This document shows positions 1 to 64,000 of a stretch of DNA of 64,000 nucleotides, in pieces. Below the pieces are notes generated by a model, which worked only from the letters and a program-made list of their open reading frames with translations, ran no database searches and was not told the DNA's origin. Position 1 is the first letter of the stretch; the number at the start of each line of letters is the position of its first letter. This DNA is from Pyropia yezoensis. Lineage: Eukaryota; Rhodophyta; Bangiophyceae; Bangiales; Bangiaceae. A program made the translations under genes and the position numbers. The DNA is taken from NCBI GenBank assembly GCA_009829735.1, contig CM020618.1:20321346-20385345 (forward strand), in the 5' to 3' direction.

Positions 1-516
1 AACCCGGTGCGCACCGTCGCGGCGGCGGTGCTTGTTGCCGAGGGTGGGGCGGGGGGCGGCAGCGGCGGCGGCGGCATCCCCGGCGCGGCGCCCCCCGCGG
101 GCGGTGCCGTCGACTACCGGGTGGACTTTGTGCTCGACGCGGCACTATACAAAATGGTGCGGAACCTGGTGGGCGCGGCGCTGGCGGTCGCCACCGGCCG
201 CCTGTCTCTCGCCGCGCTGGTGCGGATGCGGGACGAGCCACGGATGGGGGCCAACCGGTTTGTGGCGCCCGCCCGGGGGCTCACGCTCGTGCGCGTCTTG
301 TACGACACCCCGTTTGGGGATGAGGCGGAGGACACAGAGGCGGTGGAGCTGCTGTCAGCCGCCGCTGCTGCGGCAGAGGCGCGGGCGGCGGCGGCGGCTG
401 GGGGGGAGGGGGCAGCAGGGCGCGTCGAGGTGGCCGACGGCAGCGGTGGTGCGTGGGGTGCCACCGCCTGGGACGGCGCCGTTACCGTGACGGCCACCGA
501 GGGGGCGCCCTACTAA
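1..516 (+). CDS. tRNA pseudouridine synthase, TruA type (3' end only)
   Basis: C-terminal 171 codons of a protein whose beginning lies before the window; the frame is open from base 1 and ends at TAA 514-516. TruA enzymes isomerise uridine to pseudouridine in the anticodon arm of tRNA. The family signature seen here is an aromatic and basic segment with KMVRNLVG (about codons 51-58), then a GRLS motif, a short helix, and GLTLVRVLY near codon 95, which matches the closing beta strand of the TruA catalytic domain (known: GLYLVxVxY). The catalytic aspartate would lie upstream and is not visible. A Gly/Ala-rich insert precedes the core, and an Ala/Gly-rich tail of about 65 residues follows it. 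The sequence is closer to bacterial TruA than to eukaryotic PUS1, so an organellar role is possible (inference). Confidence 0.72.
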   Translation, partial: NPVRTVAAAVLVAEGGAGGGSGGGGIPGAAPPAGGAVDYRVDFVLDAALYKMVRNLVGAALAVATGRLSLAALVRMRDEPRMGANRFVAPARGLTLVRVLYDTPFGDEAEDTEAVELLSAAAAAAEARAAAAAGGEGAAGRVEVADGSGGAWGATAWDGAVTVTATEGAPY

Positions 517-999
517 GGCACACCATCCGCTAGTGGATGGGTCGGCGCCCGCCGCGTGGCGGCGGCGCTCGCACCTCCCCCGCCCTCCCCGCTGTATCGA
601 GGCGGGCGGGTTGTGGTGCCGTGGGCCCCCCGCGGGTGCGGCCGCCCCACTGGGTTGGTCCGGGAAAACCAACGGGCGGGCGGCAGGGCCACGTCGTCCC
701 CTCTTCCATCCCTTGCCTCTCCCCCCCCCCCTCCCTCTCTCCCCTCTTCCGCTCACATTTGTGTCGCACCCCCCGCGGCGTCGAAAGAAAAAGGATGGGG
801 AATGCTAGGGCGCCACGGGCATGGGCGCGCGCGCGGCTGCAAGGCGTGCCCGCCCCTTCCTTCCTTTCAACGGTGTACGGTCCACCTGATGCGTACCACC
901 ACAAGCCACAACATCGTCTAATGGCCGTCGTTCCGCGGACCCCCTCCGACCCCTTCTGCCTCTCAGCCCCGGTGCCACCACGGCGACACTGACGCGGCA

Positions 1000-1885
1000 G
1001 CGTCGGCGCGGCGGGTGGCAAGCCCGTCGCGCACCCACCCCGCGGCAACTCCTGCGGCCGTGACGGCGGCCCACACTCCCCCCCCCCCCCACGCCCACCC
1101 ACCCCCCCATCCCCCCCCCCGACGGCGCCCACCACCCCCGCCGCGGCCGTTACCCCCGCAAGCCCCCCCAACCACGTCCAGCGTGTGCGGCCACAGGCGC
1201 CCTCGGACACCGCCCCCGCCGCCACTGCCGCCACGGCCGCCACCGCCGTGGGCGTCCACCCCCACCCGGCGTCGCCATTGAGGGCGGTGGTGGCAGCGGC
1301 GGCGACGGCGGCAGTCGCGGCCACCTGCCCCGCCGCCACGCCCGCCGTCCACGCAACGCGGGCGGCGGGGCCGCCGGCGGCCGTCCAGGACTCAGTGTCA
1401 GCGTCCACCACCTCCACGTCCACCACTCGCGGCGGCGGCACCCGCGCGGCACCGGCGGCGGGCAGCGGGGGGGCCTCTACATCGGCCCCTGCCGCCGCCG
1501 CCGCCTGTGCCGCCCGGGAAGTGGCCAGCGCCGCTGCGACCACCAGGGGGGCGAGGCCGGCCAGGGCGGTGCCACTAATGGTCAGTGCTACCGCGGTGGC
1601 CACACCCTCCCTGCCCCCCCAACCAGCGGCGGCGGCGGCGGCGGCGGCTGAGGCGGCGTCGCTCGGGCGCGCCGCCGCCCGGCGGCTTGCAGCCAGCACC
1701 CCCAAGGTGATGGCAATGGCGGTCACTTCGGCGACGCGGAGGATGAGGAGCCCCGCTGGCGGGAGCACCCACGACGTGGCCGCGGCGGGGAAGGAGGTGC
1801 CCCAGCGCGGGGGGGTGGGGGGGGGAGGAGCCAGGTTGGCAAACCCCACCCGCGGGGGAGACTGGGGGTGGAGGGGGACGCCCAT
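1000..1885 (-). CDS. Possible membrane protein exon, unrecognised
   Basis: The minus strand is open here and reads as Ala/Val/Leu-rich stretches separated by charged or Gly-rich loops. Likely hydrophobic segments lie around 1680-1770, 1540-1610, 1290-1350 and 1130-1260. It would be convergent with the TruA gene. No family was recognised. Caution is needed: in DNA this GC-rich, alternating GCC/GTC codons produce hydrophobic-looking translations by chance, and other frames of the same stretch are also open. A possible acceptor (CCGCCAG) lies near 1760 on the minus strand. Limits are approximate. Confidence 0.22.
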
Positions 1886-3072
1886 CGTGGCAGCGCTGGG
1901 CGGGGGCGACGAGGGACGTCAAGGGGGAGGAGGGCAGGGAAGAGGAAGGAAGAGCAGGGGGATGGGGAGACGCGGTCAAGGAGGTGGGGGAGAAGGTGGT
2001 CAAGAGGAGGCGGGGGAAGAAGCACGGGGACGCCGCGACGTGGTCTTCCGGCCAGCAGCCGAGCCCCCGACGGCGATGGGGTGGGACAGTACGGCGGACA
2101 CGACACGGCGGGCGGGGGGGGTGCTCCCAATACACCACCGTCTCGGCCCGCGGCAGCAGCGCGGCCGGGTGTTGAGAGAGCGACGATATGGCGGAGGGGG
2201 GGAGGGGGGGGAGGGGGAAGAAAGGCCCGACCGCCTCTCCCCCCAAAGAGGCCTGGCCCTCCCTCCCACCTCGCCCCGCCCACCGCCGCGGCGCGCGCTC
2301 ACGCGCGCCGTAGCGTCAACGGCGACGGCGGCGGCGACGGCGGTGGCGGCACCGGTGGCGGCGACGGCAGCAACGGCAGCGACCGTGGCGACGGCAGAGA
2401 TGGCAGCTGTGACGGCGGTGACGGCGTCGGCGGCAGAGGCGCTGCTCGCTCCCCTGCGCACCGACGCCCGTTCCGACTGTCGGGCGCGGGGGGGGGGCGG
2501 CGGCCAACGACATGCCGATGGGGGGGAGGGGTGGGGGGGAAGAGGCGCCGGCGGTGGGGGAGCCCCCCCGCCAGCAGTGAAGGTTGGGGGGTGGGCGTGT
2601 GCGTTAGTAGAGGGAAACGAGGCGGGGGGGGGAGGGCGGACGTCCCCCCTACGAACGTCCACACCAGGGGGGGACGAGGCGCACGCCAACCCCCGGAAAG
2701 AAGCGCACGTCCATCCTTGGGGAGGGGGAACGTCCGCCCCGAGAGATATGTCTGTCCCCCGGCAAGAAGGAACGTCTGCCCCTCGGGAGGTGGATTGACA
2801 TTGTACCTAACCCCAGCGACCAGATTAGGCACCCAGAACAGTTTGATATCTACATATCCAAGAGTGCCGCACGGTCAGGGATGCAAGTTTACGGTGTAAT
2901 CATCCGCTGAAGGGTCTATTTAAGTCTAATTATGGAATGCTGACAGTAAAATTATATAAAGAATTTGTCGAAGAGTTATGAGTTCCACGTTCCGAATATA
3001 TCAAAAGTATTCCGACCGTTTCGCCTGGCGATCTACCTTGTCACCGGCAATGGCAGCGGCTGACGGCGGCGC

Positions 3073-3200
3073 TGCGGACAATGCCAGGCAGCCGTTTTGC
3101 GGGGGGGGGGCGGAGCAGCAGGCAATGCCAGGCAGCTGTTTCGCTGCGCTGGGGGGGGTGACGCTGCGGGCATTTCCAGACAGCCGTTTTGAGAGGGTGG
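3073..3200. repeat. Degenerate tandem repeat, about 47-bp unit, three copies
   Basis: Three diverged copies of a unit containing GCAATGCCAGGCAGCYGTTT begin near 3074, 3121 and 3168. The third copy is the most diverged (GCATTTCCAGACAGCCGTTT). G-runs separate the copies. Confidence 0.5.
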
Positions 3201-3704
3201 TGCCGCTGGCTGTGTCGCCAGAGCCGGTTGTGGCGGGAGCACTGGGAGGGCCTGCTTGCTCAGCTCTCGCCAGGCGGCGCCCGTGCCTGCCCCTCACGCC
3301 GCACTGCCTGCGCTCTCGCCGCACGTGCAGTATCGTGGCTGGGCCGTGGCCGCGCCTGCCGCCTGCCGCAGCCCCTCTCCCAGGTGCACAGAACTCATGC
3401 GCGGCCGTTACCCACTGCCTACCCCCCCCCCCTCCACATAAAAGCGAGTGGCACAGCTGCCGACCACTCCCCCCCACGTCCAGGCCACCCTCCCCTCCAC
3501 ACTCACCCAGGCCACGCCCACTCCCGACTTTCCTCCCCCCGCCCTCCCCCAACGCCACGCCCCCCCCCTCCCCCCCGCGCCCCTCCCCCCGCCGCCACCG
3601 CCCGATGTAATTACAGTATAATTACTATGTAGAGAGGAAGTGAGAATCAACTATCGACACGTGGTGCCCACGTTGCATAATTGTTGTCTGCCCATCCATG
3701 GTTT

Positions 3705-3740
3705 GGATTAATACAGTGAAATATTCAGCTGTATTAATCC
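3705..3740. repeat. Perfect 12-bp inverted repeat (hairpin)
   Basis: GGATTAATACAG at 3705-3716 and its exact reverse complement CTGTATTAATCC at 3729-3740 flank a 12-nt spacer. It lies in an AT-rich patch of an otherwise GC-rich spacer. It could be a transcript-end hairpin or a mobile-element remnant; nothing else supports either. Confidence 0.6.
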
Positions 3741-4208
3741 GACCATAATTATCCCCTCTCAACCCTGCGCACGGTCCACTCAACTGAAGCAAGGAGTACA
3801 TGGATTTCTGTAAATAGATGCTGATAATGTGTCTATGAAATTCTTAATGAAAACCTGAATCGACACTGGAACGAGGAACACGAAACAATTACTTTACTTA
3901 CCCTAATCCTGTCCCTGTCCGCGGACTGGCGCCGACGGGCCGACCGCCTACGACTTCGCGCTCGCTCAACGGCGTACCACGCGACACGGTCCCGAGCCCT
4001 TGTTCCCGACTTGCCCGACTTGCTCGACTGCTTCTCTACTTCATAGGCATCTGGAGGGTGCTTCATAGGCATCTGGAGGGTGCTCCTTGTGCATACACCC
4101 CGCCTTTGCCTTCCGCCCAGCGTTGCTGCCGCCTTCCCGCCGCGTCCTGGCACCGCCCGCACTGCCCGCCTCGCGTCCCCGCCTTGCCCCCTCTGCCCCG
4201 CCCACGCC

Positions 4209-4730
4209 ATGACCTCCCGGGGTGGCTCTGCGTTGCGGCCCGGCATCCCACCCCCCGGCTCGGCTGCCCGCCCCGGCACGGCGCTGGCCAAGCCGTCGCT
4301 CACCACCCCCTCGGCCGACGTGCGCGCCGCCTACCACCGCCGCCTCGACGCGCTCGTCGCCACCATCACCGACAGCTACCTCGACGCGCTGCGCGAGGCG
4401 GCGTTGCCGCCGCCGTCAGACCCCGCCGCGGGCGCCGTGTCCGCCCTCCGCACCGAGGCGGCGATCGCGTCGGTGGCGGCGGCGGCGGACGAGCTCCTCC
4501 AGCTGGTGTCGGAGCTGAAAGTCGCCGCCGTCGTGTATGACGTGGGGAGTGGCGCGAAGGACGCGACCAGCGTCAAGGACGGGCTGGAGCGCAGCCGCCG
4601 GATGGCAGAGGAGACGCTGCGGAATCTGGCGGGGCGGAGTGCGGCGCTGCTGCGGGAGCTCGAGGCGCACTACTACGCGAGCGTTGCGGGGGTGGGGGTC
4701 GACAATACGGGGCGGGTGGGTGAGTTTTGA
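4209..4730 (+). CDS. MED22: Mediator complex subunit 22
   Basis: Predicted 173-residue protein. MED22 (Surf5) is a small helical subunit of the Mediator head, bridging transcription factors and RNA polymerase II in the nucleus. The core shows a helix ending ELLQLVSELK at about residues 95-104, followed by a hydrophobic run and a second helix ending ELEAHYY near residue 150. Known MED22 proteins have the same order, with a LxKLVSxLK motif and ELEExYY about 50 residues later. The length also suits the family. The ATG at 4209 was chosen because it precedes a compact N-terminus; the frame is open back to 4080 but that part is proline-rich and leader-like. The C-terminal GRVGEF lies over a GTGAGT that could be a splice donor, so the last few residues are uncertain. 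Confidence 0.68.
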   Translation: MTSRGGSALRPGIPPPGSAARPGTALAKPSLTTPSADVRAAYHRRLDALVATITDSYLDALREAALPPPSDPAAGAVSALRTEAAIASVAAAADELLQLVSELKVAAVVYDVGSGAKDATSVKDGLERSRRMAEETLRNLAGRSAALLRELEAHYYASVAGVGVDNTGRVGEF

Positions 4731-5313
4731 CCATTGGGAGGGGATGCGATGGGAGGGCGGTGGGAGGGGCGGTGGACGCACCGTGGGGGTTTTGTCGTGA
4801 GACACTTTGTATGACCAGTGGGGCGATGACCATTGGGCACCGCCACTGGATGGGCGGTACGTGACGTCTGGTGGGTGTATATAGTCGTGGTGCCAGGTAC
4901 CCCAGGCGTCTGCGAGGTTTGTGGCGCGTGTTCTGTGCTCTGCCCCTTTTCGCTGCAGGCCGTTGCGCTATTTGCCCCCCCCCCGCCCCTTTTCGCTGCA
5001 GGCCGTTGCGCTATTTGCCCCCCCCGCCCCAACCGTTGCGCTGGTCTCCGTGGGAGAGGTTTGGGTGGCGGCGCCTTGCGAGTGACGCTCTCCCCCAAGC
5101 GACTTGCGTGGTGGTGCCCGCCCTGAGCAGTGGTAGGGGCGAACGCCGCCCAGCTTGCCGGGCCGTGCTCCCCACCACGACGAGGTGCGCGTGGTCTCTG
5201 CGACCGCAGGCGCGGCGGCCGGCCGCCATGCCCGCGCGCGGGTGAGTGGGCTCCCCCGCGACCGCCAGTGGGCTGCGCCGCGCTGCGGAGGGTGCCCGCC
5301 GCGCATCGTCGGA

Positions 5314-5356
<43 letters not shown>

Positions 5357-5875
5357 GGAGCGTTGGCCTCTGCGCTGGCGGCCCGGAAGCTTGGGTTCCC
5401 ACGGGTTAACGGCGGCCCGCGGCGGCGGCCGCCGCCGTTTCCCCGCGGGCACGCCGCGAACACGCTCATACGGCGCGTGCACACGGCTCGGCTGGCGCGG
5501 CGCCCCTACCAAGGCGTCCACCCCGCGCGGCCTCTGCAAAATACGACAGAAAAACACATCAGCGGAGCAGCGCGCGCTCCCGGGGGATCCCCACCCGCGC
5601 GCTCACCCCCGCCGCCAGAGCGCGCGGGACCCCACACAGACAGTAGGGCGAAACGCTACGAACGAAAAAAAAAAAGGCTGCAGGAGACACAAGAAGAGAA
5701 AAAAAGAAGAAAAAAAAAAGAAGAGAAGGATTGGAAAGCAAAAAAGGAAACAGAACAGCCCAGGAGCACCAAGCCGTGCAATACAGACCCCCCCCCGCAA
5801 CCCCCTTGCGCAACCGCGCCAGCCGCCGCCGCGCGCGCGGGAAACCCGCCCGCCACACGCCCCCGATGCTGCCCG
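4731..5875. other. Spacer between MED22 and the zinc-finger gene
   Basis: No gene seen. It contains a duplicated block (TTTTCGCTGCAGGCCGTTGCGCTATTTGCCCC at about 4948 and 4989), a 41-base G run (5315-5355) and a purine-rich, A-rich tract on the plus strand (about 5663-5755) that is pyrimidine-rich on the zinc-finger gene's strand just past its stop. Long frames crossing it are low complexity only. Confidence 0.55.
5315..5355 (+). repeat. Homopolymer run of 41 G
   Basis: Uninterrupted G run by direct count. It lies between MED22 and the convergent zinc-finger gene. The exact length may not be reliable for sequencing reasons. Confidence 0.9.
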
Positions 5876-7900
5876 CTACGCCACCCGCACCGCCGGCGCC
5901 GCCGCGGCGGCCGCGCCGGCGGCCGCGCCGGCGGCCGGCGAAGCCCCCACTGCCGCGCCGCGGCCGCCCCCCCCTCCCTCCCGCGCGTCGGCCGCACACG
6001 GAGCGCCGGTCGACGGGGCGATGGCGACAGCGTCGTTGCCGCCACCGCCGCCGCTGCCGCTGCCGCTGCCGCTGCCGCTGCCCCGGTCTCCCTCCCGGCG
6101 GCCGCGGCCGGTCGCGGCGCCGCCGTCGTCAGGCGCCGCGGCGGCGGGCGCGCCGCCGGCGGGGGGCGCCCCTCCGGGAGGCGCCGCACCCCCCACGGCC
6201 GCCGGTGCCGCCGCCGTCGCCGCCTGTGCCGCCGCCGCCGCCGGTGCCCCCTCAGTGGGTGCGCCGCTGGCGCTGCCCTCCCCCGGGGGGTTGCGCCCCC
6301 CCCGCTTTGCCGCCCCCCCCCCCGAGCCTTCTCCCGCCTGGTGAAGGTCCCGCTCGTGCCGCACCTTATGGCTCTTGTAGCCAAAGGCGCGGGAGCAGTA
6401 GTCGCACTCAAACGGGCGCTCGTGGCGGTGGGCGAGGCGGACGTGCAGGTTCAGGTGGCCCCGCGTGCGGCAGCGCTTGCCACACACCTCGCATGCAAAC
6501 GGGCGCTGCTTCTCGTGGACGAGCGACAGGTGCTCCTTGCGGTGTCCAGCAGTGCCAAAGCCCTTGTTGCACACGGGGCACGCGTACGGGCGGAGCCGCA
6601 GGTGGACAGTCTGGATGTGAAGGGACAGCTGGCACTGGTACAGGAAGGAGGACGAGCAGCCTTCGTGAGGGCACGCAAAGATCTGCTCCAGCCGGTGGAG
6701 CACGCGGATGTGGCGGGTCAGGTTGGTCCGCGACGACAGCGGCTTGTCACAAATGTGGCACCGGTGCACGCGCTTGGCCACCCGCCCGTCGGCGAGGGGA
6801 AGGTCCCGGCCGCCGCTGCCGCCGCCCCCACCACCTCCGCTGGTGCTGTCGGCAGCGGCGGGGGGGGCGGCCCCACCCGCTACGCTGCGTGACGGGCCGC
6901 CTGCGACCTGGTCACCAACGGCCATGACCGCCGCCGCGGGGGCGCCCATGGCCACAGCGCGGGAACCGCCAGGGCCGCCGCGGCCGCTGTCAGCGCCGCT
7001 GTCGCCGCCGCCGCTGGCGGCGCCGCCTGCCCCTCCCACGCGCGCCCCCGCGCGACGCGCGTGGTGGGGCGCGGTGCCACGCCGGCGGCGACCGTCGACC
7101 GCCGCTGGCGCGGGCCGCTTCCGGCCCACACTGCCCCCTCCCGCCGCACCAGCCACCACCAATGCACCCGCCCCGTCGTCGGCCACATCCATGGCGTCGG
7201 GCACGCCCTCCGCGTCCGATACGGACGCAGACGCAGACATCCCCAACGACGACGCCGACGACGCCGACGACGTGGCCGCCGAGGACCTTGCGCTGCCGCC
7301 GTCGGCACGCCCCCCTGTCACCGCCGCCGGCGCCTCCCACCCGTCCTTGTCTTGTGCGTCGCGGCGGCGGCGGCCGCGGCCACCCGCTGCCGCGCCGCCG
7401 GTCGCCCCCGGCCCCGCTAGCAGCTGCCGCACGTCCATCCGCCCGTCGGACCCATCGGGGGCGGGCACCCAGTAGGCGACCCCACCCTCACCGCCGCCAA
7501 CCGCCACCCGGCGGCCGCCGCCCCTCCCACCGCCGCGACCACCTCCACCGCTGCCGCCGCCGCCGCCACCGCTGCCGCTGCGGCGACCGGCAAAGGGCGC
7601 TGACGAGGCCGCCGTTGCCGCCGCTGCGGCTGCCGACGCGGCCTCCGCGGCCGCAGCCGCCGCCGCGGCCGACCGCGACGCCACCCGAAAGGCGGGAGGG
7701 GGCGCGTCGTCAGGGGCGTCAACAAAGTCCACCGCGTAGTCCCGTGGCGGCGGCGGCGGCGGTGGCGGCGACGGCGGCGGCGGTGGGGGAGACGGGCGAG
7801 CCGAGCTGGGGCGGGGTTCCGCGCCGGCCGCAGCAGATGCGAGCTCGGCGAGAGTTGCAAGCCTCGAGCGCCGCGGGTGCACGTGTACGGCGGACGCCAT
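5876..7900 (-). CDS. C2H2 zinc-finger protein with five tandem fingers
   Basis: Predicted 674-residue protein, probably a nuclear DNA-binding regulator. Five consecutive fingers occupy about residues 370-525. Four have the spacing C-x2-C-x12-H-x4-H; the second has C-x4-C. All five end in H-x4-H, not the commoner H-x3-H, and the linkers read LRLRPY, EKQRPF and RHERPF, not TGEKP. The region before the fingers is long, Ala/Gly/Pro-rich and probably disordered, with an acidic patch; the tail after the fingers is similar. Start: the ATG at 7898-7900 begins MASAVHVHP; the frame is open to 7996, but that extension looks like leader. No intron is required. DNA target and biological role cannot be read from the sequence. 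Confidence 0.8.
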   Translation of the reverse strand: MASAVHVHPRRSRLATLAELASAAAGAEPRPSSARPSPPPPPPSPPPPPPPPRDYAVDFVDAPDDAPPPAFRVASRSAAAAAAAAEAASAAAAAATAASSAPFAGRRSGSGGGGGGSGGGGRGGGRGGGRRVAVGGGEGGVAYWVPAPDGSDGRMDVRQLLAGPGATGGAAAGGRGRRRRDAQDKDGWEAPAAVTGGRADGGSARSSAATSSASSASSLGMSASASVSDAEGVPDAMDVADDGAGALVVAGAAGGGSVGRKRPAPAAVDGRRRRGTAPHHARRAGARVGGAGGAASGGGDSGADSGRGGPGGSRAVAMGAPAAAVMAVGDQVAGGPSRSVAGGAAPPAAADSTSGGGGGGGSGGRDLPLADGRVAKRVHRCHICDKPLSSRTNLTRHIRVLHRLEQIFACPHEGCSSSFLYQCQLSLHIQTVHLRLRPYACPVCNKGFGTAGHRKEHLSLVHEKQRPFACEVCGKRCRTRGHLNLHVRLAHRHERPFECDYCSRAFGYKSHKVRHERDLHQAGEGSGGGAAKRGGRNPPGEGSASGAPTEGAPAAAAAQAATAAAPAAVGGAAPPGGAPPAGGAPAAAAPDDGGAATGRGRREGDRGSGSGSGSGSGGGGGNDAVAIAPSTGAPCAADAREGGGGGRGAAVGASPAAGAAAGAAAAAAPAVRVA

Positions 7901-10900
7901 GGTGGTGATGGGGGGGTGTGGGAGGCGAACGCTGGGCCAGACAAAGAGCGCAAGCTCGAGCGTGCACGCTGGGGGTAGGAAGAGTTTTGAGAGCACACTA
8001 CAGCGTGAAAGGCGAGAGCGGGGTCGGTGGGTCGAGTACGATCCGTGAACTCTGGACGTGGACGTGGACGCACAGGGGCCACCACCTTGTGTGTGACCGC
8101 CAGGGAGTGCACCCGCACACCAACGGAGCAGGGTCAGCGGCGCGCCGTCGACGGCAGCGTCGTCGACGGCTGCACCGACAAGGCTGCGTGCGCTGCGCCG
8201 CGGGGGGGCGCGCGACGGCGCCGCCGTCGTCGGGTGGCTCTAATGTAGAGCAGCGCCCGCGTGCGCTCACGAAAGAGGACGCAGGGGCGGCTGTGGCGTC
8301 GCCCCCATCCCACTCTTCCAGCGGCCCACACGAGAGGCCTCCCCACCCCCGCCCGGAAGCACACTTGGGGCGGTATCGAGAGAGCGACTGGGAGCAGATG
8401 GAGCCCCTCCACCCACCCAGCGTGCGCTGTTGAGGGTAGGGCGCATAGGCGGAGGCGACGCACGCGAATTGGGCCGCCGACCAGACCTTTCGGGGGGCCC
8501 CCGACCCCTCTGCGCACGCACGGGGCACGCGGGTGAGACCACCTCCCGTGCGGAGTTTGGCTGGGGGGGGGGGCGGGCGGACACGAGCCGCGGAGTGGGG
8601 CGAAACCAACCAATCTTGTCCCGCGCCTGGATTTCGGGTCGGCCCGGGGGGAGGGGCTCTCGGACGAGCAGGGGGAGGAGTGGGGGGGGGGGGGTGGAGT
8701 CGCTGGCAGCTCCCCCCGCCTGGCTTGCGGACCGAGCTGCACAGGGGCCTGGTGGCCCCCCGCCCAGATTCTTTCTCCTGGCAGCCTGTCTGCATCTGCA
8801 GCTCTGCGGAAGGTGGACGGGGGAGGGGGGGAGCTGTGCGGAACCCAGCAGGACCCTTGACCGTCCGCCCTCCCCCCCGCGCACCGCAAACGCGGCGGCC
8901 GCGCGCTGTGCCGGCCTTGGCGGGCCGCCGGCGGTCGTCGGTCGTCCCCACTCCCCCACCCCGTCCGTTGCGTCGACTGGACGGCTGCCGGCAGATGCTC
9001 TTGCCGTGCTGTCCGAGCTGTGAGGAGTCGGAGGCCGAGGGCTGGTGGCGGCAAGAGTGTGGACGGGTCTGCCGTCACCCTTGGTATTCTTGAGGTGGGT
9101 CGACGGGCGCTCCCCACCGCCCGTGTCCGTCCGGCGGTCGCCCACGAGGTGGTCGCGTGGCCGGGCTCGACCGGGGGCCCCCCACCCCCTGACCCTTCTC
9201 GTGGCGGCCCGTGTGCATTGTTTTTACTTGGGGGTAGAGGGTGGCGCGCGTTCGCTCGTCGCTCTTTTTTGTCTAATCCCTGGGAAGGTGCTCGCCAGCA
9301 GGATGCTCTTCTATGTACGGCCGTCCAGTGGCCACATCGGTGACCTGGTCGCACATGGGAGCCTGCTGTCCACGCCCCCCGGCCCTCTCCACCCCATCCC
9401 CGGAAAGGCAAGGGTTGCCACGTCCTGTGACGGGGCATCCCAGCGGGGGTGACGAAGCACGGTTGGTCGGGGGCGACGGCGGACGGCCACAGAACTCGAC
9501 GCCTGGTTCCGCGGGTCTGGCGTCGGGGAGGCAGATTTTGCGCGTTGAGGGGGCCTGCCAATCGTGCACCCGCCCACCTTTCCCGCTCGCTAGGAGAAAA
9601 GGGATGGGTCGGCGGCCTCCAGCTAGAGGCCTGGGCGCGATTGGTCTGTGGCCGGCCAGCCGCCCGATTTCTTGCGTCCGCCGGATGGTAGACGCCACAT
9701 CTCATGCGCCTGCCGCGCCGTGGGGGGCCGCACACATATATTTATGTGTTCTCGGCAACCCAATCGAAACGAACTGGGTGCGACCCCCTTCGTCCACGAC
9801 AGCGCGCTGGGGGGCCAACGTGGGTGTGTTGCCTCGCCATCGGGCCAGCCACCGCACGGCGATGACACACCCCGACCGGTGGCCCTTCCCAATTCGCCCG
9901 TCGCACCGTCACCTGTACGAGGCGCGGCACAGCGGATTCAGAACGTGAGTTTCGGAGCGCCGCCGTGAACGGCCCACTTGTGAGTCAAGGGAGGCCTAGG
10001 ACACCAGAATTGGCCCACGTTGTGTCGTTATTCTTCTTGCGTGGTGCCGCGCGCCCGCGCGCTATGCGTCGGGCCGACGAACAAGCGGCCGCCACCGCCC
10101 CCGCTCATGATTCATCGCTCAACTGGCAAGACGGGTGACCAAATGCGGAGGGGCAAACGAAAACAAGCCACAACGGTAGGTGCTCGACCCGGCACTACAG
10201 GCAGGGGGGGAGGCCCCCTTGTCATTTCGAACCATGCTGTTTCGAACAGTCTATGTATGCGCATCGACGGGCGAGGCGCAGCACCGGGCCCGCGATGGGA
10301 GACCCAAGCTGTCAGGCGTGGGGCCGAATCGCAGGTCGCAGGCTCTTGGGGTGCCGCTGAGCGAAGGGCCCCTAGCTGTTTCGCGTGGAGGCCCTCCTGT
10401 TGAGCTCACGTACGAAGAAAACACGAGCCACGGCCATGTTGTGGGCGACGGTTTGAGGGGAACGAGGAGGTTCCCGCAAGCCCCACAGACGACACTCCAC
10501 GGGTACCCACGGGTCGGGTATGTACGTCTTGGGGGCTGCCACTCGCTGGACCCGAGGTCAACTTGTCAATCGAACAGTGGTGGTGGTAGTAGGAGAGGCC
10601 CGTTATTGGTGGAGCCTGCCTTCAGACGTGCGCCCACGCCACCTCGCCCCTGGCTTGTGTTCTTCCAGTCCTACGGCCGTTTGCAACACCAGGCGGGTCG
10701 TCGGTCGGCCCCCGGCCGTTGGCATTTGACGTCGCTGTGCAGAAAGTCCCTGAGAGGGGAATGACGTGGCTGGGGGCGACCCCTGGTGTGCGGCTCACAG
10801 GAGCCCAATCACCAGGTGGTCGAGCGACGGGCACATCCGGCGCTCACTGGCGGAGCACTTGCGTGGGGCGAGAGCCCATGCGACGGCACTGGTCGAGGCC

Positions 10901-12030
10901 CGCGACCGAGCCCGGCGGTGGTTGCTGACCAACAAACACCCTCTGGTCAGTCGTGTCTGGCTTCAGTGTCGGCAGGATAACTCTAAGTATGTATCTCGCG
11001 GGTGTTAGTCCTGCTCGACAGAAGCTGTGGACTATCAATCTAAGTCTTTTCACGGACAATTGAAGCAACGCTGAGTCGACTTCTGTTCTGAAATTGCTAT
11101 GACAGCTTCAGAGCGGCTGTCGAAAACAAGCTGTCCACGACTCGTGCAAATTAATAGAACACTTGAAAGTAAACAGGAACTGTTAGGCTAAATGGATATA
11201 GGTAAGGCACACTTGATCACCATGACAACTACACAGCGAACATGCCACCGCAACTATGCCCCTTCGATCCATTACCCGAGCGCTGTGTCGCTCTTCAATT
11301 CGTGCCTCGCTATGTCGGCAGAGCCTCTCACCACCCTGTGAGGGCACTTGCCTGTACTGTACATACGTACCGGGTCAAATGTGCTGCTTCCAACGACGTG
11401 CACAGGTAGATAACATATATTTGGTGGTGTACTCCCTAAATATTTCGTTCAAGATCTGCCCAACACAAACTAGCATAGCACCCTCATATTGAATTAATTC
11501 CGACGCAGCGATGGACTCTGCAAATCGGCCGCAGCACCCGCCACAAAACCCTCTCCCAGCACCCCCCTCCTCTTGAACCGGTGGCGGCGGCACGGTGAGC
11601 TCGCCTGAGCTCCGATCCGCATCTGCCGGCCGCGGCCTGCACTCATTCCGCCACTGGCCAATCCACCGCGCCGTTGGGGGGCGAACTGCTTCGCCTTATG
11701 GCGACCGACAGCCAACGACCGCGCCATTGCTGCAGCGGATTGGCGCGCAGGTGGGACAGGCGGGGTGCGGGGGGTCTCCCGCGGGAACGCCGCCGCTGGG
11801 GGGCGCCCTCGTGGGCCTGGCGGTGGCAGTCGTGGTGGCCAAGTCCCGTCCAAAATATCCGCGCGGGGGAAGCTCGCGCAGTCTGCCTCCGTCGCCATCG
11901 CCAGTGTCCACTCCACGCTCTTGTTCCCGTCACTCGTGCTGTACTCCCCTCAGCCCCCACCTGTTGCAGGCGCTCAACCCCGCCGCACGCTCGACCAACC
12001 CCCGCCCTTCTTATTACCCATTCCGTCATC
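7901..12030. other. Long spacer upstream of two divergent genes
   Basis: About 4.1 kb between the divergent starts of the zinc-finger gene and the phycoerythrin gamma gene. Long open frames occur on both strands between 8130 and 9950, but none shows a recognisable domain and their composition follows the local GC content. The part from about 10980 to 11500 is much AT-richer. No tRNA, repeat array or transposon end was recognised. Promoter elements of the gamma gene should lie at the right end. Confidence 0.5.
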
Positions 12031-13410
12031 ATGGCCGCCTTCGTGATCACTGGCTCTACCTTCACGACCGCAGGGGCACCGACCCGTGGCGCCTTTGCCG
12101 GCGCGGCGGTGTCGCCCCGTCAACTCGGCGCGTTGCGGCCTTCAGCTGTTGCACCCCCCCGCATGGTTGCCTACTCCCTGGACAAGTACAACAAGCTGAG
12201 CGGCGGCGACGCAGCGCCTCCGGCGGTGGCGGGCCCGCAGGGCATGAGCGGCAGCTACCGTGCCTACCTGGACAGTGTTAAGGCGTCCAAGGGGGAGTCC
12301 TACCGCACGCCGCGGCGCACGGCAGCGGGTGGCCCGTCGCCTGCCTACTCCACGTCGGCGCTGCTGGCGGGCGGCAGCCCCTTTTTCTATCTCCAGGGTG
12401 CTGCGACGGCGGCCAAGTTTGGGAAGGGCGGTGATGCCACAGCCGATGTTGTGCCAGGCGGGCGCACCGGTGCGGCTGCGGACAAGTACATGGCGCAGTG
12501 TGTGCGCTCGCAGTACAAGGCGACGGCTGTGTCGACCGGTGTGGTACGTTGGAGCGCCCGGGGGGGCGTTGGGAGGTTGCCTTTTGGGGGGATAGGGAGG
12601 ACCAGGGCAATGAAGGGGAGATGCCTTACATCGGGTTGTCGAGAGACGGACGGGACGTCAGTGGCGAGGGCGGCAGGTCGACCGCAGGCAGGCGACGTGG
12701 TCGTGCTGCGAGCCTTTGCCAGACAGTGTCACTAACGTGACTCGGATTTCACTGCTGCTGTCGCGAATGGTCCCCCTCTCGAGATTTCCACTCCTACCAT
12801 CCCAAACCTGCCGCCCGTCCTCCCCTCTTAGTACACACCCGCGTGCACGGAGGGCACTGTCAAGGGCGCCGCTGATGCGTCGCGCGTCGCCGCCTTGTCA
12901 GCCGCCTTCCGGGCCGGCCAGCGGTCGTCTGCGCAAAAGTATGGCGACTACTACGAGGCGCGGCGGCAGGCCACTCTGGGCACCCACGGCTGCTCGTACG
13001 AGGAGGCGCTGGTCAGCTCCTACCCCCGCGTGGCGGCAGCCATGGTTATGGGCCAGGCAGAGGCCACCCGCTCGTGCGTCAGGTACGGCATGCCCTCCTC
13101 GACGGCCGAGACGTACATGGCCGCGTCGGTGGATCGGCAGATGAAGGCCCGTGCGGTCGCCACCGGTGTCTACAGCCCGGCTTGCACCGACGGGGGCGTG
13201 AGCGGAGAGGCCGAGACCAAGCGGGTGGCGGCGCTCGCCACTCGCTTCCGCGCGGGCCACCTGCCTGCCACCGCTCGCGCGCAGGCGGCCTACGACGCTG
13301 CCGCGTACGCGCGGCTTCACTTTGGCCACGGCTGTGGCTACGAGGAGGCCGCTTTTGAGCGCTACCCTGCTGTAGCCGCCGCGATGCGCCCTTCGACGGC
13401 CCGGTATTGA
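12031..13410 (+). CDS. Phycoerythrin gamma subunit (phycobilisome linker), one intron
   Basis: Exons 12031-12543 and 12832-13410 give 363 residues; the intron 12544-12831 has GTACGT and TTAG ends and phase 0. Gamma subunits sit in the central cavity of R-phycoerythrin hexamers, act as linkers and carry bilins. The first 45 or so residues are Ala/Thr/Ser-rich with arginines, like a plastid transit peptide. The mature part is two related units: PACTEG and HGCSYEEAL in the first are echoed by PACTDG and HGCGYEEAAF in the second, and YMAQCVRSQ is echoed by YMAASVDRQ. Six cysteines lie in these motifs as candidate bilin sites. The intron falls exactly at a repeat boundary (TGV, then Y), and the equivalent point in the second unit is uninterrupted. 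Family identification is from memory of red algal gamma subunits. Confidence 0.85.
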
Positions 13411-14139
13411 GTGCGACGACTGTTTGGGTGGACACGGGCTGTGGCGATGTGGGAGGGGGGGGTAGGGGGAGCAGTCAGAGGCATAGGCGACAGCACTGGT
13501 GGCTGCCGCTGGCGGACCGCCGACAGGTGGGGAGTGTGGCACGTTTGGGGTGGGGGTTAAAGCTTTACATAGCTGCGCGTTTATTTTAAGCCTCTTTTTC
13601 TTCGCGTTTATGTTTTATTCCCGCCCGCCCGCCGTCCGTCCCCTCCCCACCGGAAGAGCCTGCAGAGGGACGACCTACGCCGCTCGAGCGCGAGCGCGGC
13701 TCGTCTGCCGCTGGACCGCGCGGGAGTACCCACCGCCGCCATCCCCCCAATCACCCCCGCCACAAGCACCACTAGGCTTTGCCACCGGTGGCTGCGTCAG
13801 CGGCGGCGCAACCATCCACAGGCCGTGCCACTGACGGAGCCGCCATCTCCTCCACACCCTGCCATAAGCGCCGCCGCTACCGCCCACAGGTCTTGCCTTA
13901 CCAACGGCACACTCACAGCTCACAGGCCCTGCTATTCCACCACAGTCGCCACCGCCGCCGCTGCCGCCCTCCGTCCCACAAGAGACACGCCACGAAGGGC
14001 TGGCGGGGGAGGGAAGGGGCGCCCACCCTCCCCCCCTCCGGGAAACCTCGTCGCAGTACTCGCGCCCACAGCCGCCGACGCCGCTGCCGCCGCCGCCGCC
14101 GCCGCCGCCGCCGCACCCCTTACGGCACACCCGCCCCCA
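13411..14139. other. Spacer between gamma subunit gene and PSMG4-like gene
   Basis: No gene seen. An AT-rich stretch (about 13560-13620) follows the gamma gene stop and suits its 3' end. The rest is CCG/CCA-rich low complexity and open in several frames. Confidence 0.5.
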
Positions 14140-14309
14140 CTATGGACGGGGGCGGGAAGAGGGGCCGCCGGCCGCCGGCGACGCTCCCCTCCCCCCTTCC
14201 CCTGCCCGACCGCGGCAACCCCCCCCCCCCCCCCCCCCCCGGCAGCACTCACCCCATGGCCGCCGTCGGCGCCCCCCCCCCCCCGAGGGGCACCCCCGGC
14301 GGCTCCAGC

Positions 14310-14770
14310 CCCCCCCCTCGCTCCCGCTACCCCCCCCGCCGGTCCCACCCACCCCCCCCCCCCCCCCCCCCCACCCCGCCCTCACGCATGCCGTCAAGGA
14401 TCGCCGCGAGAAGCGTCGCTTCCACCGCCGCCGCCACCCCCCCCCCCCCCCCTCGCCCAGCACCACGCTCGCGTACACGCCCAGGCCCGTCCGCGCGGCG
14501 AGGCGGCGGGCGAGGCCGACGCCGGCGGGGTCCCCCCCGCCCCCCCCAAAGCCACCCCCCCCCCCACCCCGCGGCTCCCCACCAGGCGGGTGGTGGCGGT
14601 GCCGAGCGCCACGTCCAGGCCGCCCAGGCGGCTGCCGGCCGACCCCGCGGGCGTGGCCGCGTCGGCCCACACCCACACCGCACCGCGGAGGAAGAGGAGC
14701 TGGTAGCGGATGACGCCCGGGGGGGTGGGCGCCGGCCGTGTAAAGGCAACGAGCCGTAGGGGGGGCGCGG
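14310..14770 (-). pseudogene. PSMG4-like proteasome assembly chaperone, frame broken at G runs
   Basis: Read on the minus strand, three successive frames each hold part of what looks like proteasome assembly chaperone 4, which helps build the 20S alpha ring. Frame one (about 14740-14540) has VIRYQLLFLRGAVWVWAD, then LGGLDVALGT and LVGSRG. After a G-rich stretch, another frame has LARRLAARTGLGVYASVVLG (about 14510-14455). After a second G run, a third frame has VEATLLAAILDGMREGG (about 14435-14390). The known family has the same order: a strand ending in VWV, a LxVAM helix, LLG, LAxRLAxKT, a qVfVSynL strand and a final amphipathic helix. Both frame changes coincide with long G homopolymers, so sequence error is as likely as real decay. 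The N-terminus was not located. Confidence 0.42.
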
Positions 14771-15257
14771 GGGGGGCGGCGGAGGGAGGAGGGGGGGGGG
14801 GGTCCCATTGGCAACGGCTGGGACGTGAGGGGGGGAGGGGGGGGGGATGGGGTGACCATGATGGGGATGGGAGCTGGGGGGTGGACGATGACGGGGCGGG
14901 AAGGGGGGGTGGGCACCAACGGGGGTGGGGGCTGGAGACGAGAGGGGGCGGAGCGGGTCGACAGCGGGGACGGAGTGGAGTGGAGTGGATTTGGTGGGGG
15001 CGTGTGACTGGGGGAACGAGTCGTCGCTGTCAACGACGATCGCCGGCGTGATCCGCGCACGTGACACTGAGGGAATGAATGCCGCGTCATCCTCTGCCCC
15101 CTCACCGCCCCTCTTTTGATACATGAGCTACACCCCACCCACCCTTCCTCCCCCCCTCTCCCCCCCCCCCCCCCCCCCCCCACACACCCCCCCCCCCCCC
15201 TTCCACATCAACCCTTACCCTGCCCCTCCCCTATCCTCCGCCCTTCCCCACCCCGCA

Positions 15258-16976
15258 TCAGCCGTCCATGGCGTCGAGCGTGCGGAGGATGTGGCCAAAG
15301 TCTGGCCGCGCCGCCGGGTCGGCCGCCCAGCAGTCGCGGAGCAGCGCCGCAACGGGCGGCGGCAGGTCCCCCGGGATGGGCAGCCGCGCGCCCTCCACGC
15401 CCACCGCAAAGAGGATCTGCACCGGCCGGAGGCCCTTCCACGGCTCCCGCCGGGTGTGGAGCTCCCAGAGGAGGACGCCAAACGAAAAGACGTCGGCGGC
15501 CGCCGTGTAGGGCTCCCCGTCCATCACCTCGGGGGCCATCGTGCACGGCGTGCCGAGGGGGGGGGGGGGGGGTGGGGGGGGGGGGTGCGCCGCCGTGCCC
15601 CCCCCGCCCCCGTCGCTGTGCTCGCTGCCGCTGTCGCTGGCGGGCGCGGCAGCGGCGGCGGCGGCGGCGGCGACGGGCCCCCGGAGGGTGGACGATAGCC
15701 CAAAGTCGGCAATCACCGTGTGGGTGCCGCGGACGAGCACGTTTTGGCTCTTGAGGTCACAGTGGAGGATCCCCCGGCTGTGGAGGTAGAGGAGCCCCCG
15801 CGCAATGCCGCGGGCAAAGCCCAGCGGCTCGTGGTCCGCGTCGGCGCCGCGGCCACTCCCGTCGAGCACCGAGCCGTGGAGGTAGGTGTGGAGGCTGCCG
15901 CCGGGGAAGAGCTCCGACACGATGCACAGCGGCTTGTGCGGCTGGACGGCGCAGCCCATGTAGAGGAGCAGGTTGGGGTGCCGCAGCGACGACAGGACCG
16001 CCACCTCGGCGAGGCACGCCTGCAGCGTCGGCGCTGACCAGCCGGACGTGGAGCCGATGGCGCGCCCGCGGGGGGGGGCGGCGGTGGACCCCGCGCGGGG
16101 GGTGACGCTGCCGCCGCCGTCGGCGCCGTCGCCCTGGGCACCGTCGTCCGAGGCCCCCTCCCCTCCCTCCCCGCCGCCGTCCTCCCCGTCCGCCGCGTCA
16201 GGGAGGGAGTGGAAGACTTTTATCGCGACCGGCATCATGAGCCAGCGGCCACGCCAGACGGCCGCGTGGGCTCCCTCCCCGATGGGCGCCTCCAGAGACA
16301 GCGCGTCGTGGTCAATGAGGAAGGGACTCGAGTCGGCCGCCATGCCGGGGGGGCTCGTATCGGCCGCGCCGCCGGAGATGGGGGGGGCAGCGGCGCTCGC
16401 AAGGCTGACGAGGGAGGAGGGGAGAGCGGGGACGGAGGGGGGGGGGGGGGGGGCAATGGACGCCGCGCTCCGTGCGCCACCGCCATCCCCCGCCGCCCCG
16501 CCTGGCGGCGCGGCGTCGACCTTGGCCGCCGCCGTCACCGCCCCCACCTGCGCCGCCGCCGTCCCCACCACCGCCGCCGCCGCGGGTGCCGGCGGGAGGG
16601 GCGGGAAGAGGGTTCCTGCCGCCCCCCCCCCCTGCCCCGACCCTCTTCCCCCCGCCATGTCCTCGAGGAAGCCAATGCGGGTGAGCTCCAGCGCCAGCAG
16701 CTCCCGCTCCTTTGCGCCGCGGAGCGACGCGATCTCGTCCCCACACGCGGCGCCGAGGCCGGCGAGCCAGTCGTGGAGGACCCCGTTGGTGGTGGACCAC
16801 GAGGCAAACTCGTCAAACGAGATGGCCCCGTCGCCGTCCACGTCCATGGCCGCAAACGCGGCGGCCGCCTCGGCCGCCGCGGCCGCCAGGTCCTCCTCAT
16901 AGTTGAACCGGACCGTCACGGACACGACCTCAGCGGCCGCCGCTCCCCTATGCCACCCGCCACCACTGCCGCCGCT

Positions 16977-17008
<32 letters not shown>

Positions 17009-17733
17009 TTTCCCTGTCCTCCTCTGCATGCGACAGGGGGAGGACGTGACGGGGATGCGCCGCCCCGTCTGCCGCGCGCACAATCTCCGCGACGCGGCGG
17101 AGGTTGCACAGCATGAGGAAGACGTAGGGGAGCTCGTCGAGGGAGAGGGTACCAGATGAGTCCACGTCGTACATCTCAAAGAGGTAGCGCAGCCGGTCCT
17201 GTGGCGGTGCCGCGGGGGGGGGGATGGCACGATTGCGAAGGGGCGGGGATGGGGGGGGGGAGGGGGCGGCGTACCCGCGGTGGTGGCAGCGGTGAGACAG
17301 GCAGCCACGCGGGTGCAAGCGAGAGAGCGTCAGCAACCGGCCACCCAACGGTACAAGCAGTGGCTGCGCCGCCGCCCCGCCGCCGCCGCGTACGCGCCAC
17401 CCGTCGCATCGTCCAATCCTCTCACACGCACTCCTCCTCTTCTCCTCTACACACCGTACCTCCCAGTGGTACACCACCGTGCCCTTCCCCCCCCCATGCA
17501 TCCCCTCTTTTCACCCCCCCCCGCCTCCCCTCCCTCCCAACGTACCCGCATGCTCCCGCGGGACAGCACCGCAAAGCCGAGGAGAAACTCCCGCGCAGAC
17601 ACCAGGCCGCTGGCGTTGGTATCAAACATCCGAAAGAGAAAGTCCGCGTTGACCGCCGGCGGCAGCGCCATGCCCGCCACGAGCGCGCGGAAGCCCTCCC
17701 GGGGCATCTCCCCTCCGTACGGGTCGCCGTCCC

Positions 17734-17764
<31 letters not shown>

Positions 17765-17905
17765 CATTGCCGCCGCCGCCGCCGCCGCCGCTACCCGCTG
17801 GTGCCTCACAAACGCGCCGTAGAGCGCGGATACCTCGAGCCCCTGCACCGCCTGGAGGGCGCTCACCCCGCCGTCATCCCCTCTGCCCACCCCCCCCCCG
17901 CTGTT

Positions 17906-17936
<31 letters not shown>

Positions 17937-18094
17937 GTGGCCCCCGCCACAGTCGCCGACCGGGCTGCCGACGCTACCGTGGGCAGCGCCACCGCCCCTT
18001 CAGCCGCCGCGTCGCCGCCGCCGGCAGCGGCGGCTGCGGCGGCGGCGGTGGCGGTGGTTGTCGATGGCGCCGCAGCGGACCAGGAGGCGCCCAT
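15258..18094 (-). CDS. EF-hand and TKL protein kinase fusion, one intron
   Basis: Exons 17546-18094 and 15258-17198 give 829 residues; the intron (17199-17545) has GTACGT and CCACAG ends, phase 0. The N-terminal half is a calcium-sensor module: canonical 12-residue EF loops DTNASGLVSARE (158-169), DVDSSGTLSLDE (194-205) and DVDGDGAISFDE (about 300-311), preceded by a degenerate hand. The C-terminal half (about 480-829) is a Raf/TKL-like kinase with a GEGAHA glycine loop, AIK lysine, HCDLKSQN catalytic loop, DFG and an APE-like MAPE. The HCD form makes it a non-RD kinase. The start at 18094 gives MGASWS, which suits N-myristoylation (MGxxxS); the frame is open to 18421. Long poly-Gly, poly-Ala and poly-Pro inserts split the domains. 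It probably phosphorylates Ser/Thr proteins in response to calcium, perhaps at a membrane (inference). Confidence 0.82.
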
Positions 18095-19364
18095 CCCGCC
18101 AGCACCACCGTGGAAAGGGGAGAGACCGTAAGCAGAGGGCGAGGTGGGGGGAGCAGGGGTGGGGGGGGGGGGGGGGGGAGGTGTGGAGGATGGAGATGGT
18201 GAATCCGCGGGAGCGCCGCGTGCGAGGAGGGCGGACAGGGGAGGGGTGAGGTTGGGGGGGGAGGGGGGAGGGGGGACGGGACGGGAAGGAGCCGCACGAT
18301 CGTGACTGCTGGCGATGGTGGGCGTGTTTTGACGCGCAAGGGGTCGGCGGGGGGGTGCCGCGCGCGGCCCGCGACGTTGAGCGCCGCGCCGATGAGGGTC
18401 ACGGGAGGGGCGGGTCACCACGGGGGGGGGAGGGAGCTCCCATCATGAGCATGATGTCTCCGCCGTTCCACACGGCGAGGGGCTCCCAGTGTTGGCAGCG
18501 ACAGGGGTCCCCAACGGAGGGGCGGCGGTAGTCACGAGAGAGGGGCAGCCCGCCGAGGGTTCTGACCCCCAACGGACCCCCCCAGGCCAAGAGGACCAGG
18601 TGTGCCAGCGGGAGGGACCTCCGCGGGGGGGACCCTCTTCGCCTCCCGCCCCCCCCCTCCTCCCCCGCCTAGGTCGCCAAGCGCGGCTCGAGATCCCGTT
18701 GCGTGTGACACTGGGCGCCACGTCGGTGGCCGCCGCCGCCACGCCGACGTGGCTGTATGGACTTGACGCACGCCGCCTGCCCCCACCGCCACACCCCCCC
18801 CCCCCGACCCGTCACTCGCCGCCCGCCGCCTCGCGCCCGCGGGACGCTGTCGCCCCTCCCACCGTCCGTCTGTCGTGGTGGGGCGAGACCCGAGACCCCG
18901 CCTCATCGCGCGGAGCCACTGGCGCGGGGGGGGGTGCAGCCGCGCCGCCGCTGCTGCCGCTGCCGCTGCCGCTGCCGCTGCCGCTGACGCTGCCGCTGCC
19001 GTTGGCGCGCACCGCCGCTGCGTCGGTGGCGGCACGGCCACCGGGCGTCTGCGTGCCGCCACCGCTATAGCGCGCGGGGTGGGCGCCGACCCCCTCCCCA
19101 TTCGTACTCATCATGACATTGTGGTGCTGTACAGTACATGATACAGCACAGTGGTGCTGTATGTAACATACCCACTGCTGCGTGTCAATAGTTTACAGGG
19201 CACGACTGAAGCGCCCCCCCCCGCCCCCCGCCCCTCAGACCACGCCCCTGCTTCCTCTCCCCAGCGCTCACCTCCCCCCCAACCCCCCCCCCCGGCGCAC
19301 CCCCTACGCGTCCACACTTCCCCTCATCCCCTCCCCTCTCACCATCACCCCCCACCCCGACGTC
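18095..19364. other. Upstream region of the kinase gene, possible further 5' exon
   Basis: On the minus strand 19114-18812 is an open frame starting MMSTNGEGVGAHPARYSGG with a Gly-Ser repeat and ending in a Ser/Arg-rich part. It starts with a proper ATG in a cleaner context than its surroundings and could be a small gene or a first exon of the kinase gene, but no splice link was found. A short duplication of TACAGTACATGATACAGCAC type lies near 19128-19160. Nothing else is recognised. Confidence 0.28.
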
Positions 19365-20426
19365 TCAGCAATTCCACTTTGTGCACCCGTGCCGCTTCAC
19401 GCACAGCCGGAACACTTTGCTGGTGCCATCCCAGTTGAGGATGATACAGCAGGGTGCGCAGATGACGCCCCCCTTTCTCCGGACGGCGGGGGCGGGCAGC
19501 GCCCCGTCTGCCCCCCCCGACCCGGCAGCCGCGCCCCCGCCGCCCCCACCACAGGCACTGCCCGCCTCACCGCCACCGCCACTGCCGTCGTTGCCGTTGC
19601 GGTAGCCGAGGCGGTCGACCGGATCAGGCAGCACAGGCGCGTCGGGGGGGCCGTGCCGCCGTGGCGGTGCCGCTCGTCTGTCGCCGTCGTCGTTGGCGAT
19701 GGCTGCGACCACGGCAGCAGCGACGGCAGCGGCGGCGGCGGCAGCGTCTGCGTCCCGCTCAACGTCGGCGGTCACAACCCCCGTCGCGTTGGCGACCGGC
19801 GTGGCGGCGGCGCCGCTGCTCGCGGCGGCTGCCGCAGCGCCGCCGCCGCATGCAGCGGCCGCCGCAGCGGTGTGCCGGTGGGGACGATGTGGGTGCGGGT
19901 GGGGAGCGGGGCGGTGCCGCCCACCCCGGTAGACGGCCGCCCACTGCGCGTCGGACCAGCGCTGTCGACCCGACAGCTGGAGCACAAACTGGTACGCGGC
20001 GTCCACATAGAGGACCTCCCAGTGCTCCACAAAGCACGCGTACCCGTCGCGTTGGAGCGCCGCCTCTGTGCGCGTCGTCCGCTTTTGCCACCTGTCCAGG
20101 GCGCGGAGGCGGGGGCTCATCCAGCGGGATGTGAGCAGCTGGAAGGCGCGGGTGGCGTGCTCCGGGAAGCGGTACGCGTGCATGGCCCGGGCGACCGCGT
20201 GGGCGCGGGCGGGGATCTCGCCTGGGAGGAAGCACACGCCGGGGACCGTCCAGCTGCGGCCGGCCGGGCTGGTGATGACCGTGGGGAGGTGCACGTGGGC
20301 GGCCGTGAGGGAGGGGGCGCCCGTCAGCGCGGCTGATGTGACGGCGGCGGCGGCCAACGCCCATGGCAACAGCAATCGTCGCCAGATACAGTGTCGTCTT
20401 TGGAGGGGGGTGGGGGCGCGCACCAT
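19365..20426 (-). CDS. Secreted or membrane-anchored protein, unknown function
   Basis: Predicted 353-residue protein, family not recognised. After a short basic start (MVRAPTPLQRRHCIWRR) comes a hydrophobic stretch of about 20 residues typical of a signal peptide or anchor. The following segment to about residue 170 has good mixed composition with Trp, Tyr and His and looks like a folded domain (PGVCFLPGEIPARAHAVARA, then YACFVEHWEVLYVDAAYQFV). The middle is Ala/Gly-rich and disordered. The last 35 residues hold six cysteines in CAPCC-x15-C-x5-C-x5-C spacing, which suggests a disulfide or metal-binding tail. The ATG at 20424-20426 was chosen because it directly precedes the signal-like segment; the frame is open to 20786. 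Confidence 0.5.
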   Translation of the reverse strand: MVRAPTPLQRRHCIWRRLLLPWALAAAAVTSAALTGAPSLTAAHVHLPTVITSPAGRSWTVPGVCFLPGEIPARAHAVARAMHAYRFPEHATRAFQLLTSRWMSPRLRALDRWQKRTTRTEAALQRDGYACFVEHWEVLYVDAAYQFVLQLSGRQRWSDAQWAAVYRGGRHRPAPHPHPHRPHRHTAAAAAACGGGAAAAAASSGAAATPVANATGVVTADVERDADAAAAAAAVAAAVVAAIANDDGDRRAAPPRRHGPPDAPVLPDPVDRLGYRNGNDGSGGGGEAGSACGGGGGGAAAGSGGADGALPAPAVRRKGGVICAPCCIILNWDGTSKVFRLCVKRHGCTKWNC

Positions 20427-23400
20427 GGCAGCAACCACGGTAACCACGGTAGCCGGAAGGGAGAGATGGTGGCGCAGGCAAGGAGAGACGGCGGAACAAG
20501 GGAAGCCGTGCGTCTCGAACGGGCAAGTGTGAATGGGCAACGAACGGGGAAAGAGGGTGGCGGCAGGTGGGTCGTAGGGATGGTGATGGACGCGGGAGGA
20601 GGGGCGGCGCGCGAGCGTGGGGAGAGCCGGGACATGAGATAGGGGCCGGGGAGAGGTGGAGGTTTCAGCGGAGGCGAGAAGTGTGTGAGGTAGGGAACGA
20701 AACGGAGGCGACAGGGGCGTAAGGGTGAATGACGTCGTCGGGCAGAGAGCCGTGGCGAGAAGACACGCCCGCGCGTGATGATACACGAGGGTTGACCAAA
20801 CAGTACTGCTACGGGCGCCGATTCAGTACGAAAGGCCGACCCTTAGGCCGGGCGTGCAGGCACGCCCGTGCGGGAGTGGGAGTGAGCCGTCAAGATGCAC
20901 CACCACACATGCAACGCGATACGCATTCGAGCCGGGGGAGCGCCTTGCCAGAAACGTATGTATTCCCGCCCGTCCACGCCGCGTCGCAACACCTCCCCTA
21001 CCCCCCAACGGAGCGCGCGGCCGACGTTGAATACCCCCGCCTCTCGCGAGCAGTAAAAAGGGGACACACGAGCCAACCACAGCGGCAAGCGACGGGATGG
21101 ACCTCTCACGGCAGGTGCGCGGGCTCACAGGCGGTGGGGCCCAAAAAGCCACCACCCACAGGCAGGACCCCCCCTCGTCCCGACAACCACGTCGTGTTCG
21201 CCCGCTCTCCGACCGGCGGGGAAGCCCCAGGCGGTGCGTGCGTACCGACACCGTGCGCAGCAGACACGGCAGCGGGCACGCACAGCCGCTATACTGTACT
21301 CTGCCCCCCTCTTTCCCCAGCAGCGCGAGCAGTTCGGAGAAAACAAAACCTCACATCAATACACGTACTGTACATACGACTGTGTCAGCGGACACAGGTG
21401 ACGGCCAGCGGGGGGTGTGTGGGGGGGCGGAGGAATGTCCAAAGAGAATTTATACATGGAACAAGGGGACAGCGAGCGTCCGCGGCGATACGAGGTACGT
21501 ACTGCCTGGCGGACGTGCCTCCCCGCCCCCGACCTCGCAACGCTGCGCGTGAGGAGCGGGAGCCCCCCCTTATGGCCCCACGAACGGCAGGGGCGCTACA
21601 TACTACCCCCACTCCCCCACAAGGGATACTCCCTCCACTGGAGTGCAGTGCGGCGCGTCCCTCACTCGTGCGCGAGACACCGTGCGCGCATGGTGCGACG
21701 GCGTGAACGGCGCCGTCCCCACCTGGGAAGGGGGCTTGGGCCGGCTGGTCCCGTACATACGAGTATGTATGTATGTACGGCACAGTGCTGGATGTACTGA
21801 TACGTTGGACCCTGGCAGCAGGAGGGCGCTGCTTCCGCGTCCGCGTGGAGGCGCGGCGGCGAGGGAGACAGCTGTGGCGAGAGGCGGGGCGCGCCCGGGT
21901 GGTGAGACATCGGCACCCGTCCGCCATCCCCGCCGCCCACGCACAACCAATGGGGAGTCCCCATTGTGAGTTAGTCCTGTGGCTGCTTCCCTATCAATGA
22001 TTGAATGGGTGGGCCCCCTGGTGGACAGCCACCCCTTTCCCGCCAAACCGGGGAGGGGTGCTTCCATTGATCCCACCAGACCAGAGGGCAGTAGCTCGGG
22101 TGTCACTTGCAACTGGAGCGTGGTCCGTAGATACGTACGAGGCGTGGCCACTACGGTGCGTGCTAGCCGGCCATCTGTCTGCCTGTCAGGTGGATGGTTG
22201 GCTACTGGTGTGCCCCCCTTTCCGTTTTCGCCGCCACCACCCCAGCGCGGGGCTCAGCATCGGTGGCGCCATCGGGACCCAAGAGGTGGGTGCTGTGGTT
22301 CGAGTGGTATAGAGTCTCAAGGGCGTACCCACTATCCGACAATGAACAATGATGTAACGTTACAGAGCGAAGTCGCATATTCTTGTAACGAAGGGACAGC
22401 CAATCAGATGAAGCCCAGGGAGACCTCCGTTGGGACCGTGGACTACAATCTGTATTGGGTATTGGAGCTTTCCGAATTCTGCCCATGTGGACAAGAGCAC
22501 GAGCAAGTGTACAACAGAAAGGGCCAATCACATGCTCGCAGCAGATGGCTTACCAATGGCGTGCTGCAACACGTCTGTCTGAAGAACCTGATGATTGGCT
22601 ATGGCCACAAATGCTCTCGCAACGAACGCTGGTTGGTCAAAACACTCTTGTTTTTTCATCGGATCTCGCCGGGTGGCCCTTTATCTCAGGTCATCTCTGT
22701 CAAGAACAGAGTCCGAAGCGCTCAGCCGGTGCTTGTTCTGCCCTCGAAGTGGTCAGAAATCCCGAGAGAACCCCCGATCACACTGTTCGTACAACAACGG
22801 ACCCTCATGCAGAGCAGTCATTGGCCAAAGAGGCAGCATCTGAGTCATATCATTGGTCAAACACAGTTCGCTCTTGCTCTTGTCCACATGGGACAAAATT
22901 GGGAGAATTGCAATATTGTCTGACTACATATTGTCACGTCCGTATGGTGCTTTTCCAAAAAATGGCCACATCGGTGTGGAATGCAACCTTTGACGGGACC
23001 TCGACACCGCCCCTGGATGGTCTTCCAGGCGTGTCACACGTCCGCCAGACTTTCGGGGAGCTCGATTGTGTTGGTAAGTAGTGCAGGTTGTGGGGGTCAC
23101 GTGCTCGGCGATGGCCAGTTTGCGGGCTTCCGGGGACCACTGCGCAAACCGTGTCACAGGTTGCCGTGGGTTGCTGTGGACCGTTGAAATGGGCGAAGTG
23201 GTTCCAGTCTGGTGTGCTAATGCGGGCCTCGGGTTGTTAACTATGTGGCCTCACGACCCCCTCAGGCCTTCATGGTTATTGGCCGTTTGAATCTCATATC
23301 GTGCTTTTCTATAAAATGCCCGGACAAGAACGTGCGGCGTTTGCGATGTCTGTTCAGACACTGTTCCATTAGCCTGGGCGGGGGTGGTCCGGACACTACG

Positions 23401-24410
23401 TCGGACTGAGGCAAAACGTTCCAGCCACCAGGCCCGGGAACTCCAATCATCTCGTTTGCCTCACGTGGAAAAGCTCGCGATTTGTATCTCCCCGCCGGAC
23501 GTGTCACCTGCTGGCCCGAAAAGAAGGCCTCTCCGTTGCTCCTGGTGGGCCTCTCTGTGACCCACTTATTCGCTGAAAAAACCTCCGCACTGCGCCGGGT
23601 GGCCCTCTAAAATGGGGTGCAAACGCCGCACGTTACGATTCCTCAGGTCGGCTTCCGGCCGATCCATCTGCTAACTGAGGCACTGGGAGCGCCCCTGCCC
23701 CCAATTGGCTGGAACGCCGCAGCTGCAGACACCGTCCAGGCCTGAAATGGGCTCGGAACGCCGCAGGCTCCAGACCGCGTCAGGGAGCTTTCGACGCTGC
23801 CCCACACAAGTTGGAATTTCATGGCGGCTTACCATTGGACGAGCAAAGAGCAGTTGATCCACAGAGGATCTCCCATTTTCTCGTGTTGTGGGAACCGCGG
23901 GGACGTTGATTGTTCGTGTCAGAAACAGAGTCGTCTGCCTTCTTTTCGGCAATGACGTGAGGTCACTCTGCAGAGAACCCATGTCCGACTGATCGCCTTC
24001 TCACTATGGCACACGCACCGGCCACTTCGAAAAGGAGGCTGGGCTAGTCTCTGCGTCCTCGTGGCGCGCCTGTATCGACTTGGTGACTTCGTGGGGCCTC
24101 GGAGCGGATGGGTCTCCCTCCGACGCTCCAGACGAGCGTCCTATGGCAAAATTCGCCACGGAACACGATGTACAAGATAGTTTGGCACCCCGTTTTTACG
24201 GTGATCTCCAGCGTGAGGCCCAGAAGCACCCATTGACCACTGGCAGCTACCAGATGCTTTTTCTTCCGGGTGCACGCACCGTCGTTCCCCACCCTGTCCT
24301 CCACCCACATCCACCACCGTCGTCCCCCCACCATCATCGCCACCCCGGCGTGCCGTTGCGGCCACACCCGGGTGGCGGCAGGCACGGCGACGCGGCGGCC
24401 GCCGCCGGCG
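20427..24410. other. About 4 kb without a supported gene
   Basis: Composition shifts from GC-rich (to about 22000) to a more balanced mix (22000-24100). No recognisable protein on either strand. The balanced part holds a diverged inverted repeat (22482-22892) and a short palindrome TGTAACGTTACA (22353-22364), which suggests old transposon remnants. Confidence 0.5.
22482..22892. repeat. Inverted repeat pair, possible non-autonomous element
   Basis: The arm CCCATGTGGACAAGAGCACGAGC (22482-22504) matches the reverse complement of 22870-22892 with one mismatch. Weaker similarity continues inwards (GGCCAAT and AGATG-type matches). The enclosed segment of about 365 bp has no coding capacity seen. 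No target duplication was identified. Confidence 0.45.
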
Positions 24411-24577
24411 GTGGCAGTGGCGGTGGCGGTGGCGGTGGCGGTGGCGGTGGCGGTGGCGGTGGCGGTTGTGGGGCGGTTGGTGGCGGGGAGGGGGGTGGCG
24501 GTGGCGGTGGCGGTGGCGGTGGCGGAGGCGGTGGCGGTGGCGGTGGCGGTGGCGGTGGCGGTGGCGGTGGCGGTGGC

Positions 24578-24609
<32 letters not shown>

Positions 24610-24629
24610 GGCGGTTGGTGGCGGGGGGG

Positions 24630-24662
<33 letters not shown>

Positions 24663-24917
24663 GGCGGTTGGTGGCGGGGAGGGGGGTGGCGGTGGCGGTG
24701 GCGGTGGCGGTGGCGGTGGCGGTGGCGGTGGCGGTGGCGGTGGCGGTGGCGGTTGTGGGGCGGTTGGTGGCGAGGGGGGGGGTGGCCGTGGCGGTGGCGG
24801 TGGGGAGGCGGTGGCGGTGGCGGTGGCGGTGGCGGTGGCGGTGGCGGTGGCGGAGGCGGTGGCGGTGGCGGTGGCGGTGGCGGTGGCGGTGGCGGTGGCG
24901 GTGGCGGTGGCGGTGGC

Positions 24918-24949
<32 letters not shown>

Positions 24950-24958
24950 GGCGGTTGG
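24411..24958 (+). repeat. (GGTGGC)n hexamer array with interspersed GGGGCGGTTGGTGGCGGG units
   Basis: About 550 bp of near-perfect GGTGGC tandem repeat, interrupted about six times by a GTGGGGCGGTTGGTGGCGGGG-like unit and by occasional GGAGGC. The array runs directly into the 5' LTR of element 1. On one strand it is almost pure G/T/C with four-G spacing, so G-quadruplex formation is likely. Frames across it translate to Ala-Val, Arg-Trp or poly-Gly and are not genes. Confidence 0.9.
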
Positions 24959-25427
24959 TGTGGCAGTATTGACCCCCAGGTAGGGGGGCAACACGTGCCA
25001 TGCAAGGGGCGGCAGGCCACTAGCCTGATCCGTTCCTCCCCCTGCATTTGGGTCCATATTTTCTAAGTTTGGGATAGTTAGCTTAGTAGTAAATCCAACT
25101 TGGATTTGAGGGTTTTCTGCATTTATCGTCTTGAATTTTCGTGTGGCCCGGTGGGCAGGTGCTGGGGTGGGAGATTCTGAGTGGCGAGATTCTGAGTGGA
25201 CCCTGGGGGGATAAGGGGAGGGACAGCGGGGCTTGGCCCTGCGTCCCCGTCCCGACCAAGAAACTGTTGGACCACACACCATCCTCTTGTTTGTCCGTGG
25301 GGGGTTTGCCCCACAACAGGGACAGAGTGTGTGCGACTTGCACTTCTTCCGGTTCCCCCGACACGGGAGGCAGCCCTAGCACACCGCCCCAACTTGGGTG
25401 CCGTGTGTGCTTGTGGTTTTTGCCACA
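24959..25427 (+). repeat. 5' LTR of element 1
   Basis: 469 bp, nearly identical to 33867-34335, with perfect 7-bp terminal inverted repeats TGTGGCA and TGCCACA. Differences from the 3' copy are TT versus CC at about 25067-25068 and C versus T near 25290. It should contain promoter and polyadenylation signals, which I could not pinpoint. Confidence 0.95.
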
Positions 25428-25429
25428 TT

Positions 25430-25448
25430 TGGTGGAGCAGCAGGGGAC
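25430..25448 (+). promoter_or_regulatory. Primer-binding site of element 1
   Basis: TGGTGGAGCAGCAGGGGAC begins two bases after the LTR. Its reverse complement ends in CCA, as expected for the 3' end of a primer tRNA whose acceptor strand would end CTGCTCC-A-CCA. The same 19-mer follows the LTR of element 2. Which tRNA it is cannot be told from the window. Confidence 0.75.
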
Positions 25449-25546
25449 AGAGGTAAACTTTACCTCCGGGTGCACCCGGGTGTAGGGGGCCCTCTGTCTC
25501 AGAGGAACGGTGGTCTTGGACCGTGTCATACGGATCGTCAGCCAAC

Positions 25547-27358
25547 ATGGCTAGCTCGGACCCCCCGTCGTCCGGGGAGTACACGGGTGACGCACGTACT
25601 TCAGTGCCTTTGAATACTGGTGAGACACAGGTGGGTTTACCTGGGGTCGCAGAGGGACTAGAGGCCCCTCAAGCCAGCAGGACTGGAAGTACGGGCGGGC
25701 AACAGGCCACCCCGACTCAGTCGGGAGTTCACTCGGGTGACACTTCTGATGTGGGTGGGCCGAAGTCTGGCCACCGCGTGGTATACTCAACGGGAACGTC
25801 CCAAGGGGTGAGGACTGTCCCCGCGGGTTCCACTCGGGTTGGAGCCAACTTTGGCTTGGAGTCGTCGCCAACTAGGCTTTCGGAGGACGGTGGACCTCCG
25901 TTGGTCGGCGATGGGCTCGCGCCCATGCCCCCGGTTGAGACCCCTGAGGAACGTGGCTACCCCTCAGGTGGACTCCCGGAGGCGGACCGAGACTCAACTG
26001 GAGTCGTCAATCCACTCCTCGCGGAAACTGTCCGTCGGGAGGCGACCAATGTGTTGCGGCAGACTTTGCCGGACCTGGTGGTCACGATGACGAATACTAT
26101 TCTGAATCAGATTGTGGCGAGTTTGCCAGATGGCCTTAATGTCCAGACCGGATTGGGGCTTTCGAGCCCGCAGGCGCAGGGGGAATCCCCCCTTACGCCT
26201 ATCTCTGGTCGCCCCGAACTGGGGGCGACACCTGTGACTCCCAACGAGGGAGCCACACCATACTCGGTGGGGCGTACGCCCTTCACGGGGGAGTTCCCCC
26301 CGGAAACGCCGGCGGCTACACCAAGCGCGCCGCGCCGGACTACAGGCACTGAGAGTGAACTTACCCCAGTGCCACAGCGACTGTTCCCTCAACGTGAGGT
26401 GCCGCCCAAAATCCAGGTAGCCAACCCGGTCTACCAGCGGATCTTTGACTGTGAGACCTACGCCCTCCACAACAAGTCGGTGGCGTATGGTCCTGACCAG
26501 GCCCGAGCCATGGGCCGTGCCAAGAAGAATGCACTTCATTCTTTTGGGCACAAAGCGGAGTGGGACGGAACTCCCCCCCTCCGTGTCTTTGAGTTCCTAC
26601 GTCGTTTCACAAAAGCCTGTGACGACAATGCCATAAGTGAAGGCATGGCTTTTTACATGCTACAGGAGTTTACGAAGGGCGACCTACGGACAGAACTTAT
26701 GTCCGTCATGCCCAGCTCCTCAAGTGGAGGCGCTGGGGAGGTGACGTCCTATTTGGAGCTCGTCAACTGGTTGTTGAGAGCCATGGTTGATGAGGCAGCG
26801 TTGGCTTCTCAAGTCGAGGAGTTTACGCAAGCCCATCAGGAAGAGGCGGAGGACGAGTTGTCCTTTGCGGAGCGAGTCCGTAAGCTCAACAATCTTTGTG
26901 GGTTTCTTCATCCACAAGCTGTGGTGAAGAGTCGGTTTGTGGAGGGACTCCATTGGTCAGTCCGGATGGAGACCCGGGAGCATAACACTGCCCGGGCGAC
27001 CCTGGCCGAGTTGGCCAGGTTCGCCTATCGCAGAGGCGAGGCCTACCGCAAGTTGCGGGAGGAACAACGCCAGGAGCGTCAGGCCGAGTTGGCCAAGGAA
27101 CGGGAGGAGGCGCGCCAGGCCAGAGAGTTGAGAGAGGCACGCCGAATCCGCAAGGAGAGGGTGGTAGCTGCCGTGGGAACTTCCCAGGGTATCCCTTCGT
27201 CTTCCCCAGTTGGGAAGACCCCTCCCGGACCGGACCATCGGTGTTGGAACTGCAACTCCGATGGTCACTGGGCATATGATTGCCCCAAGTTGAGTAAACG
27301 CATCCAACAACTTGTTAGGAATGCGAGTAAAAAGTCGGCTACGAACGAAGTACGTTAA
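25547..27358 (+). CDS. gag: Gag polyprotein of element 1
   Basis: 603 residues, starting at ATG 25547 (the frame is open from 25523). The N-terminal 270 residues are Pro/Thr/Gly-rich. The capsid-like part follows (about 290-480), with helices typical of retrotransposon gag. A highly charged Glu/Arg/Gln coiled-coil stretch (about 495-550) precedes one CCHC zinc knuckle, CWNCNSDGHWAYDC, near residue 567, which would bind the RNA genome. It forms the particle in the cytoplasm. The stop TAA (27356-27358) is followed in the same frame by 44 more codons of acidic, serine-rich sequence up to a TGA at 27491, so the stop may be a later mutation or a read-through site. Confidence 0.88.
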   Translation: MASSDPPSSGEYTGDARTSVPLNTGETQVGLPGVAEGLEAPQASRTGSTGGQQATPTQSGVHSGDTSDVGGPKSGHRVVYSTGTSQGVRTVPAGSTRVGANFGLESSPTRLSEDGGPPLVGDGLAPMPPVETPEERGYPSGGLPEADRDSTGVVNPLLAETVRREATNVLRQTLPDLVVTMTNTILNQIVASLPDGLNVQTGLGLSSPQAQGESPLTPISGRPELGATPVTPNEGATPYSVGRTPFTGEFPPETPAATPSAPRRTTGTESELTPVPQRLFPQREVPPKIQVANPVYQRIFDCETYALHNKSVAYGPDQARAMGRAKKNALHSFGHKAEWDGTPPLRVFEFLRRFTKACDDNAISEGMAFYMLQEFTKGDLRTELMSVMPSSSSGGAGEVTSYLELVNWLLRAMVDEAALASQVEEFTQAHQEEAEDELSFAERVRKLNNLCGFLHPQAVVKSRFVEGLHWSVRMETREHNTARATLAELARFAYRRGEAYRKLREEQRQERQAELAKEREEARQARELREARRIRKERVVAAVGTSQGIPSSSPVGKTPPGPDHRCWNCNSDGHWAYDCPKLSKRIQQLVRNASKKSATNEVR

Positions 27359-27489
27359 CGCCGCGAGGGTGGGTCTCGACCGGTCGTTGCGGTCGCCACA
27401 CCCTCGGCGGAGGAGGCGGACACGTCGTCCTCGGACTCGTCGTCTTCCTCCCCGCCCTCAGATTCGGACGCCAAGTCGGCGGGAAACGA

Positions 27490-28434
27490 ATGACCGTTGG
27501 GGCTGGTCGTCCGAAGCTCACAACGGCAGCCTTGGCCAAGTGGGCCAGGAGGACGAACCAACCGTGCCGGATACTGCGGCGACCTAAGGGAGTCCGCCCA
27601 CCTCGGGTAGGACTCCCCAAGAACGTAAACCCACGTCGGGTCATCGCGGTGCCGACGGGTGAGAACTTCCAGGTGGCTGGACGGGTGCAACTTGCCCCCG
27701 GCCGTGCATGCTCTACCCGTATCGTACTTGATACCGGGTCAGGAGCCTCCTTGATACGCAAGTCGCTATTACCAAAGGAGGTGAAGCTCCAACGCTGGAG
27801 GTCCAAAGCTGACCATATGATTGACATCAATGGTGGGGTACTTCCCATCGTTGGTGCCGTGACCCTACCAACTAGGTTGGGGACCCATGAGGTCGACGTG
27901 ACGTATGGCGTAGTTGAGAATATATCGGTACCCCTGCTTCTGGGTACCCCTTATGTTGTTACACAAGTGCCTTTGATTTGTGGCCCTGAGTACTGGGTCA
28001 AGTTGATGAATGGGGAGACTATCCCCATCCTTGGTAAGGGAAAGTCTGTGGTTCCTGTGACAGTCTCACAGTCGAAGCCTGTTTGCTCTGTGAGGGAAGG
28101 GTTTACTGCTACCCTGCGTTTAGCCCGCAAAGTCACGTTGTCCCCCAACTCGGTGGCGCACGTTGATGTTGTAACTGATTTTACGGGGAACGGGTTGGTG
28201 CACCCTCACCCCCGTCTTGCTCGCAAGCACCAAGTGCATGTTGCCCTTGGCACGATGGACTCCAAAGCCGGAGTCCCGTGGAGGATCCAGGTGATGAACC
28301 AGAGCCCGACGCCCAAGTACTTCAAGTCGGGAGCCAAGTTCGGCTATATCGACCAACACGAGGGACCGGTAGTAGCGGTCACCCTCAACGCGGGCGCAAG
28401 TAGCGACCCGAAGTCCGGAAAGGAGAAGCATTAA
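27490..28434 (+). CDS. Protease region of element 1 pol
   Basis: 314 residues, from ATG 27490. Contains the retropepsin active site LDTGSGASL at about residues 81-89 and a downstream LLLGTPYV-type flap/ILG strand, so it is an aspartic protease that cleaves the polyproteins. The ATG overlaps the TGA of the extended gag frame as ATGA. The frame ends at TAA 28432-28434, and the reverse transcriptase frame continues in the same phase directly after it. So the protease is either a separate product, or pol is interrupted by a single stop. Confidence 0.82.
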   Translation: MTVGAGRPKLTTAALAKWARRTNQPCRILRRPKGVRPPRVGLPKNVNPRRVIAVPTGENFQVAGRVQLAPGRACSTRIVLDTGSGASLIRKSLLPKEVKLQRWRSKADHMIDINGGVLPIVGAVTLPTRLGTHEVDVTYGVVENISVPLLLGTPYVVTQVPLICGPEYWVKLMNGETIPILGKGKSVVPVTVSQSKPVCSVREGFTATLRLARKVTLSPNSVAHVDVVTDFTGNGLVHPHPRLARKHQVHVALGTMDSKAGVPWRIQVMNQSPTPKYFKSGAKFGYIDQHEGPVVAVTLNAGASSDPKSGKEKH

Positions 28435-28464
28435 ACCAAGTCGGCCGCCTCTCCTCGACCCCAT

Positions 28465-31400
28465 GTGAACATGGAGGGTGTCCCCCCCAGGTTGAGGGTT
28501 CAAGTTGAACGCCTCTTGGACCAATATCACAAGCTGTGGGATGGTCAATTGGGACTCATGAGAGCCACCCAACACCGGATCGAGTTGAAGCCCGGTGCAC
28601 CCCCTATACGCCAACAACCGTATAGGGGAGGACCTCGTTCAAGGGCCCTCGTTAAGGAGCAAGTTGCTCGCATGGAGGCCCTCGATGTGATCGAGGCCAG
28701 CAACGCCGAGTGGGCGAGTCCGGTGGTTATCGTCCCCAAAGTTGATGGGACCCCCCGGTTTTGTATCGACTACCGTAAGCTCAACGAGAGCACGGTGAAG
28801 GACAGTTATCCCCTACCTAGGATGGATGACTGTCTGGACTCTCTGGGGGAGGCAAACGTGTTCTCTACCCTGGACTGTAACGCGGGGTACTGGCAAATTC
28901 CCATTGCCCCGGAGGACAGGCATAAAACTACCTTTACCTGTCACTGTGGTACCTACCAGTGCAAGCGCCTACCGTTTGGTCTGTGTAACGCGCCGGCAAC
29001 TTTCCAGCGCGCTATGGACATGATTCTGGCCGGAGTACGGTGGCAGATCTGTCTTGTGTACCTAGACGATATCATTGTGTTCTCCCGAAGTCCGGAGGAA
29101 CACATTGGCCATCTTGGCCAGGTGTTCAAGCTACTTGCTGACGCCGGTGTGTCACTGAAGGCGAGTAAGTGCCACCTCTTCACTCAAGAGGTGGAGTACT
29201 TGGGACATGTTGTCCGTCCGGGGCGTCTCAGTGTTAACGAGAAGAACTTGAGAGCCATACGTAAGGCTCAGTACCCCCGGACCCAGACCCAGATGAGGAG
29301 CTTCCTCGGGATGTGTAACGTGTACCGACGTTTCACCAAGGGCTTCGCCAAGGTGGCGAAGCCGTTGAATGAGCTAGTGAGCTCAACGCTACCGAAGAAC
29401 CTGCCTCCCCCAAGTCGGGTGGAGCAAGAATCCTTTGAGACTCCTCGGGACCTTCTGCTGAAGCCCCCCATCTTGGCAATTCCCAGGTTGGGAGGCCACT
29501 ACATCCTGGATGTGGACGCTAGCTACGACCGACTTGGTTGTGTGTTGCTTCAGCAGCAGCCGGACAAGGAGTACTTGCCGGTGGGATACTTTAGTAAGGG
29601 GCTGAACTCGGCCGAGAAGAACTACGGAGTCACCGAGTTGGAAGGACTCGCAGTGGTGTGGGCGGTGACGTCACTTCGTCACTACCTGGAGGGTGAGAAG
29701 TTCCTCATCCGCTGTGACCACCGCGCGTTGCAGTTCATCTTTAAGACGGACTGTACGAACACTCGTCTCAACCGGTGGAGGGTGCGACTGGCACCCTTCA
29801 ACTTTGACATTGAGTACCGACCTGGCAGGCAACATGCCCTTGCCGACGGCCTCTCTCGGGTACCTACCGAGGGGCTGGACACTAACCCAGTCGATGAGGA
29901 CATCCCCATCGTGGGGGTAGTCACGCGCTCGGGTCAGGCGTTGAACCCCGAGGCGCCAGGGAACAAGAAGTACTTGCCCCTGTCCCTGGACGAGGTGGTG
30001 AAGGCCCAGGCCGAGGATCCCTTCTGCAAGTCGCAGAGGGATATACTGGATACGGTGGTTGAGACGCGCTTCTTTCTGGGAGACGATGGCCTCCTCATGA
30101 GGAGGGGGGTATTCCAGGGGACCGAACAACTTGTCGTCCCCGCATCCCTCAAGGACAGTATCCTTGAGAGGGAGCACAACGCTCCCACGGGTGGACACCT
30201 GGGGTCTAGTAAACTGTACCAGACCCTGAGGACCAGGTACTACTGGCCGTCCATGGTGGTGGACATCTACAGTTGGGTGGCTGCCTGCACAAGTTGTGCA
30301 CAGAATCGTCTGATGGAACGGCGGCCTAGTACGGCTATGCTATTGTTCCCGGCCAAGGAGCCCTTCGCCGCGTTGGCGATGGACATCCTTGGGCCACTGC
30401 CCGTGACCGAGGAGGGCAACCAGTACCTCCTGGTCATCTGTGACCGCTTCACGAAACTTACGCGAGCGATCCCACTGGCAGAGATCACGGCCATGTCGGT
30501 CGTGTCAGCCTTCCTAGATCACTGGGTTGCCGCGTATGGCATCCCAGATAGTACACTATCGGACAATGGACCGCAATTTGCGTCTGTACTGTTTCAGGGA
30601 GTGCTGGATATGTTGGGGGTTAAGGCAAACTATGCCACCCCCTACCACCCACAAACTAATGGGCAGGTGGAGCGCTTCAACAAAACTACTGTTAGGCAGC
30701 TGCGCCACTATGTGAGTGAGCACGTGAAGACGTGGGACCAATATATTTCTATCCTTACTACTGCCTACAATTCGCAGGTTCACTCATCTACAGGGGAAGT
30801 ACCCCTCGCTTTTGTGACCCCCCGTCGCGTGCGGTCTATTGCCGTGCGGCGGTCGCTCCCAACTAGGGAGGATGGTGGCAGTACGCCTACTCCTACTGAG
30901 AGTAAGGCGGAGTTCGCCGCTAGGCTTGAAAACCTCATCCCTAAAGTCAGGGCTGAGATGGACAAAGCACAAAAGCGCTACAAGCGTACCTTTGACAAAA
31001 AGGTGCGCAATGCTAAACATGTCCCCGAGCAGGGTGACTGGGTGCTGGTACACTCGCACACCCCAACTGGGGGTAAGCTGGTATTCCAGACGAAGGGACC
31101 GTACCAGGTCCTTCGTACTGATGGGCGGCGCTTCACCATCGAAAGTGACGATGGGGTCCGCACAGTGAACGGACAGGACGTGGTCAAAGTTGCACCACCG
31201 CCTGCAGGCGACCCAGCTTGGGCACGTGCGTTGGAGTCGTGGCGCCTCCGCTCACTGCCTGCGGCCAAACAGGGCCCGCAGGAGTACGTGTTCGATAAGT
31301 TCATCGACCACGGATGGGATGAAGACACTGACCGCCTCATGTTGAGGGTGCGTTGGTTTGGCTACAAAGCCAAGGACGATACATGGGAGTATGTGGAGGA

Positions 31401-31473
31401 CCTTCCTGCTGAGAAGGTCCGGGCGTACTGTGCCCGGAATGAGATAGACCCTAACAGCCCTCCCTCAACGTGA
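28465..31473 (+). CDS. pol: Reverse transcriptase, RNase H, integrase and chromodomain of element 1
   Basis: About 1000 residues, in phase with the protease frame; first ATG is 28471. Reverse transcriptase: FCIDYRKLN and the catalytic YLDD near residue 198. RNase H: DVDAS near 352, TELE and DHRAL. Integrase: an H-H-C-C zinc motif (GGHLGSSK to CTSCAQ, about 575-615), then the DDE triad in MDILGPL (about 638), SDNGPQF (about 699) and NGQVERFN (about 733). The C-terminus (about 935-990) is a chromodomain with the pattern LRVRWFGY-x6-TWEYVEDLP, which in this clade directs integration to marked chromatin. All catalytic residues that I can place are present. The only visible defect is the stop before this frame. 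Confidence 0.93.
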   Translation: MNMEGVPPRLRVQVERLLDQYHKLWDGQLGLMRATQHRIELKPGAPPIRQQPYRGGPRSRALVKEQVARMEALDVIEASNAEWASPVVIVPKVDGTPRFCIDYRKLNESTVKDSYPLPRMDDCLDSLGEANVFSTLDCNAGYWQIPIAPEDRHKTTFTCHCGTYQCKRLPFGLCNAPATFQRAMDMILAGVRWQICLVYLDDIIVFSRSPEEHIGHLGQVFKLLADAGVSLKASKCHLFTQEVEYLGHVVRPGRLSVNEKNLRAIRKAQYPRTQTQMRSFLGMCNVYRRFTKGFAKVAKPLNELVSSTLPKNLPPPSRVEQESFETPRDLLLKPPILAIPRLGGHYILDVDASYDRLGCVLLQQQPDKEYLPVGYFSKGLNSAEKNYGVTELEGLAVVWAVTSLRHYLEGEKFLIRCDHRALQFIFKTDCTNTRLNRWRVRLAPFNFDIEYRPGRQHALADGLSRVPTEGLDTNPVDEDIPIVGVVTRSGQALNPEAPGNKKYLPLSLDEVVKAQAEDPFCKSQRDILDTVVETRFFLGDDGLLMRRGVFQGTEQLVVPASLKDSILEREHNAPTGGHLGSSKLYQTLRTRYYWPSMVVDIYSWVAACTSCAQNRLMERRPSTAMLLFPAKEPFAALAMDILGPLPVTEEGNQYLLVICDRFTKLTRAIPLAEITAMSVVSAFLDHWVAAYGIPDSTLSDNGPQFASVLFQGVLDMLGVKANYATPYHPQTNGQVERFNKTTVRQLRHYVSEHVKTWDQYISILTTAYNSQVHSSTGEVPLAFVTPRRVRSIAVRRSLPTREDGGSTPTPTESKAEFAARLENLIPKVRAEMDKAQKRYKRTFDKKVRNAKHVPEQGDWVLVHSHTPTGGKLVFQTKGPYQVLRTDGRRFTIESDDGVRTVNGQDVVKVAPPPAGDPAWARALESWRLRSLPAAKQGPQEYVFDKFIDHGWDEDTDRLMLRVRWFGYKAKDDTWEYVEDLPAEKVRAYCARNEIDPNSPPST

Positions 31474-31584
31474 GGGAACGCCGAGCAACAGTGCCACGAG
31501 AGTGCTTCAAGTCGAAGTGGTACGCAGAGTGGCTTTTAACTACAGCCCTAACCCTCACACTCTCACAACAAAGGCAGCTGCCAA

Positions 31585-33528
31585 CTAGGCACGCATGCTA
31601 GACTCTCCCACTCCACGGCCCTCGCCCTCACGTGGAGGCGAGCGGCGAGACCCACGCCGATAACGGTCTCCACTCGTTGGAGGGGGCGGCGGCTCCAAGT
31701 CGGAACCGTCGCGCCCCTCACGGTCGCGCAAGTGGCGCCGACCGTGGCCACTCTTCTGCCTGGTCTTGCGCGCAAGTTTGCGACGCAGACGCTGGACAGA
31801 CTCCGTCTCCGACGGGGTAGAGGACTCCGAGACGGAGTAAGACAACTCGTCTTCCGACACGGAGGGAGAGCGCCGAGAGTGTCGGCGACGACGGCGAGGA
31901 GGCGAGTATGCCCGGCTCGCGCGACGTTTGCCACGCCCAAGTGGGGCTGGCTGGGGCATAATAGCCCCAATGCGAGCCAACTCGGCTGTCATAAACTCCG
32001 CCACCGACTCGCAACTCGCGGTCGCTACTGCAGTACGAACGCGCTCCTCAAGTTGAGGAGTCTCGGAACTCTGTAGGGTTGCGGTCGACGCGGCCAACCA
32101 GGAAATGGTGCGCACCAACGTGGTGATCATCATCTCTGAGGTTAGAGGCGTGGGCGGCAACACCAACTTGGGGTATACCGTCAGGAGGGTGGCCCCCAAG
32201 TTGGGGGACACCGGGGTGGAAGACTCTACGGCCACGCTGATCGGGATGTTCCCGTGAGGTTGGAAAGGAACCGGAGGAAGCGGAGGGGCCCGCTGAGGTG
32301 GCGGTACCCGGGTGTAACTGCGACCCCGACTTGGGGCTCCCGCAGTGGGTTGAGTCATGTGGTCATCATAGGACGGCACGGCCATAACTATGGGCTTGTC
32401 CGGGGGTGGCGCAGTGTGGCGATCCACCCCCGGGGCATACGGGTAGTCCCCGATGCCCAACCCCTCTCGTAGGACCACACGGCCGTCGTGAAGTTCACGA
32501 GCGACCCACACGAACTGGCGAAGTGCGCCATCGTCCTTGGGCCCACGAGTGGGGCGGCGCAACTTGTGCTCAATGCTCTCCCACTCGATAAACTTATGGA
32601 GCCGGAGCATCTCCTCAAGTAGAGTGAGTTGTCCTGATGAGCACCCCTCAGCAACTAGCTGAGGGGTGAGCTGTTCCAAACCCTGGATGAGCCGGAGGGG
32701 GAGATGCCAGAGCATCCCCCGCCGCTGAACACAGGACACCCAGGTCGACATGACCTCGAGGAGCCACTGGGTGGCCAACATGGCCCACACCAGGTGATCA
32801 GGGGCAGCCGTCAACATGACGGAGCCGAAGTGGTCAAGCAACCGGGGCAACAACGCCGGGAACCCGTAGGGGACCTCAACTTGAGGCCACCACTCGGGCT
32901 TCTTCGGATAGTACTGCTCCTTACTGGCAGCAGAATGTTGAGGAAACTCAAGTTGAGCCGAGGTCACCAAGTAGGGACCTCGCCGGAAGTCTTTCTCCAT
33001 CCGCACATCAAAGTGATGAGTGTGCGGATCGGCCTCGTGGAGGTACGGTGGGCGAGTTGCCACAGCGTCCCACGTGAAGGTCGGCAAGTCGCCGGGACCC
33101 GGGATAGTTCCCCCGCGGTCCACCATGGCCTTGGCACGTTGGACGTCTTCAACCTCCTCGTCGTCCAGGAAGGCAAACTGGTCCGTCCTGAAGCCGGCCG
33201 GGAACCCGACCCTACGGGGATACTTCTCCCGTAGGCGGTCCCATACCCGGCCCATCGCTGCGCCAAGTCGGCCACAGCGAAGAACAGTCAACCCCTCCTC
33301 ATAAAGAGGCCAAGCGGGGTAAAACCACCGCCCCAAGGCCTCACGCGGGACAACTTGTCCCGCCTCCGGGGGAGACCCCGCCGTCAACCCAAAGCCGGGT
33401 GACGCGGGAGTCCCATCCCCCGGAGCGATCGCGGAGCCCCCGCCGGAAGTCCCGGCGGGTGCTGCCCAGTAGGAGGTGTCCTCCATGCGCTCGTCAAGAG
33501 AGTCCGTCTCCACTCCCGGAGTCGCCAT
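31585..33528 (-). CDS. Antisense accessory protein of element 1
   Basis: 647 residues on the strand opposite gag and pol, convergent with pol (gap 111 bp) and lying between pol and the 3' LTR. ATG at 33526-33528; the frame is open to 33699. No known domain was recognised. It has good mixed composition, unlike shadow frames here. A helix-rich domain at about 228-315 runs from HFGSV through RRGMLWHLP to LHKFIEW and is matched at the same place in the antisense frame of element 2. The C-terminal 100 residues are rich in Arg and Ser with RRRRRHSRRSPS, resembling an RS or nucleic-acid-binding tail and a likely nuclear signal. Antisense frames at this position are known in some plant Ty3/gypsy elements (Retand, Grande, RIRE2). 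The function is unknown. Confidence 0.78.
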   Translation of the reverse strand: MATPGVETDSLDERMEDTSYWAAPAGTSGGGSAIAPGDGTPASPGFGLTAGSPPEAGQVVPREALGRWFYPAWPLYEEGLTVLRCGRLGAAMGRVWDRLREKYPRRVGFPAGFRTDQFAFLDDEEVEDVQRAKAMVDRGGTIPGPGDLPTFTWDAVATRPPYLHEADPHTHHFDVRMEKDFRRGPYLVTSAQLEFPQHSAASKEQYYPKKPEWWPQVEVPYGFPALLPRLLDHFGSVMLTAAPDHLVWAMLATQWLLEVMSTWVSCVQRRGMLWHLPLRLIQGLEQLTPQLVAEGCSSGQLTLLEEMLRLHKFIEWESIEHKLRRPTRGPKDDGALRQFVWVARELHDGRVVLREGLGIGDYPYAPGVDRHTAPPPDKPIVMAVPSYDDHMTQPTAGAPSRGRSYTRVPPPQRAPPLPPVPFQPHGNIPISVAVESSTPVSPNLGATLLTVYPKLVLPPTPLTSEMMITTLVRTISWLAASTATLQSSETPQLEERVRTAVATASCESVAEFMTAELARIGAIMPQPAPLGRGKRRASRAYSPPRRRRRHSRRSPSVSEDELSYSVSESSTPSETESVQRLRRKLARKTRQKSGHGRRHLRDREGRDGSDLEPPPPPTSGDRYRRGSRRSPPREGEGRGVGESSMRA

Positions 33529-33853
33529 GGCTCTCCCCAAGTTGGGGAGAGACGCTCTGGCTATCGCAGCACGAGACCCGCCTCGAGTTGAGGGGGACTC
33601 GGATCGTGGGTATACGGGTGGCCTCCCCAGCGTGGGGCGGCCCAGTGGAAGGTGAAGGGGAGGTGGTGGTGATGGTGAAGTGTGAACTGAGGAGAGCAAG
33701 CTGCGGAGTGGGCAAGCTTGAGGAGAGGGGCGGTCAACGTGACCGCCTCCACATCCGTGTTACGTACTCGATGGGGGACAACAAGTCGCGCCCCCAACGC
33801 CGAGACGTGCGTTTACGCACCCCCTCACAGGGCCGACCGGGTCGGTCGGAACT

Positions 33854-33866
33854 GAGGAGAGGGGAG
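33854..33866 (+). promoter_or_regulatory. Polypurine tract of element 1
   Basis: GAGGAGAGGGGAG, thirteen purines immediately before the 3' LTR, where plus-strand DNA synthesis is primed in LTR elements. Confidence 0.8.
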
Positions 33867-34335
33867 TGTGGCAGTATTGACCCCCAGGTAGGGGGGCAAC
33901 ACGTGCCATGCAAGGGGCGGCAGGCCACTAGCCTGATCCGTTCCTCCCCCTGCATTTGGGTCCATATTCCCTAAGTTTGGGATAGTTAGCTTAGTAGTAA
34001 ATCCAACTTGGATTTGAGGGTTTTCTGCATTTATCGTCTTGAATTTTCGTGTGGCCCGGTGGGCAGGTGCTGGGGTGGGAGATTCTGAGTGGCGAGATTC
34101 TGAGTGGACCCTGGGGGGATAAGGGGAGGGACAGCGGGGCTTGGCCCTGCGTCCCCGTCCCGACCAAGAAACTGTTGGACCACACACCATCTTCTTGTTT
34201 GTCCGTGGGGGGTTTGCCCCACAACAGGGACAGAGTGTGTGCGACTTGCACTTCTTCCGGTTCCCCCGACACGGGAGGCAGCCCTAGCACACCGCCCCAA
34301 CTTGGGTGCCGTGTGTGCTTGTGGTTTTTGCCACA
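33867..34335 (+). repeat. 3' LTR of element 1
   Basis: 469 bp, TGTGGCA to TGCCACA, matching the 5' LTR except for three bases seen by eye. It is followed directly by unrelated sequence. Confidence 0.95.
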
Positions 34336-34690
34336 GCCATCATACACATTGCCCCGCAGAAGGAACTCGTCCTTGAGGTGAGATACAGTCCGATGCACCT
34401 TGGTGGTGTTGGTCTCACCAAGCAGCTCGTGAAAATCATTCTCGAGAAACTCGAAGAACCGCTCGCACAAGCTCTTAGCACGCAGCCACGTCATCGGGCT
34501 CGTGTTCAAGATGTCCCGCAGAAGCGCGGCCAGCTCACAGAGCCTTCACGTCAAAATCCCATGGTACCGTCGGCCCGGTGCTTCGCGACCGACGAGTCCT
34601 GCCACCGCGAACGACATAGAGTGCACGGCATCGCGGTGCTCCTTCCCCTTGAGAGTTGCTTGCAGAGACCCAGGCTTATTGAAATAACCG
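34336..34690 (-). pseudogene. Fragment of a transposon-like gene next to element 1
   Basis: Read on the minus strand, about 34620-34340 gives segments such as AVHSMSFAVAGLVGREAPGR and, after an in-frame stop, LCERFFEFLENDFHELLGE followed by TNTTKVHRTVSHLKDEFLLR. The frame runs into the LTR without an end. The composition is protein-like, and the last motif resembles the region around THxLxHHxxDE seen in some transposon-borne genes (weak recollection). It looks like the remnant of an element or gene truncated where element 1 joins it. The left side of element 1 carries no matching continuation. Confidence 0.33.
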
Positions 34691-34707
34691 GGTGAGACAG
34701 ATGGGAC

Positions 34708-36408
34708 ATGATGAGTGCGGTCACGTCACGCTGGGGTACTCTACCCCCCACTGTTACTGACGTCCGCTTCGCTCCCTCTCGTGCTGCAGCGACAGAGGGG
34801 GGTAGTGCGGGGCGTGGTCGTGGAGGAGCGGGGGGCCAAGCCATCCAGCGCACCCAAACCCGCGCGCACCCCCAAGCTCCACACGACGGGGGTGTCTCAA
34901 CCCCTTCTACCTCAATTCTGCAATATAACGGCGATAACTCTGCTGCCTCCTCCCCACGCGCAGACAAAGGCGGCGGTCCTGGGCCGAGAGGTGAATTACG
35001 GGGTGGCGGCTTCAGTTTCAGCAAAGCTGTTCGCGGAGCTGATGGCTGTGCTGCTGAATGCTTTCAAGCCGAGGGTCAGCCTCCTCACCCTCCGTCACCG
35101 TCCCGTTCGACGCATGCGACACCCGCTGCTGAGACTACGCTGCCTACCACTTCGGTGGTGGGCTGTGTTGTCCAGGCGGCTGGCGCCGAGGCTTCAATAC
35201 AATGAGGAGGCGCAAGCGGTTCTGGCAGTGTAGCCGGGGTATCTCGTGCTGTTCAAGCACGGCGCGTGCGGGCGGGAAGTTTGGTCGTTGCTCCAGCTGT
35301 TCATGTCCACGGCGGACACATGGGAAATGTAGTCGCTGAGCTGTCGGCCGGACACGAGGCCTTTGTGGACCACGCGCCCGGGCTGAAGGGTGTCAGCCTC
35401 GTTGGCAGGTTGTTCTTTAGTGAGCCGTTGGTGGGCCAGCGTCTGGTTCGCCTGGGCCTCTTGCCACGGTGCCCAGACTCTGCGGCCGAGGCGATCTTGA
35501 CCGACGTCCGCCAGCGGCGCACGCCCGACCAGCGCGCCGCTGACAAGCAGGCTTACGAGCGGCTGGTGGTCGTGGCTAAGTATGCGGAGCTGCTCAAGTT
35601 CAACCGGGTCAACCTGCGCGTGATGGTGTTGCAGGCGCTGCACCTGGCGGAGACACAGCAGTTCGCGACGTTGGCCAGCGTAGCCATCAGCGCCACCAGC
35701 AGCTGGACGCTGCACACTGTGAGCGGCACCAACCAGGGCAGCAAGAAGACTACTAAGTCATACAGCGCCTCCGTAGAGGCCTACTGCGCTTTTGGGGCGG
35801 AGGCAACAAGCAGCTTGCTTGACGAGGTGGTGGTGCCTATTCACCGCCATGTGGCAGTGACCTTCCTTGAAGCGGAGAAGGGTCGCAAGCGCCGCACGCA
35901 ACACTGGCGCCTGGAGGTTTGTGTTCCCACTGGCGCCGCAGCTAGGACCACACCGCCCGCATCGCTGATAGAGCCCTCTCCTTCCCGTGGCCACGCACCC
36001 GGTCAAGCACGCGCTGTGCACCGTTCGGCCACTGTCGTCGCCGTCGTAGCCCCTGGGTCCCTCCCTCGTGTCTATCCGTCTCTTTCAGACGTGCAGCGAG
36101 AAGACGGGGAAGCAGGCTTGGGGGAGAGCGACGGGGAGGAGCCGAGCGCCGAGGATGACGAGGCAGAGGCGATCGTGGCCGAGGTGCTCAACGCGGCCGC
36201 AGGCACTGCCCCCCCACCCCCCAACGTCCCATCCATTGCTGTGAGCCGCACCAGCATGTCGCAGGACTTGCCTGTGGCTGTCTCAGCTCGCCCGGCCGTG
36301 GCTGGGGGCTTGGACGGCGGGTCAGGTGCGCCAGCACGGGCAGCATCCCGACCTTCTCCTCTCCCTGCGACCCCTCTGCTGCCCTCTCCCGCGCGGTCCG
36401 CGGCGTGA
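34708..36408 (+). pseudogene. Crypton N-terminal region with internal stop
   Basis: One reading frame from ATG 34708 to TGA 36406-36408, interrupted once by TGA 35203-35205. The first part is Gly/Ser/Pro-rich. From about 35330 to 35950 the composition becomes protein-like, with LVGRLFFSEPLVGQRLVRLG, a Lys/Tyr/Arg helix (KQAYERLVVVAKYAELLKF) and a basic KGRKRRTQHW segment. The tail (36060-36400) is acidic and then Pro/Ala-rich. The frame continues in phase after 36408 into the recombinase, so these were probably one protein. No domain recognised in this part. Confidence 0.5.
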
Positions 36409-38095
36409 CCGCCACGTCAGTCCCCCATAAACCGGAAGGTGGGGCAGGCGGTGATCAGGATGCAACAGAGCGCCCTGGCCAAGGACGCTTCCATATTAAA
36501 CAAGCTATGGACGGGGTGCAAGTATGTGAGCTGCGTGGCGTACGACGAGGAGGCGTACGAGTCGGTCGGCAGCTACGAGCCGGCCAACCTCGTCGTCACC
36601 TGGTCAAAACGCCAGAGATTCCTGGAGTACAACGCTGCAGACGTGGCCAAGGCGATGGGGCAGCGCGACCCCTCCTTGGCTGACGCCCAGAGACGTACAC
36701 TGGTGGAGAGGATGGTGCTGAAGGCGACGACCAAGACGGACCTGCACAAGTCCATGATGCTTGGCAGTCTGTTCAACCTGTCGTTCTCCCTGCCGGCGCG
36801 GGGCGCGACGGCTCGGGGTCTGGAGGTCAGCGACTTGGCCTTTAAGCGGTTTCCCTCAATGTTTGGCGTGGGGGGCGACACTATTGACGTGTTGTGCTCG
36901 TACATCAACGCGACAAAAATGAGCGAGGGTTTTGTGTACATCCTGGGGTCCATCGGCCATACAGAGGAGTGGCTTCGTTCTCCCTGGCGGCGCGGGGCGC
37001 GACGGCTCGGGGTCTGGAGGTCAGCGACTTGGCCTTTAAGCGGTTTCCTTCAATGTTTGGCGTGGGGGGCGACACTATTGACGTGTTGTGCTCGTACATC
37101 AACGCGACAAAAATGAGCGAGGGTTTTGTGTACATCCTGGGGTCCATCGGCCATACCGAGGAGTGGCTTTGCTCTTTGGGGTCAGTGGCGGACACCATGG
37201 TTTGCCATTGCCATCGGCCTGGACAGGATACGCTGACGCCGCCGTGCCCCTCGGGCCCATCTTTGGGCCCAAAGACGCGCAGTTGCTGACCGCTGGCGTG
37301 CGGCCCGCGAACTTCCACGAGTCACGGACGTAGATGGGCTTCCGGCCGTGGTACCACTGGCGGTTGTTCTTGGCCGTCCGCGGTGGGTACTATAAGGAGA
37401 TGTCGCACGACTACCATTTCACCAACCTCAAGAAGGCGTGGAGAGACGGGGGCGTGTCTGGCGGAGCGGCCTCCGCCCACGTGTTCCGTCGGGCGGCGGC
37501 CCAGATGGGCAAGGCCGCAGAGGTGGCCGTGGCGGACAACATGTCCCACGGGATGCGGAACCTGGGAGCGGCAGACGGCGTCTATGAAGGCCTGATTCCG
37601 AGCGCGCCGATGATGGTGGCGCTTTCTGGCCGTCCACCAGGCTGCCTCTCGCCAACCACTGCCAGGTTGCAGGTGGTCGTGCCGGACGACCTGCAGCGGA
37701 CCGCATTCCCGTGGCTGCAGGGCGAAGAGGCGGCCTACGCTCAGCGGCGGGTGGACGATGTCCGGTGCTACGACAGATTCCTTCTTGACTTTTTTTACCT
37801 GCTCCGCGTTTGCAGGTCCATATTTTTCCAAACCTGGGCGGCGCGATTGGCCACTACGAGCGTGCTCCCGCGGGCAGCCATTTTGCGCCACCCGCTTCTC
37901 AACACCGACGCCTTCAGGGCGTTCCAGGCAACCATGGCGCTCTCGCTCTCTAACGCGGAGGCGGCCGTAGAGGCCGCCGTGGCGCAGGTCCTGCCGCAGA
38001 AGGCGACAACTGTCAAGGTGGCCGTGCGGGCCGTGGCGGCAGCGAGTGCATCGGGGCTCCTTGAAGCGGAGGAGCGCATGGACCGCAGGGCTTAA
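36409..38095 (+). pseudogene. Crypton tyrosine recombinase core, disrupted
   Basis: Resembles the Ndc10/Crypton branch of tyrosine recombinases. The first catalytic arginine region is RGATARGLEVSDL (about 36800-36840). The box II motif HVFRRAA (H-x-x-R) is at about 37480-37500, and the nucleophile tyrosine is probably in GVYEGLIP (about 37580). A C-terminal part follows with VVPDDLQRTAFPWLQGEE, like the Crypton block VPxELxxxIFPW. Breaks: a 194-bp tandem duplication, not a multiple of three (36781-37168); a further frame change near 37200-37240; TAG at 37331-37333; TAA at 38093-38095. It cannot be expressed whole. Confidence 0.7.
36781..37168 (+). repeat. 194-bp tandem duplication inside the recombinase
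   Basis: 36781-36974 and 36975-37168 are near identical (a few substitutions, such as CTGCCGG versus CTGGCGG, and ACAGAG versus ACCGAG). The period of 194 shifts the frame by two, so the second copy is read in another phase. Confidence 0.9.
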
Positions 38096-38473
38096 CGCGT
38101 CTCTGCGGGCGCCTCTGCTCAGCACCACGAGGGTCTGGTTACCATCCTGGACGTCATTCTCCCAATGGCCATTGAGCTGCGAGACCTGCGGCGGGAGGTG
38201 GCTGCATCGCGGGGGGGAGCTGCGGGCGCCCACCCGCAGGCGGTTGGGCGCCCTCTAGCGACTATGATATCGGCGTCTCCCAGTGCCGCGGCTGTGTCGA
38301 CGCCCTCGCCCGGCGTTACTTTGCCGCCCCCTCTGCCTGCCCGCTCGGCGGGTGCGGCTGTCCCGGCACGCAAGTCTGCGCGCCTGGCACAGGACGAGCA
38401 CAACGTTCTAGAACTGCTGAGGATGCACAAACTGGATGGTGTGCTGTTGCACGAGGCCGGCGGCCAGTGCGTG
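38096..38473 (+). pseudogene. Crypton linker region before the solo LTR
   Basis: In phase with the recombinase frame after the TAA at 38093-38095. A short helical segment with MAIELRDLRREVAASRG is followed by a Pro/Ala/Ser-rich linker, then a helix ARLAQDEHNVLELLRMHKLD, and is cut by the LTR at 38474. Confidence 0.5.
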
Positions 38474-38836
38474 TGTAGCAATATGGTTGGCCGTATTGTG
38501 ACCCTAATGTTAGGGGGGCTACTTCTAATCCTTGGCTTTCAATTTGAGAGTCCGTACTGGTCACGGTATCTACAAGTTACGTATGACCAGAGGGACTTGC
38601 ATCTTGGGGTGGAGGGTAGTTAGTAGTGTCTCCGAGGGTTTATAACGAGGGGGCCGGCGGTGAATCCACCGCCGGCCAAGGCAGAATAACAAACCCCTCC
38701 CATTTGGGCTCCCATCTTGGTCCCGTGGCTTGCGCTCCAAGGACAGCAACCTTGGCCTCCCGGTGACGTTGGTGCCGATCCCCCTTGGTGAGTGCTCCCT
38801 GAGAGTGGACGTGCGACGGATACCTATTGTGCTACA
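38474..38836 (+). mobile_element. Solo LTR of the element 2 family, with 5-bp target duplication
   Basis: 363 bp from TGTAGCA to TGCTACA, matching the 5' LTR of element 2 (54843-55205) except for nine substitutions counted by eye. It is flanked on both sides by GCGTG (38469-38473 and 38837-38841), the target duplication of the original insertion. It lies inside the Crypton coding remnant, between the linker and the DNA-binding domain, so it inserted after the Crypton. It then lost its internal part by LTR-LTR recombination. Confidence 0.95.
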
Positions 38837-38845
38837 GCGTGCCCC

Positions 38846-39165
38846 TCTTTCCCCTGCAGGCCGGCCTCGGCTGGGAACGAGCGTTGGACGAGTATGCTGT
38901 TGGGCTGGATGGGCACGCTGCTATCCGTGAGGTGGAGGCACTGTTCGGGGACCGATGGCGACTGGTCGGCCCGGCCGATGAGCGGCGTCGGAAGGGGAAG
39001 CTGTATTCCACTCGCGCCCCTGTTGATCGCGCCTTTTCGCATGAATGTGGTAAGAGAGGGGCGTCCGTAGGCGTTGCCCGCGTATTGTCTGAGCTGAAGG
39101 CCAAGTACGCCAATGAGGGAGGGGTGAAGACCATATACTCTGCGGCCAGGAAGGACTACTCTTAA
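38846..39165 (+). pseudogene. Crypton C-terminal GCR1_C-like DNA-binding domain
   Basis: About 100 residues, open from the right edge of the solo LTR to TAA 39163-39165. The sequence (DEYAVGLDGHAAIREVEALF, then GDRWRL, a basic RRRKGKLYST segment, and a C-terminal helical part) follows the GCR1_C pattern of an eW-x-G-x-x-G-x-P helix, then an aromatic-Arg motif, then a basic segment. That domain is a usual C-terminal part of Crypton recombinases. The frame is in phase with 38096-38473 if the LTR and one target copy are disregarded. Confidence 0.6.
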
Positions 39166-40750
39166 TGCGTTGTTCTACTACGTTTGACCCGAACGTCCGG
39201 CGAGGGGCGGAAGGGTGGATGAAGCGAGAAGGGGTGGGCAGGGCTGCGAGGGACTGAGAGTGGGAGGGCGACGTTGCGGAGCACTGTTTTTTAGCGACGT
39301 CAGTTGGAGAACATGACGTTCTACGACTGCGCCGCCGCCGCCACCATCCCCGAAGCCCCCTCAGTCCCCGAACTGCATTGGGGCAAGGAGGGGTGGCATA
39401 GATCCGCTGCCACTGCTCGGACACCCGCTACCCCGCCTACCACGCGAATCCCTGTGCCAGTAGCGCTCAGTCTTCCCCCTCCGCTGTGCTCGCCCTCCGC
39501 TCCCCCACCCTCTCGAGGTCACTCTCACCCCAACCCCCCCCCCCGCCAAACTGCGACTGCCACCGCCGCCGCTGATGCAGCCTCCCCTGTCAGAGTCCAT
39601 GCCCGCTCGTGGAGAAAAACAGTTCATGCAACCCCCGCGTTAACGCCCCCCCCCCTCAGCGCTTCCACCGCAGCGAGAGTCCACTGCCACCGCTTAGGCC
39701 GCTCCCCGCCCCCGCGCTGCCTCGTCGCTGCTACGGCCAAAATAGATGGCACAGGCGACGCAAAGGCCTGCGCGAGGGGCATGTGGATGAAAGTGTGTTG
39801 GTTCCGACCACGGCAGCCGCTTCCCCCGCTACCCTCTGTGAGGCGGCCACAAGGTGATGATCGGGTACCATCATCAGCAGCGGCCACTGCGTCGTGTGCC
39901 GCCCCCGTGGAGTCGTCATTCGGGTCTGCGGCGGCCGGGACGGCTCAAGTGGGCGATGCCGGCGGCGCGCCCGGGGGAAGATCAGACATTCCCGTGGGGG
40001 GCGGCCTGGGCGGCCGGTGGGCTACGAGGGGCGGGCCGAAAGCCGCATCCTCAGGGAGGCGAGGCCAGAAGACGGCGCGAAAGGGAAAAGACTGGGCTGG
40101 TGTGGCCCGCGCAGCGGTGAGCGGTGCCGGTCAAGCATCTTGGATGGCAAGAGGGAGAAGTGTCAGCTTTCTTCTTCTGTGCCAGCTCTGCCGTCATATG
40201 GCAATATGGCCACCAGAATCCAAGACACATGACTTCGAGAGTGATCTCTTCCGTCGCCTTCGTTTATTCGATCGTCTGGACCACGGCGCTCATGTATGAC
40301 ACCCCCCCAGGATGACCTCCCTGCCGCCGGAATTACCGTGCGGGACTGTCGGACAATGGGGGGTTACTGTCGGACCGATCGCTGTTTCTGGTGTCCGTGT
40401 GCCGTCCGACGCCCGTCGTATGTAGGACGTTAAGATATAACGCGGATGTTCCAATCGGCCCACAGCGGTACCTCTGACCACCGGATGCAGTACTGTATTT
40501 CGTCCAGGCGGGTAGGGGGGGGTGCTACCTAAATATCTCCAGCCGAAGCCACCGAGGTCGGCCGGACGTCGTGGAGCTAATCGTCTCCGAAAGCAGCGGC
40601 TGGGCAGCCGCAGAGAAGCGTCCGTAGAGAAAGCAACGCCGACTGCCCGTCTGCCGGCGTTGAAGGGGTCGACTTCGTGGCAGCGCCGTGGGGTGACGGC
40701 CGCTGTCAACACTTCCCGTCTTCCTTTGCTCTCCCTGGAGCGGCTGTGCC
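39166..40750. other. Spacer between the Crypton and miaB
   Basis: A plus-strand frame from ATG 39313 to 40299 is open but mostly Pro/Ala/Gly/Arg low complexity; no domain recognised, and I do not call it a gene. The part from 40200 to 40750 is less GC-rich and is probably the promoter and leader of miaB. Confidence 0.45.
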
Positions 40751-43356
40751 ATGTACATGGACGCGTTCGTACCCCTCGCCCCAGGCGCCTGGACCGCCCC
40801 TCCCAGGCGCGGCGCCGCCCGCGCCGTTGCCTCCCCGCCCCACCGCGCCCTTCCCCGCCGCGCCCGCTGTGCTCCCGCCCCGTCGCCAGGGGTAGGGGCA
40901 GCAGCGGTGGGGTTCGCCGCGGTGCACCCGTCTATGGCGCTCAAGGCTGGCACTTTTGCCCCCCCCCGCTTTTATGACTTCGCCCCCGATGCTGTCGCGG
41001 CCGTCCGCCTGCGGCACGTGCAGGTGGATACAGAGGCGTTAGCAACGGCAGTCGTCGGGCTTGTCAAGGCGGGGGACCAGTCACTGGCCGAACTGGCCGC
41101 CTCCCTCTCCACAGACGTGGCGTCGCGGGCGACGGGGGGGGACCTGGGCTGGTGGGACCCTCACCGGGGGGAGCCCGCCAACCCTGCTGCGTCCGGCGGC
41201 GACGCCCCAGCCATGCCAGCCGCGGCGGCGGCGGCAGCAACGCCTCCGCCGGCGGCGCTGCTCGCCGCCACCACCCGCGCACGACCCAACACTCTCCAGC
41301 TCGTAGACAGCCCCGCTGGCTGGCATGTATTTGTGGTAGAGGACGCGCGTCACGCATTGCGGCCAACGCTGACGCTGCCCCCAAGGGCGCCCGACGCATT
41401 TCGTCATAAGGTGGCCGCGAAGGGCGGGCCCCGGCTGGGGGGCGACATGGCGCGCGGCGCTCCTCCCCCGTCGCCGCCCACCCCCATGAGCTACCATATC
41501 ACCACCCTTGGCTGCGCGATGAACGAGGCTGACTCGGAGCGCATGGCGGCGGAGTTGGAGCGTGCGGGCTACTCCCCCGTTACGGACGCGCAGAAGGCGG
41601 CGGTGGTGGTGTGGAATACGTGCAGCATTCGGGACCACGCAGAGCAGAAGGTATACTCTGCGCTTGGCCGCCATGCGGCGCGCAAGTGGGCTGCCATGGG
41701 CGACGTCACGCTGGTGGTGGCGGGTTGCGTGGCACAGCAGGAGGGGGCATCGCTTCTCCGGCGAGTTCCAGAGGTGGACCTTGTTCTCGGCCCACAGTAC
41801 GCCAATCGCTTAGGCGAGCTGCTGGACGACGTGCGCACCAATGGGGTGCAGGTGGTTGCCACAGAGCCAGTCCACGTGAGCGAGGACCTGACTAAGCCAC
41901 GTCGAGGGAGCTCTACCACCGCGTGGGTGAATGTTATTTACGGGTGCTTGGAGAGGTACGCTGTTCTCAGAGGGTATTGAATTAAGCGACTGGCATGCGG
42001 AAGGGCGGGTGGCGTGTGCTCGAGCGGAAGGACTGGAGTGCCGAGCGGAAGGGCTGGAGAGGTTTGCGAGCGGGAGGACATGGACTGGCTTGTTTGGTCA
42101 CAGTTGCCAAGCCTGCGGCGGGGCCGGAGGGGCGGATTTGGCCTAATGCAGACCGCTTACTCTCTGGTGACGGTGACGGTGTTCTGTTGTCTTATTCCTG
42201 GTGTCACTCGTCTGCTGTTGATCTTCATGCTCGGCTCAAGGTGTACATATTGTATGTTGTCACTTGGGTCGCCCCGCTGCCGTTCTTGTTTTACCGTGCC
42301 CCTGGCGCGTTCCATGGAGCTATGTTCTCCGTACTCATTCACTTGGCCGTGTCAGTGGCTGTGTGCTTTGTGTGCTGCTGCGTGACCGGCTTGTATCCCG
42401 CGAGGGTAGACGGCCTGGAGAGTTGCTAGCGCTCTACTAACGCCCTTTCCATCCCGCGTGATTGTTACTGCGTTTCCCATGTGCTGCTTCTCTGGTGGCT
42501 TGACCCCTTCTCAGGTGTCGTTCCTAACGTTCGGGGCCTCGAGCAATCCCGCCCCATTCCGGCCATCCGTGCCGAGATCGAGGCACTGGCGGCTCAGGGT
42601 GTTGTCGAAATCGTTTTGCTTGGCCAGAACGTAGACGCCTACGGACGGGACTTGGTGCCCCGCACCAATCTGACGGCGCTTTTCGAAGCGATTGCGGACG
42701 TACCCGGCATCCTGCGCTATCGTTTCACCACTTCCCACCCGCGCTACATGACCGAGAGGCTCATCCGTACTGTCGCGGCTCTACCGACGTTTGCCAATCA
42801 CATCCATTTGCCCTTCCAGTCTGGGGATAACACCGTTCTTCGGCGCATGAGCCGCGGCTACACTGTCGAGCGGTATGAGCGACTGGTGTCCACCATCCGG
42901 GAGGTGATGCCGGACGCGTCGGTCACAGCAGACGCGATCGTGGCCTTTCCTGGTGAGACGGAGGCCCAGTTTCAGAACACCCTCGATTTGATGAGCCGCC
43001 TGACGCTTGACACGGTCCACACGGCTGCCTACTCGCCGCGGCCCAACACCCCTGCGGGCGCCTGGGAGGACCAGCTTCCTGAGCCGGTGAAGGAGGACCG
43101 CCTGGCCCGTATCAACCGACAGGTAGTGTCGGACGCATTGGCTGCGAGCGAGCGCCGCATTGGTACCGTGTCTGAGGTGCTGGTCGAGGGGCCCAACCCA
43201 CGGACACCGGACACGGAGGTGTTTGGCCGGAACGCACAGAACCGGATGGTGTACTTTGTCGGTGACGCGGCGGAGTGTGCGGGGCGGATTGTCCGGGTGC
43301 ATATCACCGAGGCGACGGCGTTTGCGCTGCGGGGGGAGCGTGTGCGGGACGAGTAG
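40751..43356 (+). CDS. miaB: tRNA-2-methylthio-N6-isopentenyladenosine synthase MiaB, plastid type, three exons with an 11-nt microexon
   Basis: Exons 40751-41955, 42241-42251 and 42515-43356 give 685 residues. MiaB is a radical-SAM enzyme that adds a methylthio group to i6A37 of tRNAs. About 250 residues precede the enzyme; the first are Arg/Pro/Ala-rich like a transit peptide. The N-terminal [4Fe-4S] cluster ligands are in LGCAMN, NTCSIR and VAGCVAQQ. The radical-SAM motif C-x3-C-x2-C appears only if the 11-nt exon is used: the first cysteine ends exon 1 (YGC), the second lies in the microexon, and the third is split between microexon and exon 3. Exon 3 continues with [19 protein letters not shown] and a C-terminal TRAM domain. 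Introns have GTACGC/CAAG and GTATGT/TCAG ends. The sequence is closest to cyanobacterial MiaB, suggesting a plastid role (inference). Confidence 0.88.
42241..42251 (+). other. miaB: 11-nt microexon of miaB
   Basis: GTGTACATATT, preceded by an AG (CTCAAG) and followed by GTATGT. Joined to the flanking exons it completes an arginine codon, adds Cys-Thr-Tyr and starts the third cysteine codon. Both flanking phases (2 in, 1 out) fit exactly. Confidence 0.85.
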
Positions 43357-43725
43357 GGTTGAATGGGGCGGGGCGATGGATCGTCGTGCTGGCAGGCCGC
43401 AGAAAGTGAGGTAGGTGGTGCTCGAATTACCGGTACTGTGGCACCGTAGACTGGATTGCGACGGCGCGCGACCGCGGGCCGCTCTGCGAGTGGTACACCG
43501 GGGCGGCGCTTGTCGACGCCTCTCCGACTCGTGGCCCAGCCAGACCCTGGCATACTGCCCCAAGCGCGCTCGGCAGATGTTCAGCTGTGAGGACTACCAT
43601 TGCCACGCTGCCGCGTCTGCATGCAAATCGACTCCATTACCGTACAGTTTTTGTTTCTCTGTTCATGCTGGCGGCGCTCTCTGCAAAAGGGGACGCTGCG
43701 TCAGCGACAAAAACGGGTAGGCCCA
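43357..43725. other. Convergent spacer between miaB and RPN8
   Basis: 369 bp between two convergent stop codons. No gene seen; it should hold both polyadenylation regions. Confidence 0.6.
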
Positions 43726-44977
43726 CTAGGCGGCCTTGCCCCCAGCTGGTGCAACGACAGCCGGGGTGGCCTTCTCCGCCGCCCGCCGTTCTGTCTCGCG
43801 CATGAGCCCCGCCTTGTTTTCAATCAGGTCGTCCAGCGCACACACTGCCCGAATGACGGCACTCACGTACAGGACCAGCATGGCGTCGTTGGTTTTCACT
43901 GCAAAAGACCTCACTAGCTCCTTGCCCGACAGAGCTGGTAGCAGGTTGAAGATGTCCTGCATGTTGTACAGGATCTCGTGGTTCACTGGCAGGTCCCCAG
44001 TGGCGACTGCCTCCAGGTACGACTTGAGCTCCCCCAACCGCGCCCGCAAGCTCTTCAGCGCCCCCACCTTGCCTGCAACTTCCCCTGCCAGAGTGCTCAC
44101 TGACGAGTCCTTAATGTCCCGCAGCAGGTGTCCCACCCCAACCTCCTCCGCATCAGCTGCGTTGATCTCCGAAGGCAGGTGTGCGAAAGTGCGCGACAGG
44201 GTAGCGTCCTCCTGTGGCTGCTCCAAAGACAGGTACGCCTCGGTGGGGAGACCGAGCTCCTTTGGCGTCACGTCCACCAGCACGAGCACCGGGTGGGGGG
44301 TGTAGGTGCGGATCAGCTCCGTGATGTCCAGATCCCCACCTCGGATGGTCGGGCCCGTCGAGTACCACCCCACCACTGTCTCCCGCGCGTTGACCTTGCG
44401 GAACATGGAGGACATGGACTCGAGGAAGTTGTGGTCGAGGAACCATACAGTCGGATCACGCTCGTCCTCCTCAAAAGGAACCGCGTACGAGTTGGTGCAG
44501 CTGACTTTCCCCTTCACGATCTGGCCGAGGAGGACCCCTACAGCACGGCTGTGGATCGTAGCAAAGGGGGGACGTGAGGACGAGGGCAGCGAAGCGCGGC
44601 ACGCAGGCGCGATAAAGACAGCAGGTTGAGACATCCGGTAGTAATGCGGGCACAAAAATGGTTTGCGGACAGCAAGCCAGCCAACAAAAGCGAACCATGC
44701 AGCCGACAATAGCAACGCCAACAAAGCACGATCAAACAACAAGACAGACACAAAGAGTTAGCGTGCAAAAAAGCGTGGCGGCAGGCGACCGGTTGGCAAC
44801 AGCACGGCTGGAGCACGCGCCCAATGCCCGGTCACAGGGGCATCTGTACCAACCCACACTGGAAAGGAACGGCAATGCATACCGCTTGGAACCCTTGCAG
44901 CTCCGGTTGTAGTGATCGACTACGCCCAGCAGCACTATGGGATGGACGGCCACCGATGTAGGCATCGACGGAGCCAT
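43726..44977 (-). CDS. RPN8: 26S proteasome regulatory subunit Rpn8 (PSMD7), one intron
   Basis: Exons 44883-44977 and 43726-44548 give 305 residues, close to the family length; the intron (44549-44882) has GTATGC and CACAG ends. Rpn8 is the catalytically inactive MPN partner of the deubiquitinase Rpn11 in the proteasome lid. Seen: VAVHPIVLLGVVDHYNR at residues 9-25, GVLLGQ, YAVPFEED, VWFLDHNF, KVNARE and LGLPTEAY in the MPN domain (to about 180), then EVGVGHLLRDIKDS and the lid-assembly helices with VATGDLPVNHEILYNMQD. The position that holds the metal histidines in active MPN+ enzymes reads GWYSTGP, so no JAMM motif, as expected for Rpn8. ATG 44977 gives MAPSMPTS; no other ATG lies upstream in frame nearby. 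The C-terminus ends in Ala/Lys/Gly-rich residues. Confidence 0.92.
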
Positions 44978-45794
44978 GTCGCAGAACAAGCAGGCGTCGG
45001 CCTGTCAAGGCGAGGAAAAGAACCAGGCTGCGTAGGAGGGGTGCACAGCGTGTCACTCCCGCAGGTCCGCCCGTCCAAGGTAGGGTGCTTCAAGCGTCAC
45101 CCTGAATGTAGTCTGAAGAAATCGGCTGCAGGCGGACAGCCGCTCTGATAGACGCGACGATCGGATAGGCAGCGTGTCGAAGGCCAAGGTATGTCCAGCA
45201 TGTCAGCAGGCGCTCGCTCCATACGCACACTTACAACAGAGTACGACAGACTCTGTGATAAATTCCTATCGGAGTGGAGAGTGCATATTAACGAATCTCC
45301 TATGTGAAGCAGCCACGCTTGTTGTCGCGCTAACACCAATTGATTGGTCCACGTATTTGCAATATCAAATTTCTCCCAGCCACACGTTGCACCTGTACCG
45401 CTGCACACGAACCGTTCTGCGCGCCATGTGCAAGTTCTCCCGCGCGTGCACTGAGTCCAAGAGAATTTACATGGGGTCTCTGGGGTGTGCCGTCTTCATC
45501 TTTGGCTATGGACAAAAGTGTGACTTTCACATATTGGTTAGTACTGTGGCTAATGCCACGGCGGCTGCTGTGTGCTTGCGGCCGCGGTTATGCGGTGTCA
45601 CGTGCGGACCAATGAGTCAGTGGCATTAAGCGACGTCCGTGACTGCGTGTCACACGGGTGGCTGATAGGCGTTCCCAAGGCGTGCTGGCCGTGCCGGTCC
45701 GGCCCATGTACCATGCACGACCAACGATGCCGGATAAATCTAGTAACCCAAGTATCTCATTGGGTATCCTAGTCGGGCCTCGCCCACCACGGGC

Positions 45795-45846
45795 GGCTGC
45801 TGGCCTGTCGTTAGTGACCGCCTCTAACGACAGGCCAGGAGCAGCC
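45795..45846. repeat. Strong hairpin, 20-bp stem with a 3-nt bulge
   Basis: GGCTGCTGGCCTGTCGTTAG (45795-45814) pairs with 45824-45846: 15 bp are uninterrupted (CTGGCCTGTCGTTAG with CTAACGACAGGCCAG), then a 3-nt bulge and five more pairs. The loop is 9 nt. It could be an RNA structure or a transposon end; no promoter or coding context decides. Confidence 0.6.
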
Positions 45847-46339
45847 CATCTCTCGCCAATGGATTGCGGTGCGTAGCTCGCGCCGGGGCGGGTGCCACGT
45901 CGGTTGAGATTTTTGTTACGTGTCGACGGATTTGTCCAGTCGGTTTGTTGCCTTTTACAACTGTAGAGATGCAGTTCAAGGCCTTAAGCCTCCGATGTTG
46001 TAATTGCCTGAGCAACTCCGGAGACATCACACAATCGCACACACACCTGACACGTACTCTGTCGCCACCAAGTCGTCCCTTTTCCCCTGCTATTCCCTAC
46101 TCTGTCGCCACCGACGCGGCCCATGCCGCACACCGAATCGGCGCTGCCCCCCCCGCTGCCGCCGAGGCCACTGGCTAGCCGCCGCAGGCCGCCGCTGCCG
46201 TCACCGCCGCTGCCAGCTGGCGACAAGCCCCCGGCCGCTGCCGCCGCCGGCTGGCAGACGCCCCTCCGCCGCGACCGCTCCCGGCCGGCCGCTGCTAGCA
46301 CTGCAGCCAGCTGGCCAGAGCCCCCCAGCTGCTGCCCGC

Positions 46340-46400
46340 CCGCTTTCCGCCGCCGCCGCCGCCGCTACCGCCGCCGCCGCCGCCGCCGCCGCCGCAGCCG
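46340..46400. repeat. CCG/GCC trinucleotide-rich tract
   Basis: Short run of CCGCCG repeats within a wider GC-rich low-complexity block; no coding meaning seen. Confidence 0.7.
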
Positions 46401-47697
46401 GCTCTTGGCTTCTCGCGGCGGCAGCGGCGGCGCGGCCATAGTCGCGGCCGCCGCTGCCGGATAGTCCCTGTCTACCCCCCACCGCAACCGCCGCCGGTCC
46501 CGTCGCGGCGGCCGCCGCCGCCGGTACCACCGCGGCCGCCGTCGCCGCCGTGACCGTCAGCGGGCCGATTACAGACCGGGGCTGCCGCCGCCGCCGGGTG
46601 GCAGCTGCCGAAAGTGCTTCTCAAGGAGCTTTCTAGTGCTCCAGGTACGTCTCCAACCGCCACGTCACTTTCAACTCCGAGAATCAATATTAACTACATG
46701 CAGTAGATTGATGTGCAAATTAGTAATGTTTTAACATGAATGTGCCAATCAATGACGGGTACGTTGTACTATATGGAGTATCTAGGCGGATATCAATATT
46801 CATGATTCAAAAAATGTTCGCTGGTCGTGCATGGTATATGGGCCGCCCTGCTGGGCTGTCGGGGACGTGTGTGAAGGGTGTCGCTCGAGTGCATCCGGGA
46901 CTCGTTGCGTGCGCGCACCTGCGTTTTTAGTGCGTGCACGAGAGAGGGGGGGGCTTGGCCCGGGCGTGCCCGTGTGGGTCCGCATGCGTGCGTATGGGGG
47001 CCATGCGTGCACGGGTGCCCGTGTGGGCGCGCGTGCGTGCCCCTGGCGTGGGGCTCCTGTGCCACCTTCACATGAGCGTTGGCATGGCGCTCGAGGTGGG
47101 GTGATTGCGCGGAGAGACTAAGGAGCGACGAAGAAGAAGTACTCTGGAATTTCTGTGTCTGGGGTGCGCACGGACGACGGCTGCCCCTACTGCACGGATC
47201 CACGGCCGGTTGTAGGCCGTGAGTCTGGCATAATTTCTGCCTGTATTGCCACATTCGCGAATCATTGATACCCGCAAGAGAGTGAGAGATTGAGAGGGAG
47301 AGAGAACCGGCGCGGGAGCGGGCGACCGTGCGGAGTTTGTCTCTATCCTGTTTCTCTACGCTGGTCCTCCAGGTGACTTTAACTAAGGGGGGTACTGAGC
47401 CTTTGAACCCGTCGGGGCCTGGGGTCGGGAGGCCTGTCTAGAAACCCACGGTGGATCTGACGAGGAGGTACCATAAGGTCTACGCCACGACCCCTCCGCG
47501 GTAACACCGGAGCGCCTGCACGGCTTGGATACGGGCGCCCGCAACCCTGACAGAGTGGTTCGGAGGACTGGTGTCGAGAGACCGGGCTGGGTCAGGCGCC
47601 GTGACGGTCGACCTACCCGCGTCGGTGAACTTGGACCTGTTGTATCTGTGAGCTATCTCGACTACCACCGGACTGAAGCCGTTTGACTACCCTTGAC

Positions 47698-48630
47698 ATG
47701 GCGGACGCGCCGAGCGTCACCCCGGCCCCTGCCTCAAACTTCATGGCGGATGCAGATCCGGCGCTTTCGTCCGTCGAGCAGATGGGATTTGTTTCTTCCG
47801 TCCGCATGCTGGAGGTGGAAGTACGTGAGTCCACTATGTCCGGCGACCGGGTGGAGGAAGCCGTGGCGGAGCTTTTCCCTCCTGCGGTCCTCTTCGGCCC
47901 GGACGTGGCCTCGCTGCCCTATGCACATCGCGAGCTGCACAAATGGCATGATAGCGATGGCGCCAACCTCCAACAGCACTTATCACATCGCGTGATCATG
48001 ACGCTGGCTACTTCATTGTACGTCGACCCTGAAGATCGCGTCGCGGCCGACCAGCTGGAATCAGAGCTTGTCGCTGCTGGGCGTTGCGTGGGCGGGAGTG
48101 CGGCAGCCAACCAGCCTCCGAACCGTCATGGAGACGCAACCCCCACTGCGAGTACCCGGACGGCTCACAACATTGCCATGCGCTTCCGGGACTCGTCATC
48201 CAAGTTCTCTGGAAACCTTGGGAAGGCGTGGATGGGGCATGTTGCTGCGTACCAGCAAGTGGCCCGCGACTACGACCTCAGCCAGGAGCAGCGCTTTCAG
48301 TTCAGGCACAACATTCTCAGTGACGACGCCAAGCGGTTTTACTTGGACGAGGTGCAGTCGTACGCCTCGACCTTGAGCCAGGCTGTCGACATGGTGAGCG
48401 CCGAGAACAACTCCATAGTGCGACAGAACCGATTGAAGAACTACCAGGCGGGTTACCGTATGAGCACGCAGCTTACTGACGGCTTAACGGAGGCGGCCGC
48501 GCTGGAGAAAACATACAAGATGATTACCAAGCTCGCCCCGCAGGTGCCTCGCTCCCACCAGGGGGACGCCCATAAGGTTGAGTTTTGCGCAACGCGGTGT
48601 TGGTTAGCCCGTGGGCTAAAGAGCCGCTGA
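47698..48630 (+). pseudogene. Gag N-terminal part of the copia fragment
   Basis: 310 residues, from ATG 47698. After an N-terminal domain of unknown kind, about residues 160-295 have the capsid-like helical pattern of copia/oomycete-type gag: KFSGNLGKAWMGHVAAYQQV, then LSQEQRFQFRHNILSDDA. The frame is lost near 48580, where the sense continues one frame over without a gap, so a single-base change disrupted it. Confidence 0.65.
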
Positions 48631-49229
48631 GCCGTATCGCCAAGCATGGATTGACCTTCCAGCAGCTGTATGGAGAGCTCGAAGCAGCGCTGGACCTGCA
48701 CAAAGAGGCACGACTGGCCGTCGCCCATGCGAGGGCATCCGAGCATCGATCCACCGCAACCCAGGACGTGCCGGGCATCCTCTTTACGGGTCAGGGGCGG
48801 TACGCTCGCCCTAGGCGTCGTACTGCTGCTGGCGGCGCCAAGCGAACGAGTGCCTATAATCGTCCGGCTGGCGTAGACCCGCTGGCCATCATAGGGTGTT
48901 TTAACTGTGACGACGCCGGGCACACCATGAAAGACTGCCCCCGCCCTATCGTCGCCGCCGAAGCCGCCCAGCGCCGGCTCGAATACTACGCCAAGAAGGA
49001 CGCCGGGAGGGCCTCGGCCGCTGTTGTGCTGCTCCAACTGTGCGCCGAGGTGGACGCTATGCTGATTGGTGAGCGCACAAGTGCGTCTGAGGAGGACGCA
49101 GGTGGGCCCGAGGCGGACGCTGGGGACGACCGCCAGCTCTTTCACGCGCTGTTGGCGTCACGGACCGGTGGCCTGACGACCGGCGCGGCGGATGGCGACT
49201 CCAAAACGGATTTTGCAATGCAGGATTGA
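48585..49229 (+). pseudogene. Gag C-terminal part with CCHC zinc knuckle
   Basis: Continues the previous frame in another phase (RNAVLVSPWAKEPLSRIAKH). Contains a basic segment (RPRRRTAAGG) and one zinc knuckle, CFNCDDAGHTMKDC, near 48897-48940. It ends in an acidic stretch at TGA 49229. Overlaps the previous frame by 46 bp because of the frame change. Confidence 0.65.
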
Positions 49230-49753
49230 CTCGTCGCCTATCCTCCATTTGCAGACGCCGCCGGGGCCGGCCTCCCCGCGACCATGTCGAGGCCAAAGTG
49301 TCTGAGCGCCTGGTCACTGCCGTTGCCGATACGAACGTGTTTCTGGGCGCCTGTTTGGACACGGGGGCGGAGAGGATGGTGCTTGGTCGCCAGCAGGCCC
49401 ATGCCGACGCGCGATTTACTGGCACCGAGCTGCACCTGGCAAAGCCAAAGAACGCCGCCTTTCGCTTTGGTGCATCGCACGACCCTAGCCTCGGTGTGTT
49501 GCCTATCCGCGTGCCGTTGGCCGACGAACTGTTCCTGCCTATGGACGACGAAGTGGTGGATGTCAATGTACCATTCTTGTTTGGACTCGACACTCAGGAC
49601 GCCAACAAGATGTACGTCAACAACGTATCCAACAAGCTGGTTTGTGTCGCCTACGAGGTGTCGATCTCAGTTACGCGCAAATCTGGGCATGTCTTCCGCG
49701 AGTGGGGTCGGGACACGCTGTACTCCATGGTGGAGGCGGAGCGGCTACTGTAA
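49226..49753 (+). pseudogene. Protease region of the copia fragment, truncated
   Basis: The overlap with the previous stop is ATGA-like (frame opens at 49226). Contains the aspartic-protease motif ACLDTGAERMVLG (about 49348-49386) and a later VPFLFGLD strand, then KSGHVFREW and TLYSMVEAERLL, which match the region just before the pre-integrase zinc motif of copia elements. A stop follows at once, and the expected zinc motif is missing. Confidence 0.65.
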
Positions 49754-51272
49754 GGATATCCCCCCGAATCCCATGCCTCATACCTAAGGGATAATATATG
49801 GGACCTCTCCTTACAGATCCTGCCGAACCAACTCCTGGCAATCAACCAATTCCTTGTATTGCGGGGCATGACGCGGTGTACCTTCCAGACTCAAGATGAG
49901 TCAGCCGCTGTCTCACAATGTCTGCTGGCCGCACGACAGCAGCCATCGACAACCCATCATGGCCTGTCGAAAGGCGCCACCGTCAGCACCGATGACGAGC
50001 CACATCTGCAACAGCTGGCGAGTCCGTTAGAATGTCCTCGCTGCAGCACTGCAGCGATGTGACTGGCTAGCCGGCTGGAAGATGCGATCGACTCGAGCGA
50101 ACCGTGCTTACACGCCTCTCGGACCTTCGGACCGACTGGCGTCCGGGGCCGGCTGGGACGGCGCACTAGGCGCCGCACGCCGGGCCCCTTCGTTTGGGGC
50201 AAACTGGGGCTGCACTCCTTTAGTGCGCACGCCTGCCCATGCTTTGTTCTGAGAGTCATGCCTTGTTTATGGGCCGTTTTGTGCCTACCGGTGGCGCGAC
50301 GGGGAAACGCATGCTGTTGGGCACCTCAGGTGCCCCGACGCGAGTACATAGTGCGTGGGTGTCGGCGCCACCGGGAAAGACCGGACGGGCAACGACAGAC
50401 ACAGACCAAAGACGAACTTAACCCTTCGAACCCCCCTCGATCACCACCGACGTCGCGCCGTCTTCTTCCCCAGACACACCACCGTCACCATCTCTATCCT
50501 CTTCGCCGCACCTTGTCACCCAATTGGCTGGTACGGGTCGCTGACACCATCACGTGTACGTTGAGGGCTGCCAAAGTGTGGGTGGCTCCTCACATGTGGT
50601 AGCTTCAGATCGTTCGACTTTCTACCTGGCGGTGCCTTGCGATTCCCTTTTTTTATTTGGCTCTCCCTGCGATTGTGCACTCGTGTTGCCCCCTGCGTTC
50701 GGCTTGCCACGGGCATTGTCATACGAACGTAGCGGGTTCCACGAATCACACCGAACAAACAATTTCCTGACACAACCCTACCCTGTCGCCCTATTGGCTT
50801 GCACGGGTCGCTGACACCATCACGAGTACGTTGAGGGCTGCCCAAGTGTGGGTGGTTCCTCACAGCTACACCGCCACTTTTGCCACCCACCACCTGAGCG
50901 TTTCCTTGACGTGTTGCGGCAAGCAAACGACCCCCTCGCCAGGGACCTAGGGATGGAGGTGGGGTTATGGTCCAGATCTGAGGTGGGGTTCGACTCACAC
51001 GCTGCACTTGACATGGATTTGAAATGGTGCCACGGAGGACTAATGTGCAGCTCAGGAAGGCCGGGGAATGAGGCTCGTGCTCTAGTAACATGGGCTGACG
51101 TGGGGTTCGACTCCCGTCTCCAGGCGCAAGCACGTGTGCAGTCCAGTTCTTGGCGCCAAAAAAGAGCACAACGAGCGGCGCCCGCCCGTTTCATCGACAG
51201 CGCGTAACACGCGCGCTTTTTCCTGCTCGATTTTTTGACCACGGCCAGCGTACCGCCTGCCGCCACCCGCCG
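49754..51272. other. Spacer between the copia fragment and the MULE-like gene
   Basis: No gene supported. It holds a pair of direct repeats (50511-50594 and 50781-50864). The motif GGGGTTCGACTC occurs twice (near 50984 and 51101) but does not fold as a tRNA T-arm. Confidence 0.5.
50511..50864 (+). repeat. Direct repeat pair, about 84 bp, 270 bp apart
   Basis: 50511-50594 and 50781-50864 share long identical stretches such as ACGGGTCGCTGACACCATCA and GTACGTTGAGGGCTGCC. The repeat could be a terminal repeat of a small element or an old local duplication. No TG-CA ends were seen. Confidence 0.7.
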
Positions 51273-54200
51273 ATGGTCCCCACCCGCGCCGTCCACGCCC
51301 TGGACGCAGGTAGATCATGCTGCACCGCCCCCCATCGTGTCACATCTCGCCACTTTCGCATACTTGCCCCCCCCCCTGACGTTCTGTGCTCTTCTGCAGG
51401 GTGGTCTCATGCATCCCCCCCCCCCCCCCCCCCCCCCCCCCCACCCGATCTTCCTCGCCCTCCCCCTCCGCTCCTGGCCACAACCCGTCCCCCGTACGAC
51501 CTGTCGCCGTCGGCCTCAGCGCCAGCGGCGCGTGGGACCGAGCCCGAGGCCTCCGCCGTGGCCGTGGCGGGGACCCCGCCGTCGCCCCCACGGGCCCTAC
51601 CGGCCCCCGATTCCGGGACTGCTCAACCGTCCCCGCCCGGCGCATCGGCATCGACATCGTCATCCTCTGAGCCTGAGCCAGTGATGATTTTCAAGAAGGA
51701 GGACTCTGGGCTGTACCGGGTATGTCAATGCGGATCGATCCCTTTATTGTTGCACAACAGATGCGTACCAGGGAGGTTGTGATGGTCTCTCGCTGTCATA
51801 GTATGTACGGTCGCAAGGACCGCCTACTGAGGTGCTGACATACGTACGCCCGGGCATGAGACGATTTTTTTCTGCTGTTGTGGAGCTATGCGCGGCTTTT
51901 TGTTTTTCAGATCACACGGAAAAAGACAGTTGAAGAAGTCGTCATTCACGGCGAGGAGCTGGACCCGTCCCTGAAGACGAGCGAGGCCGGGGGCGCGCAT
52001 GTGGTGTCTTTGAACGCACCCGACGCTGCGTCGTTTTTTCGGGACAGCCCATACGCGTGGGGCGACAAGAAGGGGTGCTCGAAAACTACCATCCTCGTCT
52101 CCGGTCGCTGGAGGAGCTATGACGTGAACACCCGCGCCTGTGTGCCCCCAATGGTGTGCTCCCGCATGCCCGCGGACGTGGCCAACAAGTCCCACTCGGA
52201 GGTTGAGTTTGAAACTCCCTCGTGGCTGTCGGCTACGAAGCTCTGTATGGAGGATGAGACGCCTGCTCGCCAGGTGGAGCGGACGACACTGGTAAGTCTG
52301 GAGAGCTTTCGGGTCCTCGTGGGCAAGCGTGGTTTGCACTCCCCCCCCTGCCGGCGCCCCCCCCACCCCACCAGCGCACCCCCGCTCCCCTTTCCCCGCC
52401 CCCCCCTCCTTCCCGGCCCCCCCCCCCCCCCGCTGGTGGTCGGATTGTCCAACAAGTCTGCTCTGTTTGTCTCTGGGCCTCACATTCCTGACCCGACGAG
52501 GTCCTCGCTTTCCTTGTTTGTTGCATGTTGAATGCTGCCACTCATTGCGCGGCAGGCGTTTTGGAAGTTGGTCCAGCAGAGCCTGGAGAGCGGATGCTCC
52601 TTTACCGACGAGGAAGGCACCCAGTGTGGGGGGACCCCCAAGGTTATGCCGGCAAGGAAATCGCGGGGGGCCTTTATCGGATGCTCCGATTGGAAAAGGG
52701 GAGACCCCCCGACGTATCTTGGTGGCCATATGGCTCGATGGGTTCCCGCTGGCGTAGATTTGGACCGGTTGGCTACCTGGCTGGACGAGGGGGTCGAGGG
52801 GCTGGGGGAGGCTGACACGTGCACGTTTACGGCGCCCAGGCGCTGCCGCGAGCTGGTCTGCAAGCGCCACGGGGGCGAGTTTCCATCCCTCGTCCGGTCC
52901 AGTGGCGGCCGCTGTCCGAGTCGAGTCGAGGTCTACACTCCCCGGGAGAAGTCCGGAGGCGGACCGGTTTGTGTGGTGGTCGTAATGCGCGGGACCCACA
53001 GCCATGTGGTGCCGGTGTGCAAGCCGCGCAGCTCGCTGGTCCACTCTGTGGTGCAGGAAAACGCATCCGAGTCGATCCGGACGCTTCAGGTACGCGCGCT
53101 ATTTTCCACTGGCTCGTGTTTTCTGTGTTTTTTAATGCTGCCGTTTGCGGGCTCCAGTGTTGTGCGCGCGCAAAACTCACGTACTAATATTTTTGTCTGT
53201 CGCTCTGCTGAGGCGGTACTATTGTTTTTCTTGTAATTTTTCTCGTCACAGAATGCGATCAGCGATGCCAGTGGTGGCAGCCTGGTGAGGAGCTCTTTCG
53301 TGCGCCAACTGCGCCGGAAAGCCCGGCTGAAGGAGCACCCATACGGCCAGGACATCCTCGGCGTGTCTGACCTGTACCGCCGCGCCGCATCGCAGCACGA
53401 CTACGTGAAGGCCATCATCCAGAAGCCAGACTACACGATTATCATTTTGCAAACGGAGGAGCAGGCGGTCCTGTCCGGGAAGCTGCGGTACATCCAGGCG
53501 AACTCAACGCTTGGAGTCGTGGCCGCTGGCTCTGCCAAAGAGGGGGTGGAGGCTGCAGCCATTCAGTCGGCCGGTAAGCGGGCTTTTGAGTGGGACCTGT
53601 TCAACATCGTGTACGTTATCAGCCTTATTCTCTGGTTGGTGGGGGATCGAGGGAGGGGAGAGTGCTCGTGGAGAGCGCCACGAGCGGAAAGGGAGGCACA
53701 TCAGCCGGTTTTTGCAGCGGTCCGGTCAGGAGCGGGCTCCGCTGAGGGCGTACGGCGCTGTCCCCACGTCCCTTGAAGAAGAGAGGTGCTGGGTGTATAT
53801 TGACATGACAGGCAGGACCACTTTGAGGTCGTGTGTTCATGCGTTTTTTTTTTTTTTCATGGTCGACAGAGCGTTTGTGCTCTCCTTGAACAGGTCCTTC
53901 ACGCTTTTCCGTGCCATGGTCATTGGAAAGAGCACCGACGGGTACGAGGACCTCTTTGCGTACTACTTCCGCGTGGCGGAGGCCAACGGGCTGGTGGGGC
54001 CGCCGGTGCGGCGGGCGCCAGTCAGTGGCGGCAGCGCTCAGCCGCGGTGCGCGTCCTTTGTGTCGGCTACGATGGACTTCGAAACGGGCCAGCACCAGGG
54101 CTTTTTTCGGGGCGTCGCTAGGGTCTTTAAGGGGCAGCCCAGCAACTATCACGGGCGCGTGGTGGGCTGTGGCGTCCACTTGAAGCGCTTTCTGCTGGCG

Positions 54201-54614
54201 CCCTGCGGGAACAACCTCAAGGACCCCTTTTTCTCCCGAATCGTGCATCTGCGCGAGACAGCGACGGACCTGGACATCGCGCAGCTGCGGTGCAACCTTG
54301 CGGAGATGACGTCAGCGTGTGAGGAGGAGGGGGCGACACGGAAGACCAACATCATCCAATGGCTGCTACAAAACAACGCAGCTCTGTTGGCTGCTTTCCC
54401 CTGCAGCGCTGGGGTGCTCGACAAGTTTGAGCTTCTCGCCAGCAGCAGCGACACCAACGCCTGCGAGTCCCTCAACAGACAGACCAAGCAGGTGCTGGTG
54501 CAGAGGGGGGCGTCGACGCTGATGGAGGTCGTTGCGGCGCTGGCGGACTTTGACCGGCGGACGATGGCCAGCCTGGCCACCCCAGGCCGTGAGGTTGCGG
54601 CCGGGGCGTCGTAG
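51273..54614 (+). CDS. MULE-like transposase protein, five exons
   Basis: Exons 51273-51719, 51911-52291, 52556-53089, 53252-53610 and 53894-54614 join in phase to 813 residues. Donors are GTATGT, GTAAGT, GTACGC and GTACGT; all acceptors end CAG. Residues 1-150 are Pro/Ser-rich. Residues 277-380 hold a Cys/His set (GCSFTDEEGTQCGG, then FIGCS and a His) that may bind zinc. From about 455 the protein follows the Mutator-like (MULE) transposase layout: FTLFRAMVIGKSTDGYEDLF, then MDFETG-x-H and GCGVHLKRFL (the D and the C/H region), and near residue 760 TNACESLN with a final ADFDRR. The frame is intact. It may be an active or a co-opted transposase. A further 90-nt in-frame intron (51310-51399, GTAGAT to TGCAG) is possible in exon 1. 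The start is uncertain. Confidence 0.66.
51412..51442 (+). repeat. C homopolymer run
   Basis: About 28 consecutive C bases within the Pro-rich first exon of the MULE-like gene (a poly-Pro stretch). Length may be unreliable, and an error here would alter the exon frame. Confidence 0.75.
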
Positions 54615-54842
54615 ACTGCCCGCATGAAGAACGCGGCGGCCGCCCGCCGACGGCGGTCCAATCAGGTTCCCACCACGGGGCGGCCCCCAAAGGCGCCATG
54701 GCGGCAGCGGGCGTCGGCGAACGCTGGGGGGGCAGCCGCAGCGGCATCCGCGGCGGGCGGCGGGGCCGGAGGTGCGGCGTCGGGCGGCGGGGCCGGAGGG
54801 GCTGCGGCCGAGGGCGCGGCCGGAGGTGCAGAGGCGGGCGGC
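54615..54842. other. Sequence between the MULE-like gene and element 2
   Basis: GC-rich 228 bp. After the TAG stop an ATG frame (54624) opens with a basic MKNAAAARRRRSNQ and Gly/Ala repeats and runs into the LTR. It could be the rest of the interrupted unit or chance. Confidence 0.4.
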
Positions 54843-55205
54843 TGTAGCAATATGGGTGGCCGTATTGTGACCCTAATGTTAGGGGGGCTACTTCTAATCC
54901 TTGGCTTTCAATTTGAGAGTCCGTACTGGTCACGGTATCTACAAGTTACGTATGACCAGAGGGACTTGCATCTTGGGGTGGAGGGTAGTTAGGAGTGTCT
55001 CCGAGGGTTTATAACGAGGGGGCCGGCGGCGAATCCACCGCCGGCCAAGGCAGAACAGCAAACCCCTCCCATTTGGGCTCCCATCTTGGTCCCGTGGCTT
55101 GTGCTCCAAGGACAGCAACCTTGGCCTCCCGGTGACGTTGGTGCCGATCCCCCTTGGTGAGTGTTCCCTGAGAGTGGACGTGTGACGGATTCCTATTGTG
55201 CTACA
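54843..55205 (+). repeat. 5' LTR of element 2
   Basis: 363 bp; the same family as the solo LTR at 38474-38836. Contains a GGCCGGCGG-AATC-CCGCCGGCC palindrome near 55020-55044 and a TATAA (TTTATAACGAGG) near 55008 that may serve transcription. Confidence 0.95.
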
Positions 55206-55206
55206 T

Positions 55207-55225
55207 TGGTGGAGCAGCAGGGGAC
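55207..55225 (+). promoter_or_regulatory. Primer-binding site of element 2
   Basis: TGGTGGAGCAGCAGGGGAC, one base after the LTR and identical to the site of element 1; complementary to a tRNA 3' end with CCA. Confidence 0.75.
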
Positions 55226-55430
55226 GGGTTTCCGTCACCCTTGTGGTGACGCCGTCTTCGGCCCTGGCACACGGATAGGGATCCGGTCCTTTTCTTGTAC
55301 TCGTGGTGTTGCGACCTGTTCGATTGTGTTGAGTTTTTACCTTTGACTGTGATCTACTGTTACTCTCCCCAATCTACCCCCTCGCTCTCTTATTCGTGGT
55401 GATTGTTACGTCGGTTGACTGATTGTGACT

Positions 55431-57572
55431 ATGAATATGTCTACCCAAGAGACGGGGAACGTTCAAGATGACGGATCGGCGTCGACGCCGACTCCGGAGG
55501 TGACTACGGGAACCGGGATCGGGAACCCGATCGACAACATTGAGACGCCAATGCTTTCCGGTGCCGGATCGACGTTTGGCACGGCTCGGACGACAGGAGG
55601 CGGGGGTCCGCCTCAACTGTCATCGACCGACCTCACTCCGCCGCCTCCTTCACCAGGGGATTCCCTGATTGCATCATTGGCCCGCATCGAGGCCCGGTTT
55701 TCCGGGCTCGACGCCCGTCAAGATCGGACGGAGGACGCAATGGCAGTGTTGATGTCAACACGCCACACGACGGGACCCCGACGTGTTCCTCCCACACCGG
55801 TACGGTTCGAACCGGCCGGACTACTTTCGGAGTCCACCAGGGTCAACCCCGGTGTTGCTACTCCTGGACAACCCCCGGACACAATGGGGTATGGATCCGA
55901 CTCGTCGGCCGAGTTGGAACGGAGTCACACGGAGCGATACGCTCGGAGCACCCGAAGCGGACTCCGCGGACACGACCCGGCGGATACTTACGCCGGTGGA
56001 GAGTCGGTTATTGGGGGAGGGGGTACCCTCTCACAGTACCCCCACGACGAAGGAGGCCAGGCAACTCGGGTTCCCGAGGTGCCGACGCCTGAAGTACCAT
56101 CTTCAGTGGTGGAAGCTATGACCGCGCAGGTAACTGCGAGCCAACTGAAGCGGATGGAGTCCGATGAGTTTGCTCATCAACTGGCTAAGCGACTGGATAT
56201 CCAGGACGCTGACACGGAGATCGTCAACGAGGTCTTCCGGCCGGTTCTTACTCCGGAACGTTATCGTTTGGAGGACCGCTCTACCACCGTATCGGAATCG
56301 ATGCGTAATACGTCGCATCGGGCGATCCGCTCTATGCAGACCCTTATGAAGGGAGTCCCTATGTTCGGGGGCCCCAACGAACGCCCGTTGGCAGTCATCG
56401 GCTTCTTGACTAGCTTCAAGGCAGCCGCGGACAAGGCGCTCGTAAACGAGGGGCTGGCCCTGGAGATCCTCCCGTTCTTTGTTGATGAACGGGTGCGAGG
56501 CATTCTTCGCCAGGCATCCCCGATGCCGGGAATGAGGGTCGCGGCCACCCCCATGGATTACCGTGGGATTCTCAAGGAGCTGCTGAGCAGCTACCTCAGT
56601 GAGGACAAGTGCGAGGACCACTACCGGGCCCTGCGCACTGCCACCGCCCAGAGCTGGGAGGATGAGGAGATGTTCGGACGACGGATTCAAGAGCCCGACT
56701 ACGAGCTGGGGAAGCTCCTCGGAGAAGGGGAGCTACGAGCCATCCTGTTCGCAGGAGTACCCAACTACGTGCGGATATCCGCACGGGGCGCCAACACGGC
56801 ACGGACGAACTTCAGTCGACTGATGCATATGTGCAAGTCCCTGGGGGACGCCTACCGGGTGCTTCACCCGGAGTGTGCTCTTGCCTCAAAGCCCAAGGGT
56901 GAGGGGAGCAAGCCCAGTCTTATCCCGGTACCGAGGCAAGAAAAGACGGAACGGAAGGCCGCACCGGTACTGGTGGCTACCGATTACGCCCCCACGGGCG
57001 AGGAGGAACCACTGGTTGACCAGCAGGGCCACCTGCTGTTACCGGCTACGCCGGTAAATGATGAGCAAGGTACGGTAGCGTACATCGCTCCGGCGGGGAC
57101 CCAGTTCCAGGTCAGCGAGGGCACGCGACGTCGCGTCCCGTACGTACGGACTACGGGGTACTCCCCGGTGACGGGTAACTCTCACCAACCCTTGCCAACA
57201 TGGGCGGTGCGCACGGAGGCACCCCCGCAGATTGCGGGCCGACCCAACCGGTTGGGGGAGTCCATGTTCCGGTTGACCCAAGGACCCAAGGCCTACCAGG
57301 GAGCAGCCACTCGGGCGCCTGAGGGAGGCAACCGCAGCTACGAGGCTACCCCGATGCGAACTCAAGGGGGGACCGGCACGTCCGGATGTATGTTGTGTGG
57401 GGATCCCCAACACTGGGTGTCTTCCTGCCCACTCATCCCCGAGGAGTCTCGGCGGGCAGCGGCGCAACGCAAGGCATCCACCGGGGGGTATCCCGCCAGA
57501 GCACCCGGACCCGCACCGGGTAGGCAGCCAGCTCCAGGTGGAGTACTGGCCGTCGAGGAGGCACCTCCTTAG
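55431..57572 (+). CDS. gag: Gag polyprotein of element 2
   Basis: 713 residues, from ATG 55431 (another ATG six bases on). The N-terminal 220 residues are Thr/Pro/Gly-rich. The capsid-like helical part lies at about 290-490 (MFGGPNERPLAVIGFLTSFK and following), the same fold pattern as in gag of element 1. A single CCHC knuckle, CMLCGDPQHWVSSC, is near residue 652, followed by a basic Arg/Pro tail. Pol begins 57 bp after the gag stop in another frame. Confidence 0.87.
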   Translation: MNMSTQETGNVQDDGSASTPTPEVTTGTGIGNPIDNIETPMLSGAGSTFGTARTTGGGGPPQLSSTDLTPPPPSPGDSLIASLARIEARFSGLDARQDRTEDAMAVLMSTRHTTGPRRVPPTPVRFEPAGLLSESTRVNPGVATPGQPPDTMGYGSDSSAELERSHTERYARSTRSGLRGHDPADTYAGGESVIGGGGTLSQYPHDEGGQATRVPEVPTPEVPSSVVEAMTAQVTASQLKRMESDEFAHQLAKRLDIQDADTEIVNEVFRPVLTPERYRLEDRSTTVSESMRNTSHRAIRSMQTLMKGVPMFGGPNERPLAVIGFLTSFKAAADKALVNEGLALEILPFFVDERVRGILRQASPMPGMRVAATPMDYRGILKELLSSYLSEDKCEDHYRALRTATAQSWEDEEMFGRRIQEPDYELGKLLGEGELRAILFAGVPNYVRISARGANTARTNFSRLMHMCKSLGDAYRVLHPECALASKPKGEGSKPSLIPVPRQEKTERKAAPVLVATDYAPTGEEEPLVDQQGHLLLPATPVNDEQGTVAYIAPAGTQFQVSEGTRRRVPYVRTTGYSPVTGNSHQPLPTWAVRTEAPPQIAGRPNRLGESMFRLTQGPKAYQGAATRAPEGGNRSYEATPMRTQGGTGTSGCMLCGDPQHWVSSCPLIPEESRRAAAQRKASTGGYPARAPGPAPGRQPAPGGVLAVEEAPP

Positions 57573-57628
57573 CCGGAGGTCCCGGCGGACAGCACCCTAC
57601 CAAGGGCGGGAAACGAGTAAGAGGAAGG

Positions 57629-60600
57629 ATGACCGGGGGGCGCTGGGGTAACCCAAGCAAGCCACCCCGGAGTACCGCGGGGAAAGCCCCACGGAGAGCG
57701 CGGTTGAGCCGACGCCGCATCAACCCCCGGGTACACCTTCCGGCCCCGACGATACGGCGTCAGGGGATTGATTACCAACCTCCAAGGTTGGGAGGAGAGG
57801 ACGGGAAGCCCCGTCACATGGAACCAGACAAGGGCCCTGTTCAGGATGCCCGAGCTACACCGGATATCGGTGTAGGCCACGTGCTGTTCACCTTGGAGAA
57901 CTTCAAGGTATCAGCCACGCTGGGGGTTGACCCCCAGTCGACACGATCGTACTACCCTGTACTGGATACAGGGGCTGGACCCAACCTTATCCGGAAGGAC
58001 ACCCTCCCGGACAAGTGGCTTCCGCGAGTCAGAGTGACTCGGGGACCCACCATCAAGGACGCGAATGGTCGCCTCATTCGTACGACCGCAGCGATGTCGC
58101 TGCAGGTTACCATCGGGGAACTCACCACGGAAGTCGACTTCCTGGTGTGTGAGACCCTAGCGGTGCCCTGCATATTGGGATGCACCTTCATCAACGTTCA
58201 CGTTGATGCAATCCGGCCGGGCCGGAGGACCGTCGAACTTCAAGAAGCCGACGGGACGAAGCGAGGACATACGGCTATCGTCAGGGACCTGACGCTACAA
58301 GGGAGCCACGTTAACGTGGCTGAGGTGTACGCAAGCGTCGAGCCGAAGACACTTCGGTTGGCCAAGCGAACTCGCTTTGAGCCGTTGTCGGAGACAGTCC
58401 TCCCGGTTAACTGTGACCTCGCAGGCATCTGCAGATTCAAGTCCAACCTGCGGACGTACAAGCGCCATGGGTTGACCATGGCCAACGGTCTCATAGACCT
58501 CCCAGCAGGAGGGTCGTCCCTCCTAGTGATGGCGAACTATCGCCGTAAGGCAGTCACCCTCCCGAAGGGAACTATCCTCGGGATTGCCGAGCTCTACGAA
58601 GGAGATATCCTTACCCCTGACAAGGAAGGTCAAGTGGAACCACTTGAGGTGCTGGCGGTCGCCGAGACCACCGAGCGACAGCAACCCGATGACGGGAAGC
58701 CTAGCCCATCGGCGGCTCCGGCGGACATGCCGCCAAAGGACCAAGAAGCCTTGAAGGCTCTGGCCGAGGCCGACCTCGACCACCTTCCCCCTTCGGTAGC
58801 CGAAGGGGTACGACGGATGCTAAGAAAGCACGACGTCATGTGGACAGGCGGGGCCTTGGGTACCATTGGGGCAACCCAACATCGTATAGACCTGGTACCA
58901 GGCGCACGCCCCGCCCGGTCGCAACCGCACCGAGCGGGACCTATGCAACGAGAGATCGTTGATGGAGAAGTGAAGAGGATGAGTGAAGCGAAGGTGATAC
59001 GACCTTCGATGTCGGAGTGGGGTGCCCCAGTCGTTATCGTACCGAAGAAGGATCAAACCCCTCGGTTTTGCATCGATTATCGACGCCTCAACTTGGTTAC
59101 CAAGAAGGACTCATACCCTTTACCAAGGATGGATGAATGCATCGACTCCCTGGGGGAAGCTACGGTGTTTACCACCATCGACTGCAATGCCGGATACTGG
59201 CAGATCCCGGTGGCGGACGAGGATATCCCCAAGACGGCATTCGTCTGTCACAGTGGAGTGTATGAGTTCCTAAGGATGCCCTTCGGATTGTCCAACGCCC
59301 CCGCTACATTCCAGCGGGATATCGACATTATACTGTCGGGGGTGAAGTGGCGTAACTGCCTAGTGTACCTCGATGACGTCATCGTCTTCTCGCGTTACAT
59401 GGATGACCATGTGCAACACGTTGACGAGGTACTCACCCTCTTGAGGGACGCCGGGGTTACCCTGCGTCTGAAGAAGTGCGCCTTCTTCCAACAGACGGTC
59501 GAGTATCTGGGCCACCAGATAACCCCTGGTAAACTAGGGGTACTCGAAGCCAATACCCGGGCACTCCGGGATGCCCGGTTTCTTAACACCCAGACGCAGC
59601 TCAAGAGCTTCCTGGGAATGTGCAACGTATACCCACGGTTCGTCGAGGAGTTCGCTCGGATTGCTAAACCGTTGACGGTTCTTACGAGCAGTACCTTGCC
59701 CAAGGTACTCCAACCCCCTTCGCCTAGCGAAGAGGAGGCATTCGAGTCGCTGAAGCGAGCCCTACTGTCTCCACCCGTCCTTGCGTTACCGCATAGACGG
59801 GGTACCTTCGTCATCGATGTCGATGCGTGCGATACACAAGTGGGATGCACCCTGTTACAGGGGGAGACGTTGATCGGTTCCGATAACGTTATCCCGGACC
59901 TACGTCCGGTAGGGTACTTCAGCCGGACACTCAACCCGGCTGAGCGTAACTATAGTGCCACCGAGCGTGAGTGCCTCGGGGTTATATGGGCAGTGCAACT
60001 GCTCCGTCCATACCTGGAGGGCTCCAGGTTCATCGTGAGGTCCGACCACGAACCCCTACGATGGCTCCTCAACCTTGGTGACAAGGATTCCGATAGCCAT
60101 GGGAGGCTAGCCCGATGGAGGTTGAAGATGGCCGAGCACGACTACCGCACCGTGTATAAGGCTGGGTCAACCCACCACCTCAGAGACGCGCTGTCTCGAC
60201 TCGACACCCCGAGCGGGGATACCCGCCCGGTGGACGAGGACATCCCGGTGGTACCGGTGTGCATGGTGGGTAATGCTACCCAGGGTATGGTTGACCATAC
60301 CATGGCACACCTTGCGTGCCCATTGACCCTCGCGGACTTCCGCGAGGCACAAGCCAATGACGACGACTGTAGACGTCATCGCGCTAACGTCCTGGCCGGC
60401 ACGGCCGGCATCTTCTCCGAGAATGAAGACGGACTCATATACCGGCGGGCACCCGCCGATGGACGACATCAAGTCGTGGTTCCCGTGTCCTTACGGCAAG
60501 CCGTCATGGAACGAGAACACGAGAACCCCACAGCCGGACACCCGGGGGGTTCACGTATGTTCGCAGCAATGCGAAGGTTCTTCTACTGGCCAGCAATAGC

Positions 60601-61795
60601 CGTCGACGTGGTCGACCACGTAAGGGGATGCCACCCCTGTGCACGTAACCGCATGAGTCTACATAGGCAGGCGTCTGCCATGAAGCTGTTCCCACCCGAT
60701 TGGCCCCAACGAGCAATCGCTATCGACTTACTCGGGCCACTTCCGGTAACGGAAGAAGGGAACAGGTACATCCTGGTCATGTCGGACCGCTTCACCAAGC
60801 TGTCACGAGCGGCAGCCATCCCGAATGATACGGCATACACGATTATGAACGCAGTGGTTGACCACTGGATCAGTGCATACGGAGTCATGAAGCAACTCCT
60901 CTCCGATAACGGAGCAAACCTTACGTCAGCCTTCTGCATTAAGGTCCTGGGCATGTTCGGCATCGAATCACGTCGGGCATCCGACTACCACCCGAAAACC
61001 AACGGGCAGGTAGAGCGGTTCAACCGCACCATCGTCAAGATGCTACAGTGCTACGTCGCCGAGCACACGAACACTTGGGACAGGCTTCTGTCCGTACTCA
61101 CCCTGGCATACAATGCCAGGCCACATCGGAGCACGAACATCGCTCCACTGGAGTGGGTCATGCCACTAGGCGTCGGTAACCTGACGCTGCCACCCGGCAG
61201 GTGCACTCGGTATGATGCACCGAAGGGCCGACCGGCCGAACGGATCCACTTAGCTTGGTTAGCCAAGCTATCGTGGATGATACCGAAACTCAAGGGCGCC
61301 CTTGACCGTACACAACTTCGATACAAGAAGAACTTCGACGCCCGGCTACGGGTGCGCAACGCTAACCTGATGTCAGGTGACTGGGTCTACATCAGACACC
61401 AGAAGTTCCGGGGGAACAAGCTCATGCAACCGGTCAAGGGACCGTACCAGATTCTCCACAGAGATGACCACTCTGTTATCTTACACTCCGATACGGAGAT
61501 CCAACGCATCAGTGTGAATGATGTCACACCTGCTCCGAAGCCGGAACAGCCTCATCCGATACCGGCTGGGTTGCTACATGAAGCTCTTACAACCCGCCGG
61601 TCAGAGGACCCGGTGGGACCGGATGGGATTCCATACCAAGTAGAGAGCGTGGTCGGACACACCGACCCGGACCTACCAGGACCCTGGTACGTCAAGGTTA
61701 TGTGGGTCGGATACGACTCACCCACCTGGGAACAGGCGGCAAGTATACCCCGCCAACTCCTCATGCCTTACATGAGGCGACGACGCCTACTGTAA
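57629..61795 (+). CDS. pol: Pol polyprotein of element 2 (protease, RT, RNase H, integrase, chromodomain-like tail)
   Basis: 1388 residues from ATG 57629, uninterrupted. Protease LDTGAGPNL near residue 112 with a CILGCTF strand. Reverse transcriptase FCIDYRRLN and YLDD near residue 579. RNase H DVDAC, TERE and SDHEPL. Integrase zinc region with GGSRMFAAMRRFFYWP and CHPCARNR, then the DDE triad in IDLLGPL (about 1032), SDNGANL (about 1091) and NGQVERFN (about 1127). The tail has VKVMWVGYDSPTWEQA, a chromodomain-like strand pattern. Unlike element 1, protease and RT share one frame with no stop. Confidence 0.94.
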   Translation: MTGGRWGNPSKPPRSTAGKAPRRARLSRRRINPRVHLPAPTIRRQGIDYQPPRLGGEDGKPRHMEPDKGPVQDARATPDIGVGHVLFTLENFKVSATLGVDPQSTRSYYPVLDTGAGPNLIRKDTLPDKWLPRVRVTRGPTIKDANGRLIRTTAAMSLQVTIGELTTEVDFLVCETLAVPCILGCTFINVHVDAIRPGRRTVELQEADGTKRGHTAIVRDLTLQGSHVNVAEVYASVEPKTLRLAKRTRFEPLSETVLPVNCDLAGICRFKSNLRTYKRHGLTMANGLIDLPAGGSSLLVMANYRRKAVTLPKGTILGIAELYEGDILTPDKEGQVEPLEVLAVAETTERQQPDDGKPSPSAAPADMPPKDQEALKALAEADLDHLPPSVAEGVRRMLRKHDVMWTGGALGTIGATQHRIDLVPGARPARSQPHRAGPMQREIVDGEVKRMSEAKVIRPSMSEWGAPVVIVPKKDQTPRFCIDYRRLNLVTKKDSYPLPRMDECIDSLGEATVFTTIDCNAGYWQIPVADEDIPKTAFVCHSGVYEFLRMPFGLSNAPATFQRDIDIILSGVKWRNCLVYLDDVIVFSRYMDDHVQHVDEVLTLLRDAGVTLRLKKCAFFQQTVEYLGHQITPGKLGVLEANTRALRDARFLNTQTQLKSFLGMCNVYPRFVEEFARIAKPLTVLTSSTLPKVLQPPSPSEEEAFESLKRALLSPPVLALPHRRGTFVIDVDACDTQVGCTLLQGETLIGSDNVIPDLRPVGYFSRTLNPAERNYSATERECLGVIWAVQLLRPYLEGSRFIVRSDHEPLRWLLNLGDKDSDSHGRLARWRLKMAEHDYRTVYKAGSTHHLRDALSRLDTPSGDTRPVDEDIPVVPVCMVGNATQGMVDHTMAHLACPLTLADFREAQANDDDCRRHRANVLAGTAGIFSENEDGLIYRRAPADGRHQVVVPVSLRQAVMEREHENPTAGHPGGSRMFAAMRRFFYWPAIAVDVVDHVRGCHPCARNRMSLHRQASAMKLFPPDWPQRAIAIDLLGPLPVTEEGNRYILVMSDRFTKLSRAAAIPNDTAYTIMNAVVDHWISAYGVMKQLLSDNGANLTSAFCIKVLGMFGIESRRASDYHPKTNGQVERFNRTIVKMLQCYVAEHTNTWDRLLSVLTLAYNARPHRSTNIAPLEWVMPLGVGNLTLPPGRCTRYDAPKGRPAERIHLAWLAKLSWMIPKLKGALDRTQLRYKKNFDARLRVRNANLMSGDWVYIRHQKFRGNKLMQPVKGPYQILHRDDHSVILHSDTEIQRISVNDVTPAPKPEQPHPIPAGLLHEALTTRRSEDPVGPDGIPYQVESVVGHTDPDLPGPWYVKVMWVGYDSPTWEQAASIPRQLLMPYMRRRRLL

Positions 61796-61873
61796 CAACC
61801 CAACCGACACCGACTTCGGCTGTTGGGGGGTGAGGCTTATACCTACTAAGTAGGGTGTGACATGGTTACGGCA

Positions 61874-61961
61874 GACTTAGGTTTCTAAGTCAAATCAGAC
61901 TTAGATTTCTAAGTCGAACCAAGCTTAGGCAACTAAGTAGAGTCAAGCTTAGGTAACTAAG
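61874..61961. repeat. Four spaced CTTAG-N-CTAAG palindromes
   Basis: GACTTAGGTTTCTAAGTC (61874-61891), GACTTAGATTTCTAAGTC (61898-61915), CTTAGGCAACTAAG (61924 on) and CTTAGGTAACTAAG (61948-61961). Spacing is about 24-26 bp, and each can form a short hairpin. A fifth, CTACTAAGTAG, lies near 61844. Confidence 0.85.
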
Positions 61962-62039
61962 TAAAACCTGAACCTTAATAAGTTAACTTAAAGGTAAAGG
62001 CTAACTCCGATAATATCGAAGTAACTAGGGGGCTTACAA

Positions 62040-62096
62040 GGGAGGATGACCTCCCCAAGCCAAGACACATAGTGAGGGAGGATGACCTCCCCAAGC
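62040..62096. repeat. Duplicated GGGAGG-ATGA-CCTCCC hairpin
   Basis: GGGAGGATGACCTCCCCAAGC occurs at 62040-62060 and again at 62076-62096, 36 bp apart. Each copy contains a six-pair stem with a four-base loop. Confidence 0.85.
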
Positions 62097-62272
62097 ATGA
62101 ACCAACCGGAAGAAGTTGGACGGGAGGCAAGGCACCACTGAGCCAGAAGGGGTACTCCCAGGGCAGCAAACAGAGGCAAGCAATGCCCCCAAAGGGGATG
62201 AGTTTATACTCACTAATACCCGGCCACCATAAGGGCCACCGGGTCCCTCTCCCGTACAAACAATAACACTCC

Positions 62273-63931
62273 TCAGTGGGTAGACCCACTGCCCGAGGGA
62301 GGCCGCTCACGCGTAAGCGCGTATACCTCCGTGCTCCACCGGTCGGCTATCTCACGACGGTCAATCACCCGAGTTACCTCGGTGCATAGCTGAACGAGGG
62401 TGCTGCGGCCAGCCTCCACGTCCTCCAGAGCTGTCTGGAGGCGGTCAAGCACGCCACCGAAGCAACGCGCTGACCCAACCAGCGCAGCACCTGGGGGGAT
62501 ATCCTCCCAGCGAACAGAGAGACTCTCCCGCATTGCGCGGGCAACAAGGGCGTCAACGCCCTCATACCAGAGACAGGGACTCCCGTCTTGTATGACAGGG
62601 GCGGGAGGGGACACTGGCGCAGCCAGAGGAGCCAGAGGAGCCGACACGGCCACCACCGGAGCCGGTGGCGCCTGATATGAGGCCCGGTAGGACCCCACCG
62701 AAGGGGCTCCACCGTAACCCCGGCGGGGCTCCGCCCGACGACGGGACACCTCACGCTCCCCACCCGCAGAGCCCCACTCTCGGGGACGACGGCCAACCGC
62801 CGCCGGTATCGGGTTACCGAACCACGGGGCAAGGACCTGAAGAGGGACATGGATAACCATGGGAATACCCAGGTCAGCAACAGCCTCGGTGGACGCCCAC
62901 CCATGGCAACTAGGCTCACCCGGCTGAGTACGCCGGATACGCAACGAGTAACGAGGCAAGGGGGAAGCCCCAGCCTGCGGATCCCGGTACGGGGGAAGGG
63001 ACAACACCCCGGCCCAGTTCACGGCATCGTGAACAGCCAGCAGGGCCTCGAACTCCCGGGCCAACCCGGTCTTGGCGGCTATCAGGTCCACGCCCAACTG
63101 CGCGATGTGCCGACGGACACCCGTCGGAAGATGAAACAGGCGCCCCTGCCGGCGGACGGACAGCAAGAAGGAGGAAGCCTGCCCGAGGGTAACCTCAAGG
63201 GTGAAGGTACCCTGCAACGGGTGGACCGACCGGGAGGCCAACACACTCCCGAAGTATCGGAGACAGGAGCCGGTGTCAAACCGGAAAGCAGGGGCGGGTT
63301 CCCACCCCTCCTGCCACAGAGGCGGGCGCACGGGAGTGTATACCGGCGCACGACCGTTGCCGGTCTGCAACGCACACGTTATATCCGTGCGAAACGCATC
63401 CGCCATGACACCATGGTTACGTCGCCAGCTCGACGCCGACTTCAAACCCGCCATAGGCGGGTAGGGAGCCGTCAACGACAGATACGGGGATACCCCCGGG
63501 TAATAATCGAAGTCGGGATACCGACCGGTACTGCCCACCATCTCCCCAAACGCAACCGGCTCCGCCGCCGCCGCAATCCCCCGAGCACTAGCCGGGTAGT
63601 CAACCTCCCGCGGCAACGCGGGAGCAATCAGGTCGCATACCCCGAAGGCGGGGTCGAGGTAGACCTCACCCCGTCCCACCCGGGTGCGCCAGAGCTGCGC
63701 ATGCCGGTCGTCCGGCTGACTCAGGATCCAATGGTGTTCCACCCGCACCGCGTTCGGCTGGTTGACCAGCCGCACCAACTCCCGCTCCCAACTCGGGTCC
63801 ACCTTGACGCGCCGGGAGGACTCTCCACGGGGATGCGGCAGGTGGAAGTCCACCCGCATCCGCCCATCGGACTCCATTGAATCTTGCACAGTCAGGCCGC
63901 GAACCCGAGCCACCAAGTCCGACATCGACAT
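62273..63931 (-). CDS. Antisense accessory protein of element 2
   Basis: 552 residues on the strand opposite gag and pol, between pol and the expected 3' LTR. The ATG at 63929-63931 (MSMSDLVARV) was chosen; the frame stays open to the window edge, so more N-terminal sequence is possible. No known domain. At about residues 222-305 it has YFGSV, then RRQGRLFHLP, then VHDAVNW; the antisense protein of element 1 has HFGSV, RRGMLWHLP and LHKFIEW at about 228-315 with nearly the same spacing. It lacks the Arg/Ser tail of that protein; instead the last third has a Pro/Ala linker and a helical end. Mixed composition and the match argue for a real protein. Confidence 0.75.
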   Translation of the reverse strand: MSMSDLVARVRGLTVQDSMESDGRMRVDFHLPHPRGESSRRVKVDPSWERELVRLVNQPNAVRVEHHWILSQPDDRHAQLWRTRVGRGEVYLDPAFGVCDLIAPALPREVDYPASARGIAAAAEPVAFGEMVGSTGRYPDFDYYPGVSPYLSLTAPYPPMAGLKSASSWRRNHGVMADAFRTDITCALQTGNGRAPVYTPVRPPLWQEGWEPAPAFRFDTGSCLRYFGSVLASRSVHPLQGTFTLEVTLGQASSFLLSVRRQGRLFHLPTGVRRHIAQLGVDLIAAKTGLAREFEALLAVHDAVNWAGVLSLPPYRDPQAGASPLPRYSLRIRRTQPGEPSCHGWASTEAVADLGIPMVIHVPLQVLAPWFGNPIPAAVGRRPREWGSAGGEREVSRRRAEPRRGYGGAPSVGSYRASYQAPPAPVVAVSAPLAPLAAPVSPPAPVIQDGSPCLWYEGVDALVARAMRESLSVRWEDIPPGAALVGSARCFGGVLDRLQTALEDVEAGRSTLVQLCTEVTRVIDRREIADRWSTEVYALTRERPPSGSGSTH

Positions 63932-64000
63932 GGCGGGTTGACCCGCCGCCACGGCGACGCCGCCACCCAACGGGGCAACCCGGGCAGGACCAGGAAGAAT

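Follow-up and report, generated by a model that had tools for sequence, protein, structure and literature searches.

Two Ty3/gypsy-type retrotransposons, here called E1 and E2, which lie in the 64,000-nucleotide stretch of Pyropia yezoensis DNA analysed here (the window), each carry a gene on the strand opposite to gag and pol that encodes a protein with a conserved core. The explanation that best covers the observations as a whole, and to which we assign a probability of about one half, is that this is an ancestral antisense coding gene of a Bangiales Ty3-type lineage and that its product is an accessory protein.

Organization of the two elements

In the P. yezoensis genome LTR retrotransposons predominate among the repeats (PMC7423979). 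Both E1 and E2 are assigned to the Ty3/gypsy type by their LTRs and by the domain order protease-RT-RNaseH-integrase. The 5' LTR of E1 (24959..25427, plus strand; 469 nt, TGTGGC...GCCACA) and the 3' copy (33867..34335, plus strand) share 99.4% identity across 470 nt, and just upstream of the latter lies a PPT-like purine run, TGAGGAGAGGGGAG; this identity points to a young insertion, with its antisense frame open. Between the LTRs the plus strand holds a PBS-like 20-mer, TTGGTGGAGCAGCAGGGGAC (25429..25448), a gag with a zinc knuckle (25523..27358; Pfam zf-CCHC, E 2e-5), a protease-region frame (27490..28434) that matches residues 88-328 of the E2 pol frame at 26% identity across 245 aa, and a frame for RT, RNaseH and integrase (28465..31473; Pfam RVT_1 with E 4e-36, RT_RNaseH, Integrase_H2C2 and rve). 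The last of these ends in a weak chromodomain match (Pfam Chromo, E 6.6e-4; 20.0 bits, under the curated cut-off of 25.1). The antisense gene of E1, encoding the protein P0001, occupies 31585..33528 on the minus strand, between pol and the 3' LTR and tail to tail with pol. Its ATG at 33528 is residue 58 of P0001, the frame being open to 33759, and this start Met is common to the closely related protein P0003.

E1 has several further peculiarities. An in-frame TAA (28432..28434) splits its protease-region frame from the RT frame, whereas E2 is continuous there; the element either reads through this stop or is a broken copy, and since the pol frame is split E1 may not be autonomous. The sequences flanking it, GTTGG (24954..24958) and GCCAT (34336..34340), do not form a target-site duplication, and because the left flank is a simple-repeat tract a rearrangement or mis-assembly is possible. 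The adjoining tract is a long tandem array of GGT/GGC type (24323..24960; repeat family D1, 45 overlapping copies). On the right, a minus-strand open frame (33991..34545), possibly a host exon, enters the 3' LTR from the flank. Inside the element a perfect 10-bp inverted repeat, CTCTCCCCAAgTTGGGGAGAG (33531..33551), stops two bases short of the antisense ATG.

E2 begins with a 5' LTR of 363 nt (54843..55205, plus strand; TGTAGC...GCTACA), followed by the same PBS-like 20-mer as in E1 (55206..55225, plus strand), and its 3' LTR lies past the window end. Its gag (55425..57572, plus strand) is followed by a single frame for protease, RT, RNaseH and integrase (57629..61795, plus strand; Pfam RVT_1 with E 3e-34, RT_RNaseH and Integrase_H2C2), in which the rve and gag-asp_proteas matches stay under their Pfam cut-offs and Pfam gives no chromodomain at E 1. 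The antisense gene of E2, encoding P0002, lies downstream of pol and again tail to tail with it (62273..64000, minus strand), and is open at the window end, so that its N end is outside. An antisense frame is hence present in both elements, as the first-pass annotation of this DNA had reported. The E2 family is also represented by a solo LTR (38474..38836, plus strand), which matches the E2 5' LTR at 97.5% identity across 363 nt and is flanked by a 5-bp duplication, GCGTG.

Homology of the antisense proteins

The motifs that the first-pass annotation had listed occur in both proteins and in the same order: FGSV (residues 291-294 in E1, 246-249 in E2), RxGxL[W/F]HLP (RRGMLWHLP in E1, RQGRLFHLP in E2), QL (343-344 and 301-302) followed by L[V/I]A (LVA in E1, LIA in E2), and H-x4-W (H368-W373 and H324-W329). 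BLASTP aligns P0001 and P0002 with E 4e-7 and 27% identity over 115 residues, in a block that contains the motifs. The profile-profile comparison that had been suggested as a check gave a clear match, with an hhalign score of 55.9 (E 3e-6, probability 88%, 204 columns) against a best score of 27.0 among 200 block shuffles. From BLASTP and hhalign together we place the conserved core at residues 263-377 of P0001 (32569..32913, minus strand) and 221-333 of P0002 (63002..63340, minus strand), the coordinates being computed from the frames.

Searches with a profile of the E2 family point in the same direction. It scores the E1 protein at 19.5 bits, while the best of 2000 block shuffles reaches 7.0, and with filters off it ranks the E1 antisense protein second among 630 open segments of the window, behind E2 itself (E 1e-5, the next segment having E 0.11). 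Under the default HMMER filters a profile built without P0002, P0004 and P0005 does not list E1. P0005, a second copy from the E2 family, can be aligned to E1 along 230 aa (E 6e-10), and among the 11 E2-family members weak matches to E1 are given by P0012 (E 0.01), P0013 (0.02) and P0009 (0.1). By these alignments the antisense proteins of E1 and E2 are homologous. The similar position of the block within the two proteins (about residue 226 versus 233), to which attention had also been drawn, is an artefact of the window edge, because the E2 frame leaves the window and P0005, which is 95% identical, has 298 more residues upstream.

Probable common origin of E1 and E2

E1 and E2 are 45% identical in pol (over 1011 aa), 24.5% in gag (over 220 aa, E 5e-17) and 27% in the antisense core (over 115 residues), and the 20 nt of TTGGTGGAGCAGCAGGGGAC directly or nearly adjoin both 5' LTRs. 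At a threshold of 1e-5 blastn finds no match between the E1 LTR and the E2 LTR; nevertheless, the alignment of their first 60 nt beats 500 of 500 shuffles and that of the whole LTRs 497 of 500, and the LTR junction together with the 20-nt PBS-like stretch also scores above all 500 shuffles. The LTRs, on this evidence, are diverged and not unrelated. Thus two premises of the first-pass annotation, that the LTRs are unrelated and that the elements are two independent families, are not supported, while its statement that the elements are not the result of recent copying is. As pol, gag, the LTR starts and the PBS-like 20-mer are all alike, we regard E1 and E2 as branches of one lineage, and the simplest account is then a single ancestor that already carried the antisense gene.

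One could suppose instead that E1 and E2 separately captured, in antisense orientation, a related host gene or a nested transposon, and it is true that P0006 and five other relatives are annotated as hypothetical proteins of Pyropia vietnamensis. We consider this improbable: the gene sits at the same place and points the same way in two elements that are also related in pol and gag, its core is about as diverged as gag, and Pfam, PHROGs and the PDB sequences gave no match to it above noise. Inheritance of the antisense gene from a common ancestor, and not capture on two occasions, is therefore very probable from the comparison of the two elements.

Evidence for coding and selection

At least ten relatives of P0002 were recovered, of which two are 95% identical and six are hypothetical proteins of P. 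vietnamensis at 41-53% identity; two more stand at 48% and 44% among the matches listed. P0001 has one relative, P0003, at 96% identity. These lists come from scoring, for each protein, the 7994 candidates with which it has most words in common, and for P0001 an uncapped search gave the same single relative. Four of the five remaining P. vietnamensis proteins (P0007, P0009, P0011 and P0012) do not have internal stretches that are found in P0006, and these stretches were probably treated as introns in the gene models. The viral and prokaryote contigs scanned yielded no relatives.

The type of amino-acid replacement speaks for constraint on the protein. Between P0002 and P0006, which are 51% identical over 545 aligned residues, the differing residues have a mean BLOSUM62 score of -0.36. 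When the E2 stretch was allowed to drift neutrally to 52% amino-acid identity in 300 simulations, the mildest mean was -0.60 and every run acquired at least two stops. The selection on the antisense protein that the first-pass annotation had claimed is in this respect supported, the observed differences being milder than in all 300 neutral runs. The corresponding means for P0010 and P0013 are -0.36 and -0.55. Across the 521 columns in which P0001 and P0002 align (23% identity) the mean is -0.91, so that the replacements there cannot be called mild, and constraint is accordingly visible only in the core and among the closer relatives; outside the core the two proteins have either diverged strongly or been misaligned. 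Protein collections are biased towards open frames, and as the open relatives were drawn from them, stop counts weigh less as evidence than the types of substitution. With codon usage trained on gag and pol, the antisense frame is the best of six in both regions, by small margins and with scores under those of gag and pol. Taken together, these sequence-based signs make it almost certain that the antisense gene is protein-coding and selected.

Conservation in the antisense frame could also arise secondarily, if it is a sense-strand gene such as an env-like frame that is conserved. We compared 20 open segments (at least 60 codons, six frames) from the 3' region of E1 with 20 from that of E2, and only the antisense/antisense pair was significant, at an E of about 2e-6, the next best pair having E 0.02-0.03. 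As no sense/sense pair reached significance, the likeness of the antisense proteins is not the shadow of a sense domain; such a shadow is what the first-pass annotation had named as fatal to its proposal. E2 does have a sense frame of 343 aa opposite the core (62849..63880), and when selection was simulated on sense frame 0 the mildest antisense run reached -0.358 against the observed -0.362, with a share of positive-scoring changes up to 0.31 against 0.28. In such simulations, however, the antisense frame always gained stops, with minima of 3, 8 and 2 for the three sense frames in 60 runs each, and opposite the E1 gene the sense frames are broken by 14, 28 and 17 stops. We therefore reject the opposite-strand reading, which we regard as hardly tenable, on the six-frame comparison and the simulations combined, although one sense frame can mimic the mildness of the replacements.

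A second alternative is that the antisense RNA alone matters, by pairing with the genomic RNA and thus causing dsRNA silencing or interference, the open frame being incidental. Antisense transcripts of retroelements that have no coding capacity are described in the survey of PMC7264820. Against this stands the conservation of amino acids in open frames, at 27% in the core of E1 and E2 and 41-53% with P. vietnamensis, which leaves a role of the RNA by itself a low probability; RNA and protein roles may also coexist.

Features of the antisense protein

None of the 13 members of the family matches a Pfam family past its cut-off or above noise, the best noise match being DUF6214 in two of the 13 (E 0.014; a linker at residues 384-452 of P0002). 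PHROGs and the PDB sequences likewise gave nothing above noise, with a best PDB E of 0.46. A likeness of the HLP motif to the plant mobile domain served as a lead, which is backed by no Pfam match and was not retained. HBZ, the antisense product of HTLV, has a bZIP domain; the Pfam results for the antisense proteins include no bZIP counterpart.

AlphaFold models of the two antisense proteins have mean pLDDT values of 36 and 33. Over residues 220-320 of these low-confidence models, the part whose structures the first-pass annotation had proposed to compare, the block means for E2 do not exceed 60 and all residues of E1 lie below 50; helices flank the HLP motif on both sides in both models. Near the C end of E2 (about residues 503-564) a helical stretch has block means of 58-81. 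With low confidence, the models make the core, of about 110-200 aa, largely helical. Both proteins have strongly basic segments (residues 583-704 of P0001, pI 11.7; residues 386-475 of P0002, pI 11.1), and the N-terminal region is basic in P0006 and acidic in P0005.

A helical core joined to a basic disordered stretch is, as far as the low-confidence models go, also the plan of gag-like proteins, so that the product could be a structural or particle component, either a second gag-like or an env-like protein, and not a nuclear regulator. Against this, profile similarity to the elements' own gag is absent (hhalign E 0.55 and 0.81), and a homologue of that gag was rejected as an identification for the same reason. 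We consider a particle component rather unlikely.

Inverted repeats

Short perfect inverted repeats are enriched in E2 (55425..64000) and less so in E1 (25523..33528). Counted with a stem of at least 7 and a loop of at most 12, they number 33 in E2 pol, against a mean of 4.4 and a maximum of 8 in 30 synonymous-codon shuffles, and 10 in E1 pol, against a mean of 2.7 and a maximum of 7; mirror repeats (8) and direct repeats (5) were also counted in E2 pol. Three 4-kb stretches outside the elements contain 4, 6 and 4, and in some low-complexity parts of the window the density rises to 7 per 2 kb, as it does in much of E1. In stems with a single mismatch (20 in E2, 24 in E1 gag-pol) G-T is not in excess over A-C, which makes selection for RNA pairing less likely and favours a process at the level of DNA, perhaps RT template switching. 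The repeat centre GGTTGACC is found five times in E2. Inspection by eye of the gap between E2 pol and the antisense stop reveals repeated palindromes, CTTAG...CTAAG about four times and GGGAGGATGACCTCCC twice (61870..61960 and 62020..62120); counted strictly, this gap contains 2 inverted repeats, a number reached by 3 of 60 shuffles. The leader of the E1 antisense gene contains three inverted repeats, and their interpretation as operator-like sites was dropped because other parts of both elements are enriched as well.

Proposed role and relation to known antisense genes

The ancestral antisense gene that we favour would be located between pol and the 3' LTR in a Ty3-type lineage of bangialean red algae, would date back to the ancestor that E1 and E2 share, and would have been handed down with gag and pol. 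Its product would be an accessory protein composed of the conserved core, a Pro/Gly/Ser- and Arg-rich stretch and, C-terminally, a further helical stretch. The antisense transcript may begin in or beside the 3' LTR, and the protein may enter the nucleus and act there for the element, either by regulating its transcription or by helping its DNA to reach or use chromatin. We lean tentatively towards such a nuclear regulatory or integration role, by analogy and at slightly under even odds, because of the basic segments and because the antisense protein of Grande is reported to be nuclear in the account of PMC7264820.

The closest parallel in arrangement is the aORF-3R class of plant Ty3/gypsy elements, exemplified in the accounts of PMC7264820 and PMC11963269 by Grande gene23, RIRE2 and Retand ORF4. 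Grande is reported to express its antisense product from its own promoter (PMC7264820), and Retand elements, as summarized in PMC11963269, carry antisense genes that lie past pol and before the 3' LTR, most of which encode Transposase_28 (PF04195), thought to bind DNA. The red-algal genes have in common with these, as the same two sources portray them, the antisense place between pol and the 3' LTR, the occurrence in several families and a suspected nuclear role; position, orientation and conservation across families were all found here, with the 3' LTR side of E2 lying outside the window. They differ in their host, a red alga as against plants, the proteins of Grande and RIRE2 being compared by their descriptions. 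Retand is moreover described as belonging to a non-chromovirus lineage, whereas E1 has the weak chromodomain match. PF04195 is not listed for any of the 13 members at E 10, in a search whose filters drop most matches above about 0.1 and whose Pfam copy is assumed to contain that family. Outside plants, Boty of Botrytis cinerea is recorded in PMC7264820 with an antisense ORF at the corresponding site, flanked by pol and the 3' LTR, a likeness in position, and the HBZ gene of HTLV, which PMC11963269 and PMC7264820 mention as antisense and driven by a promoter within the 3' LTR, offers only an analogy for a nuclear regulator.

The first-pass annotation had proposed an undescribed system. In this it was partly anticipated, as the antisense plan is known in plants and fungi, and novelty may lie in the protein family and in its occurrence among Ty3 elements of red algae; among titles and abstract openings of a literature with few subscription papers, antisense genes in red-algal LTR elements are not described. 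The arrangement is thus a known one, and the protein family and the host group may be new. A bolder proposal, less likely than not, is that a red-algal Ty3 lineage has kept its own antisense accessory protein, with an undescribed fold, since the ancestor of families now 45% identical in pol, and that this protein arose independently of those of Retand, Grande and HTLV. If this is true, reverse-transcribing elements would have acquired antisense regulators repeatedly in the region that separates pol from the 3' LTR. Next to the antisense genes of plant and fungal LTR retrotransposons, a further family in red algae, kept in elements that have diverged and having no detectable Pfam relatives, would suggest repeated origin and retention by selection. 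The red-algal case would then provide a separate setting for asking what purpose the antisense slot serves.
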